Below are positions 1-64,000 of a stretch of DNA of 64,000 bases, piece after piece. The position numbers and the translations under genes were made by a program. Source of the stretch: an uncultured Pelagibacteraceae bacterium (GTDB taxonomy: Bacteria; Pseudomonadota; Alphaproteobacteria; Pelagibacterales; Pelagibacteraceae); the NCBI GenBank assembly GCA_902611145.1, contig CACLYO010000001.1, positions 17,501-81,500 on the forward strand, written 5' to 3'. The notes beneath the pieces are model-generated. The model searched no databases. It saw nothing but the letters and a program-made list of their open reading frames with translations, and was not told the DNA's origin. Each line of letters begins with the position of its first letter. Position 1 is the first letter of the stretch.

Positions 1-563
1 TTTTTTTTTACAAAATTATTCAACTTATTGTCAAATCCCCTTAAAGAACCGTCCCTTTCTATTGATTGAACCAAAACTTCTCCGATTTTGCATTTTTTAA
101 ATTGTTTTAAACAATCCTTTATACTTATTTTAACTTGAGTTTTTCCATGATTAATAAATATTTTATATTTTTCATTATCTAAAAAACAATCAATACCACC
201 AATGACAAATTGACTTCCAAAATAATTTGTTATTTTTAAAACTAATTTTTCATTTGTATGAATAATTGAATTAACTAAAATTCTGTCTGCTCCTAAATCT
301 TGTAATTTATTAATTTCATCAAAGGAGTTTATATGACCTCCAACCACAATCGGTACAAAACAAGATTTTGCAATTCTTTGGATTGCTTTGTAAAATAGAA
401 CTCTGTTACTTTTGTTTTTACTTACATCTATTAAAACAATTTCATCAACATCTTTATTACCTACAAAATTGTCAGTATATCTATAATCAGGATGAAATTG
501 CTTTGTTCTAAATAAAACACCGTCCTGAAAAGTTAAAACAATTATAATTCTTTTAGATATCAT
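1..563 (-). CDS. hisF2: HisF-like cyclase subunit of a sugar amidotransferase (partial)
   Basis: Imidazole-glycerol-phosphate-synthase cyclase-type TIM barrel; the window edge cuts off the C-terminus, leaving about 187 residues. I translated it from an ATG at 563 that overlaps the end of the HisH gene by 11 bases. The N-terminus (MISKRIII, then FQDGVLFRTKQF and HPDYRYTDNF) differs from that of histidine-pathway HisF. It matches the surface-glycan paralogues (HisF2/WbuZ type) that work with HisH2 and a WbpG/PseA-type ATP-dependent enzyme to turn a sugar N-acetyl group into an acetamidino group. GGH near residue 80 is the usual barrel phosphate region. A WbpG-like partner would be expected just left of the window. 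Family assignment is firm; the glycan role is inferred from context. Confidence 0.8.
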   Translation of the reverse strand, partial: MISKRIIIVLTFQDGVLFRTKQFHPDYRYTDNFVGNKDVDEIVLIDVSKNKSNRVLFYKAIQRIAKSCFVPIVVGGHINSFDEINKLQDLGADRILVNSIIHTNEKLVLKITNYFGSQFVIGGIDCFLDNEKYKIFINHGKTQVKISIKDCLKQFKKCKIGEVLVQSIERDGSLRGFDNKLNNFVKK

Positions 564-1164
564 TTTTTACAAAATTTTCTAAAAAAATAATTCCAAATTT
601 TTGGCTCTTTTCAGGATGAGGTTGGATACCATAAATATTTTCTTTTTTAAAAATGCTCACAAATTTATTCGAATAAATTGTATTACCTAAACCACAATTT
701 TTTTCTTTAATCACTGGAAAATATGAATGATTAAAGTACATAAAAAATTTTTTTGGTAAGTTTTTAAATATAGGGTCATTCTCCCTTAAGACTTCATTCC
801 AGCCAACATGTGTTGATGGCAATTTTTTAATATTTTTAAATTTTTTAACCTCACCATTAATCCAACCTAAACCTTTTATATTTTTGTTCTCTTCACTATA
901 ATTCAGCAACAATTGGCACCCCAAACAAATTCCTAAAACGGGTTTTTTTTTAACTAAAACTTGTTCATTTAATGTATCTATTAAATTTAATTTTTTTAGA
1001 TTTTGCATCGCGTATTTAAAACTACCTACACCAGGAATTATAATTTTCGATGATTTTTTTATAACTTCTGATTTATTTGTTATAACAACATCTTTATTTA
1101 AATATTCAATAGCTGAGATTACAGATCTAAAATTTCCTAAACCATGGTTTACAATTGCTATCAT
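553..1164 (-). CDS. hisH2: HisH-like glutamine amidotransferase
   Basis: Class I glutamine amidotransferase, 203 residues, the normal length for HisH. It hydrolyses glutamine and channels ammonia to the partner HisF-type barrel. The catalytic triad is visible: nucleophile Cys80 in GICLGC, and His183 and Glu185 in the PHPE motif near the C-terminus. The oxyanion-loop region GVGSF is at about 45-49. It is translationally coupled to the HisF gene (11-base overlap) and is divergent from the UDP-sugar dehydrogenase across a 46-base gap. The HisF partner is of the glycan type and no other his genes are present, so I infer that the pair amidates a surface sugar instead of making histidine. Confidence 0.82.
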   Translation of the reverse strand: MIAIVNHGLGNFRSVISAIEYLNKDVVITNKSEVIKKSSKIIIPGVGSFKYAMQNLKKLNLIDTLNEQVLVKKKPVLGICLGCQLLLNYSEENKNIKGLGWINGEVKKFKNIKKLPSTHVGWNEVLRENDPIFKNLPKKFFMYFNHSYFPVIKEKNCGLGNTIYSNKFVSIFKKENIYGIQPHPEKSQKFGIIFLENFVKNDI

Positions 1165-1210
1165 AATTTGTTTGTTTATTTGTTCATTATAAACTAAATA
1201 ACAACATAAA

Positions 1211-2485
1211 ATGAGTTTATTTGAACAAATTAAATCAAAAATAAATAAAAATAAATTAGAAATTTCAGTAATAGGTCTTGGTTACGTTGGTTTGCCAGTT
1301 GCTCACTCATTTTCAAAGAAATTTAAGGTTATCGGTTTTGATATAAATATTGATAGAATAAGACATTTAAAAAAAAATAATGACTTGAATCAGTCTATAT
1401 CTAAAGCAGAACTTAAAAAATCAGGTATTAAATTTTCATCTAATTTTAGAGATATGAAAAATTCTGAAATTTTTATTATAACAACACCAACTCCTATAAC
1501 TCCATCAAAAAATCCTGATTTAAAATTTATTTATAAAGCATTACAATTTATAATTAAAATAGGTATTAAAAATAAATTTATTATTCTTGAAAGCACAGTA
1601 TATCCAGGAGCATCAGAAAATAAATTTATTAAATTTTTAGAAAAATCTAGTGGTCTATCAGTTAACAAAGATTTTTTTTATGGCTATTCACCAGAACGAA
1701 TTAACCCTGGTGACAAAATTCATACATTTAATAATATTTCTAAAATTGTTTCAGGCTCAGATAAAAAAACATGTGAAATAATCTATCGACTATATAAAAA
1801 AGTAGTCCACAAAGTATATAAAGCAAGTACTATTTTATCCGCAGAAGCTTCTAAGTTAATTGAGAATAGCCAAAGAGATTTGAACGTAGCATTCGTAAAT
1901 GAAATTTCAATTATTTGTAATAAATTAAACATTCAGTCTTCAGAAACACTAAAACTTGCATCAACTAAATGGAATTTTTTAAATTTTTCCCCTGGATTAG
2001 TTGGTGGTCATTGTATTGGTGTTGATCCTTATTATTTATTTTATTCATCTAAGAAGCTTGGCTACAAACCACAAACTTTATTAGCAGGTAGAAATTTAAA
2101 TGAAAATTATCCTAAATTTTTAGTTAAAAAATTCTTGAGTTTTTTTAATAAAAGAAAAATAAACGTTCTTTTAATGGGGGCAACTTATAAAGAGAATTGT
2201 AATGACTTAAGAAATAGTAAATCAATAGATATTTTTAGAATCTTAAGGCAAAAAAAACACCAAGTACATTTTTTTGATCCCAATGTGACTCAAAAAAAAT
2301 TTGGTAAAATTATATTTACCAAAAAACCAAGAAAAAATTATTATGATGCTATAATTATATCAGTAAGTCATATGGTTTTTAAAAAAATGGGACTAAATAA
2401 AATATTAAAGTATGGAAAAAAAAATTGTAAAGTTTTTGATATAAAAAATTTATTTTCAAATCAGAAGGGTATAATTAATTTGTAA
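1211..2485 (+). CDS. UDP-N-acetylhexosamine 6-dehydrogenase (TviB/WbpO type)
   Basis: NAD-dependent UDP-glucose/GDP-mannose dehydrogenase family, 424 residues. The Rossmann motif GLGYVGLP is at 22-29. The catalytic cysteine is Cys268 in GGHCIGVDPYYL, and the conserved ESTVYPG is near 127-133. The GLGYVGLP-V-A-H start and GGHCIGVDPYYL are typical of the Vi-antigen TviB and O-antigen WbpO/WbpA group, which oxidise UDP-GlcNAc or UDP-GalNAc to the uronic acid. The stop codon overlaps the start of the downstream epimerase by one base (TAATG), which suggests a shared pathway like TviB/TviC. The exact substrate cannot be told from the sequence. Confidence 0.85.
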   Translation: MSLFEQIKSKINKNKLEISVIGLGYVGLPVAHSFSKKFKVIGFDINIDRIRHLKKNNDLNQSISKAELKKSGIKFSSNFRDMKNSEIFIITTPTPITPSKNPDLKFIYKALQFIIKIGIKNKFIILESTVYPGASENKFIKFLEKSSGLSVNKDFFYGYSPERINPGDKIHTFNNISKIVSGSDKKTCEIIYRLYKKVVHKVYKASTILSAEASKLIENSQRDLNVAFVNEISIICNKLNIQSSETLKLASTKWNFLNFSPGLVGGHCIGVDPYYLFYSSKKLGYKPQTLLAGRNLNENYPKFLVKKFLSFFNKRKINVLLMGATYKENCNDLRNSKSIDIFRILRQKKHQVHFFDPNVTQKKFGKIIFTKKPRKNYYDAIIISVSHMVFKKMGLNKILKYGKKNCKVFDIKNLFSNQKGIINL

Positions 2486-3486
2486 TGAAAAATATTTTAA
2501 TCACTGGATCAGCAGGTTTTATTGGTTTTCATTATTCAAATTACCTTTTAAAAAGAAAATTTAAAGTAGTAGGAATTGACAATATAAATAATTATTACGA
2601 TAAAAAAATAAAATATGATCGACTTAATATTCTTAAAAAATTTAAAAATTTTAAATTTTTCAAAATTGATATATTAAATTATAAAAAACTAAATAATTTA
2701 GTAAATAAATATAAAATACAAATTATAGTACATTTAGCTGCTCAAGCAGGTGTAAGATTTTCTATATCAAATCCTAAGAATTATATTTCAAATAATATAG
2801 ATGGTTTTCTAAATATTTTAGAAGTTTCAAAAAAAAATAATATTAAACATTTAGTTTATGCATCATCGAGCTCAATTTATGGAATGAATAAAAAAATACC
2901 TTTTAGCGAAAAGCATAGTGCCTCACACCCAATATCTATATATGCTGCATCTAAAAGGTCAAATGAGTTAATGGCTCATGTTTATTCAACACTCTTTAAC
3001 CTACCGACGACCGGATTAAGATTTTTTACTGTTTATGGACCTTGGGGTAGACCAGATATGTCTTTGTTCAAATTTGTACACTTAAATTCTCAAAATAAAA
3101 AAATTGATATTTATAACTACGGAAACCATACAAGAGATTTTACTTACATAGATGATGCGATCGATATTGTATTTAAAATAATGAAAAAAATACCAAAAAA
3201 ATCAGCTGTAAAAAAAATGTCTGAACATGAGAGCAAGGTCCCTTGGAGAATATATAATATATCGAGCTCACGTCCTCAAAAACTCAAATTATTTATCAAC
3301 GAAATCGAAAGTCAATTAGGTAAAAAATTTCGTTATAATAAACTACCACTCCAGAAAGGTGATGTGGAAAAAACAAGTGGTTCAATGAATTTAACTTCAA
3401 ATAAAATTGGTTTTAAACCCAAACGTAAGTTAAAATATGGGATAAACCAATTTATAAAATGGTATAAGTCTTATTATAAAAAATGA
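2485..3486 (+). CDS. UDP-uronate/UDP-sugar 4-epimerase, SDR family
   Basis: Extended short-chain dehydrogenase of 333 residues with GSAGFIG at 8-14 and catalytic Tyr153/Lys157 in YAASK. The upstream SSSS-IYG strand carries the third catalytic residue. The stretch GIDNINNYYD after the second strand, and HLAAQAGVRFS, are characteristic of the UDP-glucuronate 4-epimerase subgroup. It lies between a TviB-type dehydrogenase and neuB, overlapping both (1 and 4 bases), so these three genes form an operon. The likely substrate is the product of the upstream dehydrogenase (a UDP-HexNAc uronate) or UDP-glucuronate. Substrate choice is inference. Confidence 0.78.
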   Translation: MKNILITGSAGFIGFHYSNYLLKRKFKVVGIDNINNYYDKKIKYDRLNILKKFKNFKFFKIDILNYKKLNNLVNKYKIQIIVHLAAQAGVRFSISNPKNYISNNIDGFLNILEVSKKNNIKHLVYASSSSIYGMNKKIPFSEKHSASHPISIYAASKRSNELMAHVYSTLFNLPTTGLRFFTVYGPWGRPDMSLFKFVHLNSQNKKIDIYNYGNHTRDFTYIDDAIDIVFKIMKKIPKKSAVKKMSEHESKVPWRIYNISSSRPQKLKLFINEIESQLGKKFRYNKLPLQKGDVEKTSGSMNLTSNKIGFKPKRKLKYGINQFIKWYKSYYKK

Positions 3487-4466
3487 TTATTGCTGAAATC
3501 GGTTCTGTTCACGACGGTTCATTTGGAAATGCAAAAAAATTAATTGAGGTTGCCAAAAATTGTGGGGCTGACTTTGTTAAGTTTCAAATGCACATTGCAG
3601 AATCTGAAACATCAAAAAAAGCATTCAATCCTTCATATTTTAAAGATGAAGGAAGATATGAATATTTTAAGAGGACATCTTTTAACTTGAAGCAATGGAA
3701 ATTACTTCAAAAATATTCTAAATTAAAAAAAATTTCTTTCATGTGTTCAGTTTTTAGCGAAAAAGCTTTTGATATCTTGATTAAGTTAGGAGTTAGGAAT
3801 ATTAAAATACCCTCTGGAGAAGTAAACAATCTACCACTACTTGAACATATTAGTAAAAGAAAAAAAATTAAAATTTTTTTGTCTACAGGTATGAGTTCTT
3901 GGAAAGAAATTAATAAAGCAGTAAAAATACTGAAAAAAAATAAATTAATTTTAATGCAATGTACATCAATGTATCCATGTCCTGATAATTATGTTGGCTT
4001 AAATGTGTTAAATGAGATGAAAAAAAGATTTGGTAATAATTATTCCTACGGCTTTTCTGATCATACGGAGGGCCCTGAGGCAGCCATAGGGGCTGTAATA
4101 CATGGAGCTGAATATGTAGAAAAACATATAACTTTTTCAAAAAAAATGTATGGATCTGATGCCCAGTTCGCAATGGAACCAGAAGAATTTTTAAAATTTT
4201 GTAATTCTTTAAGAAAAATTAAAAAAATAATTTCTACATCAGTAAATAAAAATAACCTTAAGCCATTTAAAAAAATGAAAAAAATTTTTGAAAAAAACAT
4301 AATTGCGAAAAAAGCTATAAAAAAAGGTAAAAAAATTAAACTATCTGATTTGGATTTCAAAAAATCAAAAAACGGGATTAAAGCATTTAATTATAAGGAA
4401 ATATTAGGCTTAGTTGTAAAAAAAAATATCTCTAAAGGAAACGTAATTAAAATGCAATATTTTTAA
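3483..4466 (+). CDS. neuB: Nonulosonic (sialic/legionaminic) acid synthase
   Basis: NeuB-family condensing enzyme that joins phosphoenolpyruvate to an N-acylmannosamine-type sugar to make a nine-carbon sialic or legionaminic acid. It has 327 residues: an N-terminal TIM barrel beginning IIAEIGS-HDG, with GADFVKFQ near 30-37, the K-PSGE-N barrel motif near 114-120, STGM near 139 and the FSDHT motif near 191-195. A C-terminal SAF (antifreeze-like) domain begins around 270. It overlaps the epimerase by ATGA and converges on asnB with a 4-base overlap. The pathway partners neuC and neuA are 3-5 kb downstream. Whether the product is Neu5Ac or a legionaminic acid is not decidable from this gene. Confidence 0.88.
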   Translation: MIIAEIGSVHDGSFGNAKKLIEVAKNCGADFVKFQMHIAESETSKKAFNPSYFKDEGRYEYFKRTSFNLKQWKLLQKYSKLKKISFMCSVFSEKAFDILIKLGVRNIKIPSGEVNNLPLLEHISKRKKIKIFLSTGMSSWKEINKAVKILKKNKLILMQCTSMYPCPDNYVGLNVLNEMKKRFGNNYSYGFSDHTEGPEAAIGAVIHGAEYVEKHITFSKKMYGSDAQFAMEPEEFLKFCNSLRKIKKIISTSVNKNNLKPFKKMKKIFEKNIIAKKAIKKGKKIKLSDLDFKKSKNGIKAFNYKEILGLVVKKNISKGNVIKMQYF

Positions 4467-6187
4467 AAATTGTTCAACCATAAATCTAAATTAATTAACT
4501 TCCATATAAAAAAAGAATTTTTTAATTTACCCTTTTTAAATAACTCGTAATTTTTGTAAAATTTTGTTTTATCTACTAATTTGTAGTCCCATATATTTGA
4601 GTTGTGTAAAAAATTGCCAACCCATTTATTTAAACTGCCATTAAACCAAGTTGTCTGAGGAGTTTGAATATTTCTTTTTTTTGTAAAAGCGATTTTTTTT
4701 CCTATATCATTTTGATATATATCTCTTAAAATATATTTTCCCAGTCCATTTTTTACTTGATATTTTTTTTCTAGTTTAAAAAAAGATAGTATTAAATCAT
4801 CATTTAAAAAAGATGGTCTTATTTCTTTACCGATTGACATACTGATTTTATCTCTAAATCTCAAAGCTCTTGGCAATTTCAAGAAAAAAAAATCTAAATA
4901 TTTTGAATTATTAAATGAATTATTAAACGGATGATCAATTTCATTTTCAATATTAATAAATTCTTTATTTAATCTTTTATGAATAATGTTGCTAATAACG
5001 CTTTTGGACCCATCTTGTCCTCGAATAAAATTAGATTTAAAACTGAATTTTGAATTAAAATATTTCTCGTAACCTGATAAAGCTTCATCTAAACCGCTAC
5101 CATCTAAAATAACTTTAGTTTTACAAGCATTCTTAAGACATAGGTAATACGCTATTACAGGTAAGCCAGAGAATGGTTCTTCACTAAGTTTAACAACATT
5201 TTTCAAATTTTTTAGAAAATCTCCTTCTTTAATACAGTATTTGTTGCTTTTAATTTTAGTTTTTTTTTGAATTTCTTCTATGAATCCTTGTTCAGAGAAT
5301 TTGGAATCTTGAAATATCCATGAAACTAAATTTATCTTTGAATTTTTTCGCTTAGCTAAAACTTGTAATATTGATGAATCGAGTCCACCACTAGATGCAA
5401 CTGATATCGGAACATCGCTTATCATACTTTTTTCAACTGACTGATTTATCAAAAATTTTATATATTCTTTTTTGTCTTCATAATTATTTGGAAGAGATAT
5501 ATTTTTTATTTTATCCTCAAACTTCCAGAATTTTTTTTCTATTACTTTTCCTTTTTTCACCTTCAGATAATGACCAGGTTTTATTTTATAAATATCCTTA
5601 TAAAAAGTTTCCTTAATGTGCTCGTGATATTCTGAATTAAGATATCTAAAAATTGCTTTATTATTTTCAGAAATATTTTTATTTTTAACAAAAAATGTTT
5701 TTATTTCAGAACTAAACCAAAACTGATCCTTATATTTATAATAATAAAATGGTTTAATCCCGAACTGATCTCGTGCACAGAATAGCTCTTCTTTTTTTTT
5801 ATCATATATAGCGAAAGAGAACATCCCTTCCAACATACTTAAACATTTAGATTTAAATTTTATATACAAATAAAGTAAAACCTCTGTATCAGTATCGCTC
5901 TTAAACTCAAATTCCTTAAGGTTTTTTTTTAAATCTCTAAAGTTATAGATCTCACCATTAAATACTGCCACGTATCTTTTATCCTTTGAATAAAATGGTT
6001 GATTTCCATTTTTTGTTAAATCTAAAATTGATAGCCTTGTGTTTATCATTAGCACTGATTGATTTTTTGATAACCACCAATCATCATGATCAGGTCCTCT
6101 ATGTTTAATAGATTTTATGAGATTAGGTATTAATTTTTTTTCAATTTTTATTTTATCGAAACTAATAGCTCCAGCTATTCCACACAT
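4463..6187 (-). CDS. asnB: Asparagine synthetase-like amidotransferase (glycan-associated AsnB)
   Basis: Glutamine-hydrolysing asparagine synthetase family, 574 residues. Cys2 (MCGIAG) is the N-terminal nucleophile of the class II glutaminase domain (about 1-200), with RGPD at 30-33. The ATP-pyrophosphatase loop SGGLDSS is at 266-272. It may make asparagine, but AsnB paralogues are common in polysaccharide islands, where they probably amidate uronic-acid carboxyls. Its position among uronate (TviB-like) and nonulosonate genes fits that second role, which is inference. It is transcribed with the adjacent methyltransferase (6-base gap) and sits as an inverted insert between neuB and neuC/neuA. 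Confidence 0.85.
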   Translation of the reverse strand: MCGIAGAISFDKIKIEKKLIPNLIKSIKHRGPDHDDWWLSKNQSVLMINTRLSILDLTKNGNQPFYSKDKRYVAVFNGEIYNFRDLKKNLKEFEFKSDTDTEVLLYLYIKFKSKCLSMLEGMFSFAIYDKKKEELFCARDQFGIKPFYYYKYKDQFWFSSEIKTFFVKNKNISENNKAIFRYLNSEYHEHIKETFYKDIYKIKPGHYLKVKKGKVIEKKFWKFEDKIKNISLPNNYEDKKEYIKFLINQSVEKSMISDVPISVASSGGLDSSILQVLAKRKNSKINLVSWIFQDSKFSEQGFIEEIQKKTKIKSNKYCIKEGDFLKNLKNVVKLSEEPFSGLPVIAYYLCLKNACKTKVILDGSGLDEALSGYEKYFNSKFSFKSNFIRGQDGSKSVISNIIHKRLNKEFINIENEIDHPFNNSFNNSKYLDFFFLKLPRALRFRDKISMSIGKEIRPSFLNDDLILSFFKLEKKYQVKNGLGKYILRDIYQNDIGKKIAFTKKRNIQTPQTTWFNGSLNKWVGNFLHNSNIWDYKLVDKTKFYKNYELFKKGKLKNSFFIWKLINLDLWLNNF

Positions 6188-6193
6188 AAATTT

Positions 6194-7120
6194 TTATTTA
6201 ATCTTTTTAATAAGATACAGATCATATGCACCAGGTAAATTTTTTATATATATATCGACCATCTCTTGCGAGACTAATTTTGTTACATATGGCATTAGTC
6301 TTCTGATTGTAGCATTTTTTAAATTTAGTCTTTTTTTTTTACTTATTTCATAGTTGCTATGATTGCTATATACAGGGAATAAAATTCTATTCCCTATATC
6401 CCAAAATTTTAAACTATTCTTGCTCAATATAGATTTTTTTTTAATAACTTTTAAATTTTTATTCTTTTTTAAAATTCTATCAAAAGATCCATTATTATTA
6501 AAAAATTTATAATGCTTTCTCCTTCCAAAATTGATAAAATTTAAAAATTTATTATTTGATTTAAAAGTTTCACTGTATTTAAAAAAATTCTGATTTGGTA
6601 TCGTGAGCATTATATGACCATTAATATAAAGCACTTCTTCAAAATTTTTTATACTTTTGATAGGATTTTTTAACCAATAAATAATATTTGAATAGATAAA
6701 GTCAAATTTACCAAATTTATCAAAACTTTTATTGCAATCGTACAATATATATTTCTTAGAAATACCTAAATTTTCTGCGTTTTTAAGAAGATTTTTTTTA
6801 TGATCTAGCGCTATATCAAATCTTCCATTTGCACTTTTGTAAATTGGATTTCTTTTTCTTTTAAATGTATTCCAGTAATCCTTATTAGATGTACTCAGTA
6901 GAGATAGATTAGAAAAATGATCTTCGTTTTTTTTTAGACTTCCACCTAAATTAAGCAAAGTATTAATTCCATTTCCAACTCCCACCTCTAAACTTCTTTT
7001 AATTTTTTTTGGTTTATATTTTTGAAAAAACATAGCTACTTGAATATCCCAGGGTAAATTTTCAAATCTTAGCCAGTGAGCATTTAAGAAATTTTTAATT
7101 AGTGATTTAGTTGGTTTCAT
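6194..7120 (-). CDS. Class I SAM-dependent methyltransferase
   Basis: Predicted Rossmann-fold methyltransferase, 308 residues. The SAM-binding glycine motif (LEVGVGNG, 44-51) is followed by an acidic/Asn motif region near DCNKSFDKFGKFDFIYSN (about 128-145) and a post-motif GHIMLTIPN. The N-terminal 40 residues and C-terminal 100 residues are lineage-specific and basic. It lies 6 bases upstream of asnB on the same strand, so the two probably act together on one glycan residue, for example methylation plus amidation. The substrate is unknown. The 140-base gap on its 5' side separates it from the divergent neuC operon. Confidence 0.6.
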   Translation of the reverse strand: MKPTKSLIKNFLNAHWLRFENLPWDIQVAMFFQKYKPKKIKRSLEVGVGNGINTLLNLGGSLKKNEDHFSNLSLLSTSNKDYWNTFKRKRNPIYKSANGRFDIALDHKKNLLKNAENLGISKKYILYDCNKSFDKFGKFDFIYSNIIYWLKNPIKSIKNFEEVLYINGHIMLTIPNQNFFKYSETFKSNNKFLNFINFGRRKHYKFFNNNGSFDRILKKNKNLKVIKKKSILSKNSLKFWDIGNRILFPVYSNHSNYEISKKKRLNLKNATIRRLMPYVTKLVSQEMVDIYIKNLPGAYDLYLIKKIK

Positions 7121-7191
7121 TTTAAATAATTTAATTAACGTTTAAAGTACAAGTTTTTGCCTCTACTTCAACTGTCATTATTAAATTTATA

Positions 7192-7220
7192 TCGACAAAT
7201 TTTACCATATCTGTTATACA
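7192..7220 (+). promoter_or_regulatory. Candidate sigma-70 promoter for neuC-neuA
   Basis: TCGACA (7192-7197, five of six matches to the -35 consensus) and TATACA (7215-7220, four of six) are separated by exactly 17 bases. They sit about 40 bases upstream of the neuC start in the 140-base divergent gap. The segment is noticeably less AT-rich than typical spacers here, so a match this good is less likely to be background. Prediction only. Confidence 0.35.
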
Positions 7221-7260
7221 GCGCGTGATTACTAATCTCTTAAAAACAAATTATTACTAA

Positions 7261-8427
7261 ATGTCAAAAAAACGAAAAAAAGTTTGCGTAGCAATTTTTT
7301 CAAGAGCTAATTATGGAAGTATTAAAAAGGTTTTAGAGCAATTAAAAAAAAGCAAAAGAATTGATTTGCAAATATTAAGTGGTGGGTCAGCCAATATAGA
7401 GAAATATGGGCAAGTTTCTGAATTAATTAAAAAAGACAACTTTAAAATTGATGAAGAAATATACTTTCTTGTTGATGGGGATAAACCAATTACCATGGCA
7501 AAAACCGCAGGATTAGGCACAGTTGAAGTTTCAACAGCTCTAGAAAGATTAAAGCCAGATATAGTTCTTACTGTCGGGGATAGGTACGAAACTTTATCTA
7601 CAGTAATAGCGGCTGCTTATATGAATATCCCTATAGCTCACACTATGGGTGGCGAAGTTACAGGTACGATTGATGAGAGTATTAGACATGCCATTACTAA
7701 ATTTTCTCATATTCACTTTCCAGCGAACAAGAAAGCGAAAAAAAATATAATTAATATGGGTGAAGATCCTAGATATGTTTTTAATGTTGGATGTCCAAGA
7801 ATTGATTTGGTAAAATATTCATTGCAAAAAAAAATTAAAAATCTTGATAATTTATTCTTTAAAAATGGAGTTGGAAAAAGGTTTGATCTAAAAAAAGATT
7901 TTATTACAGTTATGCAATATCCAGTCACAACAGAGTACGGGCAAAATTACAAAAATATGAGGGAAATTTTAAAAGCTGTATCTAAAATAAATTGCCCTAA
8001 ATTAATATTTTGGCCCAACTCTGATGCAGGATCAGAGGAGATATCAGGAGCTATTCGGGAATATAGAGAAAAAAAACAAATAAATGACGCATGGTTCGTA
8101 AAAAATTTAAATCATGAAATGTTTTTTTATGTTCTAAATAACACAAAGTGTTTAGTTGGAAACACCTCCGCTGCCATTAGAGAAGGAAGTTATATTGGTG
8201 TGCCCTCAGTGTCAGTAGGGACAAGACAAAACGGTCGTGAAAGATCTAAAAATGTTATTAATTCGAAGCCATATACAAACGAAATATATAAAAAAATTAT
8301 TGAGCAAATGAAGGTGAATAAAAAAAATTCAAAAAGTAAAATGTATGGAGATGGATATGCTTCAAAAAGAATAGTTAAAATATTAGAAAATGTTAATGTG
8401 AAAATACAAAAAAAGTTAATGTATTGA
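7261..8427 (+). CDS. neuC: Hydrolysing UDP-GlcNAc 2-epimerase (NeuC/LegG family)
   Basis: UDP-N-acetylglucosamine 2-epimerase fold, 388 residues. It converts UDP-HexNAc to free ManNAc-type sugar plus UDP, the first committed step of nonulosonic acid synthesis. Visible signatures are VGDRYETL (about 102-109), HTMGGEVTGTIDESIRHAITK (about 122-142), the C-terminal NLNHEMFF and GNTSAAIREG-Y-G-PSV, which matches the UDP-binding loop. NeuC-type ending and length fit NeuC or its legionaminic homologue LegG; the sequence does not settle which. The TGA overlaps the neuA ATG by one base (TGATG), so the two are coupled. A candidate promoter lies just upstream. Confidence 0.88.
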   Translation: MSKKRKKVCVAIFSRANYGSIKKVLEQLKKSKRIDLQILSGGSANIEKYGQVSELIKKDNFKIDEEIYFLVDGDKPITMAKTAGLGTVEVSTALERLKPDIVLTVGDRYETLSTVIAAAYMNIPIAHTMGGEVTGTIDESIRHAITKFSHIHFPANKKAKKNIINMGEDPRYVFNVGCPRIDLVKYSLQKKIKNLDNLFFKNGVGKRFDLKKDFITVMQYPVTTEYGQNYKNMREILKAVSKINCPKLIFWPNSDAGSEEISGAIREYREKKQINDAWFVKNLNHEMFFYVLNNTKCLVGNTSAAIREGSYIGVPSVSVGTRQNGRERSKNVINSKPYTNEIYKKIIEQMKVNKKNSKSKMYGDGYASKRIVKILENVNVKIQKKLMY

Positions 8428-9125
8428 TGAAGTTTTTAGCCATTATACCTGCAAGAAAAGGTTCAAAAGCAATAAAAGATAAAAATATTAAGAGTTTTAA
8501 CAAAAAACCTTTAATATATTGGACAATCAAAGCTGCTGTAAAATCAAACTGCTTTGATAAAATCATAGTCAGCACCGACTCAAAAAAAATCCAAAAATAC
8601 TCAAAAAGCATGAAAGTAGAATGCCCCTTCCTAAGAATAAAAAAATTATCAGGAGACAAATCATTAGTTCATGATGCAATATTGAATGTCCTTAATTATT
8701 ATAAAAAAAAAAACTATTTTCCCGATGTAGTTGTTTTGCTCCAGCCCACTTCACCACTTAGAGACATTAACGATATTCAAAAAAGTTGTAAATTATTTAA
8801 AAAATTAAAACCAGACAGTTTGGTTACTATTACCAAAGTACCCCATAATTTTAATCCTGAAAATCTTTATTTAATAAAAAAAAATTTTTTAACTAATTTT
8901 AATGATAAAGACAAAATATTAAAACACAGACAAAATTATAAATCTTTTTATGCTAGAAATGGTGCCAGTATTTACATGACAAGTATTAAAAAAATTCACA
9001 AGTATATTTTAGGTGGTAAAATTGCTTATCATATTATGCAAAGCCTAAAATCAATTGACATTAATAACATAGATGATTTTAAGCTAGCAGAAATAATACA
9101 AAAAAAGTTCAAATATAATTTATGA
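8427..9125 (+). CDS. neuA: CMP-nonulosonate cytidylyltransferase
   Basis: CMP-sialic/legionaminic acid synthetase, which activates the nine-carbon acid with CTP. It has 232 residues from the ATG at 8427. A TTG three bases earlier is possible, but the TGATG overlap with neuC favours the ATG. The N-terminal nucleotide motif IPARKGSK-I-KN is a variant of the usual IPARGGSKGI. LLQPTSPLR near 109-117 and a late FYARNGA-IY stretch are typical of the family. It completes the NeuC-NeuB-NeuA set. An 11-base A run (8703-8713) lies inside the gene. Confidence 0.87.
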   Translation: MKFLAIIPARKGSKAIKDKNIKSFNKKPLIYWTIKAAVKSNCFDKIIVSTDSKKIQKYSKSMKVECPFLRIKKLSGDKSLVHDAILNVLNYYKKKNYFPDVVVLLQPTSPLRDINDIQKSCKLFKKLKPDSLVTITKVPHNFNPENLYLIKKNFLTNFNDKDKILKHRQNYKSFYARNGASIYMTSIKKIHKYILGGKIAYHIMQSLKSIDINNIDDFKLAEIIQKKFKYNL

Positions 9126-9126
9126 A

Positions 9127-10128
9127 ATGAAGAAAATTGTAATATATTCAAAAAAAATTTCTGACGTAAGTAACATAAAAAAAGATTTTTTTGATGTTAA
9201 TAAAAAATATTTGGATAAAGCATTAAAAGAAAATAAATTATATACACAACAAATTAAAAGAAAAAATTGCAAAAACTGTAACTCAAAAATAAATAAAATA
9301 ATTTTTAAATCTCATAAAGTAGACTATACAATTTGTAATAAATGCTCACATTTGAATGGTATTTACGAGGATTCAAATAAGTTTGTAAATAAAATTTACT
9401 TAACCGAGGAAGGTTCAAATTACGCATTACCATATAAAAAAGATTTTAAATTGAGAGTAAAAAATATTTATACCCCAAAGGTAATATTCTTAAAAAAAGT
9501 ATTAAAAAAGAAATTTTCGTTAATTGAGATAGGTTGTGGTGCTGGACATTTTATTAAAGCTTGTGAAAAAATGAAAATTAAAGCTACAGGTTTTGATGTA
9601 AACAGAGAATTAATTAGTATAGGAAAAAATTATTTGAAAAAAAATAAAGTTGAATTGGTGAAGGAGCAGAATATTTATAACTTAATTAAAAAAAGCAAAG
9701 ATGATGTTCTTGCGATGATAAGCACTCTAGAACATTTGCAGAAACCTAATATAATTTTAAAACATATTAAAAAGTCAAATATTAAATACTTATATATTGT
9801 AGTGCCTCTTTTTTCTTTTTCTTCTTTAGTAGAAAATGTATTTAATAATGTTTATCCACGCCAATTAAGTGGTAGTCACACACATTTATTCACAAAGGAG
9901 TCACTAAATTACTTGGTCAAAAAAAATAACTTTAAAATTTTAGGTGAGTGGTGGTTTGGGACAGACATATCAGATTTATTCAGAAGTATGATACTAAACT
10001 CAAATTATTATGATACTAGGTTTTTAAAGATCTATAGAAAATATTTTGGAGATCATATTGATGATCTACAAAATGTTTTAGATAGAAAAAAAATATGCTG
10101 CGAAGTACACATGGTTTTGAAAGTTTAA
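9127..10128 (+). CDS. Zinc-ribbon class I SAM methyltransferase
   Basis: 333 residues. An N-terminal zinc-ribbon-like region has Cys48-x2-Cys51 and Cys70-x2-Cys73. It is followed by a SAM-binding motif IEIGCGAGHF at about 134-143, FDVN after the next strand, and a STLEHLQKP motif typical of Methyltransf_23-type enzymes. Similar CxxC-plus-methyltransferase proteins are frequent in O-antigen and deoxysugar clusters, where they methylate NDP-sugars. It begins 1 base after the neuA stop, so it is probably in the neuC-neuA operon and may methylate the nonulosonate or a linked residue. That role is inference. Confidence 0.65.
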   Translation: MKKIVIYSKKISDVSNIKKDFFDVNKKYLDKALKENKLYTQQIKRKNCKNCNSKINKIIFKSHKVDYTICNKCSHLNGIYEDSNKFVNKIYLTEEGSNYALPYKKDFKLRVKNIYTPKVIFLKKVLKKKFSLIEIGCGAGHFIKACEKMKIKATGFDVNRELISIGKNYLKKNKVELVKEQNIYNLIKKSKDDVLAMISTLEHLQKPNIILKHIKKSNIKYLYIVVPLFSFSSLVENVFNNVYPRQLSGSHTHLFTKESLNYLVKKNNFKILGEWWFGTDISDLFRSMILNSNYYDTRFLKIYRKYFGDHIDDLQNVLDRKKICCEVHMVLKV

Positions 10129-10162
10129 CATTTATAAAATAAGCCATATATTTAATCTAAAA

Positions 10163-11938
10163 TTACTTTTTGGATAACTCTAAAATTTTTTTTATAAATT
10201 CATCTTCATTACCAAAATTATTTTTTCTAAAATTTTCAACAGATATTTTGACTTTTTTTGAAGCCCACCATTCTAAATGTTTACCATAAATTTTGTTAAT
10301 AAATTTAGATGCAGAATCAGCATTTAAGTGAATAACTTGATTTTTTATAAGACTTTCAAAATCATTGAATTTGTAGTTTGATTGATAAATGAAATTATCT
10401 CCTAAAATAAGTATGAATGGAACATTTAATTTCATTAATTCTATAAATAATGTTGAATAATGATCAATTACTACGAAATTACTTTGTTTTATGAATTCAA
10501 TCGCAGTGTATTTTTTTTTAATTATTTTAAAATCTTTTATTCTTTTGTAATAATAATCAAAACCTAAATGATCAAATGATTTAGGATGTAATTTAATTGA
10601 TAAATTATTTTTAACATCTTTATTTAAATTTTTAAGAAAGTTTAATGATGACTTATAATATTCAAATCCAGTTTCTTTGGAAATATAGTTTGCAAAATAC
10701 GGTTTTCTTGAGAATGAGCTAGAGGGTAAAAATAAAATCTCAAACTTTTTCTTATATTTTTTTCTATCTTTCAATATACTTAGATTTGCTCCTATTTTTA
10801 CCTTTGGAAAAATTTTATTTTTCCATCCCATAGAAAAATATAAATCTACATTATTGCTTAACTCATTTATTCTGTTTCCAAATAAAATGTAGCTTAAATA
10901 GTTATGTTCATTATAAATATGCTGTACATTAAAAAATTCTTTTCCTATTGCCAAATTAAAAGCTGAGTAATCATCAGACAAAAAACTTTCATTTATAATA
11001 TATCTTAAATATTTATGATTTTTAAAAAATTTTAATGAATTTTCTTTATTATTTTCGAAATTTTCTAGAAGAATTTTGGGAAAGAAAAATTTAATTGATT
11101 CTTTAAAAAAAAAGTCAAATTTATCATTTACTTTTATACATGATGAAAGCTTATCTCTAGCAAAATAATTTACTTGAGAGTTATTATCAATTTTAGGAAA
11201 GTTCATTGTTCTAATTTTTAAATCAGAATCATTTTCTAAAATTAATCTATAATTTATGTGAAAGTAAGATTTTATAATTGCTAATTGAATTGGAGATTTA
11301 TTAAATAATTTTTTTATTTTATTTTTTAAGATTAATCTTAAAATATTAAAATCTTTCAAATAATCAAGATATAGATCAGTTTTTTTTTTTTTAAAATAGT
11401 CCTCTTTTTTTTTCAAAATTTCATTTTGATCTTTAATTAAAATATTATTAATTTTTTTTTTATCAAAATTAATTAGAAAAATTTTGAGAAGTTGATCTCT
11501 ATATTCATTCCCATGTTCAAGATTTTCAAAAATTTCAGAAAAAACATTAGGAACATTAAAATTATCATCTGAATAAATATTTGATTTAAATTTTTTATTT
11601 TTTAATGACTTAAATTCAAGATAAAAATCATAAATGCAAAGTGTAAGTCTATATAACTGTTCATTAAGCAACTTACTCCAAAAAAGGTTTGAGTAGTTAT
11701 ATTTATGATATTTTTTTAAAAAAGTAAGTATATTTTTTGAGTAATTTAAGCCTTTTTTTTTAATGAGATTATAATCTTTTTTATAATTACTAAAATTATT
11801 TCGTTGATTTGTACTTTTAAAAAAAATTTTATTATTTTTTTTTAAATGATTAAATAAATGAATATCTGTCGTAAAATTTTCAGCTTTATCTATTTTCAAA
11901 TTTTTATTATTTGATATTAAATAATTCTTTAATTTCAT
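10163..11938 (-). CDS. LIC12162-like putative surface-glycan transferase
   Basis: 591 residues, no signal peptide or obvious membrane segments. The C-terminal third resembles the LIC12162 family of putative transferases found in polysaccharide islands: LFLPSSSFSRKPYF, then a KLHPKSFDHLG stretch, a SNFVVIDHYSTLFIELMKLNVPFI core and a terminal SASKFINKIYGKHLEWW-SKKVK segment. The N-terminal half is weakly conserved and very lysine/asparagine-rich. The core looks like a GT-B donor-site region, so a glycosyltransferase or related transferase is likely, but the reaction is unknown. It is a single gene convergent with the methyltransferase upstream of it in coordinates. A 13-base T run (11380-11392) lies within it. 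Confidence 0.55.
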   Translation of the reverse strand: MKLKNYLISNNKNLKIDKAENFTTDIHLFNHLKKNNKIFFKSTNQRNNFSNYKKDYNLIKKKGLNYSKNILTFLKKYHKYNYSNLFWSKLLNEQLYRLTLCIYDFYLEFKSLKNKKFKSNIYSDDNFNVPNVFSEIFENLEHGNEYRDQLLKIFLINFDKKKINNILIKDQNEILKKKEDYFKKKKTDLYLDYLKDFNILRLILKNKIKKLFNKSPIQLAIIKSYFHINYRLILENDSDLKIRTMNFPKIDNNSQVNYFARDKLSSCIKVNDKFDFFFKESIKFFFPKILLENFENNKENSLKFFKNHKYLRYIINESFLSDDYSAFNLAIGKEFFNVQHIYNEHNYLSYILFGNRINELSNNVDLYFSMGWKNKIFPKVKIGANLSILKDRKKYKKKFEILFLPSSSFSRKPYFANYISKETGFEYYKSSLNFLKNLNKDVKNNLSIKLHPKSFDHLGFDYYYKRIKDFKIIKKKYTAIEFIKQSNFVVIDHYSTLFIELMKLNVPFILILGDNFIYQSNYKFNDFESLIKNQVIHLNADSASKFINKIYGKHLEWWASKKVKISVENFRKNNFGNEDEFIKKILELSKK

Positions 11939-12041
11939 TATTTTTTCTAAATTTTTTTTATTAAAATAATATGTTATAAATATGTTGATAAATAAATTTA
12001 AAAATATAAATTAACTGATGATTAACTTCAAAATCTATTAA

Positions 12042-12839
12042 ATGTACAAAATTTTAAGAAATGCAATACCTAAGGATTTAATGGTAAATTGTCAGAATTT
12101 TGTTATAGAACAATCAAAAAAATTAGAAATAGAGGCACACAAAGATGAACATGGGACATATCATATTAAAAGAATTTATAATGACGACCTTTTGAGGTCT
12201 GACGAAATAAAAAAATTAATATTTTACGAACCATTTCTAAAAAGATTAAAAAATGAAATTGGTGAATTTACTATTATAAATTATTTTTCATGTATGGTGA
12301 ATTCTTTTGGTACAACAGTACATAGAGATGGGCAATCATTTGGGTATAATTTAGACTCTAAAATGAAAAGTAAAAAAATATTTAAAATAATGTTCTATTT
12401 AGATACCTCTAAAGATAAAAATATTAGTTCTCTTGATGTAAATTTTTTTGATTTTGAGTGGCCAAATTTTTTAATCAATTCTAGAGTCTTTATGAAGTTA
12501 AACTTTTTTTACGAATTTTATTTTAGGAAAAGAATTATGAAATCTCTTAATTTAAATATTGGTGATATAGTAATAATGGATAGTAATACTTGGCATTCTG
12601 GCTCTTTTGTAAAAGAAAGATCAAATTTAAAGGATTCAAATTTTAAATGTTTAAAAACACTTTTAAGTTTTGAGGTAGTAACGGATAAAAATTTTGCTAA
12701 AGATTATGCTTCGCATGTTAAAGAAACTTTTGCAAAGTGTTATAAGAATAATAGCTATGTAAGTATAAATCCTAATTTAATTGAAGATGAGCATAATCAA
12801 GTACTAACGAGAAACAACATAAATAGTATAAATTTATAA
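12042..12839 (+). CDS. 2-oxoglutarate/Fe(II) oxygenase-like protein (phytanoyl-CoA dioxygenase type)
   Basis: 265 residues. A probable jelly-roll oxygenase with the facial triad HRD (His94, Asp96) and distal His185 in TWHSGS, and an Arg (Arg193) eight residues later that could hold 2-oxoglutarate. The layout resembles PhyH-like hydroxylases. In this context it could hydroxylate a sugar, lipid or phosphonate substrate; nothing in the sequence names it. It is followed after 2 bases by a methyltransferase and then an ABC exporter on the same strand, and the phosphonate module begins 2.7 kb further on. It is not methylphosphonate synthase, being much too short and lacking that architecture. Confidence 0.55.
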   Translation: MYKILRNAIPKDLMVNCQNFVIEQSKKLEIEAHKDEHGTYHIKRIYNDDLLRSDEIKKLIFYEPFLKRLKNEIGEFTIINYFSCMVNSFGTTVHRDGQSFGYNLDSKMKSKKIFKIMFYLDTSKDKNISSLDVNFFDFEWPNFLINSRVFMKLNFFYEFYFRKRIMKSLNLNIGDIVIMDSNTWHSGSFVKERSNLKDSNFKCLKTLLSFEVVTDKNFAKDYASHVKETFAKCYKNNSYVSINPNLIEDEHNQVLTRNNINSINL

Positions 12840-12841
12840 AA

Positions 12842-13765
12842 ATGGAATGTGTTCATTGTGATTCTTCAAATTTAAAGGAGGAGTTTTCCTATACAAATTT
12901 CGATGAACAGACTCCAAATAACTTAAAGATCAAAGAAAAAAAAATTTTTACCTGTGAAAAGTGTAATTTGATTTTCTGTGCAAATGTTAATCCAAAAGAA
13001 TTAGAAAATTATTATAAAATATATGAAAATTTAAATAATGATGAAAAAAATAAACAACAAAATACAGACTTAAATTGGGCTCCATTTAATTCTCGTTTTT
13101 TTTCACAATTTCTTTACTTTTTACAATATGCTAACAGGGATAAAATAAATTCAGTTTTAGAAATAGGACCAAATTGGCAAGGAATTTTACCAACAATAAA
13201 GTTTTTTAAAAATGATATTAAGTATTTTTTCTTTGATCAAATTAATTCAGAGTCAATGAAAAAAAATGGAGGAATACAATTGGGAACTTATTTTGATCCT
13301 TATTTAAAAGATTTACCAAAAATTGATTTAGTGTGGATGAGTCACTCCTTAGAGCATATCCATCCCAAGCTTTTAAAACCAACACTTAAAAAAATATATG
13401 AATCTTTAAATCAAGGTGGCTATTTTTTTATTGAGATTCCAGATAATGTAAAAGAGAAAGTATTTAACTTTCCACACACACTTTTTTTTAAAGAAGATAC
13501 ACTTATAAAAATTCTTAAAAAACATAATTTTAACATAATATGTTCACAATCAATTGAAAAAAAACTTGTTGAGATTCCAACAAAACTACATTCGAATGAA
13601 AAACCACAAATGAAAAAAAATTTATTTTTAAAAATGCTTAAAGATATAATTAAAACTTTTTTAACAAAAGAATTTAAACAAAAAATGCTAGTAAATTATG
13701 CAGTAAAAAATATTAATGGCCCTTACTCTGATAGACCTAACATAAGAATTATAGTTCAAAAATAG
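12842..13765 (+). CDS. Zinc-ribbon class I SAM methyltransferase
   Basis: 307 residues. N-terminal Cys3-x2-Cys6 and Cys38-x2-Cys41 (with Cys46 nearby) form a zinc-ribbon-like head. The methyltransferase domain follows, with LEIGPNWQG near residue 104-112 as the SAM loop (an unusual PNWQG instead of GxGxG), FFDQ, and a WMSHSLEHIHP motif near 172-182, then GGYFFIEIPD. The layout parallels the protein at 9127 but the sequences are clearly different. It is in tight array with the oxygenase-like gene upstream and the ABC exporter downstream. Substrate unknown, probably an activated sugar. Confidence 0.6.
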   Translation: MECVHCDSSNLKEEFSYTNFDEQTPNNLKIKEKKIFTCEKCNLIFCANVNPKELENYYKIYENLNNDEKNKQQNTDLNWAPFNSRFFSQFLYFLQYANRDKINSVLEIGPNWQGILPTIKFFKNDIKYFFFDQINSESMKKNGGIQLGTYFDPYLKDLPKIDLVWMSHSLEHIHPKLLKPTLKKIYESLNQGGYFFIEIPDNVKEKVFNFPHTLFFKEDTLIKILKKHNFNIICSQSIEKKLVEIPTKLHSNEKPQMKKNLFLKMLKDIIKTFLTKEFKQKMLVNYAVKNINGPYSDRPNIRIIVQK

Positions 13766-13774
13766 ACCTATTTA

Positions 13775-15484
13775 ATGGATAAAATTAATCAACCTAAAAT
13801 TTTAAATTTATTTAAAATTTTAAATTCGAGAGAAAGAACATCTCTCTTACTTTTGTTTATCCTATCAATTATTATAATATTTATAGAACTTGTTACAATA
13901 TCAAGTATTCCAGTTTTATTTTCTCAATTATTAAATTTTAAAACTAATAATGAAATTTTTGATCAAATAATAAATTATATATCATACAATTCTAACGATA
14001 GCTTTTATTTTATTATAGGAGCAATAATAATAATTTTCTTTTTAAGATCACTTTTTCTATATGTAGCTAAAATTTTTGAGTTTATAGTTTTTAAAAGAAT
14101 AAGATTGAGATTATCAGAATATCTATTAGGAAATTTTTTAAGTTCAAATTTAATAATAATTCAAAACGATACTCCTGCAAATAAAATATGGAAAATGGAA
14201 ATTATTAATAACTTAGCTGGAGTAGTTGATGATATTATAACATTACTAAAAAATTTTGGCTTTATCTTCGTAATTTTTTTATTTTTTTTATCATATGTAG
14301 GAGTACAGATAGTTTATTTTTTTGGGGCCTTAATTTTTTTTACTTTAATTTTTTATTTATTTTTTTCAAATTTAATAAAAAAAATAGGAGCTCTTACAGA
14401 TATTGCGAGTAAAAATAAGATTAATGTTATCCAAAATATCATGAATGGAATAAAAGATATTTTTATTTTAAACAAATTTAATTTTTTTAAAAATCAATTT
14501 AAAAAGTTTAATTTGGAATACGAAAAAAATACTCAAAAAAGTGTCATTATTCACAATATTCCTATTTATTTTTTAGAATTTATTGGAATATTATTTATTT
14601 GTCTATTTACATTAAAGTTATATATCGATGATGTACAAGTAGAAAAAATTATTTCAATCATTAGTGTATTGGCTTACGGAGGTATTAGATTAGTCGGAGT
14701 ATTAAAGATGTGTATTGTGCGTATAAATAGTTACAAAAAAAATTCTTTTGTTATAAACGTAATTCTTGAAGAGCTTAAAAAAAGAAATAACAGCAATTAT
14801 ACAAGTAATATTTCATATCAAAAATTGCAAAATCGAGAAAACTTAATTGAACTTAAAAAGTTATCTTTTGCATACGATAAAAATAACTTACTTATAAACA
14901 ATGTTAGTTTTGACTTTAAAAAAAATAAAATTTACGCTCTATTGGGCGAAAGTGGCAGTGGTAAATCAACTTTTCTTGATTTGCTTCTTGGGATATATGA
15001 ATCTAATAAAGATAATATAAAAATAAATTGTCTTAAGGAAGAAGTTGGTTATGTTCCTCAAGAATCATATTTAAGTAGTGGTACGATAAAGGAAAACATT
15101 GCGTTTGGTACAAATTCAGATCAGATAGATTTAAAAAAAATAAATTCTTGCTTAAAAAAAGCAGAAATTTATGATTTTGTTTACTCTCTACCAAATAAAA
15201 TTGATTCTCATTTATCAATTTTTGGTTCAAACATTTCTGTTGGCCAAAAACAACGAATTGGAATTGCTAGAGCGTTATATAATGATCCCAAAATTATCTT
15301 ATTAGATGAACCTACTAGTGCACTGGATGAAAATACTGAAAAGGACTTTATTAATACACTTCAAGTTTTAAAAAAAGATAGGCTTATTATTATGACTACA
15401 CACAAAAAGAGTTTTATTGATAAATTTGACATTATTTTAAATTTACAAGATAAAAACCTTAAGGAAATTAAAAATACACAATAA
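13775..15484 (+). CDS. ABC exporter/flippase, fused membrane and ATPase domains
   Basis: 569 residues, MsbA/PglK-type half transporter. Hydrophobic segments are at about 24-46, 75-100, 160-180, 180-198, 262-283 and 290-312, followed by an ATPase domain from about 355. Walker A is GESGSGKST (391-399), the Q-loop is GYVPQES, the signature is ISVGQKQR (487-494, deviating from LSGGQ), and Walker B is IILLDEP (507-513). PglK-like exporters flip lipid-linked oligosaccharides. No MOP-type flippase was seen elsewhere in the window, so this may supply that function, or it may export a lipid carrying the phosphonate headgroup. The substrate is inference. Confidence 0.8.
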   Translation: MDKINQPKILNLFKILNSRERTSLLLLFILSIIIIFIELVTISSIPVLFSQLLNFKTNNEIFDQIINYISYNSNDSFYFIIGAIIIIFFLRSLFLYVAKIFEFIVFKRIRLRLSEYLLGNFLSSNLIIIQNDTPANKIWKMEIINNLAGVVDDIITLLKNFGFIFVIFLFFLSYVGVQIVYFFGALIFFTLIFYLFFSNLIKKIGALTDIASKNKINVIQNIMNGIKDIFILNKFNFFKNQFKKFNLEYEKNTQKSVIIHNIPIYFLEFIGILFICLFTLKLYIDDVQVEKIISIISVLAYGGIRLVGVLKMCIVRINSYKKNSFVINVILEELKKRNNSNYTSNISYQKLQNRENLIELKKLSFAYDKNNLLINNVSFDFKKNKIYALLGESGSGKSTFLDLLLGIYESNKDNIKINCLKEEVGYVPQESYLSSGTIKENIAFGTNSDQIDLKKINSCLKKAEIYDFVYSLPNKIDSHLSIFGSNISVGQKQRIGIARALYNDPKIILLDEPTSALDENTEKDFINTLQVLKKDRLIIMTTHKKSFIDKFDIILNLQDKNLKEIKNTQ

Positions 15485-15493
15485 TTTAGTAAT

Positions 15494-16222
15494 TTGAAAA
15501 ATAAAAATAAAAATCACAAACATAAGATTAGCGATTATTTTGGGTATGCGTCAAAAAATAATCAAGTAGTCTTAATCATGTATTATCTATCCTATCCAGC
15601 GGTTCTCTTTTTTGAAAAAATTAATTTTAAACCAAATCACGTTACTTTATTATCAATATTTTTTTCAATATTGAGTTTAATATTTTTAGTTTATTATCAA
15701 AATATTCATTTATACGCAGTAACATTTTTTATATCTCAAGCCCTAGACCATTGTGATGGTACATTAGCTAGAAAAACTAATCAACTTAGTAAAAATATTA
15801 TCAATCCTGATAGTATTAGTGATCTTATAAAAATTTTTTTAACACATTTTGCAATCGCTCTATATTTTGATCAAAAATTAATTTGGATTTTGTCATCTAT
15901 TTCAATGTTCTTATTTTTATTTTTTGTAATTTTAGAGCTAATGATACAAAAAAAAAAATCAGGTAAGAAAAAAAATGTTACATTACTTAGAAATAAATTT
16001 TCATATGCTCAACAAATTTATGAATTATCTTTTTTTGGACCAATGATTAAATTTATTTATAGATTTTGTACCACTTTAAATGCCCAAGCTGTTTTAGTGT
16101 TTATTATTGCACCAATAAATTATTCATTATGTATATATGTTTTTTTTTATTTTATTTTTGTAATATCATTTAATTTAATAAAAACATGTAATCAAATTAA
16201 ATTTTTCAAAATTTATAAGTAA
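15494..16222 (+). CDS. CDP-alcohol phosphatidyltransferase family enzyme
   Basis: 242 residues, integral membrane, with several hydrophobic helices (about 26-41, 50-82, 113-145, 195-232). The family motif is present at 85-110: Asp85, Asp88-Gly89, Ala92-Arg93, Asp106 and Asp110 are kept. The usual glycine eight residues after the arginine is Ile102. These enzymes transfer a phospho-alcohol from a CMP-linked donor. Next to a PEP mutase carrying a cytidylyltransferase domain, the natural reading is transfer of a CMP-activated phosphonate to a lipid or glycan. The start is TTG at 15494; the next in-frame ATG would remove the basic N-terminus. It converges on the phosphonate genes. Confidence 0.72.
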   Translation: MKNKNKNHKHKISDYFGYASKNNQVVLIMYYLSYPAVLFFEKINFKPNHVTLLSIFFSILSLIFLVYYQNIHLYAVTFFISQALDHCDGTLARKTNQLSKNIINPDSISDLIKIFLTHFAIALYFDQKLIWILSSISMFLFLFFVILELMIQKKKSGKKKNVTLLRNKFSYAQQIYELSFFGPMIKFIYRFCTTLNAQAVLVFIIAPINYSLCIYVFFYFIFVISFNLIKTCNQIKFFKIYK

Positions 16223-16305
16223 ATTTTTTTTCCAAAAATTAAATAAATCTTAGTAATTTCTGAAGTTTTGTTCATGGATACATAACTTTAAAAAAATACG
16301 ATTAA

Positions 16306-17403
16306 TTATTTTGAAATAATTTTTATAATATCGTTTTCATTTATATTGATCGGATTATTTCCTAATCTGAGTAAATTTATACCTTTAATAATTTTTTCTG
16401 AATTCGTATTTATATCAATTTTTAGTTTAATCATGTTATCCTCTAGTTTTGCTTGTTTTTTCATTAAAGAAATTTTTTTGCTAAAGTCATCGATATTTTT
16501 TACATTAAATAAATCAAAGATTAATTGAAATCTTTTAGCGAGATCAAAAGTAGTTTCTGATTTACTCAAGTTGCTAAAATTGAATTTAAAAAAATTTTCA
16601 AAAAATAATCCAACAGCGTGACCATGACTTATATTAAATAATGATGAAAATGGATATGAAACTGCATGTGGAGCAGTTGTTTTTGATATACTTATTGCTT
16701 TACCTGCTAAATTTGCCGCAATACTCATTTTTGAAGCATTCTTAAAGTTTGGTTCTCTTAAAAAAGACAGGTAACTATTGATAGAAATTTTTAGTGATTT
16801 TGAGGCAAAATCAACACTCTCATTATTCGATTTTTTTGAGACTAGAGACTCTAATGCTTGAGCAATCGCATCAAAACCAGCTGAAGCTTTTATTTTATGT
16901 GGAGCTGAAATTAAAAATTCAGGAATTAAAAAAAAATTATCTGGTATTAAAAGATTATTTTCAAAGGAATGTTTTATCCCATCAACATAAATTACTGCAT
17001 TGGAAGTTACTTCAGCACCAGATCCAGCTGTAGTAGGTATTACCCCAAGATGAGTGTATTTTTTTTTAAATGGATAAGAATAGTTAATAATTAAGTTTTT
17101 AAGATCATCTCTTACTTCAATACAGTTCGCAATTTTGGCATAATCAATAATTGCACCGCCTCCTATAGCCAATATTAGATTTGGCTCAAATTTTTTAATA
17201 CTTTTTGTTATTTCAATTAATTCCTCTAAAATAGGCAATTCAGATTTTTTAAAAAAAAATTTTATTTCTTTATTTATAAATGATTTGTTAAAAAAAATTT
17301 CTGCACCTGAACTTACAAATGATTTTTTTCCACATAATACAAATATTTTTTTGAAATTTCTTTCATTAATGAATTTTTTAACATCCTCTTTCGTATTAAT
17401 CAT
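16306..17403 (-). CDS. Iron-ADH-type phosphonoacetaldehyde reductase
   Basis: 365 residues, iron-containing (group III) alcohol dehydrogenase family. NAD(P)-binding GGGAIIDYAK is at 81-90 and the TTAGSGAEVT motif is near 124-133. Metal-site residues by the usual spacing are Asp178, His246 and His260, but the fourth ligand position (four after the Asp) is Gln182 instead of His. The APHAVSYP...ISHGHAVG block resembles reductases of phosphonate clusters (PhpC type), which convert phosphonoacetaldehyde to 2-hydroxyethylphosphonate. It overlaps ppd by one base and is third in a pepM-ppd-reductase operon, the standard order of a hydroxyethylphosphonate route. Substrate assignment rests on context. 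Confidence 0.75.
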   Translation of the reverse strand: MINTKEDVKKFINERNFKKIFVLCGKKSFVSSGAEIFFNKSFINKEIKFFFKKSELPILEELIEITKSIKKFEPNLILAIGGGAIIDYAKIANCIEVRDDLKNLIINYSYPFKKKYTHLGVIPTTAGSGAEVTSNAVIYVDGIKHSFENNLLIPDNFFLIPEFLISAPHKIKASAGFDAIAQALESLVSKKSNNESVDFASKSLKISINSYLSFLREPNFKNASKMSIAANLAGKAISISKTTAPHAVSYPFSSLFNISHGHAVGLFFENFFKFNFSNLSKSETTFDLAKRFQLIFDLFNVKNIDDFSKKISLMKKQAKLEDNMIKLKIDINTNSEKIIKGINLLRLGNNPININENDIIKIISK

Positions 17404-18497
17404 TATTTCATAAATAAATTTTTAATTTTAATTAAATTCAAAGGTCTTGGTAAATTTTTAATTTTACTATTAGATACTTTAACCTCTAAAAAAGATAATT
17501 TTTTATTAGCTAAAAAAGCCTTAATTTTTTTTCTTAAATTTTTTTGGTTTTTAATACAGTAAAAACTTTTAAAACCTAGACTTTTTGATAATTTTTCAAA
17601 ATCAATATTATTAGCGTAAGTATTTTGTCCACCGACTGAATCATGAGAATTATTGTTAAGTATTATATATTTGAAATTATTAGCTCCAAAAGTACCAGCA
17701 GTTTTAATTGAGCCTAAATGCATCAAAAAAGATCCATCACCATCTATGCAAATTACTTTTTTTTTACTAGACATAGAATAGCCAAGTGCTACTGATGCAG
17801 TATGTCCCATCCCACCAACAAGATAAAAGTCTTTTCCATTATTAATTTTATATTTTTTTCTTAAATACATAATTTCTCTAGAATTATACCCAGTACTCGA
17901 AATAATCTTTGTATTTCTATTTAATTGTTCTAAGAGTGTTTTTAAAAAAATTGTTTTATTGAGTTTATAAGTATCTTTTGTTTTTTTTTTAATTTTACTC
18001 AATGTTCCTTTTTCAATTAAACAAGCAACTATTTCATTATTTTTTTTTGCACTTTTTATATGTTTATTAAATTTCATTAAATCTTTGGGTGTTCTAATAA
18101 TTGAATATTTAATTTTCAGGAGTTTAAATAAATTCTCAGTAATTTTACCTTTTACATTATGTTGTGGTTCATCTTTGGTTTTAGGTGATCCTCTCCACCC
18201 AACAATAAGAATAAGCGGAATTGAATAAACTTTCTTATCAGCAATAGAAATTAAAGGGTTTAGTGCATTTGAAAGACCAGAATTTTGCATATAGATACAA
18301 GGAATTTTTTTTGAAGATAGATGATAACCAATACCTATTGATACAGCTGCACCTTCATTAGATGCAATTATATGTTTTCTTATATCTTTATTTTGTAAAT
18401 AGACTGAAAGCTCTCTGAGATTACTATCAGGAACACCAGTAAAAAAATCTATTTTATTTTTTTTTAACAAATTGATTAATGAATCAACTTTAATCAT
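17403..18497 (-). CDS. ppd: Phosphonopyruvate decarboxylase
   Basis: Thiamine-diphosphate enzyme, 364 residues, that decarboxylates phosphonopyruvate to phosphonoacetaldehyde, the step that pulls the unfavourable PEP-mutase reaction forward. The N-terminal FTGVPDSNL (19-27) and the ThDP-activating Glu48 in SNEGAA are visible. So is the cofactor-binding GDGSFLMHLGSI motif (253-264) with NNNSHDSVGGQ downstream (281-291). Length and motifs match AepY/Ppd and not acetolactate synthase. It overlaps pepM upstream by 8 bases and the reductase downstream by 1 base, so the three are co-translated. Confidence 0.9.
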   Translation of the reverse strand: MIKVDSLINLLKKNKIDFFTGVPDSNLRELSVYLQNKDIRKHIIASNEGAAVSIGIGYHLSSKKIPCIYMQNSGLSNALNPLISIADKKVYSIPLILIVGWRGSPKTKDEPQHNVKGKITENLFKLLKIKYSIIRTPKDLMKFNKHIKSAKKNNEIVACLIEKGTLSKIKKKTKDTYKLNKTIFLKTLLEQLNRNTKIISSTGYNSREIMYLRKKYKINNGKDFYLVGGMGHTASVALGYSMSSKKKVICIDGDGSFLMHLGSIKTAGTFGANNFKYIILNNNSHDSVGGQNTYANNIDFEKLSKSLGFKSFYCIKNQKNLRKKIKAFLANKKLSFLEVKVSNSKIKNLPRPLNLIKIKNLFMK

Positions 18498-19791
18498 TCT
18501 GTATTAAATTAATAATTTTTTTAATTGGTATTATTTTATTTTCTATTTCAAAAGATCTACCATTTTCTAAAATTTTTGTTGCTGCAAACTCCATAGCTGG
18601 ATAAGCAGCTCTCAAAAGTTGATTTGCATAAATCACTAACTTAAATCCATTTTTAATTAAATCTTTCTCGTAAACTTTTGAATATGTTGAAGGAACAGAA
18701 ACTAAAGGTATAAAATTTTTACTTTTCTTAAATTTTTTTGAAAAAGAAAAAATCTCGTTAGGTGTATTTTCTTTGCTGTGTATCAAAATTGCATCAGCAC
18801 CAGCTTTAGAATATGTTTCAGCTCTTTTAAGTGCATCGTTAAGTCCTTTTCCTACAATGAAACTTTCAATTCTTGCAATGACCATAAAATCTTTTGATCT
18901 TCTAGTTTTACAAATCTTTTTAATTTTTTTTGAAAATATTTCAGGTTTATCTTGTTTAGTGTTCTTTTGATTTTTAAATAGTGAGTTTTTTTTTAATCCA
19001 ATTTTATCTTCCATAATAATTGCTGAAACACCTGATCTCTCCAAAGATCTAACAAGAAAAGGCAAATGTTCTAATTGTCCACCATTGTCAGCATCAAAGA
19101 CCAATGGTTTTGTTGTTACGTCCATCATATCATTAAGAGACGAAACTCTAGATGAAAAATCAACAGAAGAATTGTCTGGTTTACCTTTAGTAGCTGAGTC
19201 AGTTAAGCTTGATGACCACATTCCATCAAATTCTAAATCAATACTTTTTTTTTTAACTTTAAGATTTTCTATTATTAATCCAGTTAATGAATTATGTGAC
19301 TCTAAAATTCTTACAATATTTTTAGTTTCCATTAATCTTTTTAATCTAGAAACTCGATTTTGTGGAGTTGAAGTTAATTCCAAAATCTTATTTTTAATAA
19401 TAGTAGAAGATATATTTTTTGTATATTTTGGCTCTATTAGTTTTCCAGACCATGCCCTAAGAGCTTTGATTACTCGAGCTCGTGTTTTTTTTTGAATTCC
19501 TTTTTTCCAATCATCACCATGCACAACAAAATCAGGTTTCACAATTTTTAAATTTTGAACATAATCCAAAGTTTTTTGAGGAATTACTTTTTCAACAAAT
19601 TTTATATTTTGTAAAATTATTCGTCTTTGCTCAAAATTTAAATAAGGAATATTTTTATAACTAGCTATTGCTTCATCTGTTAGAAGTCCAACGGTAACTT
19701 TTCCTAATTTAGAAGCGGTTTTAAGAATATTTATATGACCTTTATGCAGAATATCTGCAGACAAACCTACATATACAATTTTTTTTTTCAT
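18490..19791 (-). CDS. pepM: Phosphoenolpyruvate mutase fused to an N-terminal cytidylyltransferase-like domain
   Basis: 433 residues, two domains. Residues 1 to about 135 are a small nucleotidyltransferase: HKGH at 16-19, i.e. the HxGH motif of the cytidylyltransferase superfamily. Residues from about 147 are PEP mutase: the diagnostic EDKxxxxxNS motif is at 261-270 and the metal-binding DADNGG at 233-238. PEP mutase makes the carbon-phosphorus bond (PEP to phosphonopyruvate). The fused domain is expected to make a CMP-phosphonate for transfer to a macromolecule, as known for PntC-type cytidylyltransferases. It leads the minus-strand operon pepM-ppd-reductase, with its promoter presumably in the 399-base gap upstream. 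Confidence 0.92.
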   Translation of the reverse strand: MKKKIVYVGLSADILHKGHINILKTASKLGKVTVGLLTDEAIASYKNIPYLNFEQRRIILQNIKFVEKVIPQKTLDYVQNLKIVKPDFVVHGDDWKKGIQKKTRARVIKALRAWSGKLIEPKYTKNISSTIIKNKILELTSTPQNRVSRLKRLMETKNIVRILESHNSLTGLIIENLKVKKKSIDLEFDGMWSSSLTDSATKGKPDNSSVDFSSRVSSLNDMMDVTTKPLVFDADNGGQLEHLPFLVRSLERSGVSAIIMEDKIGLKKNSLFKNQKNTKQDKPEIFSKKIKKICKTRRSKDFMVIARIESFIVGKGLNDALKRAETYSKAGADAILIHSKENTPNEIFSFSKKFKKSKNFIPLVSVPSTYSKVYEKDLIKNGFKLVIYANQLLRAAYPAMEFAATKILENGRSFEIENKIIPIKKIINLIQND

Positions 19792-20190
19792 TAATTAAGT
19801 TAAATTGAAAATATTGTTTAGATAATAACAAACAGAATTGCAATAAATAAAATAGAAAATTAATATCAACAAAAATCAATACAACTGTTATGAAAATTCT
19901 TTTTAAAAAATTTAAAACATATACTATTTGGATAAATATTGATCAAATTAGATTGAACTGATGATTTTGTTAACTATGACGAATCATAATGTATCTTCAG
20001 TATCTAGAATACTAGCGTTATTTAAAATCCCACTTAAAGTAATAACAAGCCTATCATTAGTTTATATACATAAATCCTGTGGATATGTCATTAAGGTATT
20101 TTAGTCTTATATTAACTTTAGAATATATAGGAATTCTGTAAAATTAGTAAATTAAAATTAATAAATAATTTAATATAAAATTAAAATTAA
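19792..20190. other. 399-base intergenic region
   Basis: The only gap over 300 bases. It must hold the promoter of the pepM operon (right-to-left) and the 3' end of the glycosyltransferase at 20191. No clear RNA gene, terminator hairpin or repeat is visible. One short plus-strand open frame (19961-20104) is described separately. The rest is A/T-rich sequence with several possible -10-like hexamers that I could not rank. Confidence 0.6.
19961..20104 (+). CDS. Short open frame, possible gene remnant
   Basis: ATG at 19961 to TAG at 20102-20104, 47 residues, beginning MILLTMTNHN and ending HKSCGYVIKVF. The middle (LALFKIPLKVITSLSL) is hydrophobic. Base composition is less AT-rich than the flanks, which hints at former coding sequence. 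The C-terminal pattern vaguely recalls the end of a longer housekeeping protein, but I cannot name one with confidence. No convincing ribosome-binding site precedes it. It could be a small membrane peptide, a degraded gene end left by island exchange, or chance. Confidence 0.25.
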   Translation: MILLTMTNHNVSSVSRILALFKIPLKVITSLSLVYIHKSCGYVIKVF

Positions 20191-21432
20191 TTAATCAGTA
20201 AAATTTTTTTTAATAAATGAATTACAATCCATTATATTGTTAAATTTTTTTCTATTCTTAGATACAAGGATATAATTTTTTTTATATAATCTTTTTATTA
20301 AAAATTTTTTAATTCTATAACAAAATAAAAATAATTTCTTTATATTGTAAGCTATAAAAATAATAATTAATGGAAAAATGAAAAATAGTTTTGAAAGATT
20401 ATTTCTTCTAAGCTCTGAATAAATAATCGAATTAAAGTTTGTAAAATTGAGATCTATTTTGGATCTGTAACTATAATATATTTTAATCTTATAAAATTGT
20501 ATTAAACTTCCAGCATATACCAAATATTTAATGATATTACTTTTCCATTTTTGATTAATATACGGATGTTTTATTATACATTCAAAAAAATATATAGGTG
20601 ATAATCCAACCTGATGTAATTTTTCAGATATTTTACCGCTTAATTCTAAATTCAAATTGATAAAATCGTAATCATTAGATCGAATATCTTTAGGAGAAGG
20701 ATCTTTGTATATATTTGTACCTCTGCCAGTTGATAATTTTGATGCACCAACCCAAAAAAGAGGTTCATTTATTTGTAAGTATTTTTTTGTTTCATATAAA
20801 ATACTTATCATTGAATAATAATCAGGAATTACAGAATGAAAGAAAAAATTATTTGATTTTTTTTTTATTTTCATCATCAATGATCTTTTTATTAAGCCAC
20901 TTGTATAAATCATTGGCAATTCAGTTCTTACTGAGATTCCAGTAAGTGATAATAATAATGAGATAGTAGAATTTTTTATTTTTGGTTTTTCATAAAAATT
21001 TTGATAATCACAAACCCTATCTCCATATAAATCTTCTACACCATCCCAGTAATAGAACGCAGGCTTTGTATGAATAGCCTCTATACTATTATCAAATTGA
21101 ATTAAGTAATTATCTAATTTTTCAAAAAAATTTGGTAATACTCCATCGTCATCCCCTAGAATTGTAATCCATTCTCCTGACGCATAATTAAGCATAAATT
21201 CATAATTTTTAGTTTGTGTTAATTTAATAGGAGGTTTTAGTATTTTTACTCTACTATCATTTATTGAATTTAAGACTTCTTTTGTATTATCAGTAGAATG
21301 ATCATCTGATATCAAAAGCTCAAAGTTTTTATAGTCATTTTCTAAAACGCTTTTTAAAGTAAATTCTAAATATTTCGACTTGTTGTATGTAGGTATTAAA
21401 ATTGAGTATTTGACAGTATTTTTTTCAATCAT
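20191..21432 (-). CDS. Family 2 glycosyltransferase
   Basis: 413 residues, GT-A fold. N-terminal SILIPTYNKSKYL, SDDHSTDNT near 42-50, and the metal-binding DDD at 94-96 in GDDDGVLP. The domain ends near 240. The C-terminal part is long and includes a hydrophobic stretch at about 345-370 that may anchor it to the membrane. The gene stands alone: the 399-base gap lies after its stop, and the divergent gmhA starts 61 bases from its start. Acceptor and donor are unknown. Confidence 0.78.
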   Translation of the reverse strand: MIEKNTVKYSILIPTYNKSKYLEFTLKSVLENDYKNFELLISDDHSTDNTKEVLNSINDSRVKILKPPIKLTQTKNYEFMLNYASGEWITILGDDDGVLPNFFEKLDNYLIQFDNSIEAIHTKPAFYYWDGVEDLYGDRVCDYQNFYEKPKIKNSTISLLLSLTGISVRTELPMIYTSGLIKRSLMMKIKKKSNNFFFHSVIPDYYSMISILYETKKYLQINEPLFWVGASKLSTGRGTNIYKDPSPKDIRSNDYDFINLNLELSGKISEKLHQVGLSPIYFFECIIKHPYINQKWKSNIIKYLVYAGSLIQFYKIKIYYSYRSKIDLNFTNFNSIIYSELRRNNLSKLFFIFPLIIIFIAYNIKKLFLFCYRIKKFLIKRLYKKNYILVSKNRKKFNNIMDCNSFIKKNFTD

Positions 21433-21493
21433 CTTCTATAAATCTATAATTTTTAATCATTTTTTTTTCTAAAGAATAGTATATTTAAAAGGT

Positions 21494-22069
21494 ATGGATA
21501 ACTCAATTGTAAATAAACTCTTAAACAATGAAATTAATGATTTACAAAAAGTTCTTAAAGAAATTATAAATATTAAAAGTTTTGAAACACTTTGTATAAA
21601 GTGTTTAAAAGCTATAAAAAAAAAGAAAAAAATTATTTTTTTTGGCAATGGTGGAAGTGCTGCAGACTCTCAACATTTAGCAACAGAATTAACTGTAAAA
21701 TATAAAAAAATAAGAAAAGCAATAGCCGCTGTTGCATTATCAACTGACAATTCTGCAATTACAGCTATTGGTAATGATTATAATTTTAAATATATTTTTT
21801 CAAGACAATTAGAAGCTATAGGCAATCAAGGAGATATTGCTATAGCACTAACCACTTCAGGCAATAGTCAAAACTTAATAGAAGCTATGAAATTAGCAAA
21901 AAAGAAAAAAATTTTTACAGCTTGTTTTTCAGGAAACAAAGGTGGAAAAATTAAGAAGCATGTAAATTGTCCAATTATATTTGAAACAAAAAATACATCT
22001 GTTATTCAAGTTGTTGAATTATTGATGGGGCAAGTTTTATGTGATTTCCTTGAAAGAAATGTTAAATAA
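21494..22069 (+). CDS. gmhA: Sedoheptulose 7-phosphate isomerase
   Basis: SIS-domain isomerase, 191 residues, the usual GmhA length. It converts sedoheptulose 7-phosphate to D-glycero-D-manno-heptose 7-phosphate, the entry step to ADP- or GDP-heptose. Visible motifs are FGNGGSAADSQHLATEL (about 50-66), ALSTDNSAITAIGND, and TTSGNSQN with the C-terminal metal-site region. The later heptose genes (kinase at 32388, fused phosphatase/guanylyltransferase at 29086) are in the same part of the window, which supports this over a generic phosphosugar isomerase. It overlaps the downstream membrane gene. Confidence 0.9.
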   Translation: MDNSIVNKLLNNEINDLQKVLKEIINIKSFETLCIKCLKAIKKKKKIIFFGNGGSAADSQHLATELTVKYKKIRKAIAAVALSTDNSAITAIGNDYNFKYIFSRQLEAIGNQGDIAIALTTSGNSQNLIEAMKLAKKKKIFTACFSGNKGGKIKKHVNCPIIFETKNTSVIQVVELLMGQVLCDFLERNVK

Positions 22070-23648
22070 TCTTTTTGAAAAAGTTTTTCAAAATAAAAAT
22101 TTTTGTTATTTAAGTTTAATTATATTTTTTGCATTATTATCTTTTTTTTATTCAAATATCATTGATCAGCGTGCAATAACTGACTCATTAATTATTTCAG
22201 ATAAGATTTATTATGAGGATAAATTTAATCCTTTTTATTTATCTCAAAAGAATGGTTATTCAGCATTAATATTTAGTTTAAAATTTTTAATTGAATTTGG
22301 AATAAGTACTAAATTTTTAAATTTTGCAATTTTATTTTTTTCATTATTATTTAATGCATTTGGTATTTATTTAATTTCAAAATCAATATGTAAAAATAAT
22401 TTTTTTTCCCTTATAACATCGGTAATAATTTTAACTTTTCAAATTAATTTTGGTGATCTTGATTATCCTACTATGGTTATTTCAGAGCATACAAACTCCA
22501 TGTTATCATCTGCGATAGTAGTATTTATTTTTGGTTTAATTTCTAATCAAAAGATCTCAACAGCTTTAATAATATCAATTTTTTTAATATCATTTCATGT
22601 TTTAATTGGATTATGGCTTACCTCTATTTTAATCTTTTCAATTATTTTTTTTCAAAATGAAAAAATATACTCTTTTTTTAATTCAAAGAAAGATATTATA
22701 TTTTTAACTATTGCTCTAATTTTTTTATTCTTAAGTTTTTTTTATTTCCAACAAAGTAAAATATTAAATCCATATACATATGATCAAAAATCATTTGATG
22801 TTTATATGGAAATGTGGGAACTCCACAGAAGTAATTTTTTTAAAATTAATTATAATTATATTATATTAACATTTTTTTTAGTCATAATTTTATATTTTAT
22901 GAGAAACGAAAAAAAATTAGTTTTTTTTATAAATACATTATTTTTAAGTATATTTCTTTCGTTTATTATTTATATAACTTACAAACTTACAATTTATCAA
23001 TTTTTACCTAATTTTTTAACGGATATTTTTCTAAAAGTAATTCCGTCTAGATTTTTTCTTTTACATTCTGTAATTGGACCAGCGATTATATTATCAGCTT
23101 TTTTTTACGTCATAAATAAATTCCTTCATAATAATAATATAATATTGTTGATTTTATTATTAATAGTTTCTCACCCAGTTTTATTTTATGAAAAATATTT
23201 AAATAAAGTCACAAGTTTTCACAGTAGTTGGAATAATCCAGAACCTGATAACAATTTTTGGAATAATATTAAAAATGATAATCTTAAAGGAAAACTAATT
23301 TTAACATCTGTTAATTCTTGTAAAAAAACAATTTTAATAGCAAGAAAGCCAATTTTAATATGTGTTGAATCTTTAGATATGATTCCTTATCAACCAAAAT
23401 TGGTTGCTCCAATCAAAGAAATAATTGAAGAGGTTTATGATATAAATTTTGATAATCCGGTTGAAAAAAACCACGGTGGATTATGGTATGATGTTTCATA
23501 TAAAGAGCAGTTTGAAAATAGAAATGTTAATGAATGGCACTTACTATCAAAAAAGTATAATTTAGGAGCACTTATTTTACCAAAAAATTGGAATATAAAT
23601 TTGGATAAAACATTTGTAGGAGCCAAATATGCTTATTATAAATTCTAA
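22059..23648 (+). CDS. Polytopic membrane protein, possible GT-C glycosyltransferase
   Basis: 529 residues from the ATG at 22059; GTG at 22041 and TTG at 22050 are alternatives further inside gmhA. About ten hydrophobic helices run from residue 15 to about 375, followed by a soluble C-terminal domain of about 150 residues. The layout (multi-pass body, acidic residues in the first outer loop, soluble tail) is that of GT-C enzymes that use polyprenyl-phosphate sugars as donors. No family motif is recognised, so a polymerase or other membrane role is possible. It is coupled to gmhA by an 11-base overlap. Confidence 0.5.
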   Translation: MLNNLFEKVFQNKNFCYLSLIIFFALLSFFYSNIIDQRAITDSLIISDKIYYEDKFNPFYLSQKNGYSALIFSLKFLIEFGISTKFLNFAILFFSLLFNAFGIYLISKSICKNNFFSLITSVIILTFQINFGDLDYPTMVISEHTNSMLSSAIVVFIFGLISNQKISTALIISIFLISFHVLIGLWLTSILIFSIIFFQNEKIYSFFNSKKDIIFLTIALIFLFLSFFYFQQSKILNPYTYDQKSFDVYMEMWELHRSNFFKINYNYIILTFFLVIILYFMRNEKKLVFFINTLFLSIFLSFIIYITYKLTIYQFLPNFLTDIFLKVIPSRFFLLHSVIGPAIILSAFFYVINKFLHNNNIILLILLLIVSHPVLFYEKYLNKVTSFHSSWNNPEPDNNFWNNIKNDNLKGKLILTSVNSCKKTILIARKPILICVESLDMIPYQPKLVAPIKEIIEEVYDINFDNPVEKNHGGLWYDVSYKEQFENRNVNEWHLLSKKYNLGALILPKNWNINLDKTFVGAKYAYYKF

Positions 23649-23691
23649 ATTTTCTTTACATTTTTTTTAAAAGATTATAAAAAAATATGAT

Positions 23692-25116
23692 ATGCCGCAT
23701 GATATTGAATATACTTTAAGTGAGTCTGCAAAAGTACTGCAAAATGCTAATTTAATTAAAAAATATCATGCTAATCTTGTTTATGATTATACTGAATATC
23801 CAACTAAAGGACACTGGTCCGAAAATTTTTCTGATATAGATTATAAAAATGCAATAACTGAATGGTTTCCAAAAAATAAAACTAAACCTGTTCTATTTTA
23901 TGTACATACTCCCTTTTGTGAACAACTTTGTAATTTTTGTTTATGCAGTAAAGAAATCACTCAAGATTATGAACGTGTCAAAGAGTATTTGTATAAGTAT
24001 TTATCTAAAGAGTTAGATTTATTAGAAGACCATTTAATAAAAAATAAAATTAATTTTAATTTTAAAGAAATCTATTTTGGTGGCGGTTCACCAACTTATT
24101 ATAGAGAAGAAGAATTTAAGTTTTTAATAAATAGGATTAAAAAATTTATTAATTTTGATAATCTTGGAGATTTTACTGTTGAAGTAGACCCAAGAAGAGT
24201 TAATGAAGAAAGATTAATATTTTATCATGAGATGGGTGTAAATCGTTTATCTTTTGGTATTCAAGATTTTGATCCTGGAGTACAAGAAGAAATTAACAGA
24301 CCCCAACCACCAGAAATGGTTGACAAACTTTTAACTAAAAAAGTAAGAAAATTATTTCCAGTTATCAATTTTGATCTACTTATAGGATTGCCTAGACAAA
24401 ATATTGAAACAATAACAAAAACTATAAACTCAGTTGTAGAATTAAAACCAAGTCAATTACAAACTATGTATGTTCATTATAAACCAGGAACTAGAAAATA
24501 TATGATCAAAATGGTTAGGAACGAACCAATGTTAGATTTTTTTGACAGGAAGGCTGTTTTTCAAAAAGCATCAGAGTTATTAATTAAATCTGGTTATACC
24601 AGAGCAGGATTTGAGAGTTATTCCTTACCAGAAGATCCACTCACAAAATCTATGGTAGAAAAAAAAGCGGTATATAATTCCTTAGGTACGCAAAAAGGAG
24701 AGGCAACAAATTTTATAGCAGTTGGAAGTTCAGCACATGGAGTTTTAAATGATCAATTTTATTTTCAGAATTATTATGAGCAGCCACTTTATAGAAAAGC
24801 TTTAGATGAAGATAGATTTCCAATCTATAGAGGTCTTAAAATGACAGAAGATGATACAATAAGAAGAGAAGTTATAAGACATATTAGGACTTTTTTTAAT
24901 ATTGAGTTTGGTTATTTTACAAAGAAATATTCAAAAAAATTTACTAATTATTTTGATGAAGAATTAAATAGATTAAAAGTTTTTGAAAAAGATAATCTTT
25001 TAAAATTAAGTGATAACAATATTATACTAACACCATTAGGAGAACATTTTTCTCCACAAATTGCCAATGTTTTCGATATTTATAATGACCAAAAATTTTA
25101 TAAAAAAATCATTTAA
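23692..25116 (+). CDS. HemN-like radical SAM enzyme
   Basis: 474 residues, oxygen-independent coproporphyrinogen III oxidase family. The HemN-type cluster motif has Cys76-x3-Cys80-x2-Cys83 plus Cys85. N-terminal KKYHANLV-DYTEYPT parallels the HemN start, GGGSPTY is at 130-136 and EVDPRR follows. A HemN C-terminal region is present (about 375-470), so it is not a short HemW. True HemN decarboxylates coproporphyrinogen in haem synthesis. Here it lies between glycan genes, so it may be a paralogue with another radical reaction or a displaced haem gene. Family is firm, role uncertain. Confidence 0.75.
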   Translation: MPHDIEYTLSESAKVLQNANLIKKYHANLVYDYTEYPTKGHWSENFSDIDYKNAITEWFPKNKTKPVLFYVHTPFCEQLCNFCLCSKEITQDYERVKEYLYKYLSKELDLLEDHLIKNKINFNFKEIYFGGGSPTYYREEEFKFLINRIKKFINFDNLGDFTVEVDPRRVNEERLIFYHEMGVNRLSFGIQDFDPGVQEEINRPQPPEMVDKLLTKKVRKLFPVINFDLLIGLPRQNIETITKTINSVVELKPSQLQTMYVHYKPGTRKYMIKMVRNEPMLDFFDRKAVFQKASELLIKSGYTRAGFESYSLPEDPLTKSMVEKKAVYNSLGTQKGEATNFIAVGSSAHGVLNDQFYFQNYYEQPLYRKALDEDRFPIYRGLKMTEDDTIRREVIRHIRTFFNIEFGYFTKKYSKKFTNYFDEELNRLKVFEKDNLLKLSDNNIILTPLGEHFSPQIANVFDIYNDQKFYKKII

Positions 25117-26020
25117 AATTAAAAATCTTTTTTGCATTTAAAAATAAGTATAAAGTAATAACTATTAAGTAATCTACAAAAGTATATATTAGGGCACCAA
25201 CCAAAGCTAGTTCTTTGGAGATATTGATGTAACCAAATAAAAAAACAGTACTTAGTTCTTTCATTCCAAATATAATAAATTGAAGTTGGCTTAGCAATTC
25301 CACTAATGGAACAAATATTAATAGTTGAATTAAGAAAGAATTTTTACTTAGAAATAAAAATATTAAAAAATATATAAATATATTCAAAACTTGAATGCAA
25401 AAGTTTATTAGAAATAATTTTAAAATATTCTTTTTTAAAACTAATGATATTGCATTAACAGTTTTTAGATTTTTACCTAAAGAAAATTTTTTTGAAAAAA
25501 AAATTATTAATTTATTTAAGTTAAAAAAAGCAAATGTTAATAGAATTAAAAGAATAATTAAAGCTATAATTAAATTGAAGTTGTCATAGTTTTTTAAATT
25601 CAAGTAAATCAATATTCCAAAAATTACAAAAATAATTTTAAAAAAAAGAGCTAAAAATTTGTCTAAAAAAATTAAAATTATACTTTTTTTATTTCCTAGC
25701 TCTCTTTTAATTTTAATAAACTTTGCTGCTTCAATTGCTAGAGTAGAGCTGAAAATTAAACTAAAAGAAAAACCTGTAACAATATTTTTAAAAAATTCTA
25801 TAAATTTTATCTTTGAAAAATTGCTAACAATTATAAACCACCTAATTGTCATTAATAAAGGTAGAATTAAAAAAAATAAATATATTATAAAAATTTCTTT
25901 TATATTAATTTTTTTAAAACTTAATATAAAGTTTTCTTGATTTATAAATTTAAAAAATAAGTAAACAACTAAAATAAAAGTTGTTATTTTAAAAAAGAGA
26001 AATAAACTATTTTTTTTCAT
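25109..26020 (-). CDS. Membrane protein of the lysylphosphatidylglycerol synthase TM/flippase-like family
   Basis: 303 residues, about eight hydrophobic helices from residue 8 to 297 and almost no soluble domain. The helix pattern and the helix-5/6 region with a FGMKELSTVFLFG stretch near 250-262 recall the UPF0104/LPG-synthase-TM family (AglD/HpnL-like), whose members move or help modify polyprenyl lipids and hopanoids. It overlaps the 3' end of the HemN-like gene by 8 bases (convergent) and is divergent from the Rieske protein. A role in moving a lipid-linked sugar is inference. Confidence 0.55.
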   Translation of the reverse strand: MKKNSLFLFFKITTFILVVYLFFKFINQENFILSFKKINIKEIFIIYLFFLILPLLMTIRWFIIVSNFSKIKFIEFFKNIVTGFSFSLIFSSTLAIEAAKFIKIKRELGNKKSIILIFLDKFLALFFKIIFVIFGILIYLNLKNYDNFNLIIALIILLILLTFAFFNLNKLIIFFSKKFSLGKNLKTVNAISLVLKKNILKLFLINFCIQVLNIFIYFLIFLFLSKNSFLIQLLIFVPLVELLSQLQFIIFGMKELSTVFLFGYINISKELALVGALIYTFVDYLIVITLYLFLNAKKIFNFK

Positions 26021-26025
26021 TTTTT

Positions 26026-26039
26026 TTGATTTAAATCAA
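26026..26039. promoter_or_regulatory. Perfect FNR/FixK-type palindrome
   Basis: TTGATTTAAATCAA, a 14-base perfect palindrome matching TTGAT-N4-ATCAA, the consensus of FNR/Anr/FixK regulators. It lies 6-19 bases upstream of the minus-strand start at 26020, where it would cover the ribosome-binding region, and about 100 bases upstream of the plus-strand gene at 26138. In DNA this AT-rich the match can be chance, and no regulator gene is in the window. Confidence 0.3.
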
Positions 26040-26086
26040 TTTACTTGTAATATTTTATTGAGTATTTTGCTGTCATATTTAGGTAT

Positions 26087-26116
26087 TTGTATTTTTTATA
26101 AAATAAACTATATAAG
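26087..26116 (+). promoter_or_regulatory. Candidate promoter of the Rieske gene
   Basis: TTGTAT (26087-26092) lies 16 bases before TATATA (26109-26114), or 18 before the overlapping TATAAG (26111-26116). The gene starts 22 bases further on. A plausible sigma-70 arrangement, but the A/T background makes -10-like hexamers frequent. Confidence 0.25.
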
Positions 26117-26137
26117 TTATCTTTAAAATATTAATAT

Positions 26138-27136
26138 ATGCAATCATTTACAACAGAACAGATTATTAACACAGGAAAACAATTAGGGTTTAAATATAAA
26201 TCATTTACTTTTTCAATAAAAGGAAGATATAAATCATCTGACGCGTTATTTAATCATAGAGATATTCCACATTTTAATCATCTTCATAAAAATTTAGCAG
26301 GAGGATATGGCAATGAAGGAGTATATTATGGTGATGTAGTCTCTTTTATAAGATATTTTAAATTTTTTTTAATTTCTTTTCCAATATTAACCTTAATGAA
26401 AGATGATGGAAAAAATAGAGTTTTAGAAACTTACAGTTTTTTTTGTTTTCAGTTTTTAAAATTGAACGAAGAAATAGATTTACCAGAAAGCGGATGTGAA
26501 TCTAAAATTACATACTATATTGGATGTAAGCACGAAATTTTACTAAATATTTTTCTACCTTTTTTTAAAAAAATGTTTAAAAAAAGTTTTAATGATTATA
26601 AAAATGATGATCATCCATTTTTGAATAGAAGAGCTGACTTGAGAGCTAAAGGTTTTAGTTTTAATAAAGATGATATTTCAAATTTTACTTATGAAGATTG
26701 CCTTAACATTAAATCTCAAAATTGTTTTTTTGATTATAAATCGATGTTAAGTGAAAAAATATCAGTTAATATAAATGACATTAAAGAGAATGAACTAAAA
26801 ATAGTTAATGATATAAATATTCTAAGCTTCCAATTTTATAGAGATAAAAATTTAATTAAAATATATCCTGTTGTATGCCCACATGAAGGCGGATATCTTG
26901 GGCTAAATAATGAGGTAGGGGTTAAATTTAATTTTGAGAATTTTAAAAATTCAGAATGTAAAGTAAGGTGTAATATTCATAATAGAAGATTTGATCCAAT
27001 AATAACTATAGATTTAAAAAATAGCAAAGATAGCTATAAGTCTAATGTATATGATTTTAAGATTAATGATGGGAATATTTTTATAAATCTTAGAAATGAC
27101 CTAAATAGTAGAAAAAATCTAGATTGGTCAAAATAA
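26138..27136 (+). CDS. Protein with C-terminal Rieske-type 2Fe-2S domain
   Basis: 332 residues, not recognised as a named family. A Rieske motif lies near the C-terminus: CPHEGG (about residues 248-253) and CNIH (about 280-283), i.e. Cys-x-His and Cys-x2-His cluster ligands separated by 28 residues. The preceding about 200 residues contain an HFNHLHKN region and a FFCFQFLKL-type strand and could be a ligand-binding or catalytic domain. This order is the reverse of ordinary Rieske oxygenases. The next gene is a 2OG-oxygenase-like protein 25 bases downstream, so an oxidative modification step is plausible. Function unknown. Confidence 0.55.
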   Translation: MQSFTTEQIINTGKQLGFKYKSFTFSIKGRYKSSDALFNHRDIPHFNHLHKNLAGGYGNEGVYYGDVVSFIRYFKFFLISFPILTLMKDDGKNRVLETYSFFCFQFLKLNEEIDLPESGCESKITYYIGCKHEILLNIFLPFFKKMFKKSFNDYKNDDHPFLNRRADLRAKGFSFNKDDISNFTYEDCLNIKSQNCFFDYKSMLSEKISVNINDIKENELKIVNDINILSFQFYRDKNLIKIYPVVCPHEGGYLGLNNEVGVKFNFENFKNSECKVRCNIHNRRFDPIITIDLKNSKDSYKSNVYDFKINDGNIFINLRNDLNSRKNLDWSK

Positions 27137-27161
27137 TATATTAGTATAAAAGCAAATTAAG

Positions 27162-28100
27162 ATGTCTTTAAAAGTTAGAAAATTTTATCTTAGAAAATTA
27201 AAAAAAAAATTTAAAGGTAAAAAGATTAATGATTTGATGTATGAAATTAAAATACCTGATGATCTTTATTATAATATTAAATCTTTAGCTATAAATTATA
27301 TTTCAAAATCATTTAATGATGGTGAAACTATAACAGATGAAAAAAAATTAATTAATAAATTAATTAAAAGAAGGGCTCAATTAAAGAATGTAACACCAAA
27401 TGGTATTGTTGTTCCTAAAAATGAAATCTCTCTAGAATTTAATAATTTCTTAAAAGGTTATGTTGAAATTATAAAATTTTTAAATTTTAGTGAATTAATT
27501 GACAAATTTCATTTTCCACCAAACCTTAGAATAAAATTTCCAAAAATTTCCAAATCTCATATGTCTAGAAAACATCCGACTGAGCTTATGCATTCAGATA
27601 CTTGGACTGGTGCTAATCCTAATTGGATTGCTGTCCATTTATTTTTATTAGGAGATATTTCTAAAAATAATATAAGATATGCTATGCCGCCTAAAAATTT
27701 TCAAGAAAAATGGTTGCAGCCATTAAAATATTCAGAAGATGGAAAGAAAATTTCAGAAAAGTTTGAAGTAATTAATTATACACCAAAAAAAGGACACATG
27801 ATTGTTGCGGATGCATCTATAATTCATCAGTCATTTAGAAAGAAAAATGCTGGAATGAGAATATCCCTAGACACAGGTTTTGATATGAAAATGAAAAAGC
27901 TTTTATCATTTAGAAAAACAAAAATTGAAAAATTCGATGTTAAAAAAATTAGAGATGAAGAAACAGTTACAAAAGAAGATTTTATTAATATTGGAAAAAA
28001 AACTTACTTTCATTTTTCAGATAGTTTTAATCAGAAAGTATTTCACAAAGGTGGCTTCAAACATCCAACTAACCCAAAATTAATTAGATTAAGCAAATAG
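27162..28100 (+). CDS. 2OG/Fe(II)-oxygenase-like protein, paralogue of the one at 37842
   Basis: 312 residues. It shares with the protein at 37842 an NVTPNG-VVPK block (here 76-86), HSD (His144, Asp146), and a distal IIHQSFRKKNAG-R-S-DT block (His222, Arg233). These fit the HxD...H facial triad and the 2-oxoglutarate-binding arginine of PhyH-like oxygenases. I do not recognise a characterised member. It lies between the Rieske gene and a GtrB-type glycosyltransferase (1-base gap), so the likely substrate is a sugar or polyprenyl-linked sugar. The start is the ATG at 27162. Confidence 0.55.
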   Translation: MSLKVRKFYLRKLKKKFKGKKINDLMYEIKIPDDLYYNIKSLAINYISKSFNDGETITDEKKLINKLIKRRAQLKNVTPNGIVVPKNEISLEFNNFLKGYVEIIKFLNFSELIDKFHFPPNLRIKFPKISKSHMSRKHPTELMHSDTWTGANPNWIAVHLFLLGDISKNNIRYAMPPKNFQEKWLQPLKYSEDGKKISEKFEVINYTPKKGHMIVADASIIHQSFRKKNAGMRISLDTGFDMKMKKLLSFRKTKIEKFDVKKIRDEETVTKEDFINIGKKTYFHFSDSFNQKVFHKGGFKHPTNPKLIRLSK

Positions 28101-28101
28101 A

Positions 28102-29067
28102 ATGAAAAAAAAATTATCAGTAATAGTCTCTTTTTATAATGAAGAAGAAAGTATTGATTCATTTGTAAATGAAACAGTTAAAGAATTAGAAAAAATAGAG
28201 GAACTTGAGTATGAAATTATTTTTGTAAATGATAATTCAAAAGATGGCTCTCTAGTTAAATTATTAAAACACAGAGAAAATAACAATAGAATAAAAATAA
28301 TAAATCTTTCAAGAAGGTTTGGTCCTATGGAGTCTATCATGGCAGGAATACAGATGTCATCTGGAGATGCTTTAGTTAACCTGGACATTGATTTACAGGA
28401 TCCACCATCTTTAATTTTAGAAATGGTTAAGTTTTGGAGAGAAGAAAATTATGATGTTGTATTTACTACTAGAACAAGCAGAGAAGGTGAACCATTCATA
28501 AAAAAGATAATATCATCAGTCGGATATAAAATTTTAAAACGTTTTACAAACATTCCCATGGAAAAAGATTCTGGAGACTTTAGATTAATTTCAAAAAGAG
28601 TGATTGAAGAATATAAAAAATTCGGTGAAGTTTATCCTTTTTTCAGATTTGTTGTTGATTGGATTGGGTTCAAAAGAAAACAAATTTTTTATGAAAGAAA
28701 ATCTAGAAGAAAAGGTAAGACAAAACACCCTTTTGGACTTGGAATATTTTTTAATTTTTTTGAAATATCCTTAACACCATTCACAGATGCTCCAATAAGA
28801 TTTGCATTAATATTTGGAATAATTTCATTTATAACAACATTAATTATAATGATGAGAACATTGTATTTATTTTTTGCAGGTGTACCTTTTGAAGAAATTA
28901 GTTCAACTTCAATTTTTGTAGCTATTTTATTTTTTGGAAGTATTCAAAGTTTAATTTTAGGCGTATTGTCTATATACATTGGTTCTATATTTAAAGAGTC
29001 AAAAAAAAGACCCTTATATATTATAGATAAAACATTTGGTTTTGAGGAATCGATAGAAAATAAATAA
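28102..29067 (+). CDS. Polyprenyl-phosphate glycosyltransferase (GtrB/DPMS type)
   Basis: 321 residues. GT-A domain with VSFYNEEESI, NDNSKDGS (43-50), the metal motif DID at 95-97 and QDPP at 99-102. Two transmembrane helices follow at about 233-258 and 268-295, the GtrB/ArnC arrangement. Such enzymes put a sugar on undecaprenyl phosphate at the cytosolic face, and the product is used on the outside by a GT-C enzyme. The membrane proteins at 22059, 55164 and 60107 are candidates for that second step. It is preceded by the oxygenase-like gene and followed by the heptose fusion gene on the same strand. Confidence 0.85.
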   Translation: MKKKLSVIVSFYNEEESIDSFVNETVKELEKIEELEYEIIFVNDNSKDGSLVKLLKHRENNNRIKIINLSRRFGPMESIMAGIQMSSGDALVNLDIDLQDPPSLILEMVKFWREENYDVVFTTRTSREGEPFIKKIISSVGYKILKRFTNIPMEKDSGDFRLISKRVIEEYKKFGEVYPFFRFVVDWIGFKRKQIFYERKSRRKGKTKHPFGLGIFFNFFEISLTPFTDAPIRFALIFGIISFITTLIIMMRTLYLFFAGVPFEEISSTSIFVAILFFGSIQSLILGVLSIYIGSIFKESKKRPLYIIDKTFGFEESIENK

Positions 29068-29085
29068 TATAAAAAATATTAAAAT

Positions 29086-30276
29086 TTGTTAATCAAAAAA
29101 AAAATAGATTTAGTTATTTTAGCGGGCGGTAAAGGTTCGAGAATAAAAAAATTTTTAAAAAATAATCCTAAACCAATGTTAAAATTTAATAAAAAATATT
29201 TTTTAAATTATATTTTAAGGAAAGCTTGCTCATATAATTTTAAAAAAATTTATATATTAACAGGTTTTAGAAGCCATGTGATTTTTAAAAAGTTCCACAA
29301 TAAAATTTTTAATTTTATAAAAATTATTTGCATCAAAGAAAAAAAAGAAATGGGGACTGGTGGTGCTTTATATAGCTTAAGAAAAAAAGTTGGAGATTTT
29401 ATTTTGATAAATGGCGATACTTTATTTGATATTGATTATAACGAATTAATTAAATCCACGAAAAATGATAAAATTGGAAGTATTGCATTAGTAAGAAATT
29501 TTAAACAAAAAAGCAATAAACTAGAAACTTTATCAATAAAAAAGGGTTTGGTAAAATATGAGAATAAAGGTCATTTTATGAATGGCGGTGTTTATTTTTT
29601 TAAAAGAAAATTTCTTAATTCAATTGAAAATAAAAAAATTTCTCTTGAGAGCGATATACTGCCAAAGACAATAAATCAAAAAAAAATTAATGGAAAAATA
29701 TTTAACAATTTTTTTATTGATATTGGATCTAAAGAAACTTTAAAAATTGCATCAAAAGAAATTAAAAAAAACTTTTCTAAACCAGCTGTATTTTTAGATA
29801 GGGATGGAGTAATTAATTATGATTACGGATATGTTCATGAAATTAATAAATTTAAACTTAAAAAGGGTGTATTGGATGGCCTGAGATATCTTACACAAAA
29901 AAACTACTATATTTTTATTGTTACAAATCAGGCAGGAATTGGAAAGGAAATTTTTACATTAAAAAAGTTTAACGATTTACATTTATATCTTAAAAATTTT
30001 TTTATTAAAAATGGAATATATATTTCCGATGTTCAATTTTCCCCTTTTCATATCAAAGCAAAAAAGAAAAAATATAAAAAAAAAAGTGGTTTTAGAAAAC
30101 CTGGTAATCTGATGATCAAAAATATTATTCAAAATTGGGATATAAACTTAAACAAAAGTTTCATGATTGGTGATAAAAAAAATGATCAATTAGCAGCTAA
30201 AAAAAGCAACTTAAGATTTTATTTTGCAGAAGATAATTTTTTTAAGCAAATAAAAAAAATATCTAATAATTATTAA
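29086..30276 (+). CDS. Fused heptose-1-phosphate guanylyltransferase and heptose bisphosphate phosphatase
   Basis: 396 residues. Domain 1 (about 1-228) is a sugar-1-phosphate nucleotidyltransferase with LAGGKGSRI at 12-20, KPM-K after it, EMGTGGAL near 88-95 and NGDTLFD near 109-115, matching HddC. Domain 2 (about 232-396) is a HAD phosphatase of GmhB type with FLDRDGVIN (Asp238, Asp240), TNQAGIG and a final GDKKND. Together they catalyse two consecutive steps to GDP-D-glycero-D-manno-heptose, usually done by separate proteins. The start is TTG at 29086; no ATG precedes the glycine motif. With gmhA and the kinase at 32388 the GDP-heptose route is complete. Confidence 0.85.
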   Translation: MLIKKKIDLVILAGGKGSRIKKFLKNNPKPMLKFNKKYFLNYILRKACSYNFKKIYILTGFRSHVIFKKFHNKIFNFIKIICIKEKKEMGTGGALYSLRKKVGDFILINGDTLFDIDYNELIKSTKNDKIGSIALVRNFKQKSNKLETLSIKKGLVKYENKGHFMNGGVYFFKRKFLNSIENKKISLESDILPKTINQKKINGKIFNNFFIDIGSKETLKIASKEIKKNFSKPAVFLDRDGVINYDYGYVHEINKFKLKKGVLDGLRYLTQKNYYIFIVTNQAGIGKEIFTLKKFNDLHLYLKNFFIKNGIYISDVQFSPFHIKAKKKKYKKKSGFRKPGNLMIKNIIQNWDINLNKSFMIGDKKNDQLAAKKSNLRFYFAEDNFFKQIKKISNNY

Positions 30277-31198
30277 CGATTTTTTCAGAGCTATTTTTGA
30301 AATAAAGTAACAACTCTTTGATACCTTTTTCCAAACTAATTTTAGCTTTGAATCCTTTTTTTTCTATTTTTTTATTACTTACAAAATAATCTCTCTTATC
30401 TGGATCTTTTTTATTTTTTATAATTTTAATTTTCGTGATTGAATGTTGTTTTTTAATTTTTTTTGCTAACATCAATTTAGTTATATTTGCACTAGATAGA
30501 CCCAAATTATAAACATTTGATTTAATTTTATTAAAGTTGTCGATAGAAAAAATAATTCCTTTTACTACATCTTTAACATGTATAAAATTTCTTCTGAACT
30601 TAGGTTCAAATATATCTAATTTTTTCTTTGTAACAGCTCTATAAACAAAGTTATTTACTAGAAGATCACTTCTCATTCTGTAGCTGCAACCAAATACTGT
30701 AGCTAATCTGAAGGAAACAGAATTCTTTAATTTTTTAATCTCTTCTTCTGCATCACATTTTGTCCTACCATATAATGAAATTGGTTTAAGCGGACTGTTT
30801 TCATCACAATACTTATTTTTTTCTCCAACACCATAACCTGAGTTCGAAGTCATATAAATAATTTTATTTTTTTTTTTAATTAAAGATTTAATTAACTTTA
30901 CAGCAAAGTAATTAGTAGTAATTGCATCTTTTTTATATTTTTCGCACAAGGGTGCGCCCACTAATCCAGCTAAAGGAATAATAAATTCATTTTTACTTAT
31001 TAGTTTTTTCATAATTTTCCTATTTCTTGCATCTCCACGAATAAGATTAAAGTTATCAAAAAAATATAAATGACTTAATGAGTCTGTATTATATTTCATA
31101 ATATCTAGAACAGTTACTATATGTCCAAGTTTAACTAATTCAGTGCAAAGTGTAGAGCCTATATATCCAGCCCCTCCAGTGATCAAAATTTTTTTCAT
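30263..31198 (-). CDS. NAD-dependent epimerase/dehydratase (extended SDR)
   Basis: 311 residues. GGAGYIG at 8-14, TSNSGYG near 117-123 and YGRTK near 143-147 as the catalytic Tyr/Lys. A NFIHVKDVV motif typical of sugar epimerases is near 204-212. The middle contains AGLVGAPLCEKY instead of the usual HLAA stretch. It is last in the tight minus-strand block behind a ColD-like dehydratase and a heptose kinase, so it probably reduces or epimerises a keto-heptose or deoxyhexose nucleotide. It converges with the heptose fusion gene (14-base overlap). Substrate unknown. Confidence 0.7.
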   Translation of the reverse strand: MKKILITGGAGYIGSTLCTELVKLGHIVTVLDIMKYNTDSLSHLYFFDNFNLIRGDARNRKIMKKLISKNEFIIPLAGLVGAPLCEKYKKDAITTNYFAVKLIKSLIKKKNKIIYMTSNSGYGVGEKNKYCDENSPLKPISLYGRTKCDAEEEIKKLKNSVSFRLATVFGCSYRMRSDLLVNNFVYRAVTKKKLDIFEPKFRRNFIHVKDVVKGIIFSIDNFNKIKSNVYNLGLSSANITKLMLAKKIKKQHSITKIKIIKNKKDPDKRDYFVSNKKIEKKGFKAKISLEKGIKELLLYFKNSSEKIVNNY

Positions 31199-31200
31199 AT

Positions 31201-32391
31201 TTAGATATTAATATTATTAAGTATTTTAGTTAATTTTTTTATCTTTTCTTTTTTTAAAGATGGATAATTTCCAATGTAATATCCAAAAAAATGTACTTTA
31301 TCTACATTTTTATATTTTTTTAAATTTATTTTTTTAAAATAATTTTTTAAATATGGCTGTCTTAACTGATTTCCTCCACCAGCATTTCCTCTTCTAAACT
31401 CAATTTTTTTTTGTGTTAAGATTTTTTCAAAATAATTTCTTTTTTTTAAATTATTTGTTTTAAGAATAACTGGAAATGCATAATTGCTACTACCTTTAAG
31501 GTCAAAGTTTTTATAGTATTTTGAACTATCTAAATTTTTTAGAAAAAGATTAAAATTTTTTGTTCTCTTTAAATTATTTGAGTTTAAGGATTTTAATTGG
31601 TTTATTCCTAATGTTGCTCCAATTTCAGTATTTCTAAAATTTAAAGTTGGATATAAGAATATGAATTTTGGAGAAAGTTTATTATATTTATTAATTAATT
31701 TTTTTTCGTATATTTTATTATTACTTTCTCTTAACATTCCATGAGATCGGAGAATCCTGCATATTTCATAAACTTTTTTATTATCAGTAGATATCATTCC
31801 ACCTTCAATAGTGGTCATATGATGAGCGTAGTAAAAAGAGAAGTTTGAAATTAACCCAAAATTTCCAAGTTTTTTATTTTTAAATTTAGCTCCATGACTT
31901 TCACAAACATCTTCTATTAAAAGAATTCTTTTTCTTTTAAGAGTTTTAATTAACTTTTCACTTAAACCATTAAAACCTTGAGCATGAGTTATGAAAACTG
32001 CTAAAGTTTTTTTGTTAATTTTTTTTAAAACATCACTATTGTTCATTGAAAGGTTATTTAAATTTATATCTACGAATATGGGCTTAAAACCATTCATTAT
32101 TACTGAGTTAATGTCTGAAACCCATGTAAGGGCGGGAACTATTATTTCATTCTTATATTTATTCTTATTAATTACTTTTAATGCAGCTATAGATACAAAA
32201 TTTGCAGATGATCCGGAATTTACAAAAATGGAATACTTTGATCCTAACCATTTAGACCACTTTTTTTCAAACTCCTCTACTTTGCTAGATTGAGTTAAAA
32301 CAATATTTTTTTTATTTAATAATTTTTTAACCTCTGATAAATCAGATTTAGTAAAATTATTATGCATTAAAGGATGACTTAATTTCTTCAT
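31201..32391 (-). CDS. ColD/RfbH-like PLP-dependent sugar 3-dehydratase
   Basis: 396 residues, DegT/DnrJ/EryC1 aspartate-aminotransferase fold. The normal Schiff-base lysine of the FSFxPxK motif is His190 (FSFYYAHHMTTIEGG). That substitution marks ColD (GDP-4-keto-6-deoxymannose 3-dehydratase) and RfbH, which remove the 3-hydroxyl instead of transaminating. SGSSAN at 59-64 and EDVCESHGA at 160-168 complete the active site, and AHH-TT-EGGM closely recalls ColD. It overlaps the heptose kinase gene by 4 bases, so the substrate may be a GDP-keto-deoxyheptose or GDP-hexose. Chemistry is supported by the motif; the substrate is inferred. Confidence 0.75.
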   Translation of the reverse strand: MKKLSHPLMHNNFTKSDLSEVKKLLNKKNIVLTQSSKVEEFEKKWSKWLGSKYSIFVNSGSSANFVSIAALKVINKNKYKNEIIVPALTWVSDINSVIMNGFKPIFVDINLNNLSMNNSDVLKKINKKTLAVFITHAQGFNGLSEKLIKTLKRKRILLIEDVCESHGAKFKNKKLGNFGLISNFSFYYAHHMTTIEGGMISTDNKKVYEICRILRSHGMLRESNNKIYEKKLINKYNKLSPKFIFLYPTLNFRNTEIGATLGINQLKSLNSNNLKRTKNFNLFLKNLDSSKYYKNFDLKGSSNYAFPVILKTNNLKKRNYFEKILTQKKIEFRRGNAGGGNQLRQPYLKNYFKKINLKKYKNVDKVHFFGYYIGNYPSLKKEKIKKLTKILNNINI

Positions 32392-33371
32392 AATTTTTTA
32401 TTTAGAATAATACTTGATCCTTCATCTTTAAAATTGAAAGGAACTTTCGTTATTTTTTTTATTTTTTTTAAAAATTTTTTTTGTTTGTGCTCTGGCATGT
32501 ATAATAACATAAAACCACCACCACCTGCTCCTAATAATTTTCCACCTAAAGCTCCATTTTGAATTGAAAAATTATATAAATCATCAATTTTTTTATTACT
32601 TATTACTTTGCTTAAACTCTTTTTAAGTTTCCATCCTTCATTTAGTAATTTTCCAAAATTATCAAAATCATTATTTTTAAGTAAATTCACAGCTTCATCC
32701 ACTTGAAAACTTATCTCATTCATCTCATTTTTTTTTTTAATTTTTAAATCTGTTACGTATTGCCCAGCAATTTCATTGGCTGTTCTATATATTCCAGTAA
32801 ATAATAATAATAAATTTTTGTTTAATTTCTTTATTTTATTATCAATTTTAAAGTTCTTAATTTTGAATGCACCATTTTTTTCAATAAGAATTTTATTAAA
32901 TCCACCAAAAGACGCTGATATTTGGTCTTGCATTCCTACAACTTCATTTAAGATTTTTTGTTCAAAAAAAATGCTTTTTTTTGCAAGATTTAGTTTGGAG
33001 ATTTTAATTTTTTTCTGGCATAATAATGTATTCATAAGCCCAACAACAAAACTTGAACTGGATCCCATACCTGATCTTGCTGGCAAATCTCCTTGATAGT
33101 GTATTTCTAATCCATTTTGTATTTTAAAATTTTTTAACATTTCCCTTACAACATTATGATTAATATCTGTTGTCTTATTTACATTTTCAACTTTTGACCA
33201 AACAATTCTGTGCTTATAATTAAAGTATGGTGGTAGTTTTCTTGCAGATAAATAAATATATTTATCAATTGTTGCAGACAAGACTTTCCCTTTATTAGTT
33301 TTGAACCACGAAGGGTAGTCAGTGCCTCCACCAAAAAAAGATATTCTATAGGGTGTTTTAGATAAAATCAT
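32388..33371 (-). CDS. hddA: D-glycero-D-manno-heptose 7-phosphate kinase (GHMP family)
   Basis: 327 residues. N-terminal SKTPYRISFFGGGTDYP (4-20) is the HddA-type substrate signature. The ATP loop is LPARSGMGSSSS (96-107) and the C-terminal GHMP motif is KLLGAGGGGFM (near 294-304). It phosphorylates heptose 7-phosphate at C1; the GmhB domain of the 29086 protein would then remove the 7-phosphate and its HddC domain add GMP. It shares 4-base overlaps with both neighbours in the block. L-fucose kinase-type GHMP enzymes are similar, but gmhA and the fusion gene nearby favour heptose. Confidence 0.82.
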   Translation of the reverse strand: MILSKTPYRISFFGGGTDYPSWFKTNKGKVLSATIDKYIYLSARKLPPYFNYKHRIVWSKVENVNKTTDINHNVVREMLKNFKIQNGLEIHYQGDLPARSGMGSSSSFVVGLMNTLLCQKKIKISKLNLAKKSIFFEQKILNEVVGMQDQISASFGGFNKILIEKNGAFKIKNFKIDNKIKKLNKNLLLLFTGIYRTANEIAGQYVTDLKIKKKNEMNEISFQVDEAVNLLKNNDFDNFGKLLNEGWKLKKSLSKVISNKKIDDLYNFSIQNGALGGKLLGAGGGGFMLLYMPEHKQKKFLKKIKKITKVPFNFKDEGSSIILNKKL

Positions 33372-34282
33372 TTATTTAATTTCATTTTTTTTAGAATTGT
33401 TTTAATTATTTCGTCTGACTGTGGTGGAAGATTATCAGATTTTTTTGAAAAACCGGCTGATCTATCTTTTAAACCCATCACATCAATTTTTTTTTTTGAA
33501 ATTTTCATAAGCTTATATGCCATGTCTGAAGCAACACCTCTTACATAGTCATCATCTAAAATAATACCTCCAAATTTAGATTTTTTTAAAGATTCAATCC
33601 ATTTTTTTTTAATTTTAAATGGTTTTATCCAAAGAATATTCGCAATTCCAATTTTTATACCTTTTTGTAAAAGTTTTTCTCTTACCTTTTTTGCTTCAAA
33701 TCTAGTTATTGAAATACAAAAAATAATTAAATCTAAATCTTTACTCAGATAATCTTTTAGTTCTAATTTATTATTATAACTACCTCTGTGTTCCGAGATA
33801 TAATAAACATCATTATCTGCCATAAAATTTTTATATGACAAAACATATTCTTTAGGCGTCATTGGAGATATAATTTTTATTCCTGGCATTCTATAATATA
33901 TGGAATGATGAGATGAACCTGCAACTGGGCCTATGGAACCTTCCATGGCAATTCCTCTTATAAAAATAGGGCAGGGTACATTCCAAATTTCTTTTGATTT
34001 ACATGCATAATTTAAAATTATAGGAGCATTAAACCAATTAAAACCTTGATATCTTATTACATATATGGGTCGTCTCTTTGACAAACCTGCTCCGACAACT
34101 ATACCTCCATTTGCTACATCTGCCATACTAAGTTCTGTTATTCCATCTTTTTCTCTTAACTCAGGTATAGTACCGCCTACCCATCCTACAGCTGATAAAC
34201 ATTGACCAAGTATTAAACTTTTTTTATTTTTTAGATGTTTGTAAGTAATTTCTTTTATCGTATCTCTAACTGTCTTAGCCAT
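33368..34282 (-). CDS. Thiamine-diphosphate enzyme, E1-beta/transketolase C-terminal half
   Basis: 304 residues. The pyrimidine-binding domain carries the ThDP-activating Glu50 (ELSMADVANGG) and the stretch GSIGPVAGSSHHSIYY near 125-140, where catalytic histidines lie in E1-beta/transketolase relatives. A C-terminal transketolase domain follows from about 175. It pairs with the E1-alpha-like gene at 34255 (28-base overlap) as a two-subunit enzyme. No lipoyl or E2/E3 genes are nearby, so it is not an ordinary 2-oxoacid dehydrogenase. The place in a deoxysugar/heptose block suggests carboligation, adding a two-carbon unit to a keto sugar, or a transketolase reaction. That is inference. Confidence 0.7.
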   Translation of the reverse strand: MAKTVRDTIKEITYKHLKNKKSLILGQCLSAVGWVGGTIPELREKDGITELSMADVANGGIVVGAGLSKRRPIYVIRYQGFNWFNAPIILNYACKSKEIWNVPCPIFIRGIAMEGSIGPVAGSSHHSIYYRMPGIKIISPMTPKEYVLSYKNFMADNDVYYISEHRGSYNNKLELKDYLSKDLDLIIFCISITRFEAKKVREKLLQKGIKIGIANILWIKPFKIKKKWIESLKKSKFGGIILDDDYVRGVASDMAYKLMKISKKKIDVMGLKDRSAGFSKKSDNLPPQSDEIIKTILKKMKLNK

Positions 34283-35094
34283 AATTTTTTGATTTGTTTT
34301 TTAATGTCTTCATGAATTTTAAATGCTTTTATTCCTAATTTCTTTTTTTCATAATCATATCTATCAAATGTATCATTGCTATCTTTACCAGCACCAGCAT
34401 GCCAATAAATTCTGTTAGTATTTATATTTATTAGGACTGGTTTTTTAAAAAAATTTTTTGATATTTTTTTTATGCTTAATGGATCATCGTTTATTGTATA
34501 AGCATTCATTTTAAATGATTTAGCAACATCTGCCATTTCCCAGTTTCTCCTAACCTTTTTTTCAGTTAAAATTGATAAGTTATTATCTTCGATTACAAAT
34601 AATATTGGCAGTTTTTTTTGAGAAGCCCAACCCATAGCTCCCAAAACGTAATCTTCTTCTGCAGCAGCATCACCTAAAAAAACTATGGTAGGTTTTTTTG
34701 TAGCGAAACAGGCCCCTACACCTATCGGTCCATTTGATCCCATTAATCCATCATGACCAAACATATTTATTTCCTTTGAATGTATTGATGCTGAACCTCC
34801 CATTCCTTTAGTACAACCACTCTTTAATCCCAATAATTCGTCTATTAATTTTTTTATATTTCCACCGAATGATAAATAAATCGAGTGACATCTGTGCTGA
34901 CCAAAAAGTAAAGGCTTTAATCGTTTTTTTTTACTCAATACGGATATAGTTGAAGATATAAACTCCTGTCCAGCCGAAACATAAACAGGAATTTTTATAG
35001 TTTTGTTGTTTAAGTACTTTATAACTTCTTCTTCAAAATTCCTACATAATGAAGCTTTTTTAAATACATCTAGTCTAAAATTACTATCTTTCAT
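34255..35094 (-). CDS. Thiamine-diphosphate enzyme, E1-alpha-like subunit
   Basis: 279 residues, shorter than a typical E1-alpha (about 330-370). KGMGGSASIH at 96-105, the ThDP diphosphate motif GDAAAEEDY at 141-149 with NN at 171-172, and GHDG near 113 fit the E1-alpha family. Its partner is the E1-beta-like gene downstream, and it overlaps the cupin gene upstream by 4 bases. Comparable split E1-type enzymes are known to attach two-carbon branches to sugars (AviB1/AviB2 in avilamycin eurekanate). The absence of E2/E3 supports a non-oxidative acyl transfer here. Confidence 0.7.
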   Translation of the reverse strand: MKDSNFRLDVFKKASLCRNFEEEVIKYLNNKTIKIPVYVSAGQEFISSTISVLSKKKRLKPLLFGQHRCHSIYLSFGGNIKKLIDELLGLKSGCTKGMGGSASIHSKEINMFGHDGLMGSNGPIGVGACFATKKPTIVFLGDAAAEEDYVLGAMGWASQKKLPILFVIEDNNLSILTEKKVRRNWEMADVAKSFKMNAYTINDDPLSIKKISKNFFKKPVLININTNRIYWHAGAGKDSNDTFDRYDYEKKKLGIKAFKIHEDIKKQIKKLWLRQLEIR

Positions 35095-35780
35095 TTTTTT
35101 TTAACTTTTAGAACTATTAATTTTTTATTTATTTTAAATACTTTTGCTAGTTTTTTTATTGTTCCTACCTTAATAATATCTCCTTGCGACAAGATATTTT
35201 TTTTTTTATTATTTATTACATTTCCACCCAAAATACCAAAAATAGTATTATTTTTTTCTTTAACTAATTTTTTAAAATTTTTATGTTTTTCTAAATAAAC
35301 ATTTGACGTATCAAAAGAGTATTTTTGAGTTTTTTTTGAAGTTTTATTTAATTGTATTAAATCATTCTTAAATAATGTTTTTTTATTTCCTTTTTCATAA
35401 GAAATATTTTCTCTTCCATATTTGTCATAATATCGTACCAAATCATTTTTTGCTACTGGAGTTTCAAATTCAAGTGCAGTAAGAGGTTTTTTTGATATAC
35501 ATTTAATTGAATGAAATAATCCAGTTCTTATCATTAATTTAGACGGAGATTTATAAATTTTAGAATCTTGCTTCCATAAACCTAATTGTATTGAAGCCTT
35601 TCCAGATAAAAGAATAAAACCAGTTTTTTTTTTAGGATGACAATGTAGAGAGGTGCTCTTATTAGGGTTTATATTTAAAATTGTTACAGAAAGTTTTTTT
35701 CCTGATCTATATATAACATATTCATAACCCCAAGGTTTAAAAACAACTCTATTATCATAATAGTCTTTATTTGTTTTCAT
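35091..35780 (-). CDS. Cupin protein, mannose-6-phosphate isomerase type II-like
   Basis: 229 residues. The first cupin (about 10-115) begins with KPWGYEYVIY as in phosphomannose-isomerase-type cupins and carries metal ligands His46 and His48 (SLHCHP), with a later His in LFHSIKC. A second, weaker half begins near 150. The glutamate usually found six residues after the HxH is not obvious. Overlaps of 4 bases with both neighbours place it in the operon. It could isomerise a phosphosugar or supply the substrate for the adjacent ThDP enzyme; the reaction is unknown. Confidence 0.55.
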   Translation of the reverse strand: MKTNKDYYDNRVVFKPWGYEYVIYRSGKKLSVTILNINPNKSTSLHCHPKKKTGFILLSGKASIQLGLWKQDSKIYKSPSKLMIRTGLFHSIKCISKKPLTALEFETPVAKNDLVRYYDKYGRENISYEKGNKKTLFKNDLIQLNKTSKKTQKYSFDTSNVYLEKHKNFKKLVKEKNNTIFGILGGNVINNKKKNILSQGDIIKVGTIKKLAKVFKINKKLIVLKVKKK

Positions 35781-36295
35781 TTAAAGAAGCTTAAAGTTGC
35801 TTCCATCCAAGGTGCCATATCTTTATAGTGAGCTGTAGTAACTATTTTACTATCAACTACAGCAGGTTTATCAGTATATATTGCTCCTGCATTATTTATG
35901 TCATCTTCCATACTATAGTATCCAGAAATTTTTTTACCTTTAACAATTTTTGCAGATATTAATAATTGAGCTGCACTACAAATACACGCTATTACCTTGT
36001 CAAGCTTGTGAAACTCAGAAATAAAATTGATTAATTTTTTTTCCTGTCGTATTTTTTCCATTGATTTTACACCACCAGGTAAAATTAACAAATCATAGTC
36101 TTTTGGATTAATTTCATTAATGTCTTTTATTTTATGATTTTTATTTGGTGGCAAGGTAGTACCTAAAATACCTAAAACTGGTTTACCTCCAATTATACAT
36201 ACATCCAAATCAAAACCTGCCTCCATTACTCTATAGTACGGGTATATAAATTCATGGTCTTGTGCTAACGCACCACTTATGATTACAGCTTTCAT
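35777..36295 (-). CDS. DJ-1/PfpI family protein
   Basis: 172 residues. The nucleophile elbow is ACICSAAQ with Cys106, LILPGG at 70-75 is the oxyanion region and Glu15 in QDHEF is the usual partner of the cysteine. DJ-1/PfpI proteins include glyoxalase III and aldehyde-sugar-adduct hydrolases. Inside a sugar-biosynthesis operon it could handle a reactive keto or aldehyde sugar intermediate, or it could be a dedicated hydratase-type step. No closer assignment is possible. It overlaps the cupin gene by 4 bases and follows the radical SAM gene after 3 bases. Confidence 0.65.
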   Translation of the reverse strand: MKAVIISGALAQDHEFIYPYYRVMEAGFDLDVCIIGGKPVLGILGTTLPPNKNHKIKDINEINPKDYDLLILPGGVKSMEKIRQEKKLINFISEFHKLDKVIACICSAAQLLISAKIVKGKKISGYYSMEDDINNAGAIYTDKPAVVDSKIVTTAHYKDMAPWMEATLSFFK

Positions 36296-36298
36296 AAA

Positions 36299-37813
36299 TT
36301 AATAATTTACCTCAGTATTATGATGTTTACGATTAATTTTATGATTTGTCATTTTTTTTATGTGATTTACTGTTTTTTCACCATAAGTTTTATTTATCAT
36401 TGATAAATAATCTGCATTTTCAAAATAAATATTAAAAGCTTTGTCTCTAAAATCTAATACTTTAGAACCTTTCAGGGTTTCTGTAGGAAGAGGTAATGTT
36501 TCGTAGGCATGTTGTGAATACCCAATCCAGCCTGGTCCATTATTATCGTCTGGTAAAATCCATTTTTTATTTTTTGCATAAGAATATAGTTGTGAACCTG
36601 GGTATGCCATTGCAGAATAAAAATTAGACCATTCACTGTTAATTCTCATTGAAAGGTCTAGAGTTTCTTTCATTGTATCTTCAGTGTCATCTGGCAGTCC
36701 AAATATATAGTTAGCACCAACATAAAACCCCATACTTCTAACTTTTTTTACAATTCCTTCGATATCAAAATTATCAAATCTTCCTTTTACCACTCCATCT
36801 CTAACATGCTCCGAACTTGATTCTATTCCCAGAGCAAGCCATTTAAACCCTGCCTTAAACATTTTTTTTAACATTTCATTATCATTCAGTGTATCTATTC
36901 TTGCGTAAGCCCAGAAGTTCAATTTTTTTCCTAAACCTTCTTTTTCAATTTCATCACAAATACCTGTTACTTGTTTTGGGTTTAGCACAAACATTTCATC
37001 AGGAATTTTAATATTATAGATTCCATGATTATCTACTAAATATTTTATTTCTTTAATAATATGTTTTGGCGACCAAAATCTTATGGTATTTCTTTCAAAG
37101 GGAGCATTAATACAACAAAAAGTACATTTGAAAGGACAGCCTAAACTAGTTTGTAATGAAGCATATTTATTCCTACTATCTAAATCATGAAATGTATGCC
37201 AATTATGGGCCTTATACTTTGAAAGATCTAATAATTCCCAAGCTTGTCCGGGTAGATCTTTATCTAAGTTTTCAAACATTGATGCAGATTTGTTGCTTTT
37301 TATTTCATTACTTTCTTTATACCAAAGACCTGGTATTTTTTCATAATTCATAGATCCTTTTTTTATAACTTTTAAAAGTTGCTCTATTGTAATTGGACCT
37401 TCGCCTTGACAAACAAAATTATAAGGTTCTTCTTCTAGTGTTCTTTTAGGTAGGGCAGAGGAATGAGTTCCAACAACAATAGATTTAATTTCTCCATTAG
37501 AAAGTTCATTCATTATTTTGGCGGTTTTTCTTCCCCCAGGCATACATTGAGTTGATGCAGAAGGTTGTTGACCATAAATCATATAAACTGCCAAAAGTGG
37601 ATTTTCTTTACAAATTTTTTCTGCAGTTTCTTTATGCGTTAATAGTTCTGCTTCCGCATCCAAAACTTTTACGCTATATCCCCTATTCAATAAATATTTT
37701 GCTATTAACAAAGACCAAACAGGTGGTTCTATAGCAGCATATTCCCCTGAAAGTTTTTGATAAACTTCAATTCTAGAAGGAGGAGTAATTAAAAGAACAT
37801 CTAATTTAGCCAT
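36299..37813 (-). CDS. Cobalamin-binding-type radical SAM enzyme
   Basis: 504 residues. The N-terminal Rossmann-like domain (about 1-150: LLITPP, PPVWSLLIAKYLLNRG, GTHSSALP, CQGEGPITIEQL) matches the B12-binding half of class B radical SAM enzymes, although the DxHxxG cobalamin motif is not evident. The radical SAM cluster is Cys226-x3-Cys230-x2-Cys233, with an adjacent Cys234. GIES and NYIFGLP motifs follow. Class B members C- or P-methylate unreactive carbons in sugars, phosphonates and antibiotics. Inside this block, C-methylation or another radical rearrangement of the heptose-derived sugar is the best guess. Confidence 0.75.
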   Translation of the reverse strand: MAKLDVLLITPPSRIEVYQKLSGEYAAIEPPVWSLLIAKYLLNRGYSVKVLDAEAELLTHKETAEKICKENPLLAVYMIYGQQPSASTQCMPGGRKTAKIMNELSNGEIKSIVVGTHSSALPKRTLEEEPYNFVCQGEGPITIEQLLKVIKKGSMNYEKIPGLWYKESNEIKSNKSASMFENLDKDLPGQAWELLDLSKYKAHNWHTFHDLDSRNKYASLQTSLGCPFKCTFCCINAPFERNTIRFWSPKHIIKEIKYLVDNHGIYNIKIPDEMFVLNPKQVTGICDEIEKEGLGKKLNFWAYARIDTLNDNEMLKKMFKAGFKWLALGIESSSEHVRDGVVKGRFDNFDIEGIVKKVRSMGFYVGANYIFGLPDDTEDTMKETLDLSMRINSEWSNFYSAMAYPGSQLYSYAKNKKWILPDDNNGPGWIGYSQHAYETLPLPTETLKGSKVLDFRDKAFNIYFENADYLSMINKTYGEKTVNHIKKMTNHKINRKHHNTEVNY

Positions 37814-37841
37814 ATATGAAATATAACTATTATTTATTTTA

Positions 37842-38744
37842 TTAAAACTTAATAATTTTTAAAACTTTTGAAGTATAATGAGAAAAAGTACTATTTTTTT
37901 TTGCAAATTTTGAAGATTCATATTGTCCTGAGTCTACAAATTCGTTGAGACCAATATTAGGAATTTTTTTTGTATATTCTTTAATTCTGTCTTTATGTGG
38001 ATGATAGTTTCCAACAAATATTGTTGTATCTATTGATACTCTGGTACCGCAATTTTTTTTCCTATTTGTATGATGAATTGCAGCATAATCAGAAATATTA
38101 ACAAAACTTTTTTTCGGGTAAAAATTTTTAATTGGCTGATAGCTATCCATTACCCATTGCATTTTTTTATAGGTTGATGAAATGTTCATAAATTTACTAT
38201 CAAATTTATTTTTTTTTGGCTCGTAAAATTTTAGATTATTATTTTTAAAGTCTCCAAAGAAAGGAATAAAACAATTCATACCCCATGGCCCTTCAACCCA
38301 AGCATCGGAATGTGGTAGAGATGTAGATAAACCTCTTTTAAAATTATCTTTCAACTCAGATCCATATTTAATCCTTATGTTAGGAGTAATTCTAAAGAGA
38401 CTAAGCAATTTAGGATTATGCCTAGTAATTTTTTTTATTAGTTCACACCAATTTCTTAAAACTAAATTATATTCTAGATGATATTCTCGTTTTGGAACAA
38501 TTGCACCGTTTGGAGTTACATTAGTTCTATTATTTCTAGCTTTATCAATATTTTGAATAAATAAATTATCTTTGTTTTCAAATTTAATTTTAAGTGCTTT
38601 AGAAATATACAATTTTAAATTAAATTTAAATTCCTCAAAAAAATCTTTTTCTATCTTGTAAGAGGTAATTAATGGATGAAGTTTTTTAAGCTTCCATTTT
38701 TTAGTTATAAAATTTATTCTATCTGTTCTTATTTTTAAGCTCAT
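37842..38744 (-). CDS. 2OG/Fe(II)-oxygenase-like protein, paralogue of the one at 27162
   Basis: 300 residues. It shares with the 27162 protein NVTPNG-IVPKRE (75-87), PHSDAW (His145, Asp147) and AIHHTNRKKNCG-RVSIDT (His224/His225, Arg234). This arrangement fits an HxD...H iron site and a 2OG-binding arginine. It is first in the nine-gene minus-strand block, 28 bases ahead of the radical SAM gene, so it probably hydroxylates or oxidises the same sugar. Nothing similar with a known reaction is recognised. Confidence 0.55.
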   Translation of the reverse strand: MSLKIRTDRINFITKKWKLKKLHPLITSYKIEKDFFEEFKFNLKLYISKALKIKFENKDNLFIQNIDKARNNRTNVTPNGAIVPKREYHLEYNLVLRNWCELIKKITRHNPKLLSLFRITPNIRIKYGSELKDNFKRGLSTSLPHSDAWVEGPWGMNCFIPFFGDFKNNNLKFYEPKKNKFDSKFMNISSTYKKMQWVMDSYQPIKNFYPKKSFVNISDYAAIHHTNRKKNCGTRVSIDTTIFVGNYHPHKDRIKEYTKKIPNIGLNEFVDSGQYESSKFAKKNSTFSHYTSKVLKIIKF

Positions 38745-38820
38745 ATATTTATGTTAAAGTTTTATTTTATATGTTATTTAAAGTAAATAAAATCAATAAT
38801 ATTAATTTTTAAAATAACAA

Positions 38821-39333
38821 TTGAAAAAATCAAAAAAAAAAGTTTATCAATATAGTCCTTATATAACAGTGTTTAGGGAAAATTTTTCAAATAAATTTCT
38901 TAAAAGAAAAAATTTTCATAGTATTTTTTTACAGGATGCTGCAATGGTAATTCTAGAAAATACTAAAAAAGAGGTTTTATTTTTATATGAGTATAGAAGA
39001 GGAATTAAAAAAAAAACTTTAGGTTTTCCAGGAGGACATATAGATAAAAATGAAAAACCTTTAGATGCAGTAAAAAGAGAATTATTTGAAGAAACTGGTT
39101 TAGTTGGAAGTAATTGGAAATTACTTTTTAGCTATATAAGAAGTGGAACATATTATTGCGGTAAAGATTACGTATTTAAAGCAAAATTAAAAAATAAAGA
39201 TAAAAAAAAAATAGAGGAAAAAATCGAAAAAAAATGGCTTAGTAAAAAAGAAATAATTAAAAAATTGAAAAAAAATAAATTTGAAACAGCTGGTATACTT
39301 GCCTCTGTTATGTTTTATATATTAAATTATTAG
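38821..39333 (+). CDS. Nudix hydrolase
   Basis: 170 residues from a TTG start at 38821. The Nudix box is intact: GGHIDKNEKPLDAVKRELFE with ETG following (about 71-93), keeping the metal-binding REx2EE glutamates. LFLYEYRRG just upstream recalls the ADP-ribose/ADP-sugar pyrophosphatase subgroup. It would hydrolyse a nucleoside diphosphate linked to X, perhaps a nucleotide sugar. It is divergent from the 37842 block across a 76-base gap that should carry promoters for both. Confidence 0.8.
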   Translation: MKKSKKKVYQYSPYITVFRENFSNKFLKRKNFHSIFLQDAAMVILENTKKEVLFLYEYRRGIKKKTLGFPGGHIDKNEKPLDAVKRELFEETGLVGSNWKLLFSYIRSGTYYCGKDYVFKAKLKNKDKKKIEEKIEKKWLSKKEIIKKLKKNKFETAGILASVMFYILNY

Positions 39334-39439
39334 ACTTGTTGAATTTGAAAGAAATGTAAACTAATATTTATTTTATCATAAATTAAAAAAAGGAAATTTT
39401 AAAAAAAATCTTTTGGGAGATTTTATCCCATTTAAATAT

Positions 39440-40138
39440 ATGAAAAATATACTTATCAGTGGAAGCAATAGTAGATTTGCAAAGATTTTAAAAAAAAAAT
39501 TTAATTCAAAAAATATTTTTTATACAAATAGAAAACAGTTAGATATTTTGAATCCTAAATCTATAGAAAAAAAAATAAAACAGATTAAGCCAAAAATATT
39601 TATTCATATTGCTGCACTTTCAAGGCCGATGAAATTGCATGATACAGATGTATCAAAAAGTATTGATTTAAATATTATAGGTACAAGCAATGTTGTTAAA
39701 TTATGCATGAAATATAAAATAAAATTAATTTATTTTTCTACAAACTATGTTTACCCAGGAACTAAAGGAAACTATAAAGAAACAGATGCTTTATTACCAT
39801 TCAATAATTATGCTTGGTCTAAACTAGGTGGTGAGTGTGCAGTTCAAATGTATACAAATTCATTGATTTTAAGACTTTGTGTTACTGAAAAACCATTTAT
39901 TCATAAATATGCATTTAAAGACTCTATAACAAGTTTTATGTTTGTAGAAGATCTTGTTAAAAATTTTAAAAAAATTATAAATCAAAAAGGTATACTCAAT
40001 ATAGGGGGAGAAAAAGCAAGTATTTATCAATTTGCGAAAAAATCTGGAGCTAAAGTTATTCCAATTTTATCAAAAAAGAATAAAAATTTTCCAAGAGATA
40101 GTTCAATGAATATAAATAAATTTAAAAAATTAATATAG
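39440..40138 (+). CDS. Extended SDR, dTDP-4-dehydrorhamnose reductase-like
   Basis: 232 residues from the ATG at 39440; a TTG at 39413 is possible, but it would add nine residues with no conserved feature. The N-terminal ILISGSNSRFAK carries the nucleotide-binding glycines in a shortened form. HIAALSRPM near 56-64, FSTNYVYPG near 102-110 and YAWSKLGGE near 129-137 (catalytic Tyr and Lys) match RmlD-type reductases. It is shorter than RmlD (about 290) and so may lack part of the substrate domain. It precedes the Gfo/Idh/MocA gene by 37 bases. Confidence 0.65.
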   Translation: MKNILISGSNSRFAKILKKKFNSKNIFYTNRKQLDILNPKSIEKKIKQIKPKIFIHIAALSRPMKLHDTDVSKSIDLNIIGTSNVVKLCMKYKIKLIYFSTNYVYPGTKGNYKETDALLPFNNYAWSKLGGECAVQMYTNSLILRLCVTEKPFIHKYAFKDSITSFMFVEDLVKNFKKIINQKGILNIGGEKASIYQFAKKSGAKVIPILSKKNKNFPRDSSMNINKFKKLI

Positions 40139-40175
40139 ATATAATTTGATTAAATTTTAAAAATACATAAAAAAT

Positions 40176-41138
40176 ATGAGTAAAAAAATTAAAATTGGAA
40201 TCGTTGGATATGGAAACATATCTAAAAAACATATAGCTGCAATAAATAAAAATAAAAAGTTTGAAATAGTAAGTATATGTGATTCTAAAAGTTTAAAAAT
40301 AAAATATAAAAAATATAAATTTTTTAACGATATGTTAAAAACTGAGAAAGACATTGATCTTGTAACCATACTTTCTCCATCTGGATATCACTATGATCAA
40401 ATTATAAAATCATTAAAGTATAGAAAACATGTAATTGTAGAAAAACCCATTTGTATGAATTTATATCAAGCAAAAAAAGTTATGATTTATGAAAAAAAAT
40501 ATAAAAGAAAAGTTTTTGTTGTTTACCAAAATAGACTTAATCCTTTGATTAAGTTTGTAAGAAAAAAAATTAAAGATAAAGCGCTTGGCAAGTTAATAAT
40601 GTTTAATTCAAGTTTATCTTGGAATAGAGATGATAAATATTTTAAAAAATCAAAATGGAGAGGTACTAAAAAACTCGATGGCGGAGTTATTATGAATCAA
40701 GGAATACATAATTTAGATATATTTTATAATCTATTCGGAGAAGTAAAATCTTTATACTGCATTAAATCAAAAATTAAAAAATTTTTAGAATGCGAAGATA
40801 CTTGTGTAACTTCTATTACTTTTAAGAATGGGCTTATAGGAAATTTTTCTATTTCAACTGCAGTAAATAAGGAGAATTACTCAAATATATTAGAAATTTT
40901 TGGAGTTAAAAATAATATTAAACTTTACGGAAAAAATCTAAATATTTTAGATTACAAAAAAAAAGTAAAGGTTTTTGAAAAAGATGGTGAATTACATTTT
41001 AATTTTTATAAATTGGTATATAAATCAATAGTTAATAAAAAATTGAATCAATTTTCCTCTAAAAGTGTTCTTCATAGTATGAAAATAATTGATGCAGTTA
41101 ATAAATCTATTAAATTAAATTCTAAAATATTTCTATAA
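40176..41138 (+). CDS. Gfo/Idh/MocA-family sugar oxidoreductase
   Basis: 320 residues. The N-terminal dinucleotide motif is GIVGYGNISKKHI (8-20), followed by an ILSPSGYHYDQI strand and the catalytic-lysine motif VEKPICMN (near 91-98). GGVIMNQGIHNLDI near 169-182 is the family's substrate-site block. In sugar clusters these enzymes make 3-keto sugars, reduce ketosugars or act on UDP-GlcNAc-uronates. It is probably co-transcribed with the SDR upstream. Substrate unknown. Confidence 0.82.
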   Translation: MSKKIKIGIVGYGNISKKHIAAINKNKKFEIVSICDSKSLKIKYKKYKFFNDMLKTEKDIDLVTILSPSGYHYDQIIKSLKYRKHVIVEKPICMNLYQAKKVMIYEKKYKRKVFVVYQNRLNPLIKFVRKKIKDKALGKLIMFNSSLSWNRDDKYFKKSKWRGTKKLDGGVIMNQGIHNLDIFYNLFGEVKSLYCIKSKIKKFLECEDTCVTSITFKNGLIGNFSISTAVNKENYSNILEIFGVKNNIKLYGKNLNILDYKKKVKVFEKDGELHFNFYKLVYKSIVNKKLNQFSSKSVLHSMKIIDAVNKSIKLNSKIFL

Positions 41139-41142
41139 GCAA

Positions 41143-41856
41143 TTATATCTTTTTAATAATTAACGTGTTTCTTGTTATAAATAAAATTTGATAACCTTTA
41201 ACTTTTTTTAGAAACTTAATTATACCTGATAAATTATTTTTATTTAGTTTTTTAAATCCTCTCCAAAATATGGAGTTAATAATCATTATGCCATTACTTT
41301 CTAGGTTTTTAAAAGAATTTATACAGTCAAATTCAACCTCAAGATGGCTGCCGTCTACATAAATAAAATTAAATATTTTTTTATTATTTTGAAAAAAATT
41401 ATATGACGTATTTTTAATTTTTTTTGCTCTAGTTTGAAATAATGAGATATTTTTATTAAAAAATCCTTCTGCATTTAAACTATATTTTATTAACTGACTT
41501 TGATCCCAATTGTCCACGCAGTAAAATAAACTATTTTCAGTATGCATTAAAAAAAAAAGTGTACTGTGACCTTCAAAGCATCCAATAATCAGTCCATTAA
41601 AATTTTTTTTTATATAATTATTATTTTTTAACACTTCATATAAGAAAGGTATATTATAATTGATATTTTGTTTATCTAAACCAACTAATATTTTTTGTGA
41701 TTTTAATAAATCAATTTTTTTTTCAAAATTATTTTTTATATAGAGGTTGTTTTTAAAAATTTTTCTACCAAAGATTAAATTATAAATATATTTATATAAA
41801 AAATTTAAAGTTCCCCTACAGTAAATTATATGTAAAATATTTTTTATATGTATCAT
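41143..41856 (-). CDS. Methyltransferase-like protein (class I fold)
   Basis: 237 residues. A SAM-type loop GLIIGCFEGHST is near 88-99, an acidic strand end is VDNWD near 114, and the FNFIYVDGSHLEVEFDCIN block near 160-178 is typical of the Methyltransf_24 family common in glycan islands. The N-terminal 70 residues include hydrophobic stretches that could associate with the membrane. It converges with the Gfo/Idh/MocA gene (4-base gap) and is divergent from the glycosyltransferase at 41969. Substrate unknown. Confidence 0.55.
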   Translation of the reverse strand: MIHIKNILHIIYCRGTLNFLYKYIYNLIFGRKIFKNNLYIKNNFEKKIDLLKSQKILVGLDKQNINYNIPFLYEVLKNNNYIKKNFNGLIIGCFEGHSTLFFLMHTENSLFYCVDNWDQSQLIKYSLNAEGFFNKNISLFQTRAKKIKNTSYNFFQNNKKIFNFIYVDGSHLEVEFDCINSFKNLESNGIMIINSIFWRGFKKLNKNNLSGIIKFLKKVKGYQILFITRNTLIIKKI

Positions 41857-41968
41857 TTCAACTATTTTATTAATTTTTTTAAATTAAAATTGATTATTAA
41901 ATATAAAGTTATAAAATCTTTCATGCAACAATTTATTAATTAATGCTAAATTTTAAATCAATTTAATT

Positions 41969-43075
41969 ATGGTGAAAAAAAAAATCTTATTTATTTTAAA
42001 TAGTTATAACTTTATGTCTAAAAAATTGAGCAAAAAATTTTCATTAAAAAAAAATTATGATTATTTTAACAAAAAAGATAAATCCTGGGTTAATATTTTT
42101 TATAATAGTTTAAAAAAAGATTATATTTTACATAAAAATTATCCAAATTTGAGTAAGGTTCTTTTAGGAGAAAGCCAATATTTAGTAGTTTTAAATAAAA
42201 AAATTGAAGATTTTAAACCTGACTTAATATTTGTTAGCATTGACTCAGATGAAATACATAAAATTGTTAAAAAATATAAAAATATTAAAAAAATAATTTG
42301 GATTTCTCATAAAGTAAATTCAAAAAAAATTTTAGATTTAAAAAATTCATATAATTATTTAATTACTGATAATGATTTTCTGATTTCTGAGTCTAAAAAA
42401 ATAAAATTTAAATTTTTTAAAATGTTAATCTCTAGTCCTTTTTTTTTAAATTTAAATTTTAAAAATTTTAAAAAAAGAAGTGATAAACTTTATTTTTCTG
42501 GATCTTTAGGAAATGACTTTGAAAAAAGATTAAATTACTTAATATATTTATCTGAAAATTTTAAAATAAAATTGAGAATAAGAAATCTCGTAGAAAAATT
42601 TAAAGTTTTGAATTATCTGAATTCTTTTTTTTTAAAATTAATTCCTAATATTACTAATTTTTTTTACAAAAAAAAAATATTACCGTTAACTAATAAACTT
42701 AAATATATTAATAATGATGAAATTTTTGGAAAAGATATGTTGGGTGAACTTAAAAATTATAAATTTTGCATCAATATTCATTCTGATTTTGATCAAAATA
42801 ACAGTATTAATTCTAGAGTTTTTGAAGCATTCTCATGCGGTTGTTTATTATTTACTGATGAAAATAAAGCCATGAAAAGGATATTTAAAAAAAATAAACA
42901 TGTTATTTATTTTAAATCTAAAAGTGATTTGAAAGATAAGATTATATATTATAAAAAAAATATTGGAATTTCTTATAGAATAGCAAAGGAAAGTAATGTA
43001 TTTTTTATGAAAAATCATCAAAGTAAAGTACGTATTAAACAATTTAAAAAAATTCTTAAAAGTATTAAAGTGTAA
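41969..43075 (+). CDS. Glycosyltransferase, GT-B fold (CgeB/Glyco_trans_1-like)
   Basis: 368 residues. The N-terminal half has FKPDLIFVSIDSDE near 81-94 and IIWISHK. The C-terminal half contains SGSLGNDFEKRL and NSRVFEAFSCGCLLFTDE near 284-300, the E-x7-E-like donor-site block of spore-coat CgeB-type and GT1/GT4 transferases. Lysine and asparagine are very abundant. The next gene, an acetyltransferase, starts 13 bases downstream. Donor and acceptor unknown. Confidence 0.65.
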   Translation: MVKKKILFILNSYNFMSKKLSKKFSLKKNYDYFNKKDKSWVNIFYNSLKKDYILHKNYPNLSKVLLGESQYLVVLNKKIEDFKPDLIFVSIDSDEIHKIVKKYKNIKKIIWISHKVNSKKILDLKNSYNYLITDNDFLISESKKIKFKFFKMLISSPFFLNLNFKNFKKRSDKLYFSGSLGNDFEKRLNYLIYLSENFKIKLRIRNLVEKFKVLNYLNSFFLKLIPNITNFFYKKKILPLTNKLKYINNDEIFGKDMLGELKNYKFCINIHSDFDQNNSINSRVFEAFSCGCLLFTDENKAMKRIFKKNKHVIYFKSKSDLKDKIIYYKKNIGISYRIAKESNVFFMKNHQSKVRIKQFKKILKSIKV

Positions 43076-43088
43076 TTAAGAGAAAAAA

Positions 43089-43577
43089 ATGAAAAGTTTT
43101 TATTTAAATTCAAAAGACCTAAAGAAAATAAAATTTAAAAAGCTCGGAAAAAATTGCAAAATATCAAATTTAGTAAAATTTATAGGTGAAAAAAATATAT
43201 CTATTGGTGATAATGTTAGAATAGATGATTTTTCTATTATTAATGCCTTTGAAGGATATATTAGAATTAAAAATAAAACACATATTTGCTCTTTTTGTTA
43301 TTTATTGGGAGCTTCTGGAATAGAAATTGGCAAGGATTGCAATATATCTCAAGGTGTAAAACTGTATTCAAAGTCAGATGATTACAAATCTATCAAAAAA
43401 AAACAAATTTATAATAAAATAAAAATATCAAATAATGTGATAATTGGATCAAATAGTGTTTTACTTCCTGGGACTATTATAGAAAATAATTCTAGAATAG
43501 GTGCATTAACTGTTGTAGGTAAAAAAATAAAGAAAAAAACCCTTTTTTTTAAAAATATTAGCAAAAAAATAAAATAA
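43089..43577 (+). CDS. Left-handed beta-helix acetyltransferase (hexapeptide repeat)
   Basis: 162 residues. Repeated hexapeptide units run through the protein (ISIGDNVRIDD, IEIGKDCNISQGVKLY, ISNNVIIGSNSVLLPGTIIENNSRIGALTVV), giving a LbH fold of the WbbJ/colanic-acid acetyltransferase type. These O- or N-acetylate sugars using acetyl-CoA. It converges directly on the DegT aminotransferase at 43578 with no gap, so N-acetylation of the amino sugar made by that enzyme is an attractive but unproven role. Confidence 0.75.
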   Translation: MKSFYLNSKDLKKIKFKKLGKNCKISNLVKFIGEKNISIGDNVRIDDFSIINAFEGYIRIKNKTHICSFCYLLGASGIEIGKDCNISQGVKLYSKSDDYKSIKKKQIYNKIKISNNVIIGSNSVLLPGTIIENNSRIGALTVVGKKIKKKTLFFKNISKKIK

Positions 43578-44681
43578 TTATTTTAAAGAATAAAATTTTT
43601 TAATTTTATTTATTATTAAGTTTAATTCAGAATTTTTTAAATTGTATGAAGAAGGTAAGGATAAACCGGTATTGAAAATTTTATTTGAAACGGGAAATCT
43701 ATCTTTGATATTTTTAATAATTTTGTATTTACGATAACATGGTTGTAAATTTAAAGGTAAAAAAATATCTCTAGTTTGAATTTTGTTTTTTTCTAAAAAT
43801 TTTTTAAGTTTTAGCTTATCTTTTGTAAATATATTGGAAAACCAATGAACAGGTTTATTTTTTGCTAAATTTTGCATAAATGAAATAGATTTTATAGTAG
43901 AAAGTCCTTTTTTATATGTCTCAAAAATTTCTTTTTTTCTTTTTAAAATTTTTTTTAATTTTTTAACTTGAATATTACCAATTGCAGCTTGCATTTCAGT
44001 GAACATAAAATTATAACCAATCTCTTTATGTACAAAGATACCTTTTTTTAACCTGCCATGATTTTTGATTTCGTATATTTTATTTCTTAATTTTGAGCTG
44101 TTAGTCAAAATTAGACCACCTTCACCAGTAGTTATTATTTTATTCCCATAAAATGAAAATCCTCCCAGAATTCCTATGGTTCCTAAAAATTTTTTTTTGT
44201 AAGTAGAATAAATCGCCTGCGCAGCATCCTCAATAAGATATAATTTTTTTTTTTTACATATTTTATTTAATTTATCCATATCACAACAATGGCCATATAA
44301 ATGTACAGGGATTATTGCTTTAGTTTTTTTAGAAATTTTATTATTTATTTTATTAAGGTCTAAACATAAATTATTTTCATCTACATCACATAAAACAGGA
44401 GTTGCGCCAGCCAAAATTATAGCGTTTGTAGTTGCTACAAAAGTTAAATTAGGAACTATTACTTCATCGTTTTTCCCAATATTTAAGGCTTTTAAACAAG
44501 CAAAAATTCCAGATGTCCAATTTGATATTGAGATTGAGTGTTTTACTTTAAAATTTTTAATAAAATATTTTTCAAATTTTAAAGTTTCATCCCCTTCAGT
44601 GAGATAAGTTTTTTGAACTATTTTTTTTATATAATTTGCTTCAGCTTCGTTAACCCAAGGTTTAATCTGATTAATTTTCAT
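43578..44681 (-). CDS. DegT/DnrJ/EryC1 sugar aminotransferase
   Basis: 367 residues. The PLP Schiff-base lysine is Lys181 (GFSFYGNKIITTGEGG), with IEDAAQAIYS near 150-159 and VPVHLYGHCCDMD-type strand ends, as in PseC/PerA/ArnB-type enzymes. It transaminates a 4-keto (or 3-keto) nucleotide sugar. The perosamine-synthase-like N-terminus (IKPWVNEAEANYI...TYLTEGDETLKFE) suggests a GDP- or UDP-4-keto-6-deoxyhexose. It lies 2 bases downstream of the ColD-like gene on the same strand, so the pair could make a 3-deoxy-4-amino or similar sugar. Confidence 0.82.
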   Translation of the reverse strand: MKINQIKPWVNEAEANYIKKIVQKTYLTEGDETLKFEKYFIKNFKVKHSISISNWTSGIFACLKALNIGKNDEVIVPNLTFVATTNAIILAGATPVLCDVDENNLCLDLNKINNKISKKTKAIIPVHLYGHCCDMDKLNKICKKKKLYLIEDAAQAIYSTYKKKFLGTIGILGGFSFYGNKIITTGEGGLILTNSSKLRNKIYEIKNHGRLKKGIFVHKEIGYNFMFTEMQAAIGNIQVKKLKKILKRKKEIFETYKKGLSTIKSISFMQNLAKNKPVHWFSNIFTKDKLKLKKFLEKNKIQTRDIFLPLNLQPCYRKYKIIKNIKDRFPVSNKIFNTGLSLPSSYNLKNSELNLIINKIKKFYSLK

Positions 44682-44683
44682 AT

Positions 44684-45904
44684 TTAAAAATTGTCTAGAA
44701 CTTGATTTAGAGAATTAGCAACAAATTTAAGAATTTTTTTATTTGTTTTTAAAGAATTAATCCCAATAAAAAAACCTCTTTCTTCAATATCTTGACAATT
44801 TTTAAGTTTAATTTTTTTTTTATTTAATTTGAAAAGTTTTATTGCTGGTTGATTTATAAAATTTCCACTTATAATTGGTCTTGTTTCAACACCTTTTTTT
44901 TCTATCATTTGAATTATTTTACTTTTATATTTTTTTAAATTTTTAGATAGTAAGATGGGCACACCAAACCAATTGCATTTTACATTTTTCGCTTCTTCTA
45001 TAAAAGTTATTTTTTTATTATTTTTTTCTTTTTTTTTAAAAAGTTTTATAATTTGAGATCTATTAAAATTTCTATTTTTTTTTAAAATATTTATTTTTTT
45101 TAATTGTTGATGTGCAATTGCAGCTTGAATTTCAAGAGCTCGAACATTGAAACCATAATTTATAAAAATAAATCTTGGATCAATATTTGGATATTTTTTA
45201 ACAATTTTTTTATGATCATCTCTATCTCGTGACCACCCATGAGCTCTAAGTGATAGAAGAATTTTATAATCGTTTTTATCATTACACACAACCATTCCTC
45301 CTTCTCCAGAAGAAATTTGATGTGAATAATAAAAAGAAAAAGTTCCAAAATCTCCAAAAGTTCCAAGTTTTTTTTTTTTAAATTCTGACCCAAGTGACTC
45401 ACAAGTATCTTCAATAATAATTATTTTTTTCTTTTTTGATATTTTTTTAATTTCTAATACATTTGATGCATTTCCTAAAACGTGAACGCAAAATATTACT
45501 TTGGTTTTTTTTGATATTTTTTTTTTTAAATCATTAATATCCATATTTAGAGTATTAGGATCTACATCAACAAAAATAGGTTTAAGACCAAATTGAATTA
45601 ATGGCCATAGTGAGGTTGACCAACATATTCCAGGAATTAAAACTTCATCATTTCTTTTAAAAGTATTTTTTCTTTCTGGATTACAACTTGCACAAGTTGC
45701 AAGTAGGTTTGCGGAAGATCCAGAATTAACCATTACTGCATATTTAGCTCCAATATATCTGGCGAAATCATTTTCAAATTTCTTTGTTAGTTTTGACATT
45801 GTAATTTGGCCAGATTTTAAAACTGATATCCCTTTTTGAATATCATCACGAAATAATCTTGGTTGAATTAATGGGTACTTAAATTTGTCAAAAGTTTTTA
45901 ACAT
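44684..45904 (-). CDS. ColD/RfbH-like PLP-dependent sugar 3-dehydratase (second copy)
   Basis: 406 residues, DegT fold. The lysine position of FSFxPxK is His195 (FSFYYSHQISSGEGG), the dehydratase hallmark also seen in the protein at 31201. NSGSSANLLA at 60-69 and IEDTCESLGSEF at 164-175 match the same subgroup. The two proteins share the organisation IEDxCESxGxxF and SGSSAN but differ widely elsewhere, so they are paralogues and not a recent duplication. It is followed after 2 bases by a lysine-containing aminotransferase. It probably removes the 3-hydroxyl of a keto-deoxy sugar; the substrate is unknown. Confidence 0.75.
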   Translation of the reverse strand: MLKTFDKFKYPLIQPRLFRDDIQKGISVLKSGQITMSKLTKKFENDFARYIGAKYAVMVNSGSSANLLATCASCNPERKNTFKRNDEVLIPGICWSTSLWPLIQFGLKPIFVDVDPNTLNMDINDLKKKISKKTKVIFCVHVLGNASNVLEIKKISKKKKIIIIEDTCESLGSEFKKKKLGTFGDFGTFSFYYSHQISSGEGGMVVCNDKNDYKILLSLRAHGWSRDRDDHKKIVKKYPNIDPRFIFINYGFNVRALEIQAAIAHQQLKKINILKKNRNFNRSQIIKLFKKKEKNNKKITFIEEAKNVKCNWFGVPILLSKNLKKYKSKIIQMIEKKGVETRPIISGNFINQPAIKLFKLNKKKIKLKNCQDIEERGFFIGINSLKTNKKILKFVANSLNQVLDNF

Positions 45905-45951
45905 TTTTTAATTATATATACTTAAAGATATTTTTCTAATTTGTAAAAGGT

Positions 45952-47106
45952 TTATATTATATTTTTAAAAATTTCTGAAAGTTGCTTGATTATATTGTCT
46001 TGATTAAATGTTTTCTTAAAATAATCGTAATTTTTTTCAACAAGATTTTTAATATATGCTTTATCTTTAATTTTTTTTATTATTTCCTCTAAATGGTTAT
46101 TATTTTTTATATCTAAACCAATAACATTATCCTTAAATTCTGGATCTAGAATTATAGAATTATAAATTATGGGTTTTTTAAAATAAAAAGCCTCATATAA
46201 TGGGAAAGTATGAGGTGCTACTAAAGTAGGAACAATTACAGCTATACAGTTTTTATATAAATAATTTAACTCTTCATCTTTTACGTAATCAAATATAATA
46301 AATTCATTTTTAAGATCTTTTTTTTGAATTAAATTTTCAATATTTTTTAAATTTCCCTTATCATGACCAGTAAAAACAATTTTGAAGTCTAGTTTATTAG
46401 CCTTTTTTAATTGATAGATGGATTCTACTATAAAAATATGATTTTTATGATGCCAAAATTGAGCTGGATAAAATAAATAATTTGAATTTTTAACAGTTTG
46501 ATAAATATTTTTTTCTACTTTTGAAATATCAATCTCTTCTATTTCTGTAATGGGTGGAGGAAATTTTAGATCTAAAATTTTCGAATTATCTATTTTATAA
46601 ATCATAGAAATTTTATTTTTTAAATTTTTTGTACCAACTATAATTTTACTGCTTTTTTTACCTGCTAAATTATAATCATGATCTCTGTTATGATTCTTTT
46701 TTTCATCAAATTCTGGTAAATTTTTTAATTCTCTATGTTCGATATCAAAAATTGTATATATATTTTTTATATTTTCAAAACTTTGAATTAATGGGCTTGG
46801 GTCTAAAAAAAATATTAAATCAATTTTTTCTTTTATTAAAAATTTTTCAAAAGGAAATTTAAAAGGTAAAAAATGAAATATTTTTTTTAATTTATTAAAT
46901 AATCTTTTGCTAAAGGTATTTTTATTAAAAAGCAGCGTATTAATATTTAATTTTTTATCTAAAATTTTTTTAGAGTTTTCAAAAGTTGTTATAAAGCGAA
47001 AATTATAATTTTTAATTTTTTTTAAATGATTGCAAATACTGATTGCCATATGAAGTTTACCACCTGATTTATCAGTGATATCCATAATTACTGCTATATT
47101 TTTCAT
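45952..47106 (-). CDS. GT-B glycosyltransferase (GT4/GT1-like)
   Basis: 384 residues. The N-terminus MDITDKSGGKLHMAISI resembles GT4 donor/acceptor loops. The C-terminal half has NYLFYPAQFWHHKNH (about 229-243), IVFTGHDKGN and an EAFYFKKPIIYNS donor-binding block near 320-333. Similar proteins transfer mannose, rhamnose or glucose to polyprenyl-linked glycans. It is 9 bases upstream of the GT2 gene at 47116 on the same strand. Specificity unknown. Confidence 0.75.
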   Translation of the reverse strand: MKNIAVIMDITDKSGGKLHMAISICNHLKKIKNYNFRFITTFENSKKILDKKLNINTLLFNKNTFSKRLFNKLKKIFHFLPFKFPFEKFLIKEKIDLIFFLDPSPLIQSFENIKNIYTIFDIEHRELKNLPEFDEKKNHNRDHDYNLAGKKSSKIIVGTKNLKNKISMIYKIDNSKILDLKFPPPITEIEEIDISKVEKNIYQTVKNSNYLFYPAQFWHHKNHIFIVESIYQLKKANKLDFKIVFTGHDKGNLKNIENLIQKKDLKNEFIIFDYVKDEELNYLYKNCIAVIVPTLVAPHTFPLYEAFYFKKPIIYNSIILDPEFKDNVIGLDIKNNNHLEEIIKKIKDKAYIKNLVEKNYDYFKKTFNQDNIIKQLSEIFKNII

Positions 47107-47115
47107 TATTTATTT

Positions 47116-47970
47116 TTAAATATTTAATCTTCTAAATGATTTCTTGCCCATATATGAATTAAGTAGTCCCGATATTCTATTATAAAAAATAATTTTTTTT
47201 CTTTTATTAAAAAAATAGAATAAATTAAATTTGATAAAACTTTCGAATAAATCAAGAATAGTATTTTTATACGCTTGATAGTAAGAGTAATTTTTTTTGT
47301 AATAATAAAACTTGGACCACATAAAATGCCAATTTTTATTTGCCTCCACTTCTATAGGGTTACCTTTGTTAACTGATTTACCACTTTCATGAAAAACTTT
47401 AATTTTAGGGAAAACATAAATTTTTTGGTTTTTTCTATAAGCTCTAAGACAAAAGTCTGTTTCTTCATAATAAAGAAAAAAATTTTCATCAAAAAAACCA
47501 ATTTTTTTTACATTTTTCATATTAAAAAAAAGAAAATGTCCATGAACCAATTTCATTAACTGAATATCTTTGAATTTATTATATTTGTTGGAATGAAATT
47601 CTTTTTTATAAAATGATCTTTCATGTTGGGGTGCAAAAATAATGAAATCTTTAATTTTCTTAGTTGATTTCAAAAATGTATCAATTATTTTTGGGTTAAA
47701 GCTTATGTCAGAGTCCATATAGATAGAATATTTAGTTTTTATATTTTTAAATCCTAAATTTATACCACCAGTTTGTCCTTTATTTTTAATACTGTTAATT
47801 ACTCTAATATTTTTATATTTTTTTTCTAAATTTTTTTTCAGCCCATTCTCATTCGCATTATCTATAACTAAAAATTTAATTTTATTATTTAATTTTGAAA
47901 CAATTTTTTCAATTTTTTTTTTTGAGTAATAAGATACAAAGAAAATCGTTAAATCTTTATAATATTTCAT
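47116..47970 (-). CDS. Family 2 glycosyltransferase (rhamnosyltransferase-like)
   Basis: 284 residues, GT-A. IFFVSYYSKKKI, VIDNANENG, NKGQTGGINLGF near 62-73, the metal motif MDSDISFNP near 89-97, and FFLYYEETDFCLRAYRKN near 165-182. The last is the conserved ED-F-LR block of RfbN/WcaA-type rhamnosyl- and galactosyltransferases. It is in a minus-strand run with the epimerase at 47974 (3-base gap) and the GT4-like gene. The acceptor is unknown. Confidence 0.8.
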   Translation of the reverse strand: MKYYKDLTIFFVSYYSKKKIEKIVSKLNNKIKFLVIDNANENGLKKNLEKKYKNIRVINSIKNKGQTGGINLGFKNIKTKYSIYMDSDISFNPKIIDTFLKSTKKIKDFIIFAPQHERSFYKKEFHSNKYNKFKDIQLMKLVHGHFLFFNMKNVKKIGFFDENFFLYYEETDFCLRAYRKNQKIYVFPKIKVFHESGKSVNKGNPIEVEANKNWHFMWSKFYYYKKNYSYYQAYKNTILDLFESFIKFNLFYFFNKRKKIIFYNRISGLLNSYMGKKSFRRLNI

Positions 47971-47973
47971 TTA

Positions 47974-48885
47974 TTAATTTTTTAATTTTATTTTATCTAA
48001 AGTTTCTTTAATATCATTTTGTATTTTTGAGTTTAGTTTTATTCCTAGAGACTCAATTTTGTTTTTGTTGGTTTTGAATGAAGCTTTCTGTGAGATTTTT
48101 GAATTAATATATATAATTTTAGTATTTAAATTGTATTTATTTATGATTTTAAGTATTTCTTTTAATGTCTTATTTTCTGATAAAATATTATAAACATCAT
48201 TATCAAAGTATTTATTTTTAATTAAATAAATAATTACTTTATATGCATCTTTTAAACTTAAATATGGCCTTTCAAGATTCAGTGCAGAACCCCAAATAGG
48301 TAAAGGTATATTCATTACAGAGTTAAAACAAAACTTATTAACAACTGTGTGAAATCTCATACCATCAGAAAATCCACTTATTGTACCAAATCTAAGAGTA
48401 ATATATTTTATATTTTTCGATTTTCTTAAAATATTTTCCTCTTTTATTTTAATTTCAGCATAAGGACTTTGTGGGTTAGGTTTTTCTAATTCTGTTATGA
48501 AATTTTTTTTTGGATTATAAATACTAGTCGAAGATATATGTATTAATTTTGAACTATATTTTTTACAATAATCAACAATATTTTTAAAAGCACCAAGATT
48601 ATTTTTTATAATTTTTTTTTTATTTTCGAAACTTTCTTCAGCATTAGTTTTAGATGCTAAGTGCAAAGTTATATTTGCTTTTGGAATTATTTTAATAGTT
48701 TCTTTTTTTGATAAGTCGCCATAAATAAATTTTATTTTTTTATTTTTAAGCTTAAATAAAACATTGAATCTTTGATTGCTCAGGTTGTCGACAACATAAA
48801 TTTTACGAATTATTTTTAGTGCTGTTATTCTTTTTAATACGTAACTTCCAATATGACCAAGTCCACCAGTTATTAAAACATTCAT
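47974..48885 (-). CDS. NAD-dependent sugar epimerase/dehydratase (extended SDR)
   Basis: 303 residues. ITGGLGHIGS at 5-14 is the nucleotide loop. HLASKTNAEES replaces the common HLAA-x-V motif, SSTSIYN is near 118-124 and YAEIKIKEEN near 142-151 contains the catalytic Tyr and Lys. RFGTISGFSDGMRFHTVVNKF follows, similar to GalE/UDP-sugar epimerases. It is co-transcribed with the FdtA-like ketoisomerase (4-base overlap), so it may act on a dTDP-keto-deoxyhexose. Exact reaction unknown. Confidence 0.7.
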   Translation of the reverse strand: MNVLITGGLGHIGSYVLKRITALKIIRKIYVVDNLSNQRFNVLFKLKNKKIKFIYGDLSKKETIKIIPKANITLHLASKTNAEESFENKKKIIKNNLGAFKNIVDYCKKYSSKLIHISSTSIYNPKKNFITELEKPNPQSPYAEIKIKEENILRKSKNIKYITLRFGTISGFSDGMRFHTVVNKFCFNSVMNIPLPIWGSALNLERPYLSLKDAYKVIIYLIKNKYFDNDVYNILSENKTLKEILKIINKYNLNTKIIYINSKISQKASFKTNKNKIESLGIKLNSKIQNDIKETLDKIKLKN

Positions 48886-49298
48886 TTCGAGATAATTTTT
48901 TTGAATTTATCAAGTTCTAAAATATACTCTTTTTTATCATATTTATAATTACATAAGGTTAAAAGAGAATCTTTATTATTATTAAAAAAAATTGTTATCC
49001 AATTATATGGGGGCACAAATAGTGCTTTTCTTTTTTTTACACTTAATAAAAATTTCTTCTGATTATCCTTATTTATAATTTTAATTTTTATAGATCCTTT
49101 TAGTGGTATAATTATCTGAGAACATTTTGTGTGAGCATGATCGGCTCTAAAATGTTTACTTTTACCATAAAGTAAAAAAAATCTTTTTAATAAAAAATTT
49201 TTAGGAAAAGAATTATTAATATAAAATGGTATTAAGGTTCCATTAAAATCAGGAAATGCTTTATATTTAAACAAGAAAGGTTTAATAATTTTTTTCAC
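48882..49298 (-). CDS. Sugar 3,4-ketoisomerase (FdtA/QdtA-like, WxcM cupin)
   Basis: 138 residues, single cupin. The FdtA-family motif RADHAHTKCSQIIIPLKGS has the paired His54 and His56, and the C-terminal CNYKYDKKEYI matches the family ending (S-YDE-DYI). FdtA/QdtA convert dTDP-4-keto-6-deoxyglucose to the 3-keto isomer, which a DegT enzyme then transaminates to Fuc3N or Qui3N. It overlaps the SDR by 4 bases and sits 8 bases from the RmlC-like gene. The amino-transferring partner is plausibly the divergent gene at 49952. Confidence 0.8.
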   Translation of the reverse strand: MKKIIKPFLFKYKAFPDFNGTLIPFYINNSFPKNFLLKRFFLLYGKSKHFRADHAHTKCSQIIIPLKGSIKIKIINKDNQKKFLLSVKKRKALFVPPYNWITIFFNNNKDSLLTLCNYKYDKKEYILELDKFKKIISK

Positions 49299-49306
49299 TT
49301 TGTTTT

Positions 49307-49804
49307 TTATTTTTTTTTAAAAATATCTCTTAAAGATGGATGATTTTTGTCCTTTTTAGAAATTATAGGTTTTTTAATTTTCCAGTTTATTTTCAAATTT
49401 TTGTCATTATATGCCAAACCTCTTTCGTATTTAACATAACGATATTCAGAAAGATGATATAATAGAATATTTTCTTGATCGTAAAAACAAATTCCGTGGG
49501 CATAATTTTTTGGAATATATAACAATAAACCAGGTTTGAGGTTAAACTTATAAATTTTACCAAAATTTTTTGATTTTTTATCTATATTTACACATACATC
49601 CAAAGCTCTTCCTTTTAAAATTGAGAGTAATTTTGATTGTTTTTTTTTATTTTGATAATGTAAACCTCTGATTACATTTTTTTTTGAGCAAGATATGGCT
49701 GTAAATTTACAATTAAATTTAATTTTTTTTTTTAGCCATAATTCTTTAAAAAAACCTCTACTATCTTTATATATATTTGTTTTTATTAGAACAGGTATTG
49801 TCAT
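49307..49804 (-). CDS. rmlC: dTDP-4-dehydrorhamnose 3,5-epimerase-like protein
   Basis: 165 residues, slightly shorter than classic RmlC (about 180). The catalytic-histidine motif RGLHYQ is at 46-51, DVCVNIDKKS-FGK near 89-101 and IPKNYAHGI near 116-124 carries the second conserved histidine. A late Y-Y-ERGLAYND segment holds the tyrosine region. It is first gene of the minus-strand run with the ketoisomerase. rmlA, rmlB and rmlD in canonical form are not in the window, so the substrate must be made by genes elsewhere, or the enzyme acts on another keto-deoxysugar. Confidence 0.78.
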   Translation of the reverse strand: MTIPVLIKTNIYKDSRGFFKELWLKKKIKFNCKFTAISCSKKNVIRGLHYQNKKKQSKLLSILKGRALDVCVNIDKKSKNFGKIYKFNLKPGLLLYIPKNYAHGICFYDQENILLYHLSEYRYVKYERGLAYNDKNLKINWKIKKPIISKKDKNHPSLRDIFKKK

Positions 49805-49924
49805 TAGATAATTAAATAAAATTATATATGTTTACTTCAAATTTAATGAATTAACAACAATTTATAGATGTTTTAAATTTTAATATTGAATTAGTAAATC
49901 AAATAATTATAGCTTTAGATATAT

Positions 49925-49930
49925 TATAAT
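49925..49930 (+). promoter_or_regulatory. Candidate -10 element (TATAAT) for the aminotransferase gene
   Basis: A perfect TATAAT lies 22 bases upstream of the ATG at 49952 in the 147-base divergent gap. No good -35 hexamer is found at the right distance. In this AT-rich DNA the match is weak evidence. Confidence 0.2.
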
Positions 49931-49951
49931 AAAAAAAACCTTTATTAAATT

Positions 49952-51046
49952 ATGAAAAAAATAAAATTTACCAATCTATTTGCTTTATTACCAGAAAAAA
50001 AAAAGATTGTTTCAAAAATAATTACTTTAATTAGAAATTCTAAATTTGTAGGCGGGGAAGAGGTAAGTTTATTAGAAAAAAATTTTGCTAAATTTGTAAA
50101 AATAAATAATTGTATTACAGTTGCAAACGGAACAGATGCTCTTGAAATAGCAATAAATTCTTTAAAATTAAAAAAAGGTTCTGAAATAATTGTACCTAAC
50201 AATACTTGGATTTCTACCGCAGAAGCTGTGGTAACAAATAACCATAAAGTAAAATTTTGTGATGTAAATTTAGATGATTATACAATTTGTTTAAAAGATC
50301 TTAAAAAAAAGATTAATTTGAAAACTAAAGCAATAATTGCTGTTCATTTATATGGCAATCCAGCAAACATGATTGGTATAAAAAAGTTAATTAAAAATAA
50401 AAATATAAAAATTATTGAAGATTGTGCGCAAGCACATGGAACTAAAATTAATGGAAGGCACGTTGGTACATTTGGAGATTTAGGAACATTTAGCTTTTTT
50501 CCAGGAAAAAATATTGGCGCTTTTGGCGATGCTGGAGCTATTGTTACAAATTCAAAAAAATTAGCTCTATATTGCAAAAGAATGAAAAGTCACGGTGCTT
50601 TAAAAAAATATGATCATATGTTCTCAGCAAGAAACTCTAGATTAGATACAATAAATTGCTCGGTATTAAATATTAAATTACTTCATTACAATAAAGCGAT
50701 CCGTAAAAGAAATCTACTTGCAAATCTTTATTTTAAAGAATTAAAAAATTTACACCAAGTAAAACTTTTTAATCTTAAATATAAAAATCAATCAACATTT
50801 CATCAATTTGTTATTAGAACAGATTATAGAGATGCACTTAAAAAATATCTTTTAAAAAAAAAAATAGAAACTATGATTCACTACCCTTACATGTTAAATG
50901 AATTAAAATTTTTTAAAGATAGAAAAAAATTAAATAATTCAAACAAACTTGGTCAGAAAATATTGAGTTTACCAATTTCAGAGGAGCATTCTAGTAAAGA
51001 AGTAAAATATGTCGCTCAATCAATTAAAGATTTTTTTGTAAAGTGA
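49952..51046 (+). CDS. DegT sugar aminotransferase (FdtB/QdtB-like)
   Basis: 364 residues. The Schiff-base lysine is Lys186 in FSFFPGKNIGAFGDAG, with VANGTDALEIAI at 57-68, WISTAEAV near 86-93 and IEDCAQAHG near 155-163. The FFPGKN-GA-GD-GA signature and length match DesV/FdtB/QdtB-type 3-aminotransferases. It is divergent from a run containing an FdtA-like ketoisomerase, which supplies its expected 3-keto substrate. The predicted product is a dTDP-3-amino-3,6-dideoxyhexose. It converges with the GT2 at 51020 with a 27-base overlap. Confidence 0.83.
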   Translation: MKKIKFTNLFALLPEKKKIVSKIITLIRNSKFVGGEEVSLLEKNFAKFVKINNCITVANGTDALEIAINSLKLKKGSEIIVPNNTWISTAEAVVTNNHKVKFCDVNLDDYTICLKDLKKKINLKTKAIIAVHLYGNPANMIGIKKLIKNKNIKIIEDCAQAHGTKINGRHVGTFGDLGTFSFFPGKNIGAFGDAGAIVTNSKKLALYCKRMKSHGALKKYDHMFSARNSRLDTINCSVLNIKLLHYNKAIRKRNLLANLYFKELKNLHQVKLFNLKYKNQSTFHQFVIRTDYRDALKKYLLKKKIETMIHYPYMLNELKFFKDRKKLNNSNKLGQKILSLPISEEHSSKEVKYVAQSIKDFFVK

Positions 51047-51778
51047 AATTAGGAATTTTAAGGGTTTTTTAATAATTTTTAATAAAAATAAAATATTTAC
51101 AAATAACCAACCTTGATTATTATTTAGCCTTATTTTATTAAGATCTAAAAGATGATCTATATAATTAATTTTTGAAGAAAAACCTCCTTTTCCAAATTTA
51201 CCAAACACTTCATTTTTATGGGTAGAAATACCTTTAAGTTTTGAATTTACAATCATTTTATAAAAAAAATCTAAATCTGCACTTAAATATTCAGTATTAT
51301 AAAATCCTACTTCTTTATGTTTTTTAGTTTTTATAAAAAATCCTACTGAATGAGAAGTATAGAATCCAAAACTCCATTTAATAATAGAAGGATTGTAACC
51401 ATGCATTATTTTATATTTTTCTACTGTTCCAAATAAAAAATCAATATTATTATGATTAAAATATTTATTTACAATTTCTAAAGAATTTTCGTAATAAAAA
51501 TCATCTGCGTTTATAAAACCTAAAATTTCACCTTTAGCTAGTTTTATTCCCTTATTCATTGCATCCCAAATACCATTATCATTTTCAGATATTATTAAAG
51601 AAATTTTATTTTTATATTTATCTATAATTTTCTTTGTTTTATCATTAGAGTTTCCATCAATAATTATATATTCAATATTTTTATAATTTTGATCTAAGAC
51701 ACTTTTAATACATTTCTCAATAGTGTTTTCGCCATTTTTCACTACAGTAATAATTGATATTAAATATTCTTTTGTCAT
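51020..51778 (-). CDS. Family 2 glycosyltransferase
   Basis: 252 residues, GT-A. SIITVVKNGENTIEKCIKSV, DGNSNDKT near 49-56, NDNGIWDAMNKGIKLAKGE near 75-93 and the metal motif NADD near 98-101. The NDxGIYDAMNKGI block is typical of the WcaA/PssE-like colanic-acid transferases. A hydrophobic tail at about 225-248 may bind the membrane. It follows the GT-B gene at 51791 after 12 bases, so the pair add successive sugars. Confidence 0.82.
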   Translation of the reverse strand: MTKEYLISIITVVKNGENTIEKCIKSVLDQNYKNIEYIIIDGNSNDKTKKIIDKYKNKISLIISENDNGIWDAMNKGIKLAKGEILGFINADDFYYENSLEIVNKYFNHNNIDFLFGTVEKYKIMHGYNPSIIKWSFGFYTSHSVGFFIKTKKHKEVGFYNTEYLSADLDFFYKMIVNSKLKGISTHKNEVFGKFGKGGFSSKINYIDHLLDLNKIRLNNNQGWLFVNILFLLKIIKKPLKFLISLYKKIFN

Positions 51779-51790
51779 TTATAAAAAATT

Positions 51791-52909
51791 TTATATTTTT
51801 TCAAATATTTTTGAATAAATTTTTGCATGATTTTTTTTATCAAATCTAACCAGTTGTTTCTGTGCAAATTTAATTTTTTTTTTTAATAATTTTACATTTT
51901 TAAAATGTTTAATAACTTTTTTAGAAAGTTCATTATAGTCTGAAACTTTAAACAAATCCCCACCTTTACCATTTAAAAGAATTTCGGATGGTCCTGAATT
52001 GCAGTTTGAAGATATGATTGGAATACCAAGAGTTGTTGCTTCAACGAGTACATTTCCCATACCTTCATATTTTGAAGATAAAATTAATAGATCTGATTTT
52101 TTTATATATGGATAAGGATTATTTAATTTTTTAAAAACTATAATTTTTTTGGATATATTTAGTTTTTTACTTAATTTTAATATATTATTATATTCTGGTC
52201 CATAACCAATTAAAATTAGTTTTAAATTTTTTATTTTTTCAGATGCTAATTTAAAACCCATTAAGGTTGTGTAGTGATCTTTTCTTTTAGTAAATCTTGA
52301 TACATTAATAATATATTTATATTTTTTTTTTAGCTTAATTTTTTTTTTTGCCTTTTTTATTATAGATTTATCATAAGCGGGGCTATAAATTGTTTTAACT
52401 TTAATATTACAATAATTACTTAAATCAGAACTTAATTTTTTACTTATACCTATTACTAAATCAGCATTTTGATAAGTTGTTTTGATTAATTTTTTAATTA
52501 TAATTTTTTTTAACTTTTCACCAATAGTATGTCCATGATTTAATTCATCTAAATGATTTCTGTCGATAAAAATTTTTTTTACACTTTTTAAATTAATAAG
52601 TGAAAAAGAAGAAATAATATTTGCAAAATTTTGATTTGAAAAAACTATTATCTTTTTAAAATTTTTTGAAAGATAAATTTTTTTAACAATTTTTCTAAAT
52701 TTATTTATAGAAAATAAAGTTCTACTAGATTTAATTTTGATAAATTCAACCTTTTTTTTTAAATTTTTTTTTAAAAAACTTTCATTTAAAGAAATAAAAG
52801 TAATTGAAAATAATCTTGTATCCAGCTGCTCAATAAGTCTTTTTAACGAATTGTCAGCGCCACCAACATGCGAATATGGATGAAAAATTATTAATTTTAT
52901 TTTTTTCAT
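51791..52909 (-). CDS. GT4-family glycosyltransferase
   Basis: 372 residues from the ATG at 52909; a TTG at 52927 is a possible longer start. FHPYSHVGGADNSLKRLI near the N-terminus, YIINVSRFTKRKDHYTTL in the C-terminal half, and the donor block SKYEGMGNVLVEATTLGIPIISSNCNSGPSEIL near 292-325 (E-x7-E) mark a retaining GT4. The SNC-SGP-EIL motif recalls N-acetylgalactosaminyl- and glucosaminyltransferases of polysaccharide clusters. Divergent from a second GT4 at 52968 across about 58 bases. Confidence 0.85.
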   Translation of the reverse strand: MKKIKLIIFHPYSHVGGADNSLKRLIEQLDTRLFSITFISLNESFLKKNLKKKVEFIKIKSSRTLFSINKFRKIVKKIYLSKNFKKIIVFSNQNFANIISSFSLINLKSVKKIFIDRNHLDELNHGHTIGEKLKKIIIKKLIKTTYQNADLVIGISKKLSSDLSNYCNIKVKTIYSPAYDKSIIKKAKKKIKLKKKYKYIINVSRFTKRKDHYTTLMGFKLASEKIKNLKLILIGYGPEYNNILKLSKKLNISKKIIVFKKLNNPYPYIKKSDLLILSSKYEGMGNVLVEATTLGIPIISSNCNSGPSEILLNGKGGDLFKVSDYNELSKKVIKHFKNVKLLKKKIKFAQKQLVRFDKKNHAKIYSKIFEKI

Positions 52910-52967
52910 TTCATTTAAAATATTCAATGTGAAAAATTTAATATATACATATAAATTATAAATAAAT

Positions 52968-54116
52968 ATGAAAAAAATATTTTATTGGTCGCCACATATC
53001 TCTAAAGTAGCAACTATCAAAAATGTTATAAATTCTGCTTTCTCATTAAAGAAATTTTATAAAGAAAAAATAGATGTTTCAATTTTGGATGTTATTGGTG
53101 AGTGGAGTAGCTATAAAGATGAATTTGAATTAAAAAAGATAAATTATCTAAAAGTTTCAGGCTTTGAAATTTCAAAATTAATACCAGTATCAGGTTATTT
53201 AATATCAAGAATTATTTATTTTATTGTTTTGTTGACCAAAACATTTAAATTAAAAAAATTAATTGATAAAGAAAGACCTAATTATTTAATTATTCACTTA
53301 ATTACTATTGTTCCATTATTATTACTTTATCTTTTTTCCTTTGATACTAAATTTATTTTAAGGATTTCTGGATTGCCTAAATTAACATTTTTTAGAACTT
53401 TTTTTTGGAAAAAAATTTCAAATAAGATTTATATGGTTACATGCCCTTCTGAACAAACAAAAAAAGATCTTATGAAATCTAATATTTTTTCAGAAGAAAA
53501 ATTGAGAGTTATATATGATCCAATTTTGGAGGTTAAAGAGATTCAGAGAAAATTAAATTCTAAAATTGAAAAAAATTTACTTAATAATAAAAAATATTTT
53601 TTAAATATAGGCAGATTAACTAAACAAAAAAACCAAGTATTATTAATTGATGTTTTTTCAAAGTTAGTAAAAAATAATAATAATCTATGTTTATATATTG
53701 CTGGAGATGGAGAAAAAAAAAAATTATTAAAGAAAATGATTTTAGATAGACAGCTTCAAAATCATGTTTTTTTACTTGGATATTGTGAAAATGTTTTTCC
53801 TTTAATTAAAAATTCATCAGTTGTTATAAGTACTTCTTTATGGGAAGACCCAGGAGCAGCGATGATAGAATCGGCCTATTGTAATAAATTAGTAATATCT
53901 AGCAATTGTCGAAATGGTCCAGAAGAGTTTTTGAAATATGGTGAATGTGGTTATTTATTTCGAAATAATGATGCAACTGATTTACAAAACAAAATAAATG
54001 ATTTTTTAAATGAAAATGAAAATAGTAAATTTAAAAAAGCAGTTATTTCAAAAAAAAATTCAAAGATGTATTCTTTATTTCGCCATTATCAGAAGTTAAA
54101 CAAAATTTTAGTTTAA
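52968..54116 (+). CDS. GT4-family glycosyltransferase
   Basis: 382 residues. The C-terminal half contains YFLNIGRLTKQKNQVLLID, YIAGDGEKKKLL, FLLGYCENVFPLIK, and the donor block STSLWEDPGAAMIESAYCNKLVISSNCRNGPEEFL near 285-319. A hydrophobic stretch at about 102-125 may sit on the membrane. It is directly followed by the WecA-type initiating transferase (15-base gap), so it probably adds one of the first sugars on the polyprenyl carrier. The donor is unknown. Confidence 0.83.
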   Translation: MKKIFYWSPHISKVATIKNVINSAFSLKKFYKEKIDVSILDVIGEWSSYKDEFELKKINYLKVSGFEISKLIPVSGYLISRIIYFIVLLTKTFKLKKLIDKERPNYLIIHLITIVPLLLLYLFSFDTKFILRISGLPKLTFFRTFFWKKISNKIYMVTCPSEQTKKDLMKSNIFSEEKLRVIYDPILEVKEIQRKLNSKIEKNLLNNKKYFLNIGRLTKQKNQVLLIDVFSKLVKNNNNLCLYIAGDGEKKKLLKKMILDRQLQNHVFLLGYCENVFPLIKNSSVVISTSLWEDPGAAMIESAYCNKLVISSNCRNGPEEFLKYGECGYLFRNNDATDLQNKINDFLNENENSKFKKAVISKKNSKMYSLFRHYQKLNKILV

Positions 54117-54131
54117 TATAATTTTTTAAAA

Positions 54132-55163
54132 ATGTTTAATTATTTTATAATTTTTTTTTTAATTTTAAGTTTTTTATTAATATATATTTCAAAAAAATAT
54201 AATTTGTTTCTTGATTTTAAACTTGAAAAGCATAAAAGATTTTCTACAAATTTAAAAAGCTATTCAATAGGAGGAATTTTATTAATTACTTTTTTTATCT
54301 ATAGTTTTGTTTTATATCAAAAAGAGTATTTATTATTTCTTTTTTTATTTTCTACTTTTTTACTTGGATTATTTTCAGATTTAAAAAAGCTTAATAATGC
54401 AAATTTAAGATTTTTTTTACAAATCATCTTAATAATTTTTTTTATTTCTTTTTTAGATCTAAAAATTAATTATACACGAGTTGATTTATTTGATTTTATT
54501 TTAAAGGAAAATATTTTAACAAATGTAATCTTTACAACTTTTTGTCTTTTAATACTTGTAAATGGTGGAAATTTTGTTGATGGTCTTAACGGTCTAATTT
54601 TAAAATATAATATAATTATTTATACAATACTTTTTTTTGGATTAAGTAATCATTTTTTTTATTTAGAAAAACAATTTTTACAAAACTTAATAGTAGTTTT
54701 ATCTATACTTCTAATTTTAAATTTATCAGGATTTTTATATATGGGTGACTCTGGAGCTTATTTATTGTCACTTTTTACTGGAATTTATTTAATAAATTTT
54801 TCAAATAATAATTTTATTATTTCTCCTTATTTTATTGTTCTTTTATTATGGTATCCATGTTTTGAATTATTATTTTCAATAATAAGAAGATCTTTAAAAG
54901 CAAGAAAAACTTATAAATCTGATAATTTTCACTTACATCAACTAATTTATAGTTTTTTAAAAATTAAATTAAATTTTAAGAATAATTTAATGATCCATTT
55001 TTTAACATCATCAATTATAAATTTATATAGTTTGGTAATTTTTTTAGTGGCATTAAATAATAAGTTTGATTCAAAATTTATAATTTATCTAATTATTTTT
55101 AATTTAGTTATTTATACTTCTTTTTATAAAATTTTTTATAAATTCTATAAATTAAAAAATTAA
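54132..55163 (+). CDS. Undecaprenyl-phosphate HexNAc-1-phosphate transferase (WecA/TagO family)
   Basis: 343 residues, about ten transmembrane helices. Family motifs are NGGNFVDGLNGLI near 139-151 (catalytic Asp region), MGDSGAYLLSLF near 197-208 and NFHLHQLIY near 264-272, the polyprenyl-phosphate HexNAc-1-P transferase histidine motif. It starts synthesis of a lipid-linked glycan by placing a sugar-1-phosphate on undecaprenyl phosphate. It abuts the membrane protein at 55164, with no gap. Whether the sugar is GlcNAc, QuiNAc or FucNAc cannot be told. Confidence 0.88.
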   Translation: MFNYFIIFFLILSFLLIYISKKYNLFLDFKLEKHKRFSTNLKSYSIGGILLITFFIYSFVLYQKEYLLFLFLFSTFLLGLFSDLKKLNNANLRFFLQIILIIFFISFLDLKINYTRVDLFDFILKENILTNVIFTTFCLLILVNGGNFVDGLNGLILKYNIIIYTILFFGLSNHFFYLEKQFLQNLIVVLSILLILNLSGFLYMGDSGAYLLSLFTGIYLINFSNNNFIISPYFIVLLLWYPCFELLFSIIRRSLKARKTYKSDNFHLHQLIYSFLKIKLNFKNNLMIHFLTSSIINLYSLVIFLVALNNKFDSKFIIYLIIFNLVIYTSFYKIFYKFYKLKN

Positions 55164-56831
55164 ATGGAACTTATTAAATTCATAAGTATTTACTCAATTT
55201 TAACTTTATCTATAATTGGTTATGGATTTCTTTTTTCATGTTATTTTTCTAAATTTAATAATATAAATTTATCAAATATATCTATTGGATATATAGGTTT
55301 ATTTGGTCTTTTTTTTCTTACATTTATTTCATATTCGACAAATATAATTTTAGCACATAGTAATTATCATAATTTAATAATTCATTTAATTGGAATAGTG
55401 AGTTTTTTATTTTTTTTTAAAAAAAATTATAAAAAAATAAGTTTAAAATATTTTTTTTTAGCATACCTAATTTCTTTTTTTGCAATTTTTTATTTTAAAA
55501 GCCATGATGATTTTTCCTATTACCATTTTAGTTTTATAGAAAATATTACTAGAAATAAAATTGAATTTGGACTTGGTCACTTTGATGTTGCTTTTAATCA
55601 TGTTTCATCTTTATTTTATTTTCATTCATTATTTAAAACAACTTTTACATCACATTTTTTTTATCAAATTGGTCAACTAAGCATAGTTATTTTTGTGAAT
55701 ACGATTTTATTTGAAAATATATTTAGAAAAAAAAATAGTTCAAAAATAGATGCTGTTTTTTTTCTGAGTTTGTTTTGTATTTTTTTTGTTAATATTTTCT
55801 TTTATAGGTTAGCAGAACATGGAACTGATAGATCAGCTCAGATTTTGTTTTTTTTATGTGTGATACTTATAATTGATATTTTTAAAAATAATAAATATTT
55901 AGATCAAATTTTTGAGAAGTTATTAATAATATTTACTCTTATAGTCTCAATAAAATCTTTTTATTTATTATATTCATTAATGTTAATAATCATTTATTTT
56001 AAATTTTATAAAATAAAATATTTTTTTAAATTTATTACAAAATTTAATGTAATAAAAATCTGTATTTTGACTTTATTTTTAATGATGATTTATAGCATGT
56101 CTCACTCTGGATGCTTATTATACCCAGTGTCTATAACATGTTTTGAAACAGCTTTTTGGGGTTATGAAAAAGAAAAAATTTTAGATTTTATGAATTGGTA
56201 TGAGTTGTGGTCTAAGGCAGGAGCCTCCCCAAGCTATAGAGTCGATAACATATCTGAATACTTGAAAGGTTTAAACTGGTTTTCAAATTGGATAGATAAT
56301 TATTTTTTTAATAAAGTTTCAGATTTTATATTGGGAGTTTTATTTATGTTAATCATTACTTTTTTATTTTTTAAACCAAAAAAAATATCTTTTAAAGGTT
56401 TTAGTAAATTTATTATAATTTATATTCTATTAATAATTTTGTTTTTAGAGTGGTTTTTTAACCATCCAAGTTTACGTTATGGAGGTTATGTATTGGTGTT
56501 TTTATTATTTACAATTCCAATTTCAGTTTTTCTAGAAAATCAAGATTTTAAATTTAAAGAAAAATTAAAACATATTAAAATTATATTTTTAGTTGGAATT
56601 ATTATATTTGCAGGAAGAAATATAAACAGATTAAATAATGAGTATAAAGTATATAATTATAAATTTTATAAAAATCCTTATTATAGGATTCAAGATAAAT
56701 TTTTTTATATGCAAAATAAAAAAAATAAATATTTTCAAAAACCTGATTATTGCAAAAGTTTAAATGTTGAGTCAGAGTTAAAATGTGAAAAAAAAAATGG
56801 ATATAATTTTTATTATTTAATTCGAAATTAA
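55164..56831 (+). CDS. Large polytopic membrane protein, possible GT-C or polymerase
   Basis: 555 residues, about twelve hydrophobic helices. An early outer loop carries SHDDFSYYHFS (113-123), an acidic pair like the catalytic aspartates of GT-C enzymes, and a large loop near 310-375 precedes the last helices. The C-terminus is soluble with several cysteines. The pattern recalls the LIC_10190-type membrane proteins of glycan islands. It could be a glycosyltransferase using a polyprenyl-phosphate sugar or a Wzy-like polymerase; no motif decides. It follows WecA without a gap. Confidence 0.5.
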   Translation: MELIKFISIYSILTLSIIGYGFLFSCYFSKFNNINLSNISIGYIGLFGLFFLTFISYSTNIILAHSNYHNLIIHLIGIVSFLFFFKKNYKKISLKYFFLAYLISFFAIFYFKSHDDFSYYHFSFIENITRNKIEFGLGHFDVAFNHVSSLFYFHSLFKTTFTSHFFYQIGQLSIVIFVNTILFENIFRKKNSSKIDAVFFLSLFCIFFVNIFFYRLAEHGTDRSAQILFFLCVILIIDIFKNNKYLDQIFEKLLIIFTLIVSIKSFYLLYSLMLIIIYFKFYKIKYFFKFITKFNVIKICILTLFLMMIYSMSHSGCLLYPVSITCFETAFWGYEKEKILDFMNWYELWSKAGASPSYRVDNISEYLKGLNWFSNWIDNYFFNKVSDFILGVLFMLIITFLFFKPKKISFKGFSKFIIIYILLIILFLEWFFNHPSLRYGGYVLVFLLFTIPISVFLENQDFKFKEKLKHIKIIFLVGIIIFAGRNINRLNNEYKVYNYKFYKNPYYRIQDKFFYMQNKKNKYFQKPDYCKSLNVESELKCEKKNGYNFYYLIRN

Positions 56832-57571
56832 AATTTTCTTTTTAGAGAATTAAAACTTAATAAAAAAAGACAATATAATGATTTTATGATATTAAATTTT
56901 TCATAGGTATTATAAACTTTAAAACCATCTTTTACTTTTTGAAAAAAATTTGAAGACAGAGAATTTTTTGATTTATTCCAAATTACTAAATTTTCTGGAA
57001 GGTTGTACGCATATGAATTATTTTTTGTTATTTTTAACCAAGCAACATAATCTTCTTTAGTCTTTAGTGAGGGAAACAAGTTATCAACTAAAATTTTTTT
57101 TTTTACAGAAACAGTAGAAAGTCCAATATCACATGATTTTATAAGATCATCATATCCAATTTTTTTTTTTGAACTTATAACTTTTATATTTTTTTTTTCG
57201 GATAATTTTTTTTCATAATCGCAGAAAGTAAAATCATAATTGTTTTCATTCATGAATTTTAATTGTTTATTTAATTTTTCAGGTAACCAATAATCATCTG
57301 CATCTAAAAATGAAATTATTTCACCATTTGCATGTTTTATTCCAATATTTCTCGAAATTCCAGCACCTAAATTATTTAAATTTTTAATAATTTTAATTTT
57401 TGGATTTTTTTTATACTCATTTTCTAAAGTTATTAAATCATCTAATTTTTCATCGTCATAAATTAAAATTATTTCAAAATCTTGAAAAGTTTGATTTAAA
57501 ACAGAATTAATAGTTTTTTTAATATAATTAATTTTTTTGTAATAAGGTATTATTACACTTACGGATGGCAT
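56828..57571 (-). CDS. Family 2 glycosyltransferase
   Basis: 247 residues, GT-A. SVIIPYYKKINYIKKTINSVLNQTFQDFEII at the N-terminus, NLGAGISRNIGIKHANGE and the metal motif SFLDADDYWLPEKL near 87-100. This is the common WcaA/EpsH-type transferase of polysaccharide clusters. It is alone on the minus strand between two plus-strand runs, overlapping the end of the membrane gene by 4 bases. Specificity unknown. Confidence 0.85.
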   Translation of the reverse strand: MPSVSVIIPYYKKINYIKKTINSVLNQTFQDFEIILIYDDEKLDDLITLENEYKKNPKIKIIKNLNNLGAGISRNIGIKHANGEIISFLDADDYWLPEKLNKQLKFMNENNYDFTFCDYEKKLSEKKNIKVISSKKKIGYDDLIKSCDIGLSTVSVKKKILVDNLFPSLKTKEDYVAWLKITKNNSYAYNLPENLVIWNKSKNSLSSNFFQKVKDGFKVYNTYEKFNIIKSLYCLFLLSFNSLKRKF

Positions 57572-57639
57572 ATTTTTATATTATCAGTTAATTAATAGAT
57601 ACTAATACAAATTATATTTATATTAAATAACAAAAATAT

Positions 57640-58353
57640 ATGTTTTTAAATTTAGCTAAATTAATTTTATCTTTTTTTGATTTACTAGATAGAAAAAAAA
57701 TTTTGAGCTATTTTAAAAGAAATATAAAAGGTCAATTAAAATGCTGTATTGATGTAGGAGCACACCACGGGCAGTCTATTAAATCTTTTAATAAAGTCTT
57801 TAAAATTGAAAAATTAATTGCATTTGAGCCAAGTCAAAAAAATTTTGAAATACTTTCGGAGAAAAATAAACATATAAAAAATTTAGAGATTTTTAATATA
57901 GGCTTGGGAGAGAAGAAAGAAATTTTAAATTTTAAGCAGCATGTTGAATCTCAATCATCAACATTAATAAAAATTAATGATGAATCAAATTATTATAAAA
58001 GAAAAAATTTTTATTTAAATTTTTTCAATAAAAATAAAATTCAATTTTATAATGTTAAAGTCAAAATAGATAGATTGGACAACATTTTAAATTTATTAAA
58101 GATTCAATATATTGATATTTTAAAAATTGATACTGAAGGATATGATTTTAATGTAATAAAAGGACTTGGAGAGCATATTAAAAATGTAAAATATATATAT
58201 TTTGAACATCACTTTCATAATATGCTTATTAAAAACTATACTTTAAGTAATATTCACAACTATCTAGAGAAAAAAAATTTTAAAAAAGTTTTTAAAATTA
58301 AAATGTATTTTAGAAAGACATTTGAATATATATATCTTAACAAATCTTTTTAA
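57640..58353 (+). CDS. FkbM-family methyltransferase
   Basis: 237 residues. CIDVGAHHGQSIKSF near 36-50 is the SAM loop, FEPSQKNFEIL follows, and ILKIDTEGYDFNVIKGL near 159-175 with FEHHFHN afterwards is the FkbM signature block. FkbM enzymes O-methylate sugar hydroxyls of glycans and glycolipids. A GT2 gene starts 8 bases downstream. It starts a plus-strand run to the gmd gene. Confidence 0.8.
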   Translation: MFLNLAKLILSFFDLLDRKKILSYFKRNIKGQLKCCIDVGAHHGQSIKSFNKVFKIEKLIAFEPSQKNFEILSEKNKHIKNLEIFNIGLGEKKEILNFKQHVESQSSTLIKINDESNYYKRKNFYLNFFNKNKIQFYNVKVKIDRLDNILNLLKIQYIDILKIDTEGYDFNVIKGLGEHIKNVKYIYFEHHFHNMLIKNYTLSNIHNYLEKKNFKKVFKIKMYFRKTFEYIYLNKSF

Positions 58354-58361
58354 AAATATTT

Positions 58362-59036
58362 ATGAATAATTTAACATTAATAATTCCAACAAAAGAAGAA
58401 GTTGAGTCTTTGCCAATATTCTTGAAAGAAATTGAAAATTATAATTGTAAAAAATTAATAGTATTACAAAAAGAGGATATAGAAACAAAAAAATCTATAG
58501 AGAAATTTAAAAATATTAAAATTTTGGTACAGGAAAAAGATGGATATGGAAGTGCTTTAATAGAAGGCATAAATAATGTTGATACAGATTATTGCTGTAT
58601 AATAAACGCAGATGGTTCTATGGACCCAAAGTATCTTAAAGATATGATAAGTCTATGTGCTAATAAAGATTTTATATTTGCTTCAAGATATCAAAAGCCT
58701 GGTGGTGGAAGCGATGACGATGATATTGTCACTTATATAGGAAATTATTTTTTTACTTTACTGGGAAATATTTTTTTTAAATTGAAAGTATCAGATATTT
58801 TGTTTACTTTTATCCTTGGTAAAACTTCTTCATTTAAAAAATTGAATCTTAAAAATTTTGATTTTAGAATATGTGTAGAAATACCAATTAAAGCAAAATT
58901 TCTTAAAATGGAATACTCTTGTATAGCCAGCCATGAAAGAGAGAGAATAGGTGGAAAAAAGAAAGTTAATGCAATAAAAGATGGATTGCTTATACTCAGC
59001 GAAATTGTTAAATATTTTTATAAAGGCAAAAAATAA
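58362..59036 (+). CDS. Family 2 glycosyltransferase, DPM1-like
   Basis: 224 residues, no transmembrane tail. TLIIPTKEEVESLPIFL, QEKDGYGSALIEGIN and the metal motif NADGSMDPKYL are near the N-terminal half, with a GSDDDD loop and HERERIGGKKKVN near the C-terminus, the DPM1 subgroup block. It may place a sugar on polyprenyl phosphate or transfer directly. It lies 8 bases after the FkbM methyltransferase and 19 bases before gmd. Confidence 0.75.
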   Translation: MNNLTLIIPTKEEVESLPIFLKEIENYNCKKLIVLQKEDIETKKSIEKFKNIKILVQEKDGYGSALIEGINNVDTDYCCIINADGSMDPKYLKDMISLCANKDFIFASRYQKPGGGSDDDDIVTYIGNYFFTLLGNIFFKLKVSDILFTFILGKTSSFKKLNLKNFDFRICVEIPIKAKFLKMEYSCIASHERERIGGKKKVNAIKDGLLILSEIVKYFYKGKK

Positions 59037-59055
59037 ATTTATAACTTAGCACCAC

Positions 59056-60093
59056 ATGAAAAAAATTGCTTTAATTTTTGGAATTACTGGACAAGATGGT
59101 TCATATCTTGCAGAATTTTTATTAAAAAAAAATTATATTGTACATGGAGTTAAAAGAAGATCATCATCAATAAATACTGGAAGAATAGATCATATTTATC
59201 AAGACCCACATGTAAAAAAAAGAACATTTATTTTACATTATGGAGATATTACGGACTCTTTATCTGTAACAAGATTAATTAATCAAATTAAACCTGATGA
59301 AATTTATAATTTAGCAGCTCAATCCCATGTTCATGTATCTTTTGAATCACCAGAATATACAGCTAATGCTGATGCGCTAGGTGCTTTAAGAATTTTAGAA
59401 GCAATAAGATTTAATAAATTAGAAAAAAAAACAAAATTTTATCAAGCTGGAACATCTGAACTATATGGAAGAAATGAGAAGATACCTCAGAATGAAAAAA
59501 CAATATTTCATCCTGCCAGTCCATATGCTGTAGCTAAATTATATGCGCATTGGATAACAATAAATTATAGGGAAGCTTATAAAATTTTTGCTTGTAATGG
59601 AATTTTGTTTAATCATGAAAGTCCAAGAAGAGGTGAAACATTTGTTACACAGAAAATAGTTCAAGCATTATGTAAAATTAAAACAAATAAACAAAAAACT
59701 CTATACTTAGGAAATATGTATTCCAAAAGAGACTGGGGACATGCAAGAGATTATGTTCAAGCAATGTGGTCAATGCTTCAACAAAAAAAACCAGAAGATT
59801 TTGTCATAGCCACTGGTAAACAAACTACTGTTAAAAACTTTGTAAATTTAGTTGCAAAACAACTTAAAATTAAACTTTCATGGAAAGGAAAAGACATTAA
59901 AGAGAAGGCGATTGATCAAAATGGAAAAATAATAGTTGCCTGTGATAAAGCTTATTATAGACCTTTGGAGGTAAATAACTTATTAGGTGATTCAAAAAAA
60001 GCTAGAAAAAAATTAAAGTGGAATCCAAAAATTAATCTAAACAATTTAATATCAGAAATGATTGAATACGAAATGAATAATATTTCATATTAA
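59056..60093 (+). CDS. gmd: GDP-mannose 4,6-dehydratase
   Basis: 345 residues, full length. GITGQDGSY (9-17) is the NADP-binding loop, [11 protein letters not shown] near 34-44 is the GDP-mannose signature, Thr133-Ser-Glu135 and Tyr157/Lys161 (YAVAK) are catalytic, and [15 protein letters not shown]-type residues follow near 188. It converts GDP-mannose to GDP-4-keto-6-deoxymannose, precursor of GDP-fucose, perosamine, rhamnose or colitose. GDP-fucose synthase starts at 63250, and the ColD-like proteins elsewhere could use the same intermediate. Confidence 0.93.
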
Positions 60094-60106
60094 TAATCAA
60101 ATTTGA

Positions 60107-61354
60107 ATGTTTAAATATTTAAAAAATATTTCTTTAAAATTTTTTTTTGATAAATTTTTTATTTTAATTTTTTTTTGTTCACTTGGAGTTTCTTTAATTT
60201 TATTTTATCTTTCACAAGATCAAAATTTATGGTTTAAATTTTGGGGCTCATTATCTATTCCTCCTCAAGCACCTTTTTCTGATTTAAAAGCCCATATATA
60301 TTTTTACAATTGTTTTCAGAATGGAATTGATGTTTTCTCAACCGAATGTCATCTCATTCCAAAAGGTAATAATAATATTACAACACATCCAAAAATATGG
60401 TTATACCTAGTTAACGCGCTTAATCTTAATAATATAAAGCTATTTAATTTTTTTGTTGTAATTATGCTTATATTTTATTTTTATTTTATTTTTAGACTTT
60501 TTAAGATTTATAAATCTTACGATAGTAAAATATTTTTACTTCTTTTTTTATTTTCAACTACAAATTTTATTTTAATAGAAAGATTTTCAACAGATTTGAT
60601 TATATTTTTAATACTTTATCCAATTATAATATTTAGATCTAGTTTAGTTCAATTTTTTTTAATATTTATTGGAACTATATTAAAATATTATCCGGTATTT
60701 TTACTTTCTATTTTTATTGATAAAAAAAAAATATTTTTATTATCATTTTTTTTAATTTTTATTTTTTTAATATTTTTTTATTTAAATGAGATAAATAGCG
60801 TAAACCAAAATCTTGTTGAAATGGCATTATTTACAGCTTATGGATCTAGAACAATGCTAAAAGCATTATTCCATTTATCTGAAAATTATAATTTTTTTTT
60901 AAACGATAATAACTTAGGTTTTTTTAGAAACTTAACATTTATATTTTTTTTTATTTATTCAACTTTTTTAATTACAATCGGATACATAAAATCTAAATTT
61001 TTATTAGCTAACTATCTAGACAGATTTGAAAAATTTTTTTTAATTGGAGCTTCAATTTACATTGGAACTTTTATTATTGGTGCTAATGCGGACTATCGTT
61101 TGATATTTCTTATTTTTACAATACCTTACGTACTAGATGTTAAAAATATTCTATTTAAATATTTTTTGATATTTTCTTATATTATATCAATAAATAGTTT
61201 TTTATTTCAATCAGGTGATATTTTAAGCTACAGTTTTTTTGTGAAAGCTATTTTAGTTTTTGGGTGTAAATTTTTTATTTTTTCATCATTACTGATTATG
61301 AGTGGAAATATTTTAAAAAAAATTAATTTTTTTAAATTTTTAAAAAGTAATTAA
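60107..61354 (+). CDS. Polytopic membrane protein, GT87-like
   Basis: 415 residues, about ten hydrophobic helices starting at residue 16. The first outer loop has PFSDLKAHIYFYNCF near 58-72, an Asp/Lys-containing loop like the catalytic region of mannosyltransferase-type GT-C proteins (GT87, DUF2029). A helix-rich body and a short soluble end follow. It would use a polyprenyl-phosphate sugar on the outside of the inner membrane, such as the product of the GtrB-type enzyme, or act as a polymerase. Assigned by layout only. Confidence 0.5.
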   Translation: MFKYLKNISLKFFFDKFFILIFFCSLGVSLILFYLSQDQNLWFKFWGSLSIPPQAPFSDLKAHIYFYNCFQNGIDVFSTECHLIPKGNNNITTHPKIWLYLVNALNLNNIKLFNFFVVIMLIFYFYFIFRLFKIYKSYDSKIFLLLFLFSTTNFILIERFSTDLIIFLILYPIIIFRSSLVQFFLIFIGTILKYYPVFLLSIFIDKKKIFLLSFFLIFIFLIFFYLNEINSVNQNLVEMALFTAYGSRTMLKALFHLSENYNFFLNDNNLGFFRNLTFIFFFIYSTFLITIGYIKSKFLLANYLDRFEKFFLIGASIYIGTFIIGANADYRLIFLIFTIPYVLDVKNILFKYFLIFSYIISINSFLFQSGDILSYSFFVKAILVFGCKFFIFSSLLIMSGNILKKINFFKFLKSN

Positions 61355-62109
61355 AATATTTTCCTTATAAATATTAATCTTAAATTTAAATATATAGTCC
61401 TAATAATTTTCATTTTTGAACTTCCCTGTTTTAAATCATATCTTAGATTTATCGGAAGTTCTTTAAAATTTAGTTCTTTTTTAAAAGGATATAATTTTAG
61501 TAAAATATCTGCTGAAGCAGAAAAGCCTGTTTCTGAAAAAAAATTTTTTGATTTTTTATATATATTTCTAATTTTTTTAACTTTAAAAGCCCTAAAGCCA
61601 GAAGTGTAATCTCTTACATTTTTAATTGGAAAAAAAATTTTAAATAATAATGCAGCACCAAAACTTAAAATTTTTCTTAGATTGTTTAAACCTTTGGTTT
61701 TTGAATTCTCTCTATACCTTGATGCTATTACAACATCTTCATTACCAAAAATAATTTTTTTAACCATCTTAAAACTTAGATTTATTGTATGTGAATTATC
61801 TGTATCCATTGTAACTATCACATCATCTGCATTTGCAAATTTGAAACAAAATTTAAATCCAGTTTTTAAAGCGACACCTAAGCCATAATTTTTTTTATGT
61901 TTAAGAATTTTTATTTTGATTTTTCGAGATTTTTTTTTTTTAAAAGAAACTATTTTTTCGATTGAATTATCTGTTGATCCATCATCAACAAAAACAATTA
62001 TAATTAAAATATTCTGTTTTTTAAAAAAATTATCAAATTTTTTTAGTAATCTAATAATATTTAAACCTTCATTGAAAGTTGGTAGGACGTAAAAAATTTT
62101 ATTTTTCAT
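61351..62109 (-). CDS. DPM1-like family 2 glycosyltransferase
   Basis: 252 residues. FYVLPTFNEGLNIIRLL at 6-22, VFVDDGSTDNSI near 38-49, KNYGLGVALKTGF, the metal motif MDTDNSHTI near 99-107 and a VASRY-RENSKTKG block. The ending GSSKM--IRTIYLNLRL matches dolichol-phosphate mannose-synthase relatives. It probably makes a polyprenyl-phosphate sugar or a lipid-linked glycan. It overlaps wecB by 11 bases and converges on the GT87-like gene by 4 bases. Confidence 0.85.
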   Translation of the reverse strand: MKNKIFYVLPTFNEGLNIIRLLKKFDNFFKKQNILIIIVFVDDGSTDNSIEKIVSFKKKKSRKIKIKILKHKKNYGLGVALKTGFKFCFKFANADDVIVTMDTDNSHTINLSFKMVKKIIFGNEDVVIASRYRENSKTKGLNNLRKILSFGAALLFKIFFPIKNVRDYTSGFRAFKVKKIRNIYKKSKNFFSETGFSASADILLKLYPFKKELNFKELPINLRYDLKQGSSKMKIIRTIYLNLRLIFIRKIF

Positions 62110-63175
62110 TTTTTTTTATCAATATCTTTAAAATTTTTTTACTTACTGATTTACCATAAGGGTTACTCCATTTTTTTTTTGTTTTTATCATATTTAAAAT
62201 ACCTTTTTTTATGTTCTTGGACTTATATCCAACCAATATATTAGATTTAATTAATAAAGTTTCTGGTCTTTCGGTATTTTTTCTTATAGTTACACAGGGC
62301 CTATTTAAAATACAGGCTTCTTCCTGAATACCACCAGAGTCAGTTAATATTAGTTTTGAATTTTTTTGCAATGAAAGTGATTTAAAATAACTGCAAGGTC
62401 TTATAATTATTAAATTTTCATAATTTTTTATTTTTAATTTAGCAATTTTTTTTTCTGTTCTTGGATGTATCGGAAAAATTATTTTAATATTTAAAAATTT
62501 TGATACTTTTATAAGAGTTTTAACTATTTTTTTAAATCTATGAGCTTTATCAACAGTTTCTGGCCTGTGAAGAGTTAAAAAAAAATATTTTTTTAAATTG
62601 TTAATTTTTTTTATTAAATGCTTATTATTTTTAATTGTATCAGAAATAGTATTACCAACTATATATATTTTATTTTTATCTATTTTTTCATTTATAAGAT
62701 TTTTTTTTGCAATTTGCGTAGGAGCAAACAGTATATCGCTCAATTTATCAGCTGTAATTCTATTTATTTCTTCTGGCATTTTTTTGTCAAAAGATCTTAT
62801 GCCAGCTTCTACATGAACAAGCTTTGATTGAATTTTATTCTTTATTTTTTTATAAGCCAAAGCTGATGCCAGAACAGAATTAGTATCACCCTGATTAATT
62901 ATATAATCAGGATTAATTAATTTATACAGTTTAACTAACTTATTTACTGCTTTATTTAAAAAATTTTTATTATAATTTTTTTTGGTATTAATATTTAAAA
63001 AGTAGTTTGGTTTCACTCTTAAATCTTTAAAAAATTGCCCTTCCATATTAAATTTAAAATGTTGACCTGTATGTATTATTGAAATTTTAAGTTTTTTTTT
63101 TTTACATAATTTAATTAATGGAGATAGTTTTATTATCTCTGGTCTAGTTCCAAGCACGAAGCAAATATTTATCAT
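62099..63175 (-). CDS. wecB: UDP-GlcNAc 2-epimerase, non-hydrolysing
   Basis: 358 residues. All family blocks are present: GTRPEIIKLSPLI (9-21), QGDTNSVLASALA, HVEAGIRSFDKKMPEEINR near 121-139, TLHRPETVD and TDSGGIQEEA near 277-286. It interconverts UDP-GlcNAc and UDP-ManNAc; with the TviB-like dehydrogenase at 1211 the product could be UDP-ManNAcA. It is distinct from the hydrolysing NeuC at 7261. A 12-base T run (63092-63103) encodes part of the N-terminal lysine-rich helix. Confidence 0.92.
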   Translation of the reverse strand: MINICFVLGTRPEIIKLSPLIKLCKKKKLKISIIHTGQHFKFNMEGQFFKDLRVKPNYFLNINTKKNYNKNFLNKAVNKLVKLYKLINPDYIINQGDTNSVLASALAYKKIKNKIQSKLVHVEAGIRSFDKKMPEEINRITADKLSDILFAPTQIAKKNLINEKIDKNKIYIVGNTISDTIKNNKHLIKKINNLKKYFFLTLHRPETVDKAHRFKKIVKTLIKVSKFLNIKIIFPIHPRTEKKIAKLKIKNYENLIIIRPCSYFKSLSLQKNSKLILTDSGGIQEEACILNRPCVTIRKNTERPETLLIKSNILVGYKSKNIKKGILNMIKTKKKWSNPYGKSVSKKILKILIKKNEK

Positions 63176-63223
63176 AAAAAAAATAATGATATATTATATA
63201 AGTTTTTTCTGGAGATTTATCTA

Positions 63224-63229
63224 TATAAT
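63224..63229 (+). promoter_or_regulatory. Candidate -10 element (TATAAT) for the fcl gene
   Basis: TATAAT lies 21 bases upstream of the ATG at 63250 in the 74-base gap between divergent wecB and fcl. No convincing -35 was found at 16-18 bases, so this is a weak call. Confidence 0.2.
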
Positions 63230-63249
63230 TGATAGTCATTATCAGAAAC

Positions 63250-64000
63250 ATGAAGATTTTTTTAGCAGGTCATAAAGGTTTAGTTGGTTCAGCAATTTTA
63301 AGAAAATTAAAACAAAAAAATTTTAAAAATATTATTACTGCTGATAGAAAAAAATTAGATTTACTTGATCAAAAAAAAGTTTATGATTTTTTAAAAAGGC
63401 ATAAACCAAATATAGTAATAATTGCTGCCGCAAAAGTGGGTGGAGTTTTAAATAATAGTAGACATGGAGCAGATTTTATTTATGAAAATTTACAAATACA
63501 AAATAATTTAATTCATGGTAGTTTTATTAATAAAGTAAAAAAACTTATTTTTCTTGGTTCTAGTTGTATATATCCAAAAAATTCAAAACTACCTATTAAA
63601 GAAGATTATTTACTAAATGGAAAATTAGAGGAAACAAATGAACCTTATGCCATATCTAAAATTGCAGGAATTAAAATGTGTGAAGCTTTTAACAAACAAT
63701 ATAATACGAATTACTTATGCTTAATGCCAGCTAACACATATGGTCCAAATGATAATTATAATCTTCTAGACTCACATTTTTTTCCAGCTTTAATTAGAAA
63801 AGCGCACGAGTGTAAGTTAAGAAATAAAAAAAGTATTGAAATTTGGGGCTCTGGTAAACCATTAAGGGAATTAATATTTGTAGATGATATCGCCGATGCA
63901 TGTATTTATTTTATGACAAAAAAAATTAAATATTCTTTAGTAAATATTGGTACTGGCAAGCATATGACAATTAAAAAATATATTAACTTTTTATTAAAGA
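63250..64000 (+). CDS. fcl: GDP-L-fucose synthase (partial)
   Basis: The right edge cuts it after about 250 residues (full length is about 310-320). I translated it from the ATG at 63250. GHKGLVGSA (7-15) binds NADP; SSCIYP with Ser104/Ser105 and Cys106, and YAISK with Tyr133 and Lys137, match the catalytic residues of WcaG/Fcl; DSHFFPALIRKAHE carries the conserved C-terminal histidine region. It epimerises and reduces GDP-4-keto-6-deoxymannose, made by Gmd at 59056, to GDP-L-fucose. Confidence 0.9.
   Translation, partial: MKIFLAGHKGLVGSAILRKLKQKNFKNIITADRKKLDLLDQKKVYDFLKRHKPNIVIIAAAKVGGVLNNSRHGADFIYENLQIQNNLIHGSFINKVKKLIFLGSSCIYPKNSKLPIKEDYLLNGKLEETNEPYAISKIAGIKMCEAFNKQYNTNYLCLMPANTYGPNDNYNLLDSHFFPALIRKAHECKLRNKKSIEIWGSGKPLRELIFVDDIADACIYFMTKKIKYSLVNIGTGKHMTIKKYINFLLK

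Follow-up and report, generated by a model that had tools for sequence, protein, structure and literature searches.

A gene block predicted to make a C4-branched 3-deoxy-heptose, with exchangeable ThDP enzymes, in Pelagibacteraceae

Described pathways to modified heptoses and branched sugars

Modification of GDP-heptose is described in Campylobacter jejuni. Cj1427 (HS:2) oxidises GDP-manno-heptose at C4 (PMC10680097, PMC7949155), and its combination with the C3-dehydratase of HS:5 yields GDP-3-deoxy-4-keto-heptose, reported at m/z 616.08, in an in vitro pairing (PMC10680097). In HS:5 itself, the C3-dehydratase acts after a 4,6-dehydratase (3,6-dideoxy), and C4 reduction is the last step (PMC10440746). 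A text search of PMC10680097 found no match for “thiamin” and none for “branched.” ThDP-dependent branching at ketones has been described for enzymes of the decarboxylase and two-subunit types and, for split transketolases, proposed (PMC12247030). According to the same source, yersiniose and erwiniose (YerE, ErwE) combine a 3-deoxygenated 4-keto nucleotide sugar with ThDP acyl transfer in Gram-negative surface glycans, and split E1-alpha/E1-beta genes occur in the deoxysugar clusters of aldgamycin, kosinostatin, kibdelomycin, paulomycin and avilamycin, where two-carbon addition to a keto sugar is proposed or shown (PMC12247030).

The locus described here resembles the C. jejuni systems in its predicted GDP-heptose start, Cj1427-like C4 oxidation, PLP-type C3-dehydratase and similar activation enzymes; it differs from HS:5, which uses the 4,6-dehydratase first and a final C4 reduction. 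Yersiniose and erwiniose are CDP-hexoses made with a single-chain decarboxylase-type ThDP enzyme, whereas this block points to a GDP-heptose and a two-subunit E1-type enzyme (E1ab). The aldgamycin, kosinostatin, kibdelomycin, paulomycin and avilamycin sugars are actinomycete antibiotic sugars; the surface-glycan islands that carry E1ab, in contrast, belong to Gram-negative bacteria and candidate phyla, and the two kinds of enzyme are likened by gene make-up, not by sequence kinship. Our literature search, which covered mostly titles and abstract openings and few subscription papers, found neither a ThDP-branched heptose nor such a block.

Gene content and the predicted heptose core

SAR11 bacteria are very abundant in the ocean, and their surface glycans are considered relevant to contact with phages. 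The window, the whole stretch of DNA that was analysed, comprises 64,000 nt (17,501-81,500 of contig CACLYO010000001.1) from an uncultured Pelagibacteraceae (SAR11) bacterium (GCA_902611145.1; genome completeness 84%). ORF calling in the window showed nine minus-strand ORFs filling 30263-38744 in a surface-glycan island. From low to high coordinate they encode 311, 396, 327, 304, 279, 229, 172, 504 and 300 aa, with junctions, in order, of gap 2, overlap 4, overlap 4, overlap 28, overlap 4, overlap 4, gap 3 and gap 28. An earlier note on this DNA had described a nine-gene block with such junctions; the ORFs were confirmed, and its functional labels agree with family searches or, for the 300-aa protein, with the predicted fold. 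The features are as follows.

30263..31198, minus strand: SDR, predicted GDP-D-glycero-D-manno-heptose C4-dehydrogenase, Cj1427-like (phmmer to PDB 6vo6; TSNSGYG...YGRTK motif)
31201..32391, minus strand: ColD-type PMP-dependent 3-dehydratase (match to PDB ColD 2gms; His for PLP Lys)
32388..33371, minus strand: GHMP kinase, HddA-like heptose-7-phosphate kinase (NCBIfam HddA, sub-cut-off; PDB heptose kinases)
33368..34282, minus strand: E1-beta-like chain of a two-subunit ThDP enzyme, with Asp55 in place of the catalytic Glu (Transket_pyr; alignments)
34255..35094, minus strand: E1-alpha-like subunit, ThDP/Mg motif GDA..DNN intact (PF00676, 74.7 bits)
35091..35780, minus strand: cupin protein with a single Pfam cupin hit (PF01050, MannoseP_isomer, 38 bits)
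35777..36295, minus strand: DJ-1/PfpI-like protein (PF01965, 131 bits)
36299..37813, minus strand: B12-binding radical SAM protein, BchE/HpnJ-like (PF04055, 57 bits; PF02310, 37.5 bits)
37842..38744, minus strand: 2OG-Fe(II) oxygenase-like protein, OGox (predicted fold; HxD..H..R)
29086..30276, plus strand: HddC-like guanylyltransferase fused to GmhB-like phosphatase (NCBIfam, both sub-cut-off; convergent with the SDR gene)
21494..22069, plus strand: GmhA-like sedoheptulose-7-phosphate isomerase (TIGR00441, 156 bits, cut-off 209; SIS_2)
23692..29067, no strand assigned: possible extended block, with the five candidates below
23692-25116: HemN-like radical SAM protein
25109-26020, minus strand: flippase-like protein
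26138-27136: Rieske-like protein
27162-28100: second OGox (OGox2)
28102-29067: glycosyltransferase (GT2)

The HemN-like, Rieske-like, OGox2 and GT2 proteins all have homologues in one SAR116 E1ab locus (L116) and, at the same thresholds, none in 20 of 20 NeuB control loci.

Family searches (Pfam, NCBIfam) place the SDR as epimerase-type and the dehydratase protein as DegT/RfbH-like. By phmmer, the SDR matched PDB 6vo6, which we take to be Cj1427, the GDP-heptose C4-dehydrogenase of C. jejuni, at 298.8 bits over 301 aligned residues with zero gaps; the runner-up PDB chain scored 68 bits. The SDR is therefore likely a C4-oxidase of GDP-heptose, so that no 4,6-dehydratase would be needed. Such a dehydratase was considered as the 4-keto source and set aside for the window, the SDR having TSNSGYG and not a dehydratase-type motif. 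Gmd-like genes with CSTSEVYG-type motifs lie near the core in other loci and the window has an ordinary Gmd at 59056, so 6-deoxy versions of the sugar may exist.

The ColD-like protein is nearer to ColD (PDB 2gms, 170 bits) than to RfbH-type E1 (3bcx, 119 bits). In 12/12 orthologues aligned, the window's among them, the PLP-binding Lys is replaced by His (SFYYAHHMTTIEGG), a motif of ColD. The best NCBIfam family for the kinase is HddA (NF049969), at 149 bits against a cut-off of 600, hence HddA-like only; its top PDB matches are two entries titled “putative sugar kinase” and, below them, the named heptose kinases 4n3o and 3k85. The fusion protein matched GmhB_yaeD (120 bits) and HddC (86 bits), and this fusion stands beside SDR/ColD genes in many Pelagibacteraceae loci. 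The HddA, HddC, GmhB and GmhA matches are all below the NCBIfam cut-offs. Together, the SDR, ColD-like enzyme, GmhA, HddA-like kinase and HddC-GmhB fusion predict GDP-3-deoxy-4-keto-heptose as a product. The earlier note had expected a 3-deoxy keto sugar, heptose or hexose; the 6vo6 match, the heptose-type kinase, HddC-GmhB and GmhA favour heptose. Its GDP activation and 3-deoxy-4-keto intermediate likewise find support in the HddC domain, the Cj1427-like SDR and the His-for-Lys change.

Distribution of the genes and of ThDP enzymes

All nine families recur within about 12 kb in another Pelagibacteraceae genome (L084), interrupted by an RmlC-like gene and three genes on the other strand, and within about 10 kb in the betaproteobacterial MAG TMED100 (L113), in another order and at 30-56% identity; because of these two recurrences, the nine-gene grouping exceeds chance. 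Among 397 genomes, E1ab occurs in 18, ColD in 36 and both in 14, at one locus in 12 of those 14. The 77 E1ab records represent 59 distinct loci, the other 18 being second copies of the same places. The full GHMP, ColD and SDR triad accompanies E1ab in 31/59 loci versus 0/20 NeuB controls; within the stretches examined it is incomplete in the remaining 28, some of which are contig ends. Because the genomes that carry these loci are related, Fisher p values on locus counts overstate independence. Co-occurrence, to which the earlier note had looked, thus proved strong, and neither a lack of it nor a housekeeping placement of the ThDP pair was found.

E1ab forms one clade spanning many phyla. A search of viral contigs (28 stretches) found no relative, and a plasmid search with E1-beta gave nine records, all distant. 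Three E1ab loci have GHMP and SDR genes and no ColD within the stretches examined (L063, L066, L067), and four have no GHMP gene (L065 and the SAR116-like L109, L110 and L112); because such loci exist, the acceptor of E1ab need not be a 3-deoxy sugar.

Pelagibacteraceae ColD core loci without E1ab carry another ThDP gene in 16/18 cases versus 4/20 control loci. These comprise nine mini pairs, six split transketolases and one acetolactate-synthase-like gene (the decarboxylase-type case, L157), without which the count is 15/18; proteins of 566 aa also look acetolactate-synthase-like, and for these and L157 a role in donor supply, or no role at all, is conceivable. Split transketolases also occur in two controls and in one of the two 52% ColD loci (L161), and one locus (L153) has ColD and GHMP genes and no ThDP gene. 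On the ColD tree, the type of ThDP enzyme has been exchanged repeatedly while the core was kept.

The cupin and the DJ-1/PfpI-like protein are partners of the E1 pair: their relatives occur in 32/59 and 29/59 E1ab loci, respectively, versus 0/18 ColD loci without it. Relatives of the B12 radical SAM protein occur in 29/59 E1ab loci and in 12/18 ColD loci without E1, and those of OGox in only 5/59. The radical SAM protein, OGox, DJ-1 and cupin are therefore variable partners. The radical SAM protein has B12-binding and Radical_SAM domains and a CxxxCxxC motif. The 300-aa protein (37842-38744) had no match in Pfam or NCBIfam searches. Its AF2 model (pLDDT 90) gave 58 Foldseek matches at E <= 0.001, and the 50 listed are 2OG-Fe(II) enzymes by title or, for some, by what we assume from the title. 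The best E among the matches listed is 2.1e-5, with TM mostly about 0.3-0.4, a moderate fold match. H145-x-D147, H224 and R235 are invariant in 8/8 aligned relatives, and the protein is predicted to be a 2OG-Fe(II) oxygenase-like tailoring enzyme.

The two-subunit ThDP enzyme and the proposed pathway

Pfam identifies Transket_pyr and a sub-cut-off Transketolase_C in E1-beta, and E1_dh in E1-alpha. G141, D142, A143, N171 and N172 of E1-alpha are invariant in 14/14 aligned sequences. The catalytic position of E1-beta is Glu in aligned PDB PDH E1-beta chains and in 28/28 paralogues, and Asp in 58/58 E1ab family members (Asp55 in the window). This assignment comes from sequence alignments, since the E1-beta structure model is too poor (pLDDT 58; residues 20-77 below 50). 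Activity could be altered or weak as a result of the change, and a ThDP family with Asp at this nearly universal Glu position is of enzymological interest.

E1ab shares its domain make-up and ThDP motif with PDH/BCKDH E1, the PDB chains that match it best belong to PDH E1, and a genome 84% complete leaves room for an unseen complex. It is nonetheless highly improbable that E1ab is merely the E1 of an ordinary 2-oxoacid dehydrogenase, for pyruvate or branched-chain substrates, that lies in the glycan island by chance. The host has its own AceE-type PDH E1 (1029 aa, 1421 bits), encoded beside its E2, and phmmer with the cell's own E2 found no lipoyl E2 gene in any of the 59 distinct E1ab loci, while recovering the positive control (L162); the same search of paralogue loci gave 0/36, in stretches too short for a control. 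The E1-alpha clade is separate from the paralogues (support 100/99), the alpha chain is short (279 aa), and Asp stands for Glu. A housekeeping PDH E1 was thus rejected, in line with the earlier note. Split E1 genes adjoining deoxy-keto-sugar genes, with no E2 gene nearby, the arrangement of two-subunit ThDP sugar-branching enzymes, are found in the window's block.

We consider it somewhat more probable than not that the product of the block is a cell-surface sugar, a 3-deoxy-heptose branched at C4, and that the ThDP enzyme adding the branch is exchangeable across the Pelagibacteraceae. By homology, GmhA, the HddA-like kinase and the GmhB and HddC domains would convert sedoheptulose-7-phosphate to GDP-D-glycero-D-manno-heptose, the Cj1427-like SDR would oxidise C4, and the ColD-like enzyme would remove the 3-OH to give GDP-3-deoxy-4-keto-heptose. 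Gene context suggests that E1ab would decarboxylate a 2-oxo acid and attack the C4 ketone with the resulting acyl carbanion, so that a tertiary alcohol bearing an acyl branch is formed; this would replace the C4 reduction that ends the Campylobacter pathways. In the least certain part, the DJ-1 protein and cupin may assist the ThDP step, either supplying the donor or processing the branch. Tailoring of the sugar would fall to the B12 radical SAM protein and 2OG oxygenase; branch size, donor and tailoring are all inferred. In its overall interpretation, the earlier note was supported on the heptose, GDP, the 3-deoxy-4-keto stage and a non-housekeeping ThDP enzyme, and missed the SDR as likely C4-oxidase, HddC-GmhB and GmhA, and Asp for Glu. 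A two-carbon branch, pyruvate as its donor, C-methylation by the radical SAM protein and a single sugar as the target of all nine genes are conjectural.

Two other readings concern the place of E1ab. The block could be two adjacent cassettes, GHMP-ColD-SDR-HddC/GmhB making an unbranched 3-deoxy-heptose reduced at C4 by an enzyme encoded elsewhere, and E1ab, DJ-1 and cupin serving a different surface component. The occurrence of DJ-1 and cupin with E1ab and their absence from the 18 ColD loci lacking it, the E1ab loci without ColD, and the GDP-fucose-synthase-like and RmlD-like SDRs elsewhere in the island are consistent with this. We judge it rather unlikely, as tight gene overlaps cross the proposed boundary, no C4-reductase is evident among the nine genes, and varied ThDP genes adjoin the ColD core where E1ab is missing. 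Transketolase is the ordinary source of sedoheptulose-7-phosphate, and split transketolases adjoin the core in 6/18 ColD loci without E1ab; a DXS- or transketolase-like E1ab might thus act before the nucleotide sugar, building an unusual ketose phosphate for the isomerase, kinase, phosphatase and guanylyltransferase to activate. This is improbable, however: the kinase, GmhA and C4-oxidase resemble ordinary-heptose enzymes, and the core is unchanged when the ThDP type changes.

Branching at C4 by E1ab, the preferred reading, would add a surface sugar class to the SAR11 group, and relatives with different ThDP enzymes at the same place point to an as yet undescribed family of surface sugars. More tentatively, it is quite possible that SAR11 and relatives share a modular system in which one GDP-3-deoxy-4-keto-heptose core stays constant and the ThDP branching enzyme is swapped among decarboxylase, two-subunit E1, split transketolase and a new mini pair, the window's enzyme representing a new Asp-for-Glu family. 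A core on which ThDP enzymes of different types replace one another would be an unusual case of pathway modularity. The predicted branching substrate has already been made by chemists, which makes the branching step directly testable.

Outside SAR11, genes near E1ab include an MR/MLE enolase-superfamily gene (six loci), an HMGL/homocitrate-synthase-like gene (five loci) and a class-I aminotransferase (three loci at threshold, seven by clustering), none of which was seen in the window's nine-gene block; they suggest custom 2-oxo-acid donors there. Pfam and NCBIfam searches gave the nine genes no evident C4-reductase, and one may lie outside them, candidates including the RmlD-like SDR at 39413 and the GDP-fucose-synthase-like frame from 63229. 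A relative of the latter protein (at least 40%) occurs in 8/59 E1ab loci. In L132, a GDP-fucose-synthase-like gene lies between DJ-1 and cupin (GDP-fucose synthase score 425 bits against a cut-off of 500), and its product could reduce C4 or the branch.

The nine-gene block and its core sugar enzymes

The ORFs, strands and junctions of the nine minus-strand genes at 30263-38744 agree with their first description, and the family labels hold in Pfam and NCBIfam searches; the putative 2OG-oxygenase (OGox, 37842-38744) is so labeled from fold and motif. The E1-alpha and E1-beta genes overlap by 28 bases. All nine families were found again in another Pelagibacteraceae (L084) and in the betaproteobacterial MAG TMED100 (L113), where gene order differs.

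Core sugar enzymes and heptose-type neighbors
30263-31198, minus, SDR; PDB 6vo6 at 298.8 bits over 301 residues with zero gaps, next chain 68 bits
31201-32391, minus, DegT protein; nearer ColD (170 bits) than RfbH-type E1 (119 bits)
32388-33371, minus, GHMP kinase; best family match HddA
29086-30276, convergent neighbor of the block, HddC-like transferase fused to GmhB-like phosphatase
21494-22069, GmhA-like gene

All 12 orthologues of the DegT protein have His at the Lys position of aminotransferases. We take PDB 6vo6 to be Cj1427. Cj1427 oxidizes C4 of GDP-D-glycero-D-manno-heptose using 2-oxoglutarate (PMC10680097; PMC7949155). From these homologies, the predicted product of the five listed genes is GDP-3-deoxy-4-keto-heptose; the HddA, HddC, GmhB and GmhA matches do not reach their NCBIfam cut-offs, which counts against this reading. 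According to PMC10680097, the same compound was obtained by mixing Cj1427 with the C3-dehydratase of another serotype, and its reduced products were termed novel; in the window, a naturally occurring genome has the SDR and dehydratase genes side by side. The block would combine known kinds of chemistry, GDP-heptose modification and ThDP sugar branching.

The two-subunit ThDP enzyme and its partners

The ThDP pair (E1ab; E1-beta 33368-34282, E1-alpha 34255-35094) is not the pyruvate dehydrogenase (PDH) of the cell, which is a 1029-aa AceE-type E1 (1421 bits, over the cut-off) adjoining E2 on contig C4. At that locus (L162), N-terminal residues 17-106 of the PDH E1 (L162:2235-5324) match the region of PDH E2 models that carries the lipoyl group, and the adjoining E2 is short (304 aa). 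The only other E1_dh matches in the source genome lie in a 644-aa and a 668-aa frame, both of which also match Transketolase_C; no 2-oxoglutarate dehydrogenase E1 was seen in this incomplete genome (1.13 Mb, 29 contigs, completeness about 84%). E2 was absent from all 59 distinct E1ab loci (77 records, 18 of them second copies of the same places), with flank lengths that vary with contig ends and paralogue loci too short for a fair comparison.

E1-alpha subunits form one clade (support 100/99) apart from 27 alphaproteobacterial paralogues; the tree is midpoint-rooted, its 28th row labeled paralogue is a copy of the E1ab family, and a long-branch warning applies to the mini pair (a short ThDP pair of other loci). 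At the catalytic Glu position, E1-beta aligns with Asp in 58 of 58 sequences (one from the window and 57 from the loci, two of the 59 having no usable beta frame), and paralogous beta subunits have Glu in 28 of 28, as do aligned PDB chains. The predicted E1-beta structure is too poor for a three-dimensional check, and the Asp placement comes from sequence alignment. Compared with paralogues and PDB chains, the Asp-bearing ThDP family may be new in itself.

Among 397 Pelagibacteraceae genomes (two surveys each reporting 397, assumed to be the same draw), E1ab at 60% identity or more was found in 18, ColD at E 1e-100 in 36, and both in 14, of which 12 have them at one locus; the Fisher test on this co-occurrence treats genomes as independent, uncorrected for kinship. 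The neighborhood survey proposed in the earlier note bears out co-occurrence for a core of GHMP kinase (45 of 59 E1ab loci), SDR (39) and ColD-type dehydratase (36). The full triad is present in 31 and missing, within available flanks, in 28; these loci include near-copies, such as L113/L138 and L134/L135. At the same thresholds, none of the three core genes turned up in 20 control loci centered on NeuB genes of the same family. Other partners are cupin (32), DJ1 (29), radical SAM (29) and OGox, which at 5 of 59 is rare and thus a local addition. Carriers beyond SAR11 include SAR116, marine betaproteobacteria, Colwellia, Nitrospira, Omnitrophota, Chloroflexi, Verrucomicrobiales, a deltaproteobacterial MAG, Planctomycetota and three candidate phyla.

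An exchangeable ThDP position

The review PMC12247030 lists three ThDP classes (decarboxylase, two-subunit and transketolase types) as routes from ketones to tertiary alcohols, branched sugars among them; for split transketolases it describes this role as a proposal still pending. Eighteen ColD-GHMP loci have no E1ab: nine hold a mini pair, six a split transketolase, and one, L157, an acetolactate-synthase-like protein of 615 aa (389 bits against a cut-off of 538); no ThDP gene is present in L152 (6.6 kb, contig end) or L153. The mini pair consists of an E1_dh-like protein of about 200 aa and a Transket_pyr-like protein of about 178 aa, lacks the C-terminal domain, and retains Glu in L060. It matches no described family known to us.

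Mini pairs beside the ColD core
L060:8063-9205
also L142, L145, L146, L149, L150, L151, L154, L156 and L158

One of two 52% ColD loci, tallied separately, has a split transketolase, and in some E1ab loci a mini pair, or a ThDP protein of 566 aa resembling acetolactate synthase, is additionally present. Four of the 20 NeuB controls have ThDP genes: two score against the phosphonopyruvate decarboxylase query, at 281 and 63 bits, and the other two are split transketolases. Nine ThDP labels on the ColD tree require 17 changes (minimum possible 8, shuffle mean 25.3); related loci tend toward the same ThDP type, yet types have been swapped repeatedly.

Proposed branching step and the surrounding glycan island

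Gene content, homology, conservation and co-occurrence are observed, and from here we infer substrates, step order and branch. The block supplies a C4-oxidase and a 3-dehydratase but, among its nine genes, no evident C4-reductase, and in yersiniose ThDP addition consumes the ketone (PMC12247030); for these reasons E1ab would add the acyl unit of a 2-oxo acid onto C4. A reductase is possibly located outside the nine genes.

Candidate reductases in the island
39413, RmlD-like SDR
63229 to window end, GDP-fucose-synthase-like frame

Relatives of the latter frame (at least 40%) are found in 8 of 59 E1ab loci. In L127, L132, L134 and L135 a GDP-fucose-synthase-like SDR lies between DJ1 and cupin (the L132 copy scores 425 bits to GDP-fucose synthase), a candidate for epimerizing or reducing the keto sugar or the branch. 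In L063, L066 and L067, E1ab sits with GHMP and SDR and lacks ColD, and in L065, L109, L110 and L112 it lacks GHMP; the acceptor may therefore differ among loci, or the cassettes could be separable. This, like the 28 loci missing the full triad, counts against the proposal. The earlier note had proposed a 3-deoxy keto-heptose (or hexose) with a two-carbon branch from the ThDP pair; its outline was largely right and the sugar is now sharper, but the branch is less certain.

ErwE prefers hydroxylated 2-oxo acids (PMC12247030). Some E1ab loci beyond SAR11 have enolase-superfamily, homocitrate-synthase-like or aminotransferase genes close by, which would fit tailored 2-oxo acids. A homocitrate-synthase-like gene lies directly upstream of E1ab in L126, L130, L137, L140 and L141 (HMGL and HCS_D2 in the two tested), preceded in four of the five by a class-I aminotransferase-like gene; L130 further carries PdxA and inositol-phosphatase genes. 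In L127, L131, L132, L133, L134 and L135, an MR/MLE enolase-superfamily gene adjoins E1ab with DJ1 and cupin, and several have a HAD-type gene. The DJ-1/PfpI protein of the window (35777-36295, minus) keeps the elbow Cys (CICSAAQ). By eye, it apparently has Gln at what we take to be the acidic-partner position of PfpI, and it is perhaps not a standard deglycase.

Close relatives of the source genome are uncultured Pelagibacteraceae by name, which places it in the SAR11 group. Around the block, the island carries glycosyltransferases, phosphonate and sialic-acid-type genes, and several DegT enzymes.

Further island genes
16306-19791, minus, PEP mutase with a fused cytidylyltransferase domain (364 bits) and phosphonopyruvate decarboxylase (362 bits), both above cut-off, and Fe-ADH
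44684-45904, minus, second DegT protein; best NCBIfam match RfbH, 275 bits (cut-off 423)
26138-27136, plus, Rieske-like protein; CPH..CxxH motifs by eye

Given the three phosphonate genes, a phosphonate-decorated glycan is probably another product of the island. In the second DegT protein, His (SFYYSHQISSGEGG) replaces the PLP Lys, and it is likely a second 3-dehydratase; an aminotransferase with Lys (43578-44681) adjoins it. The Rieske-like protein had zero matches in Pfam or NCBIfam. The E1ab locus L116 of SAR116 has a 54% homologue of it, which stands next to homologues of the genes that neighbor it in the window.
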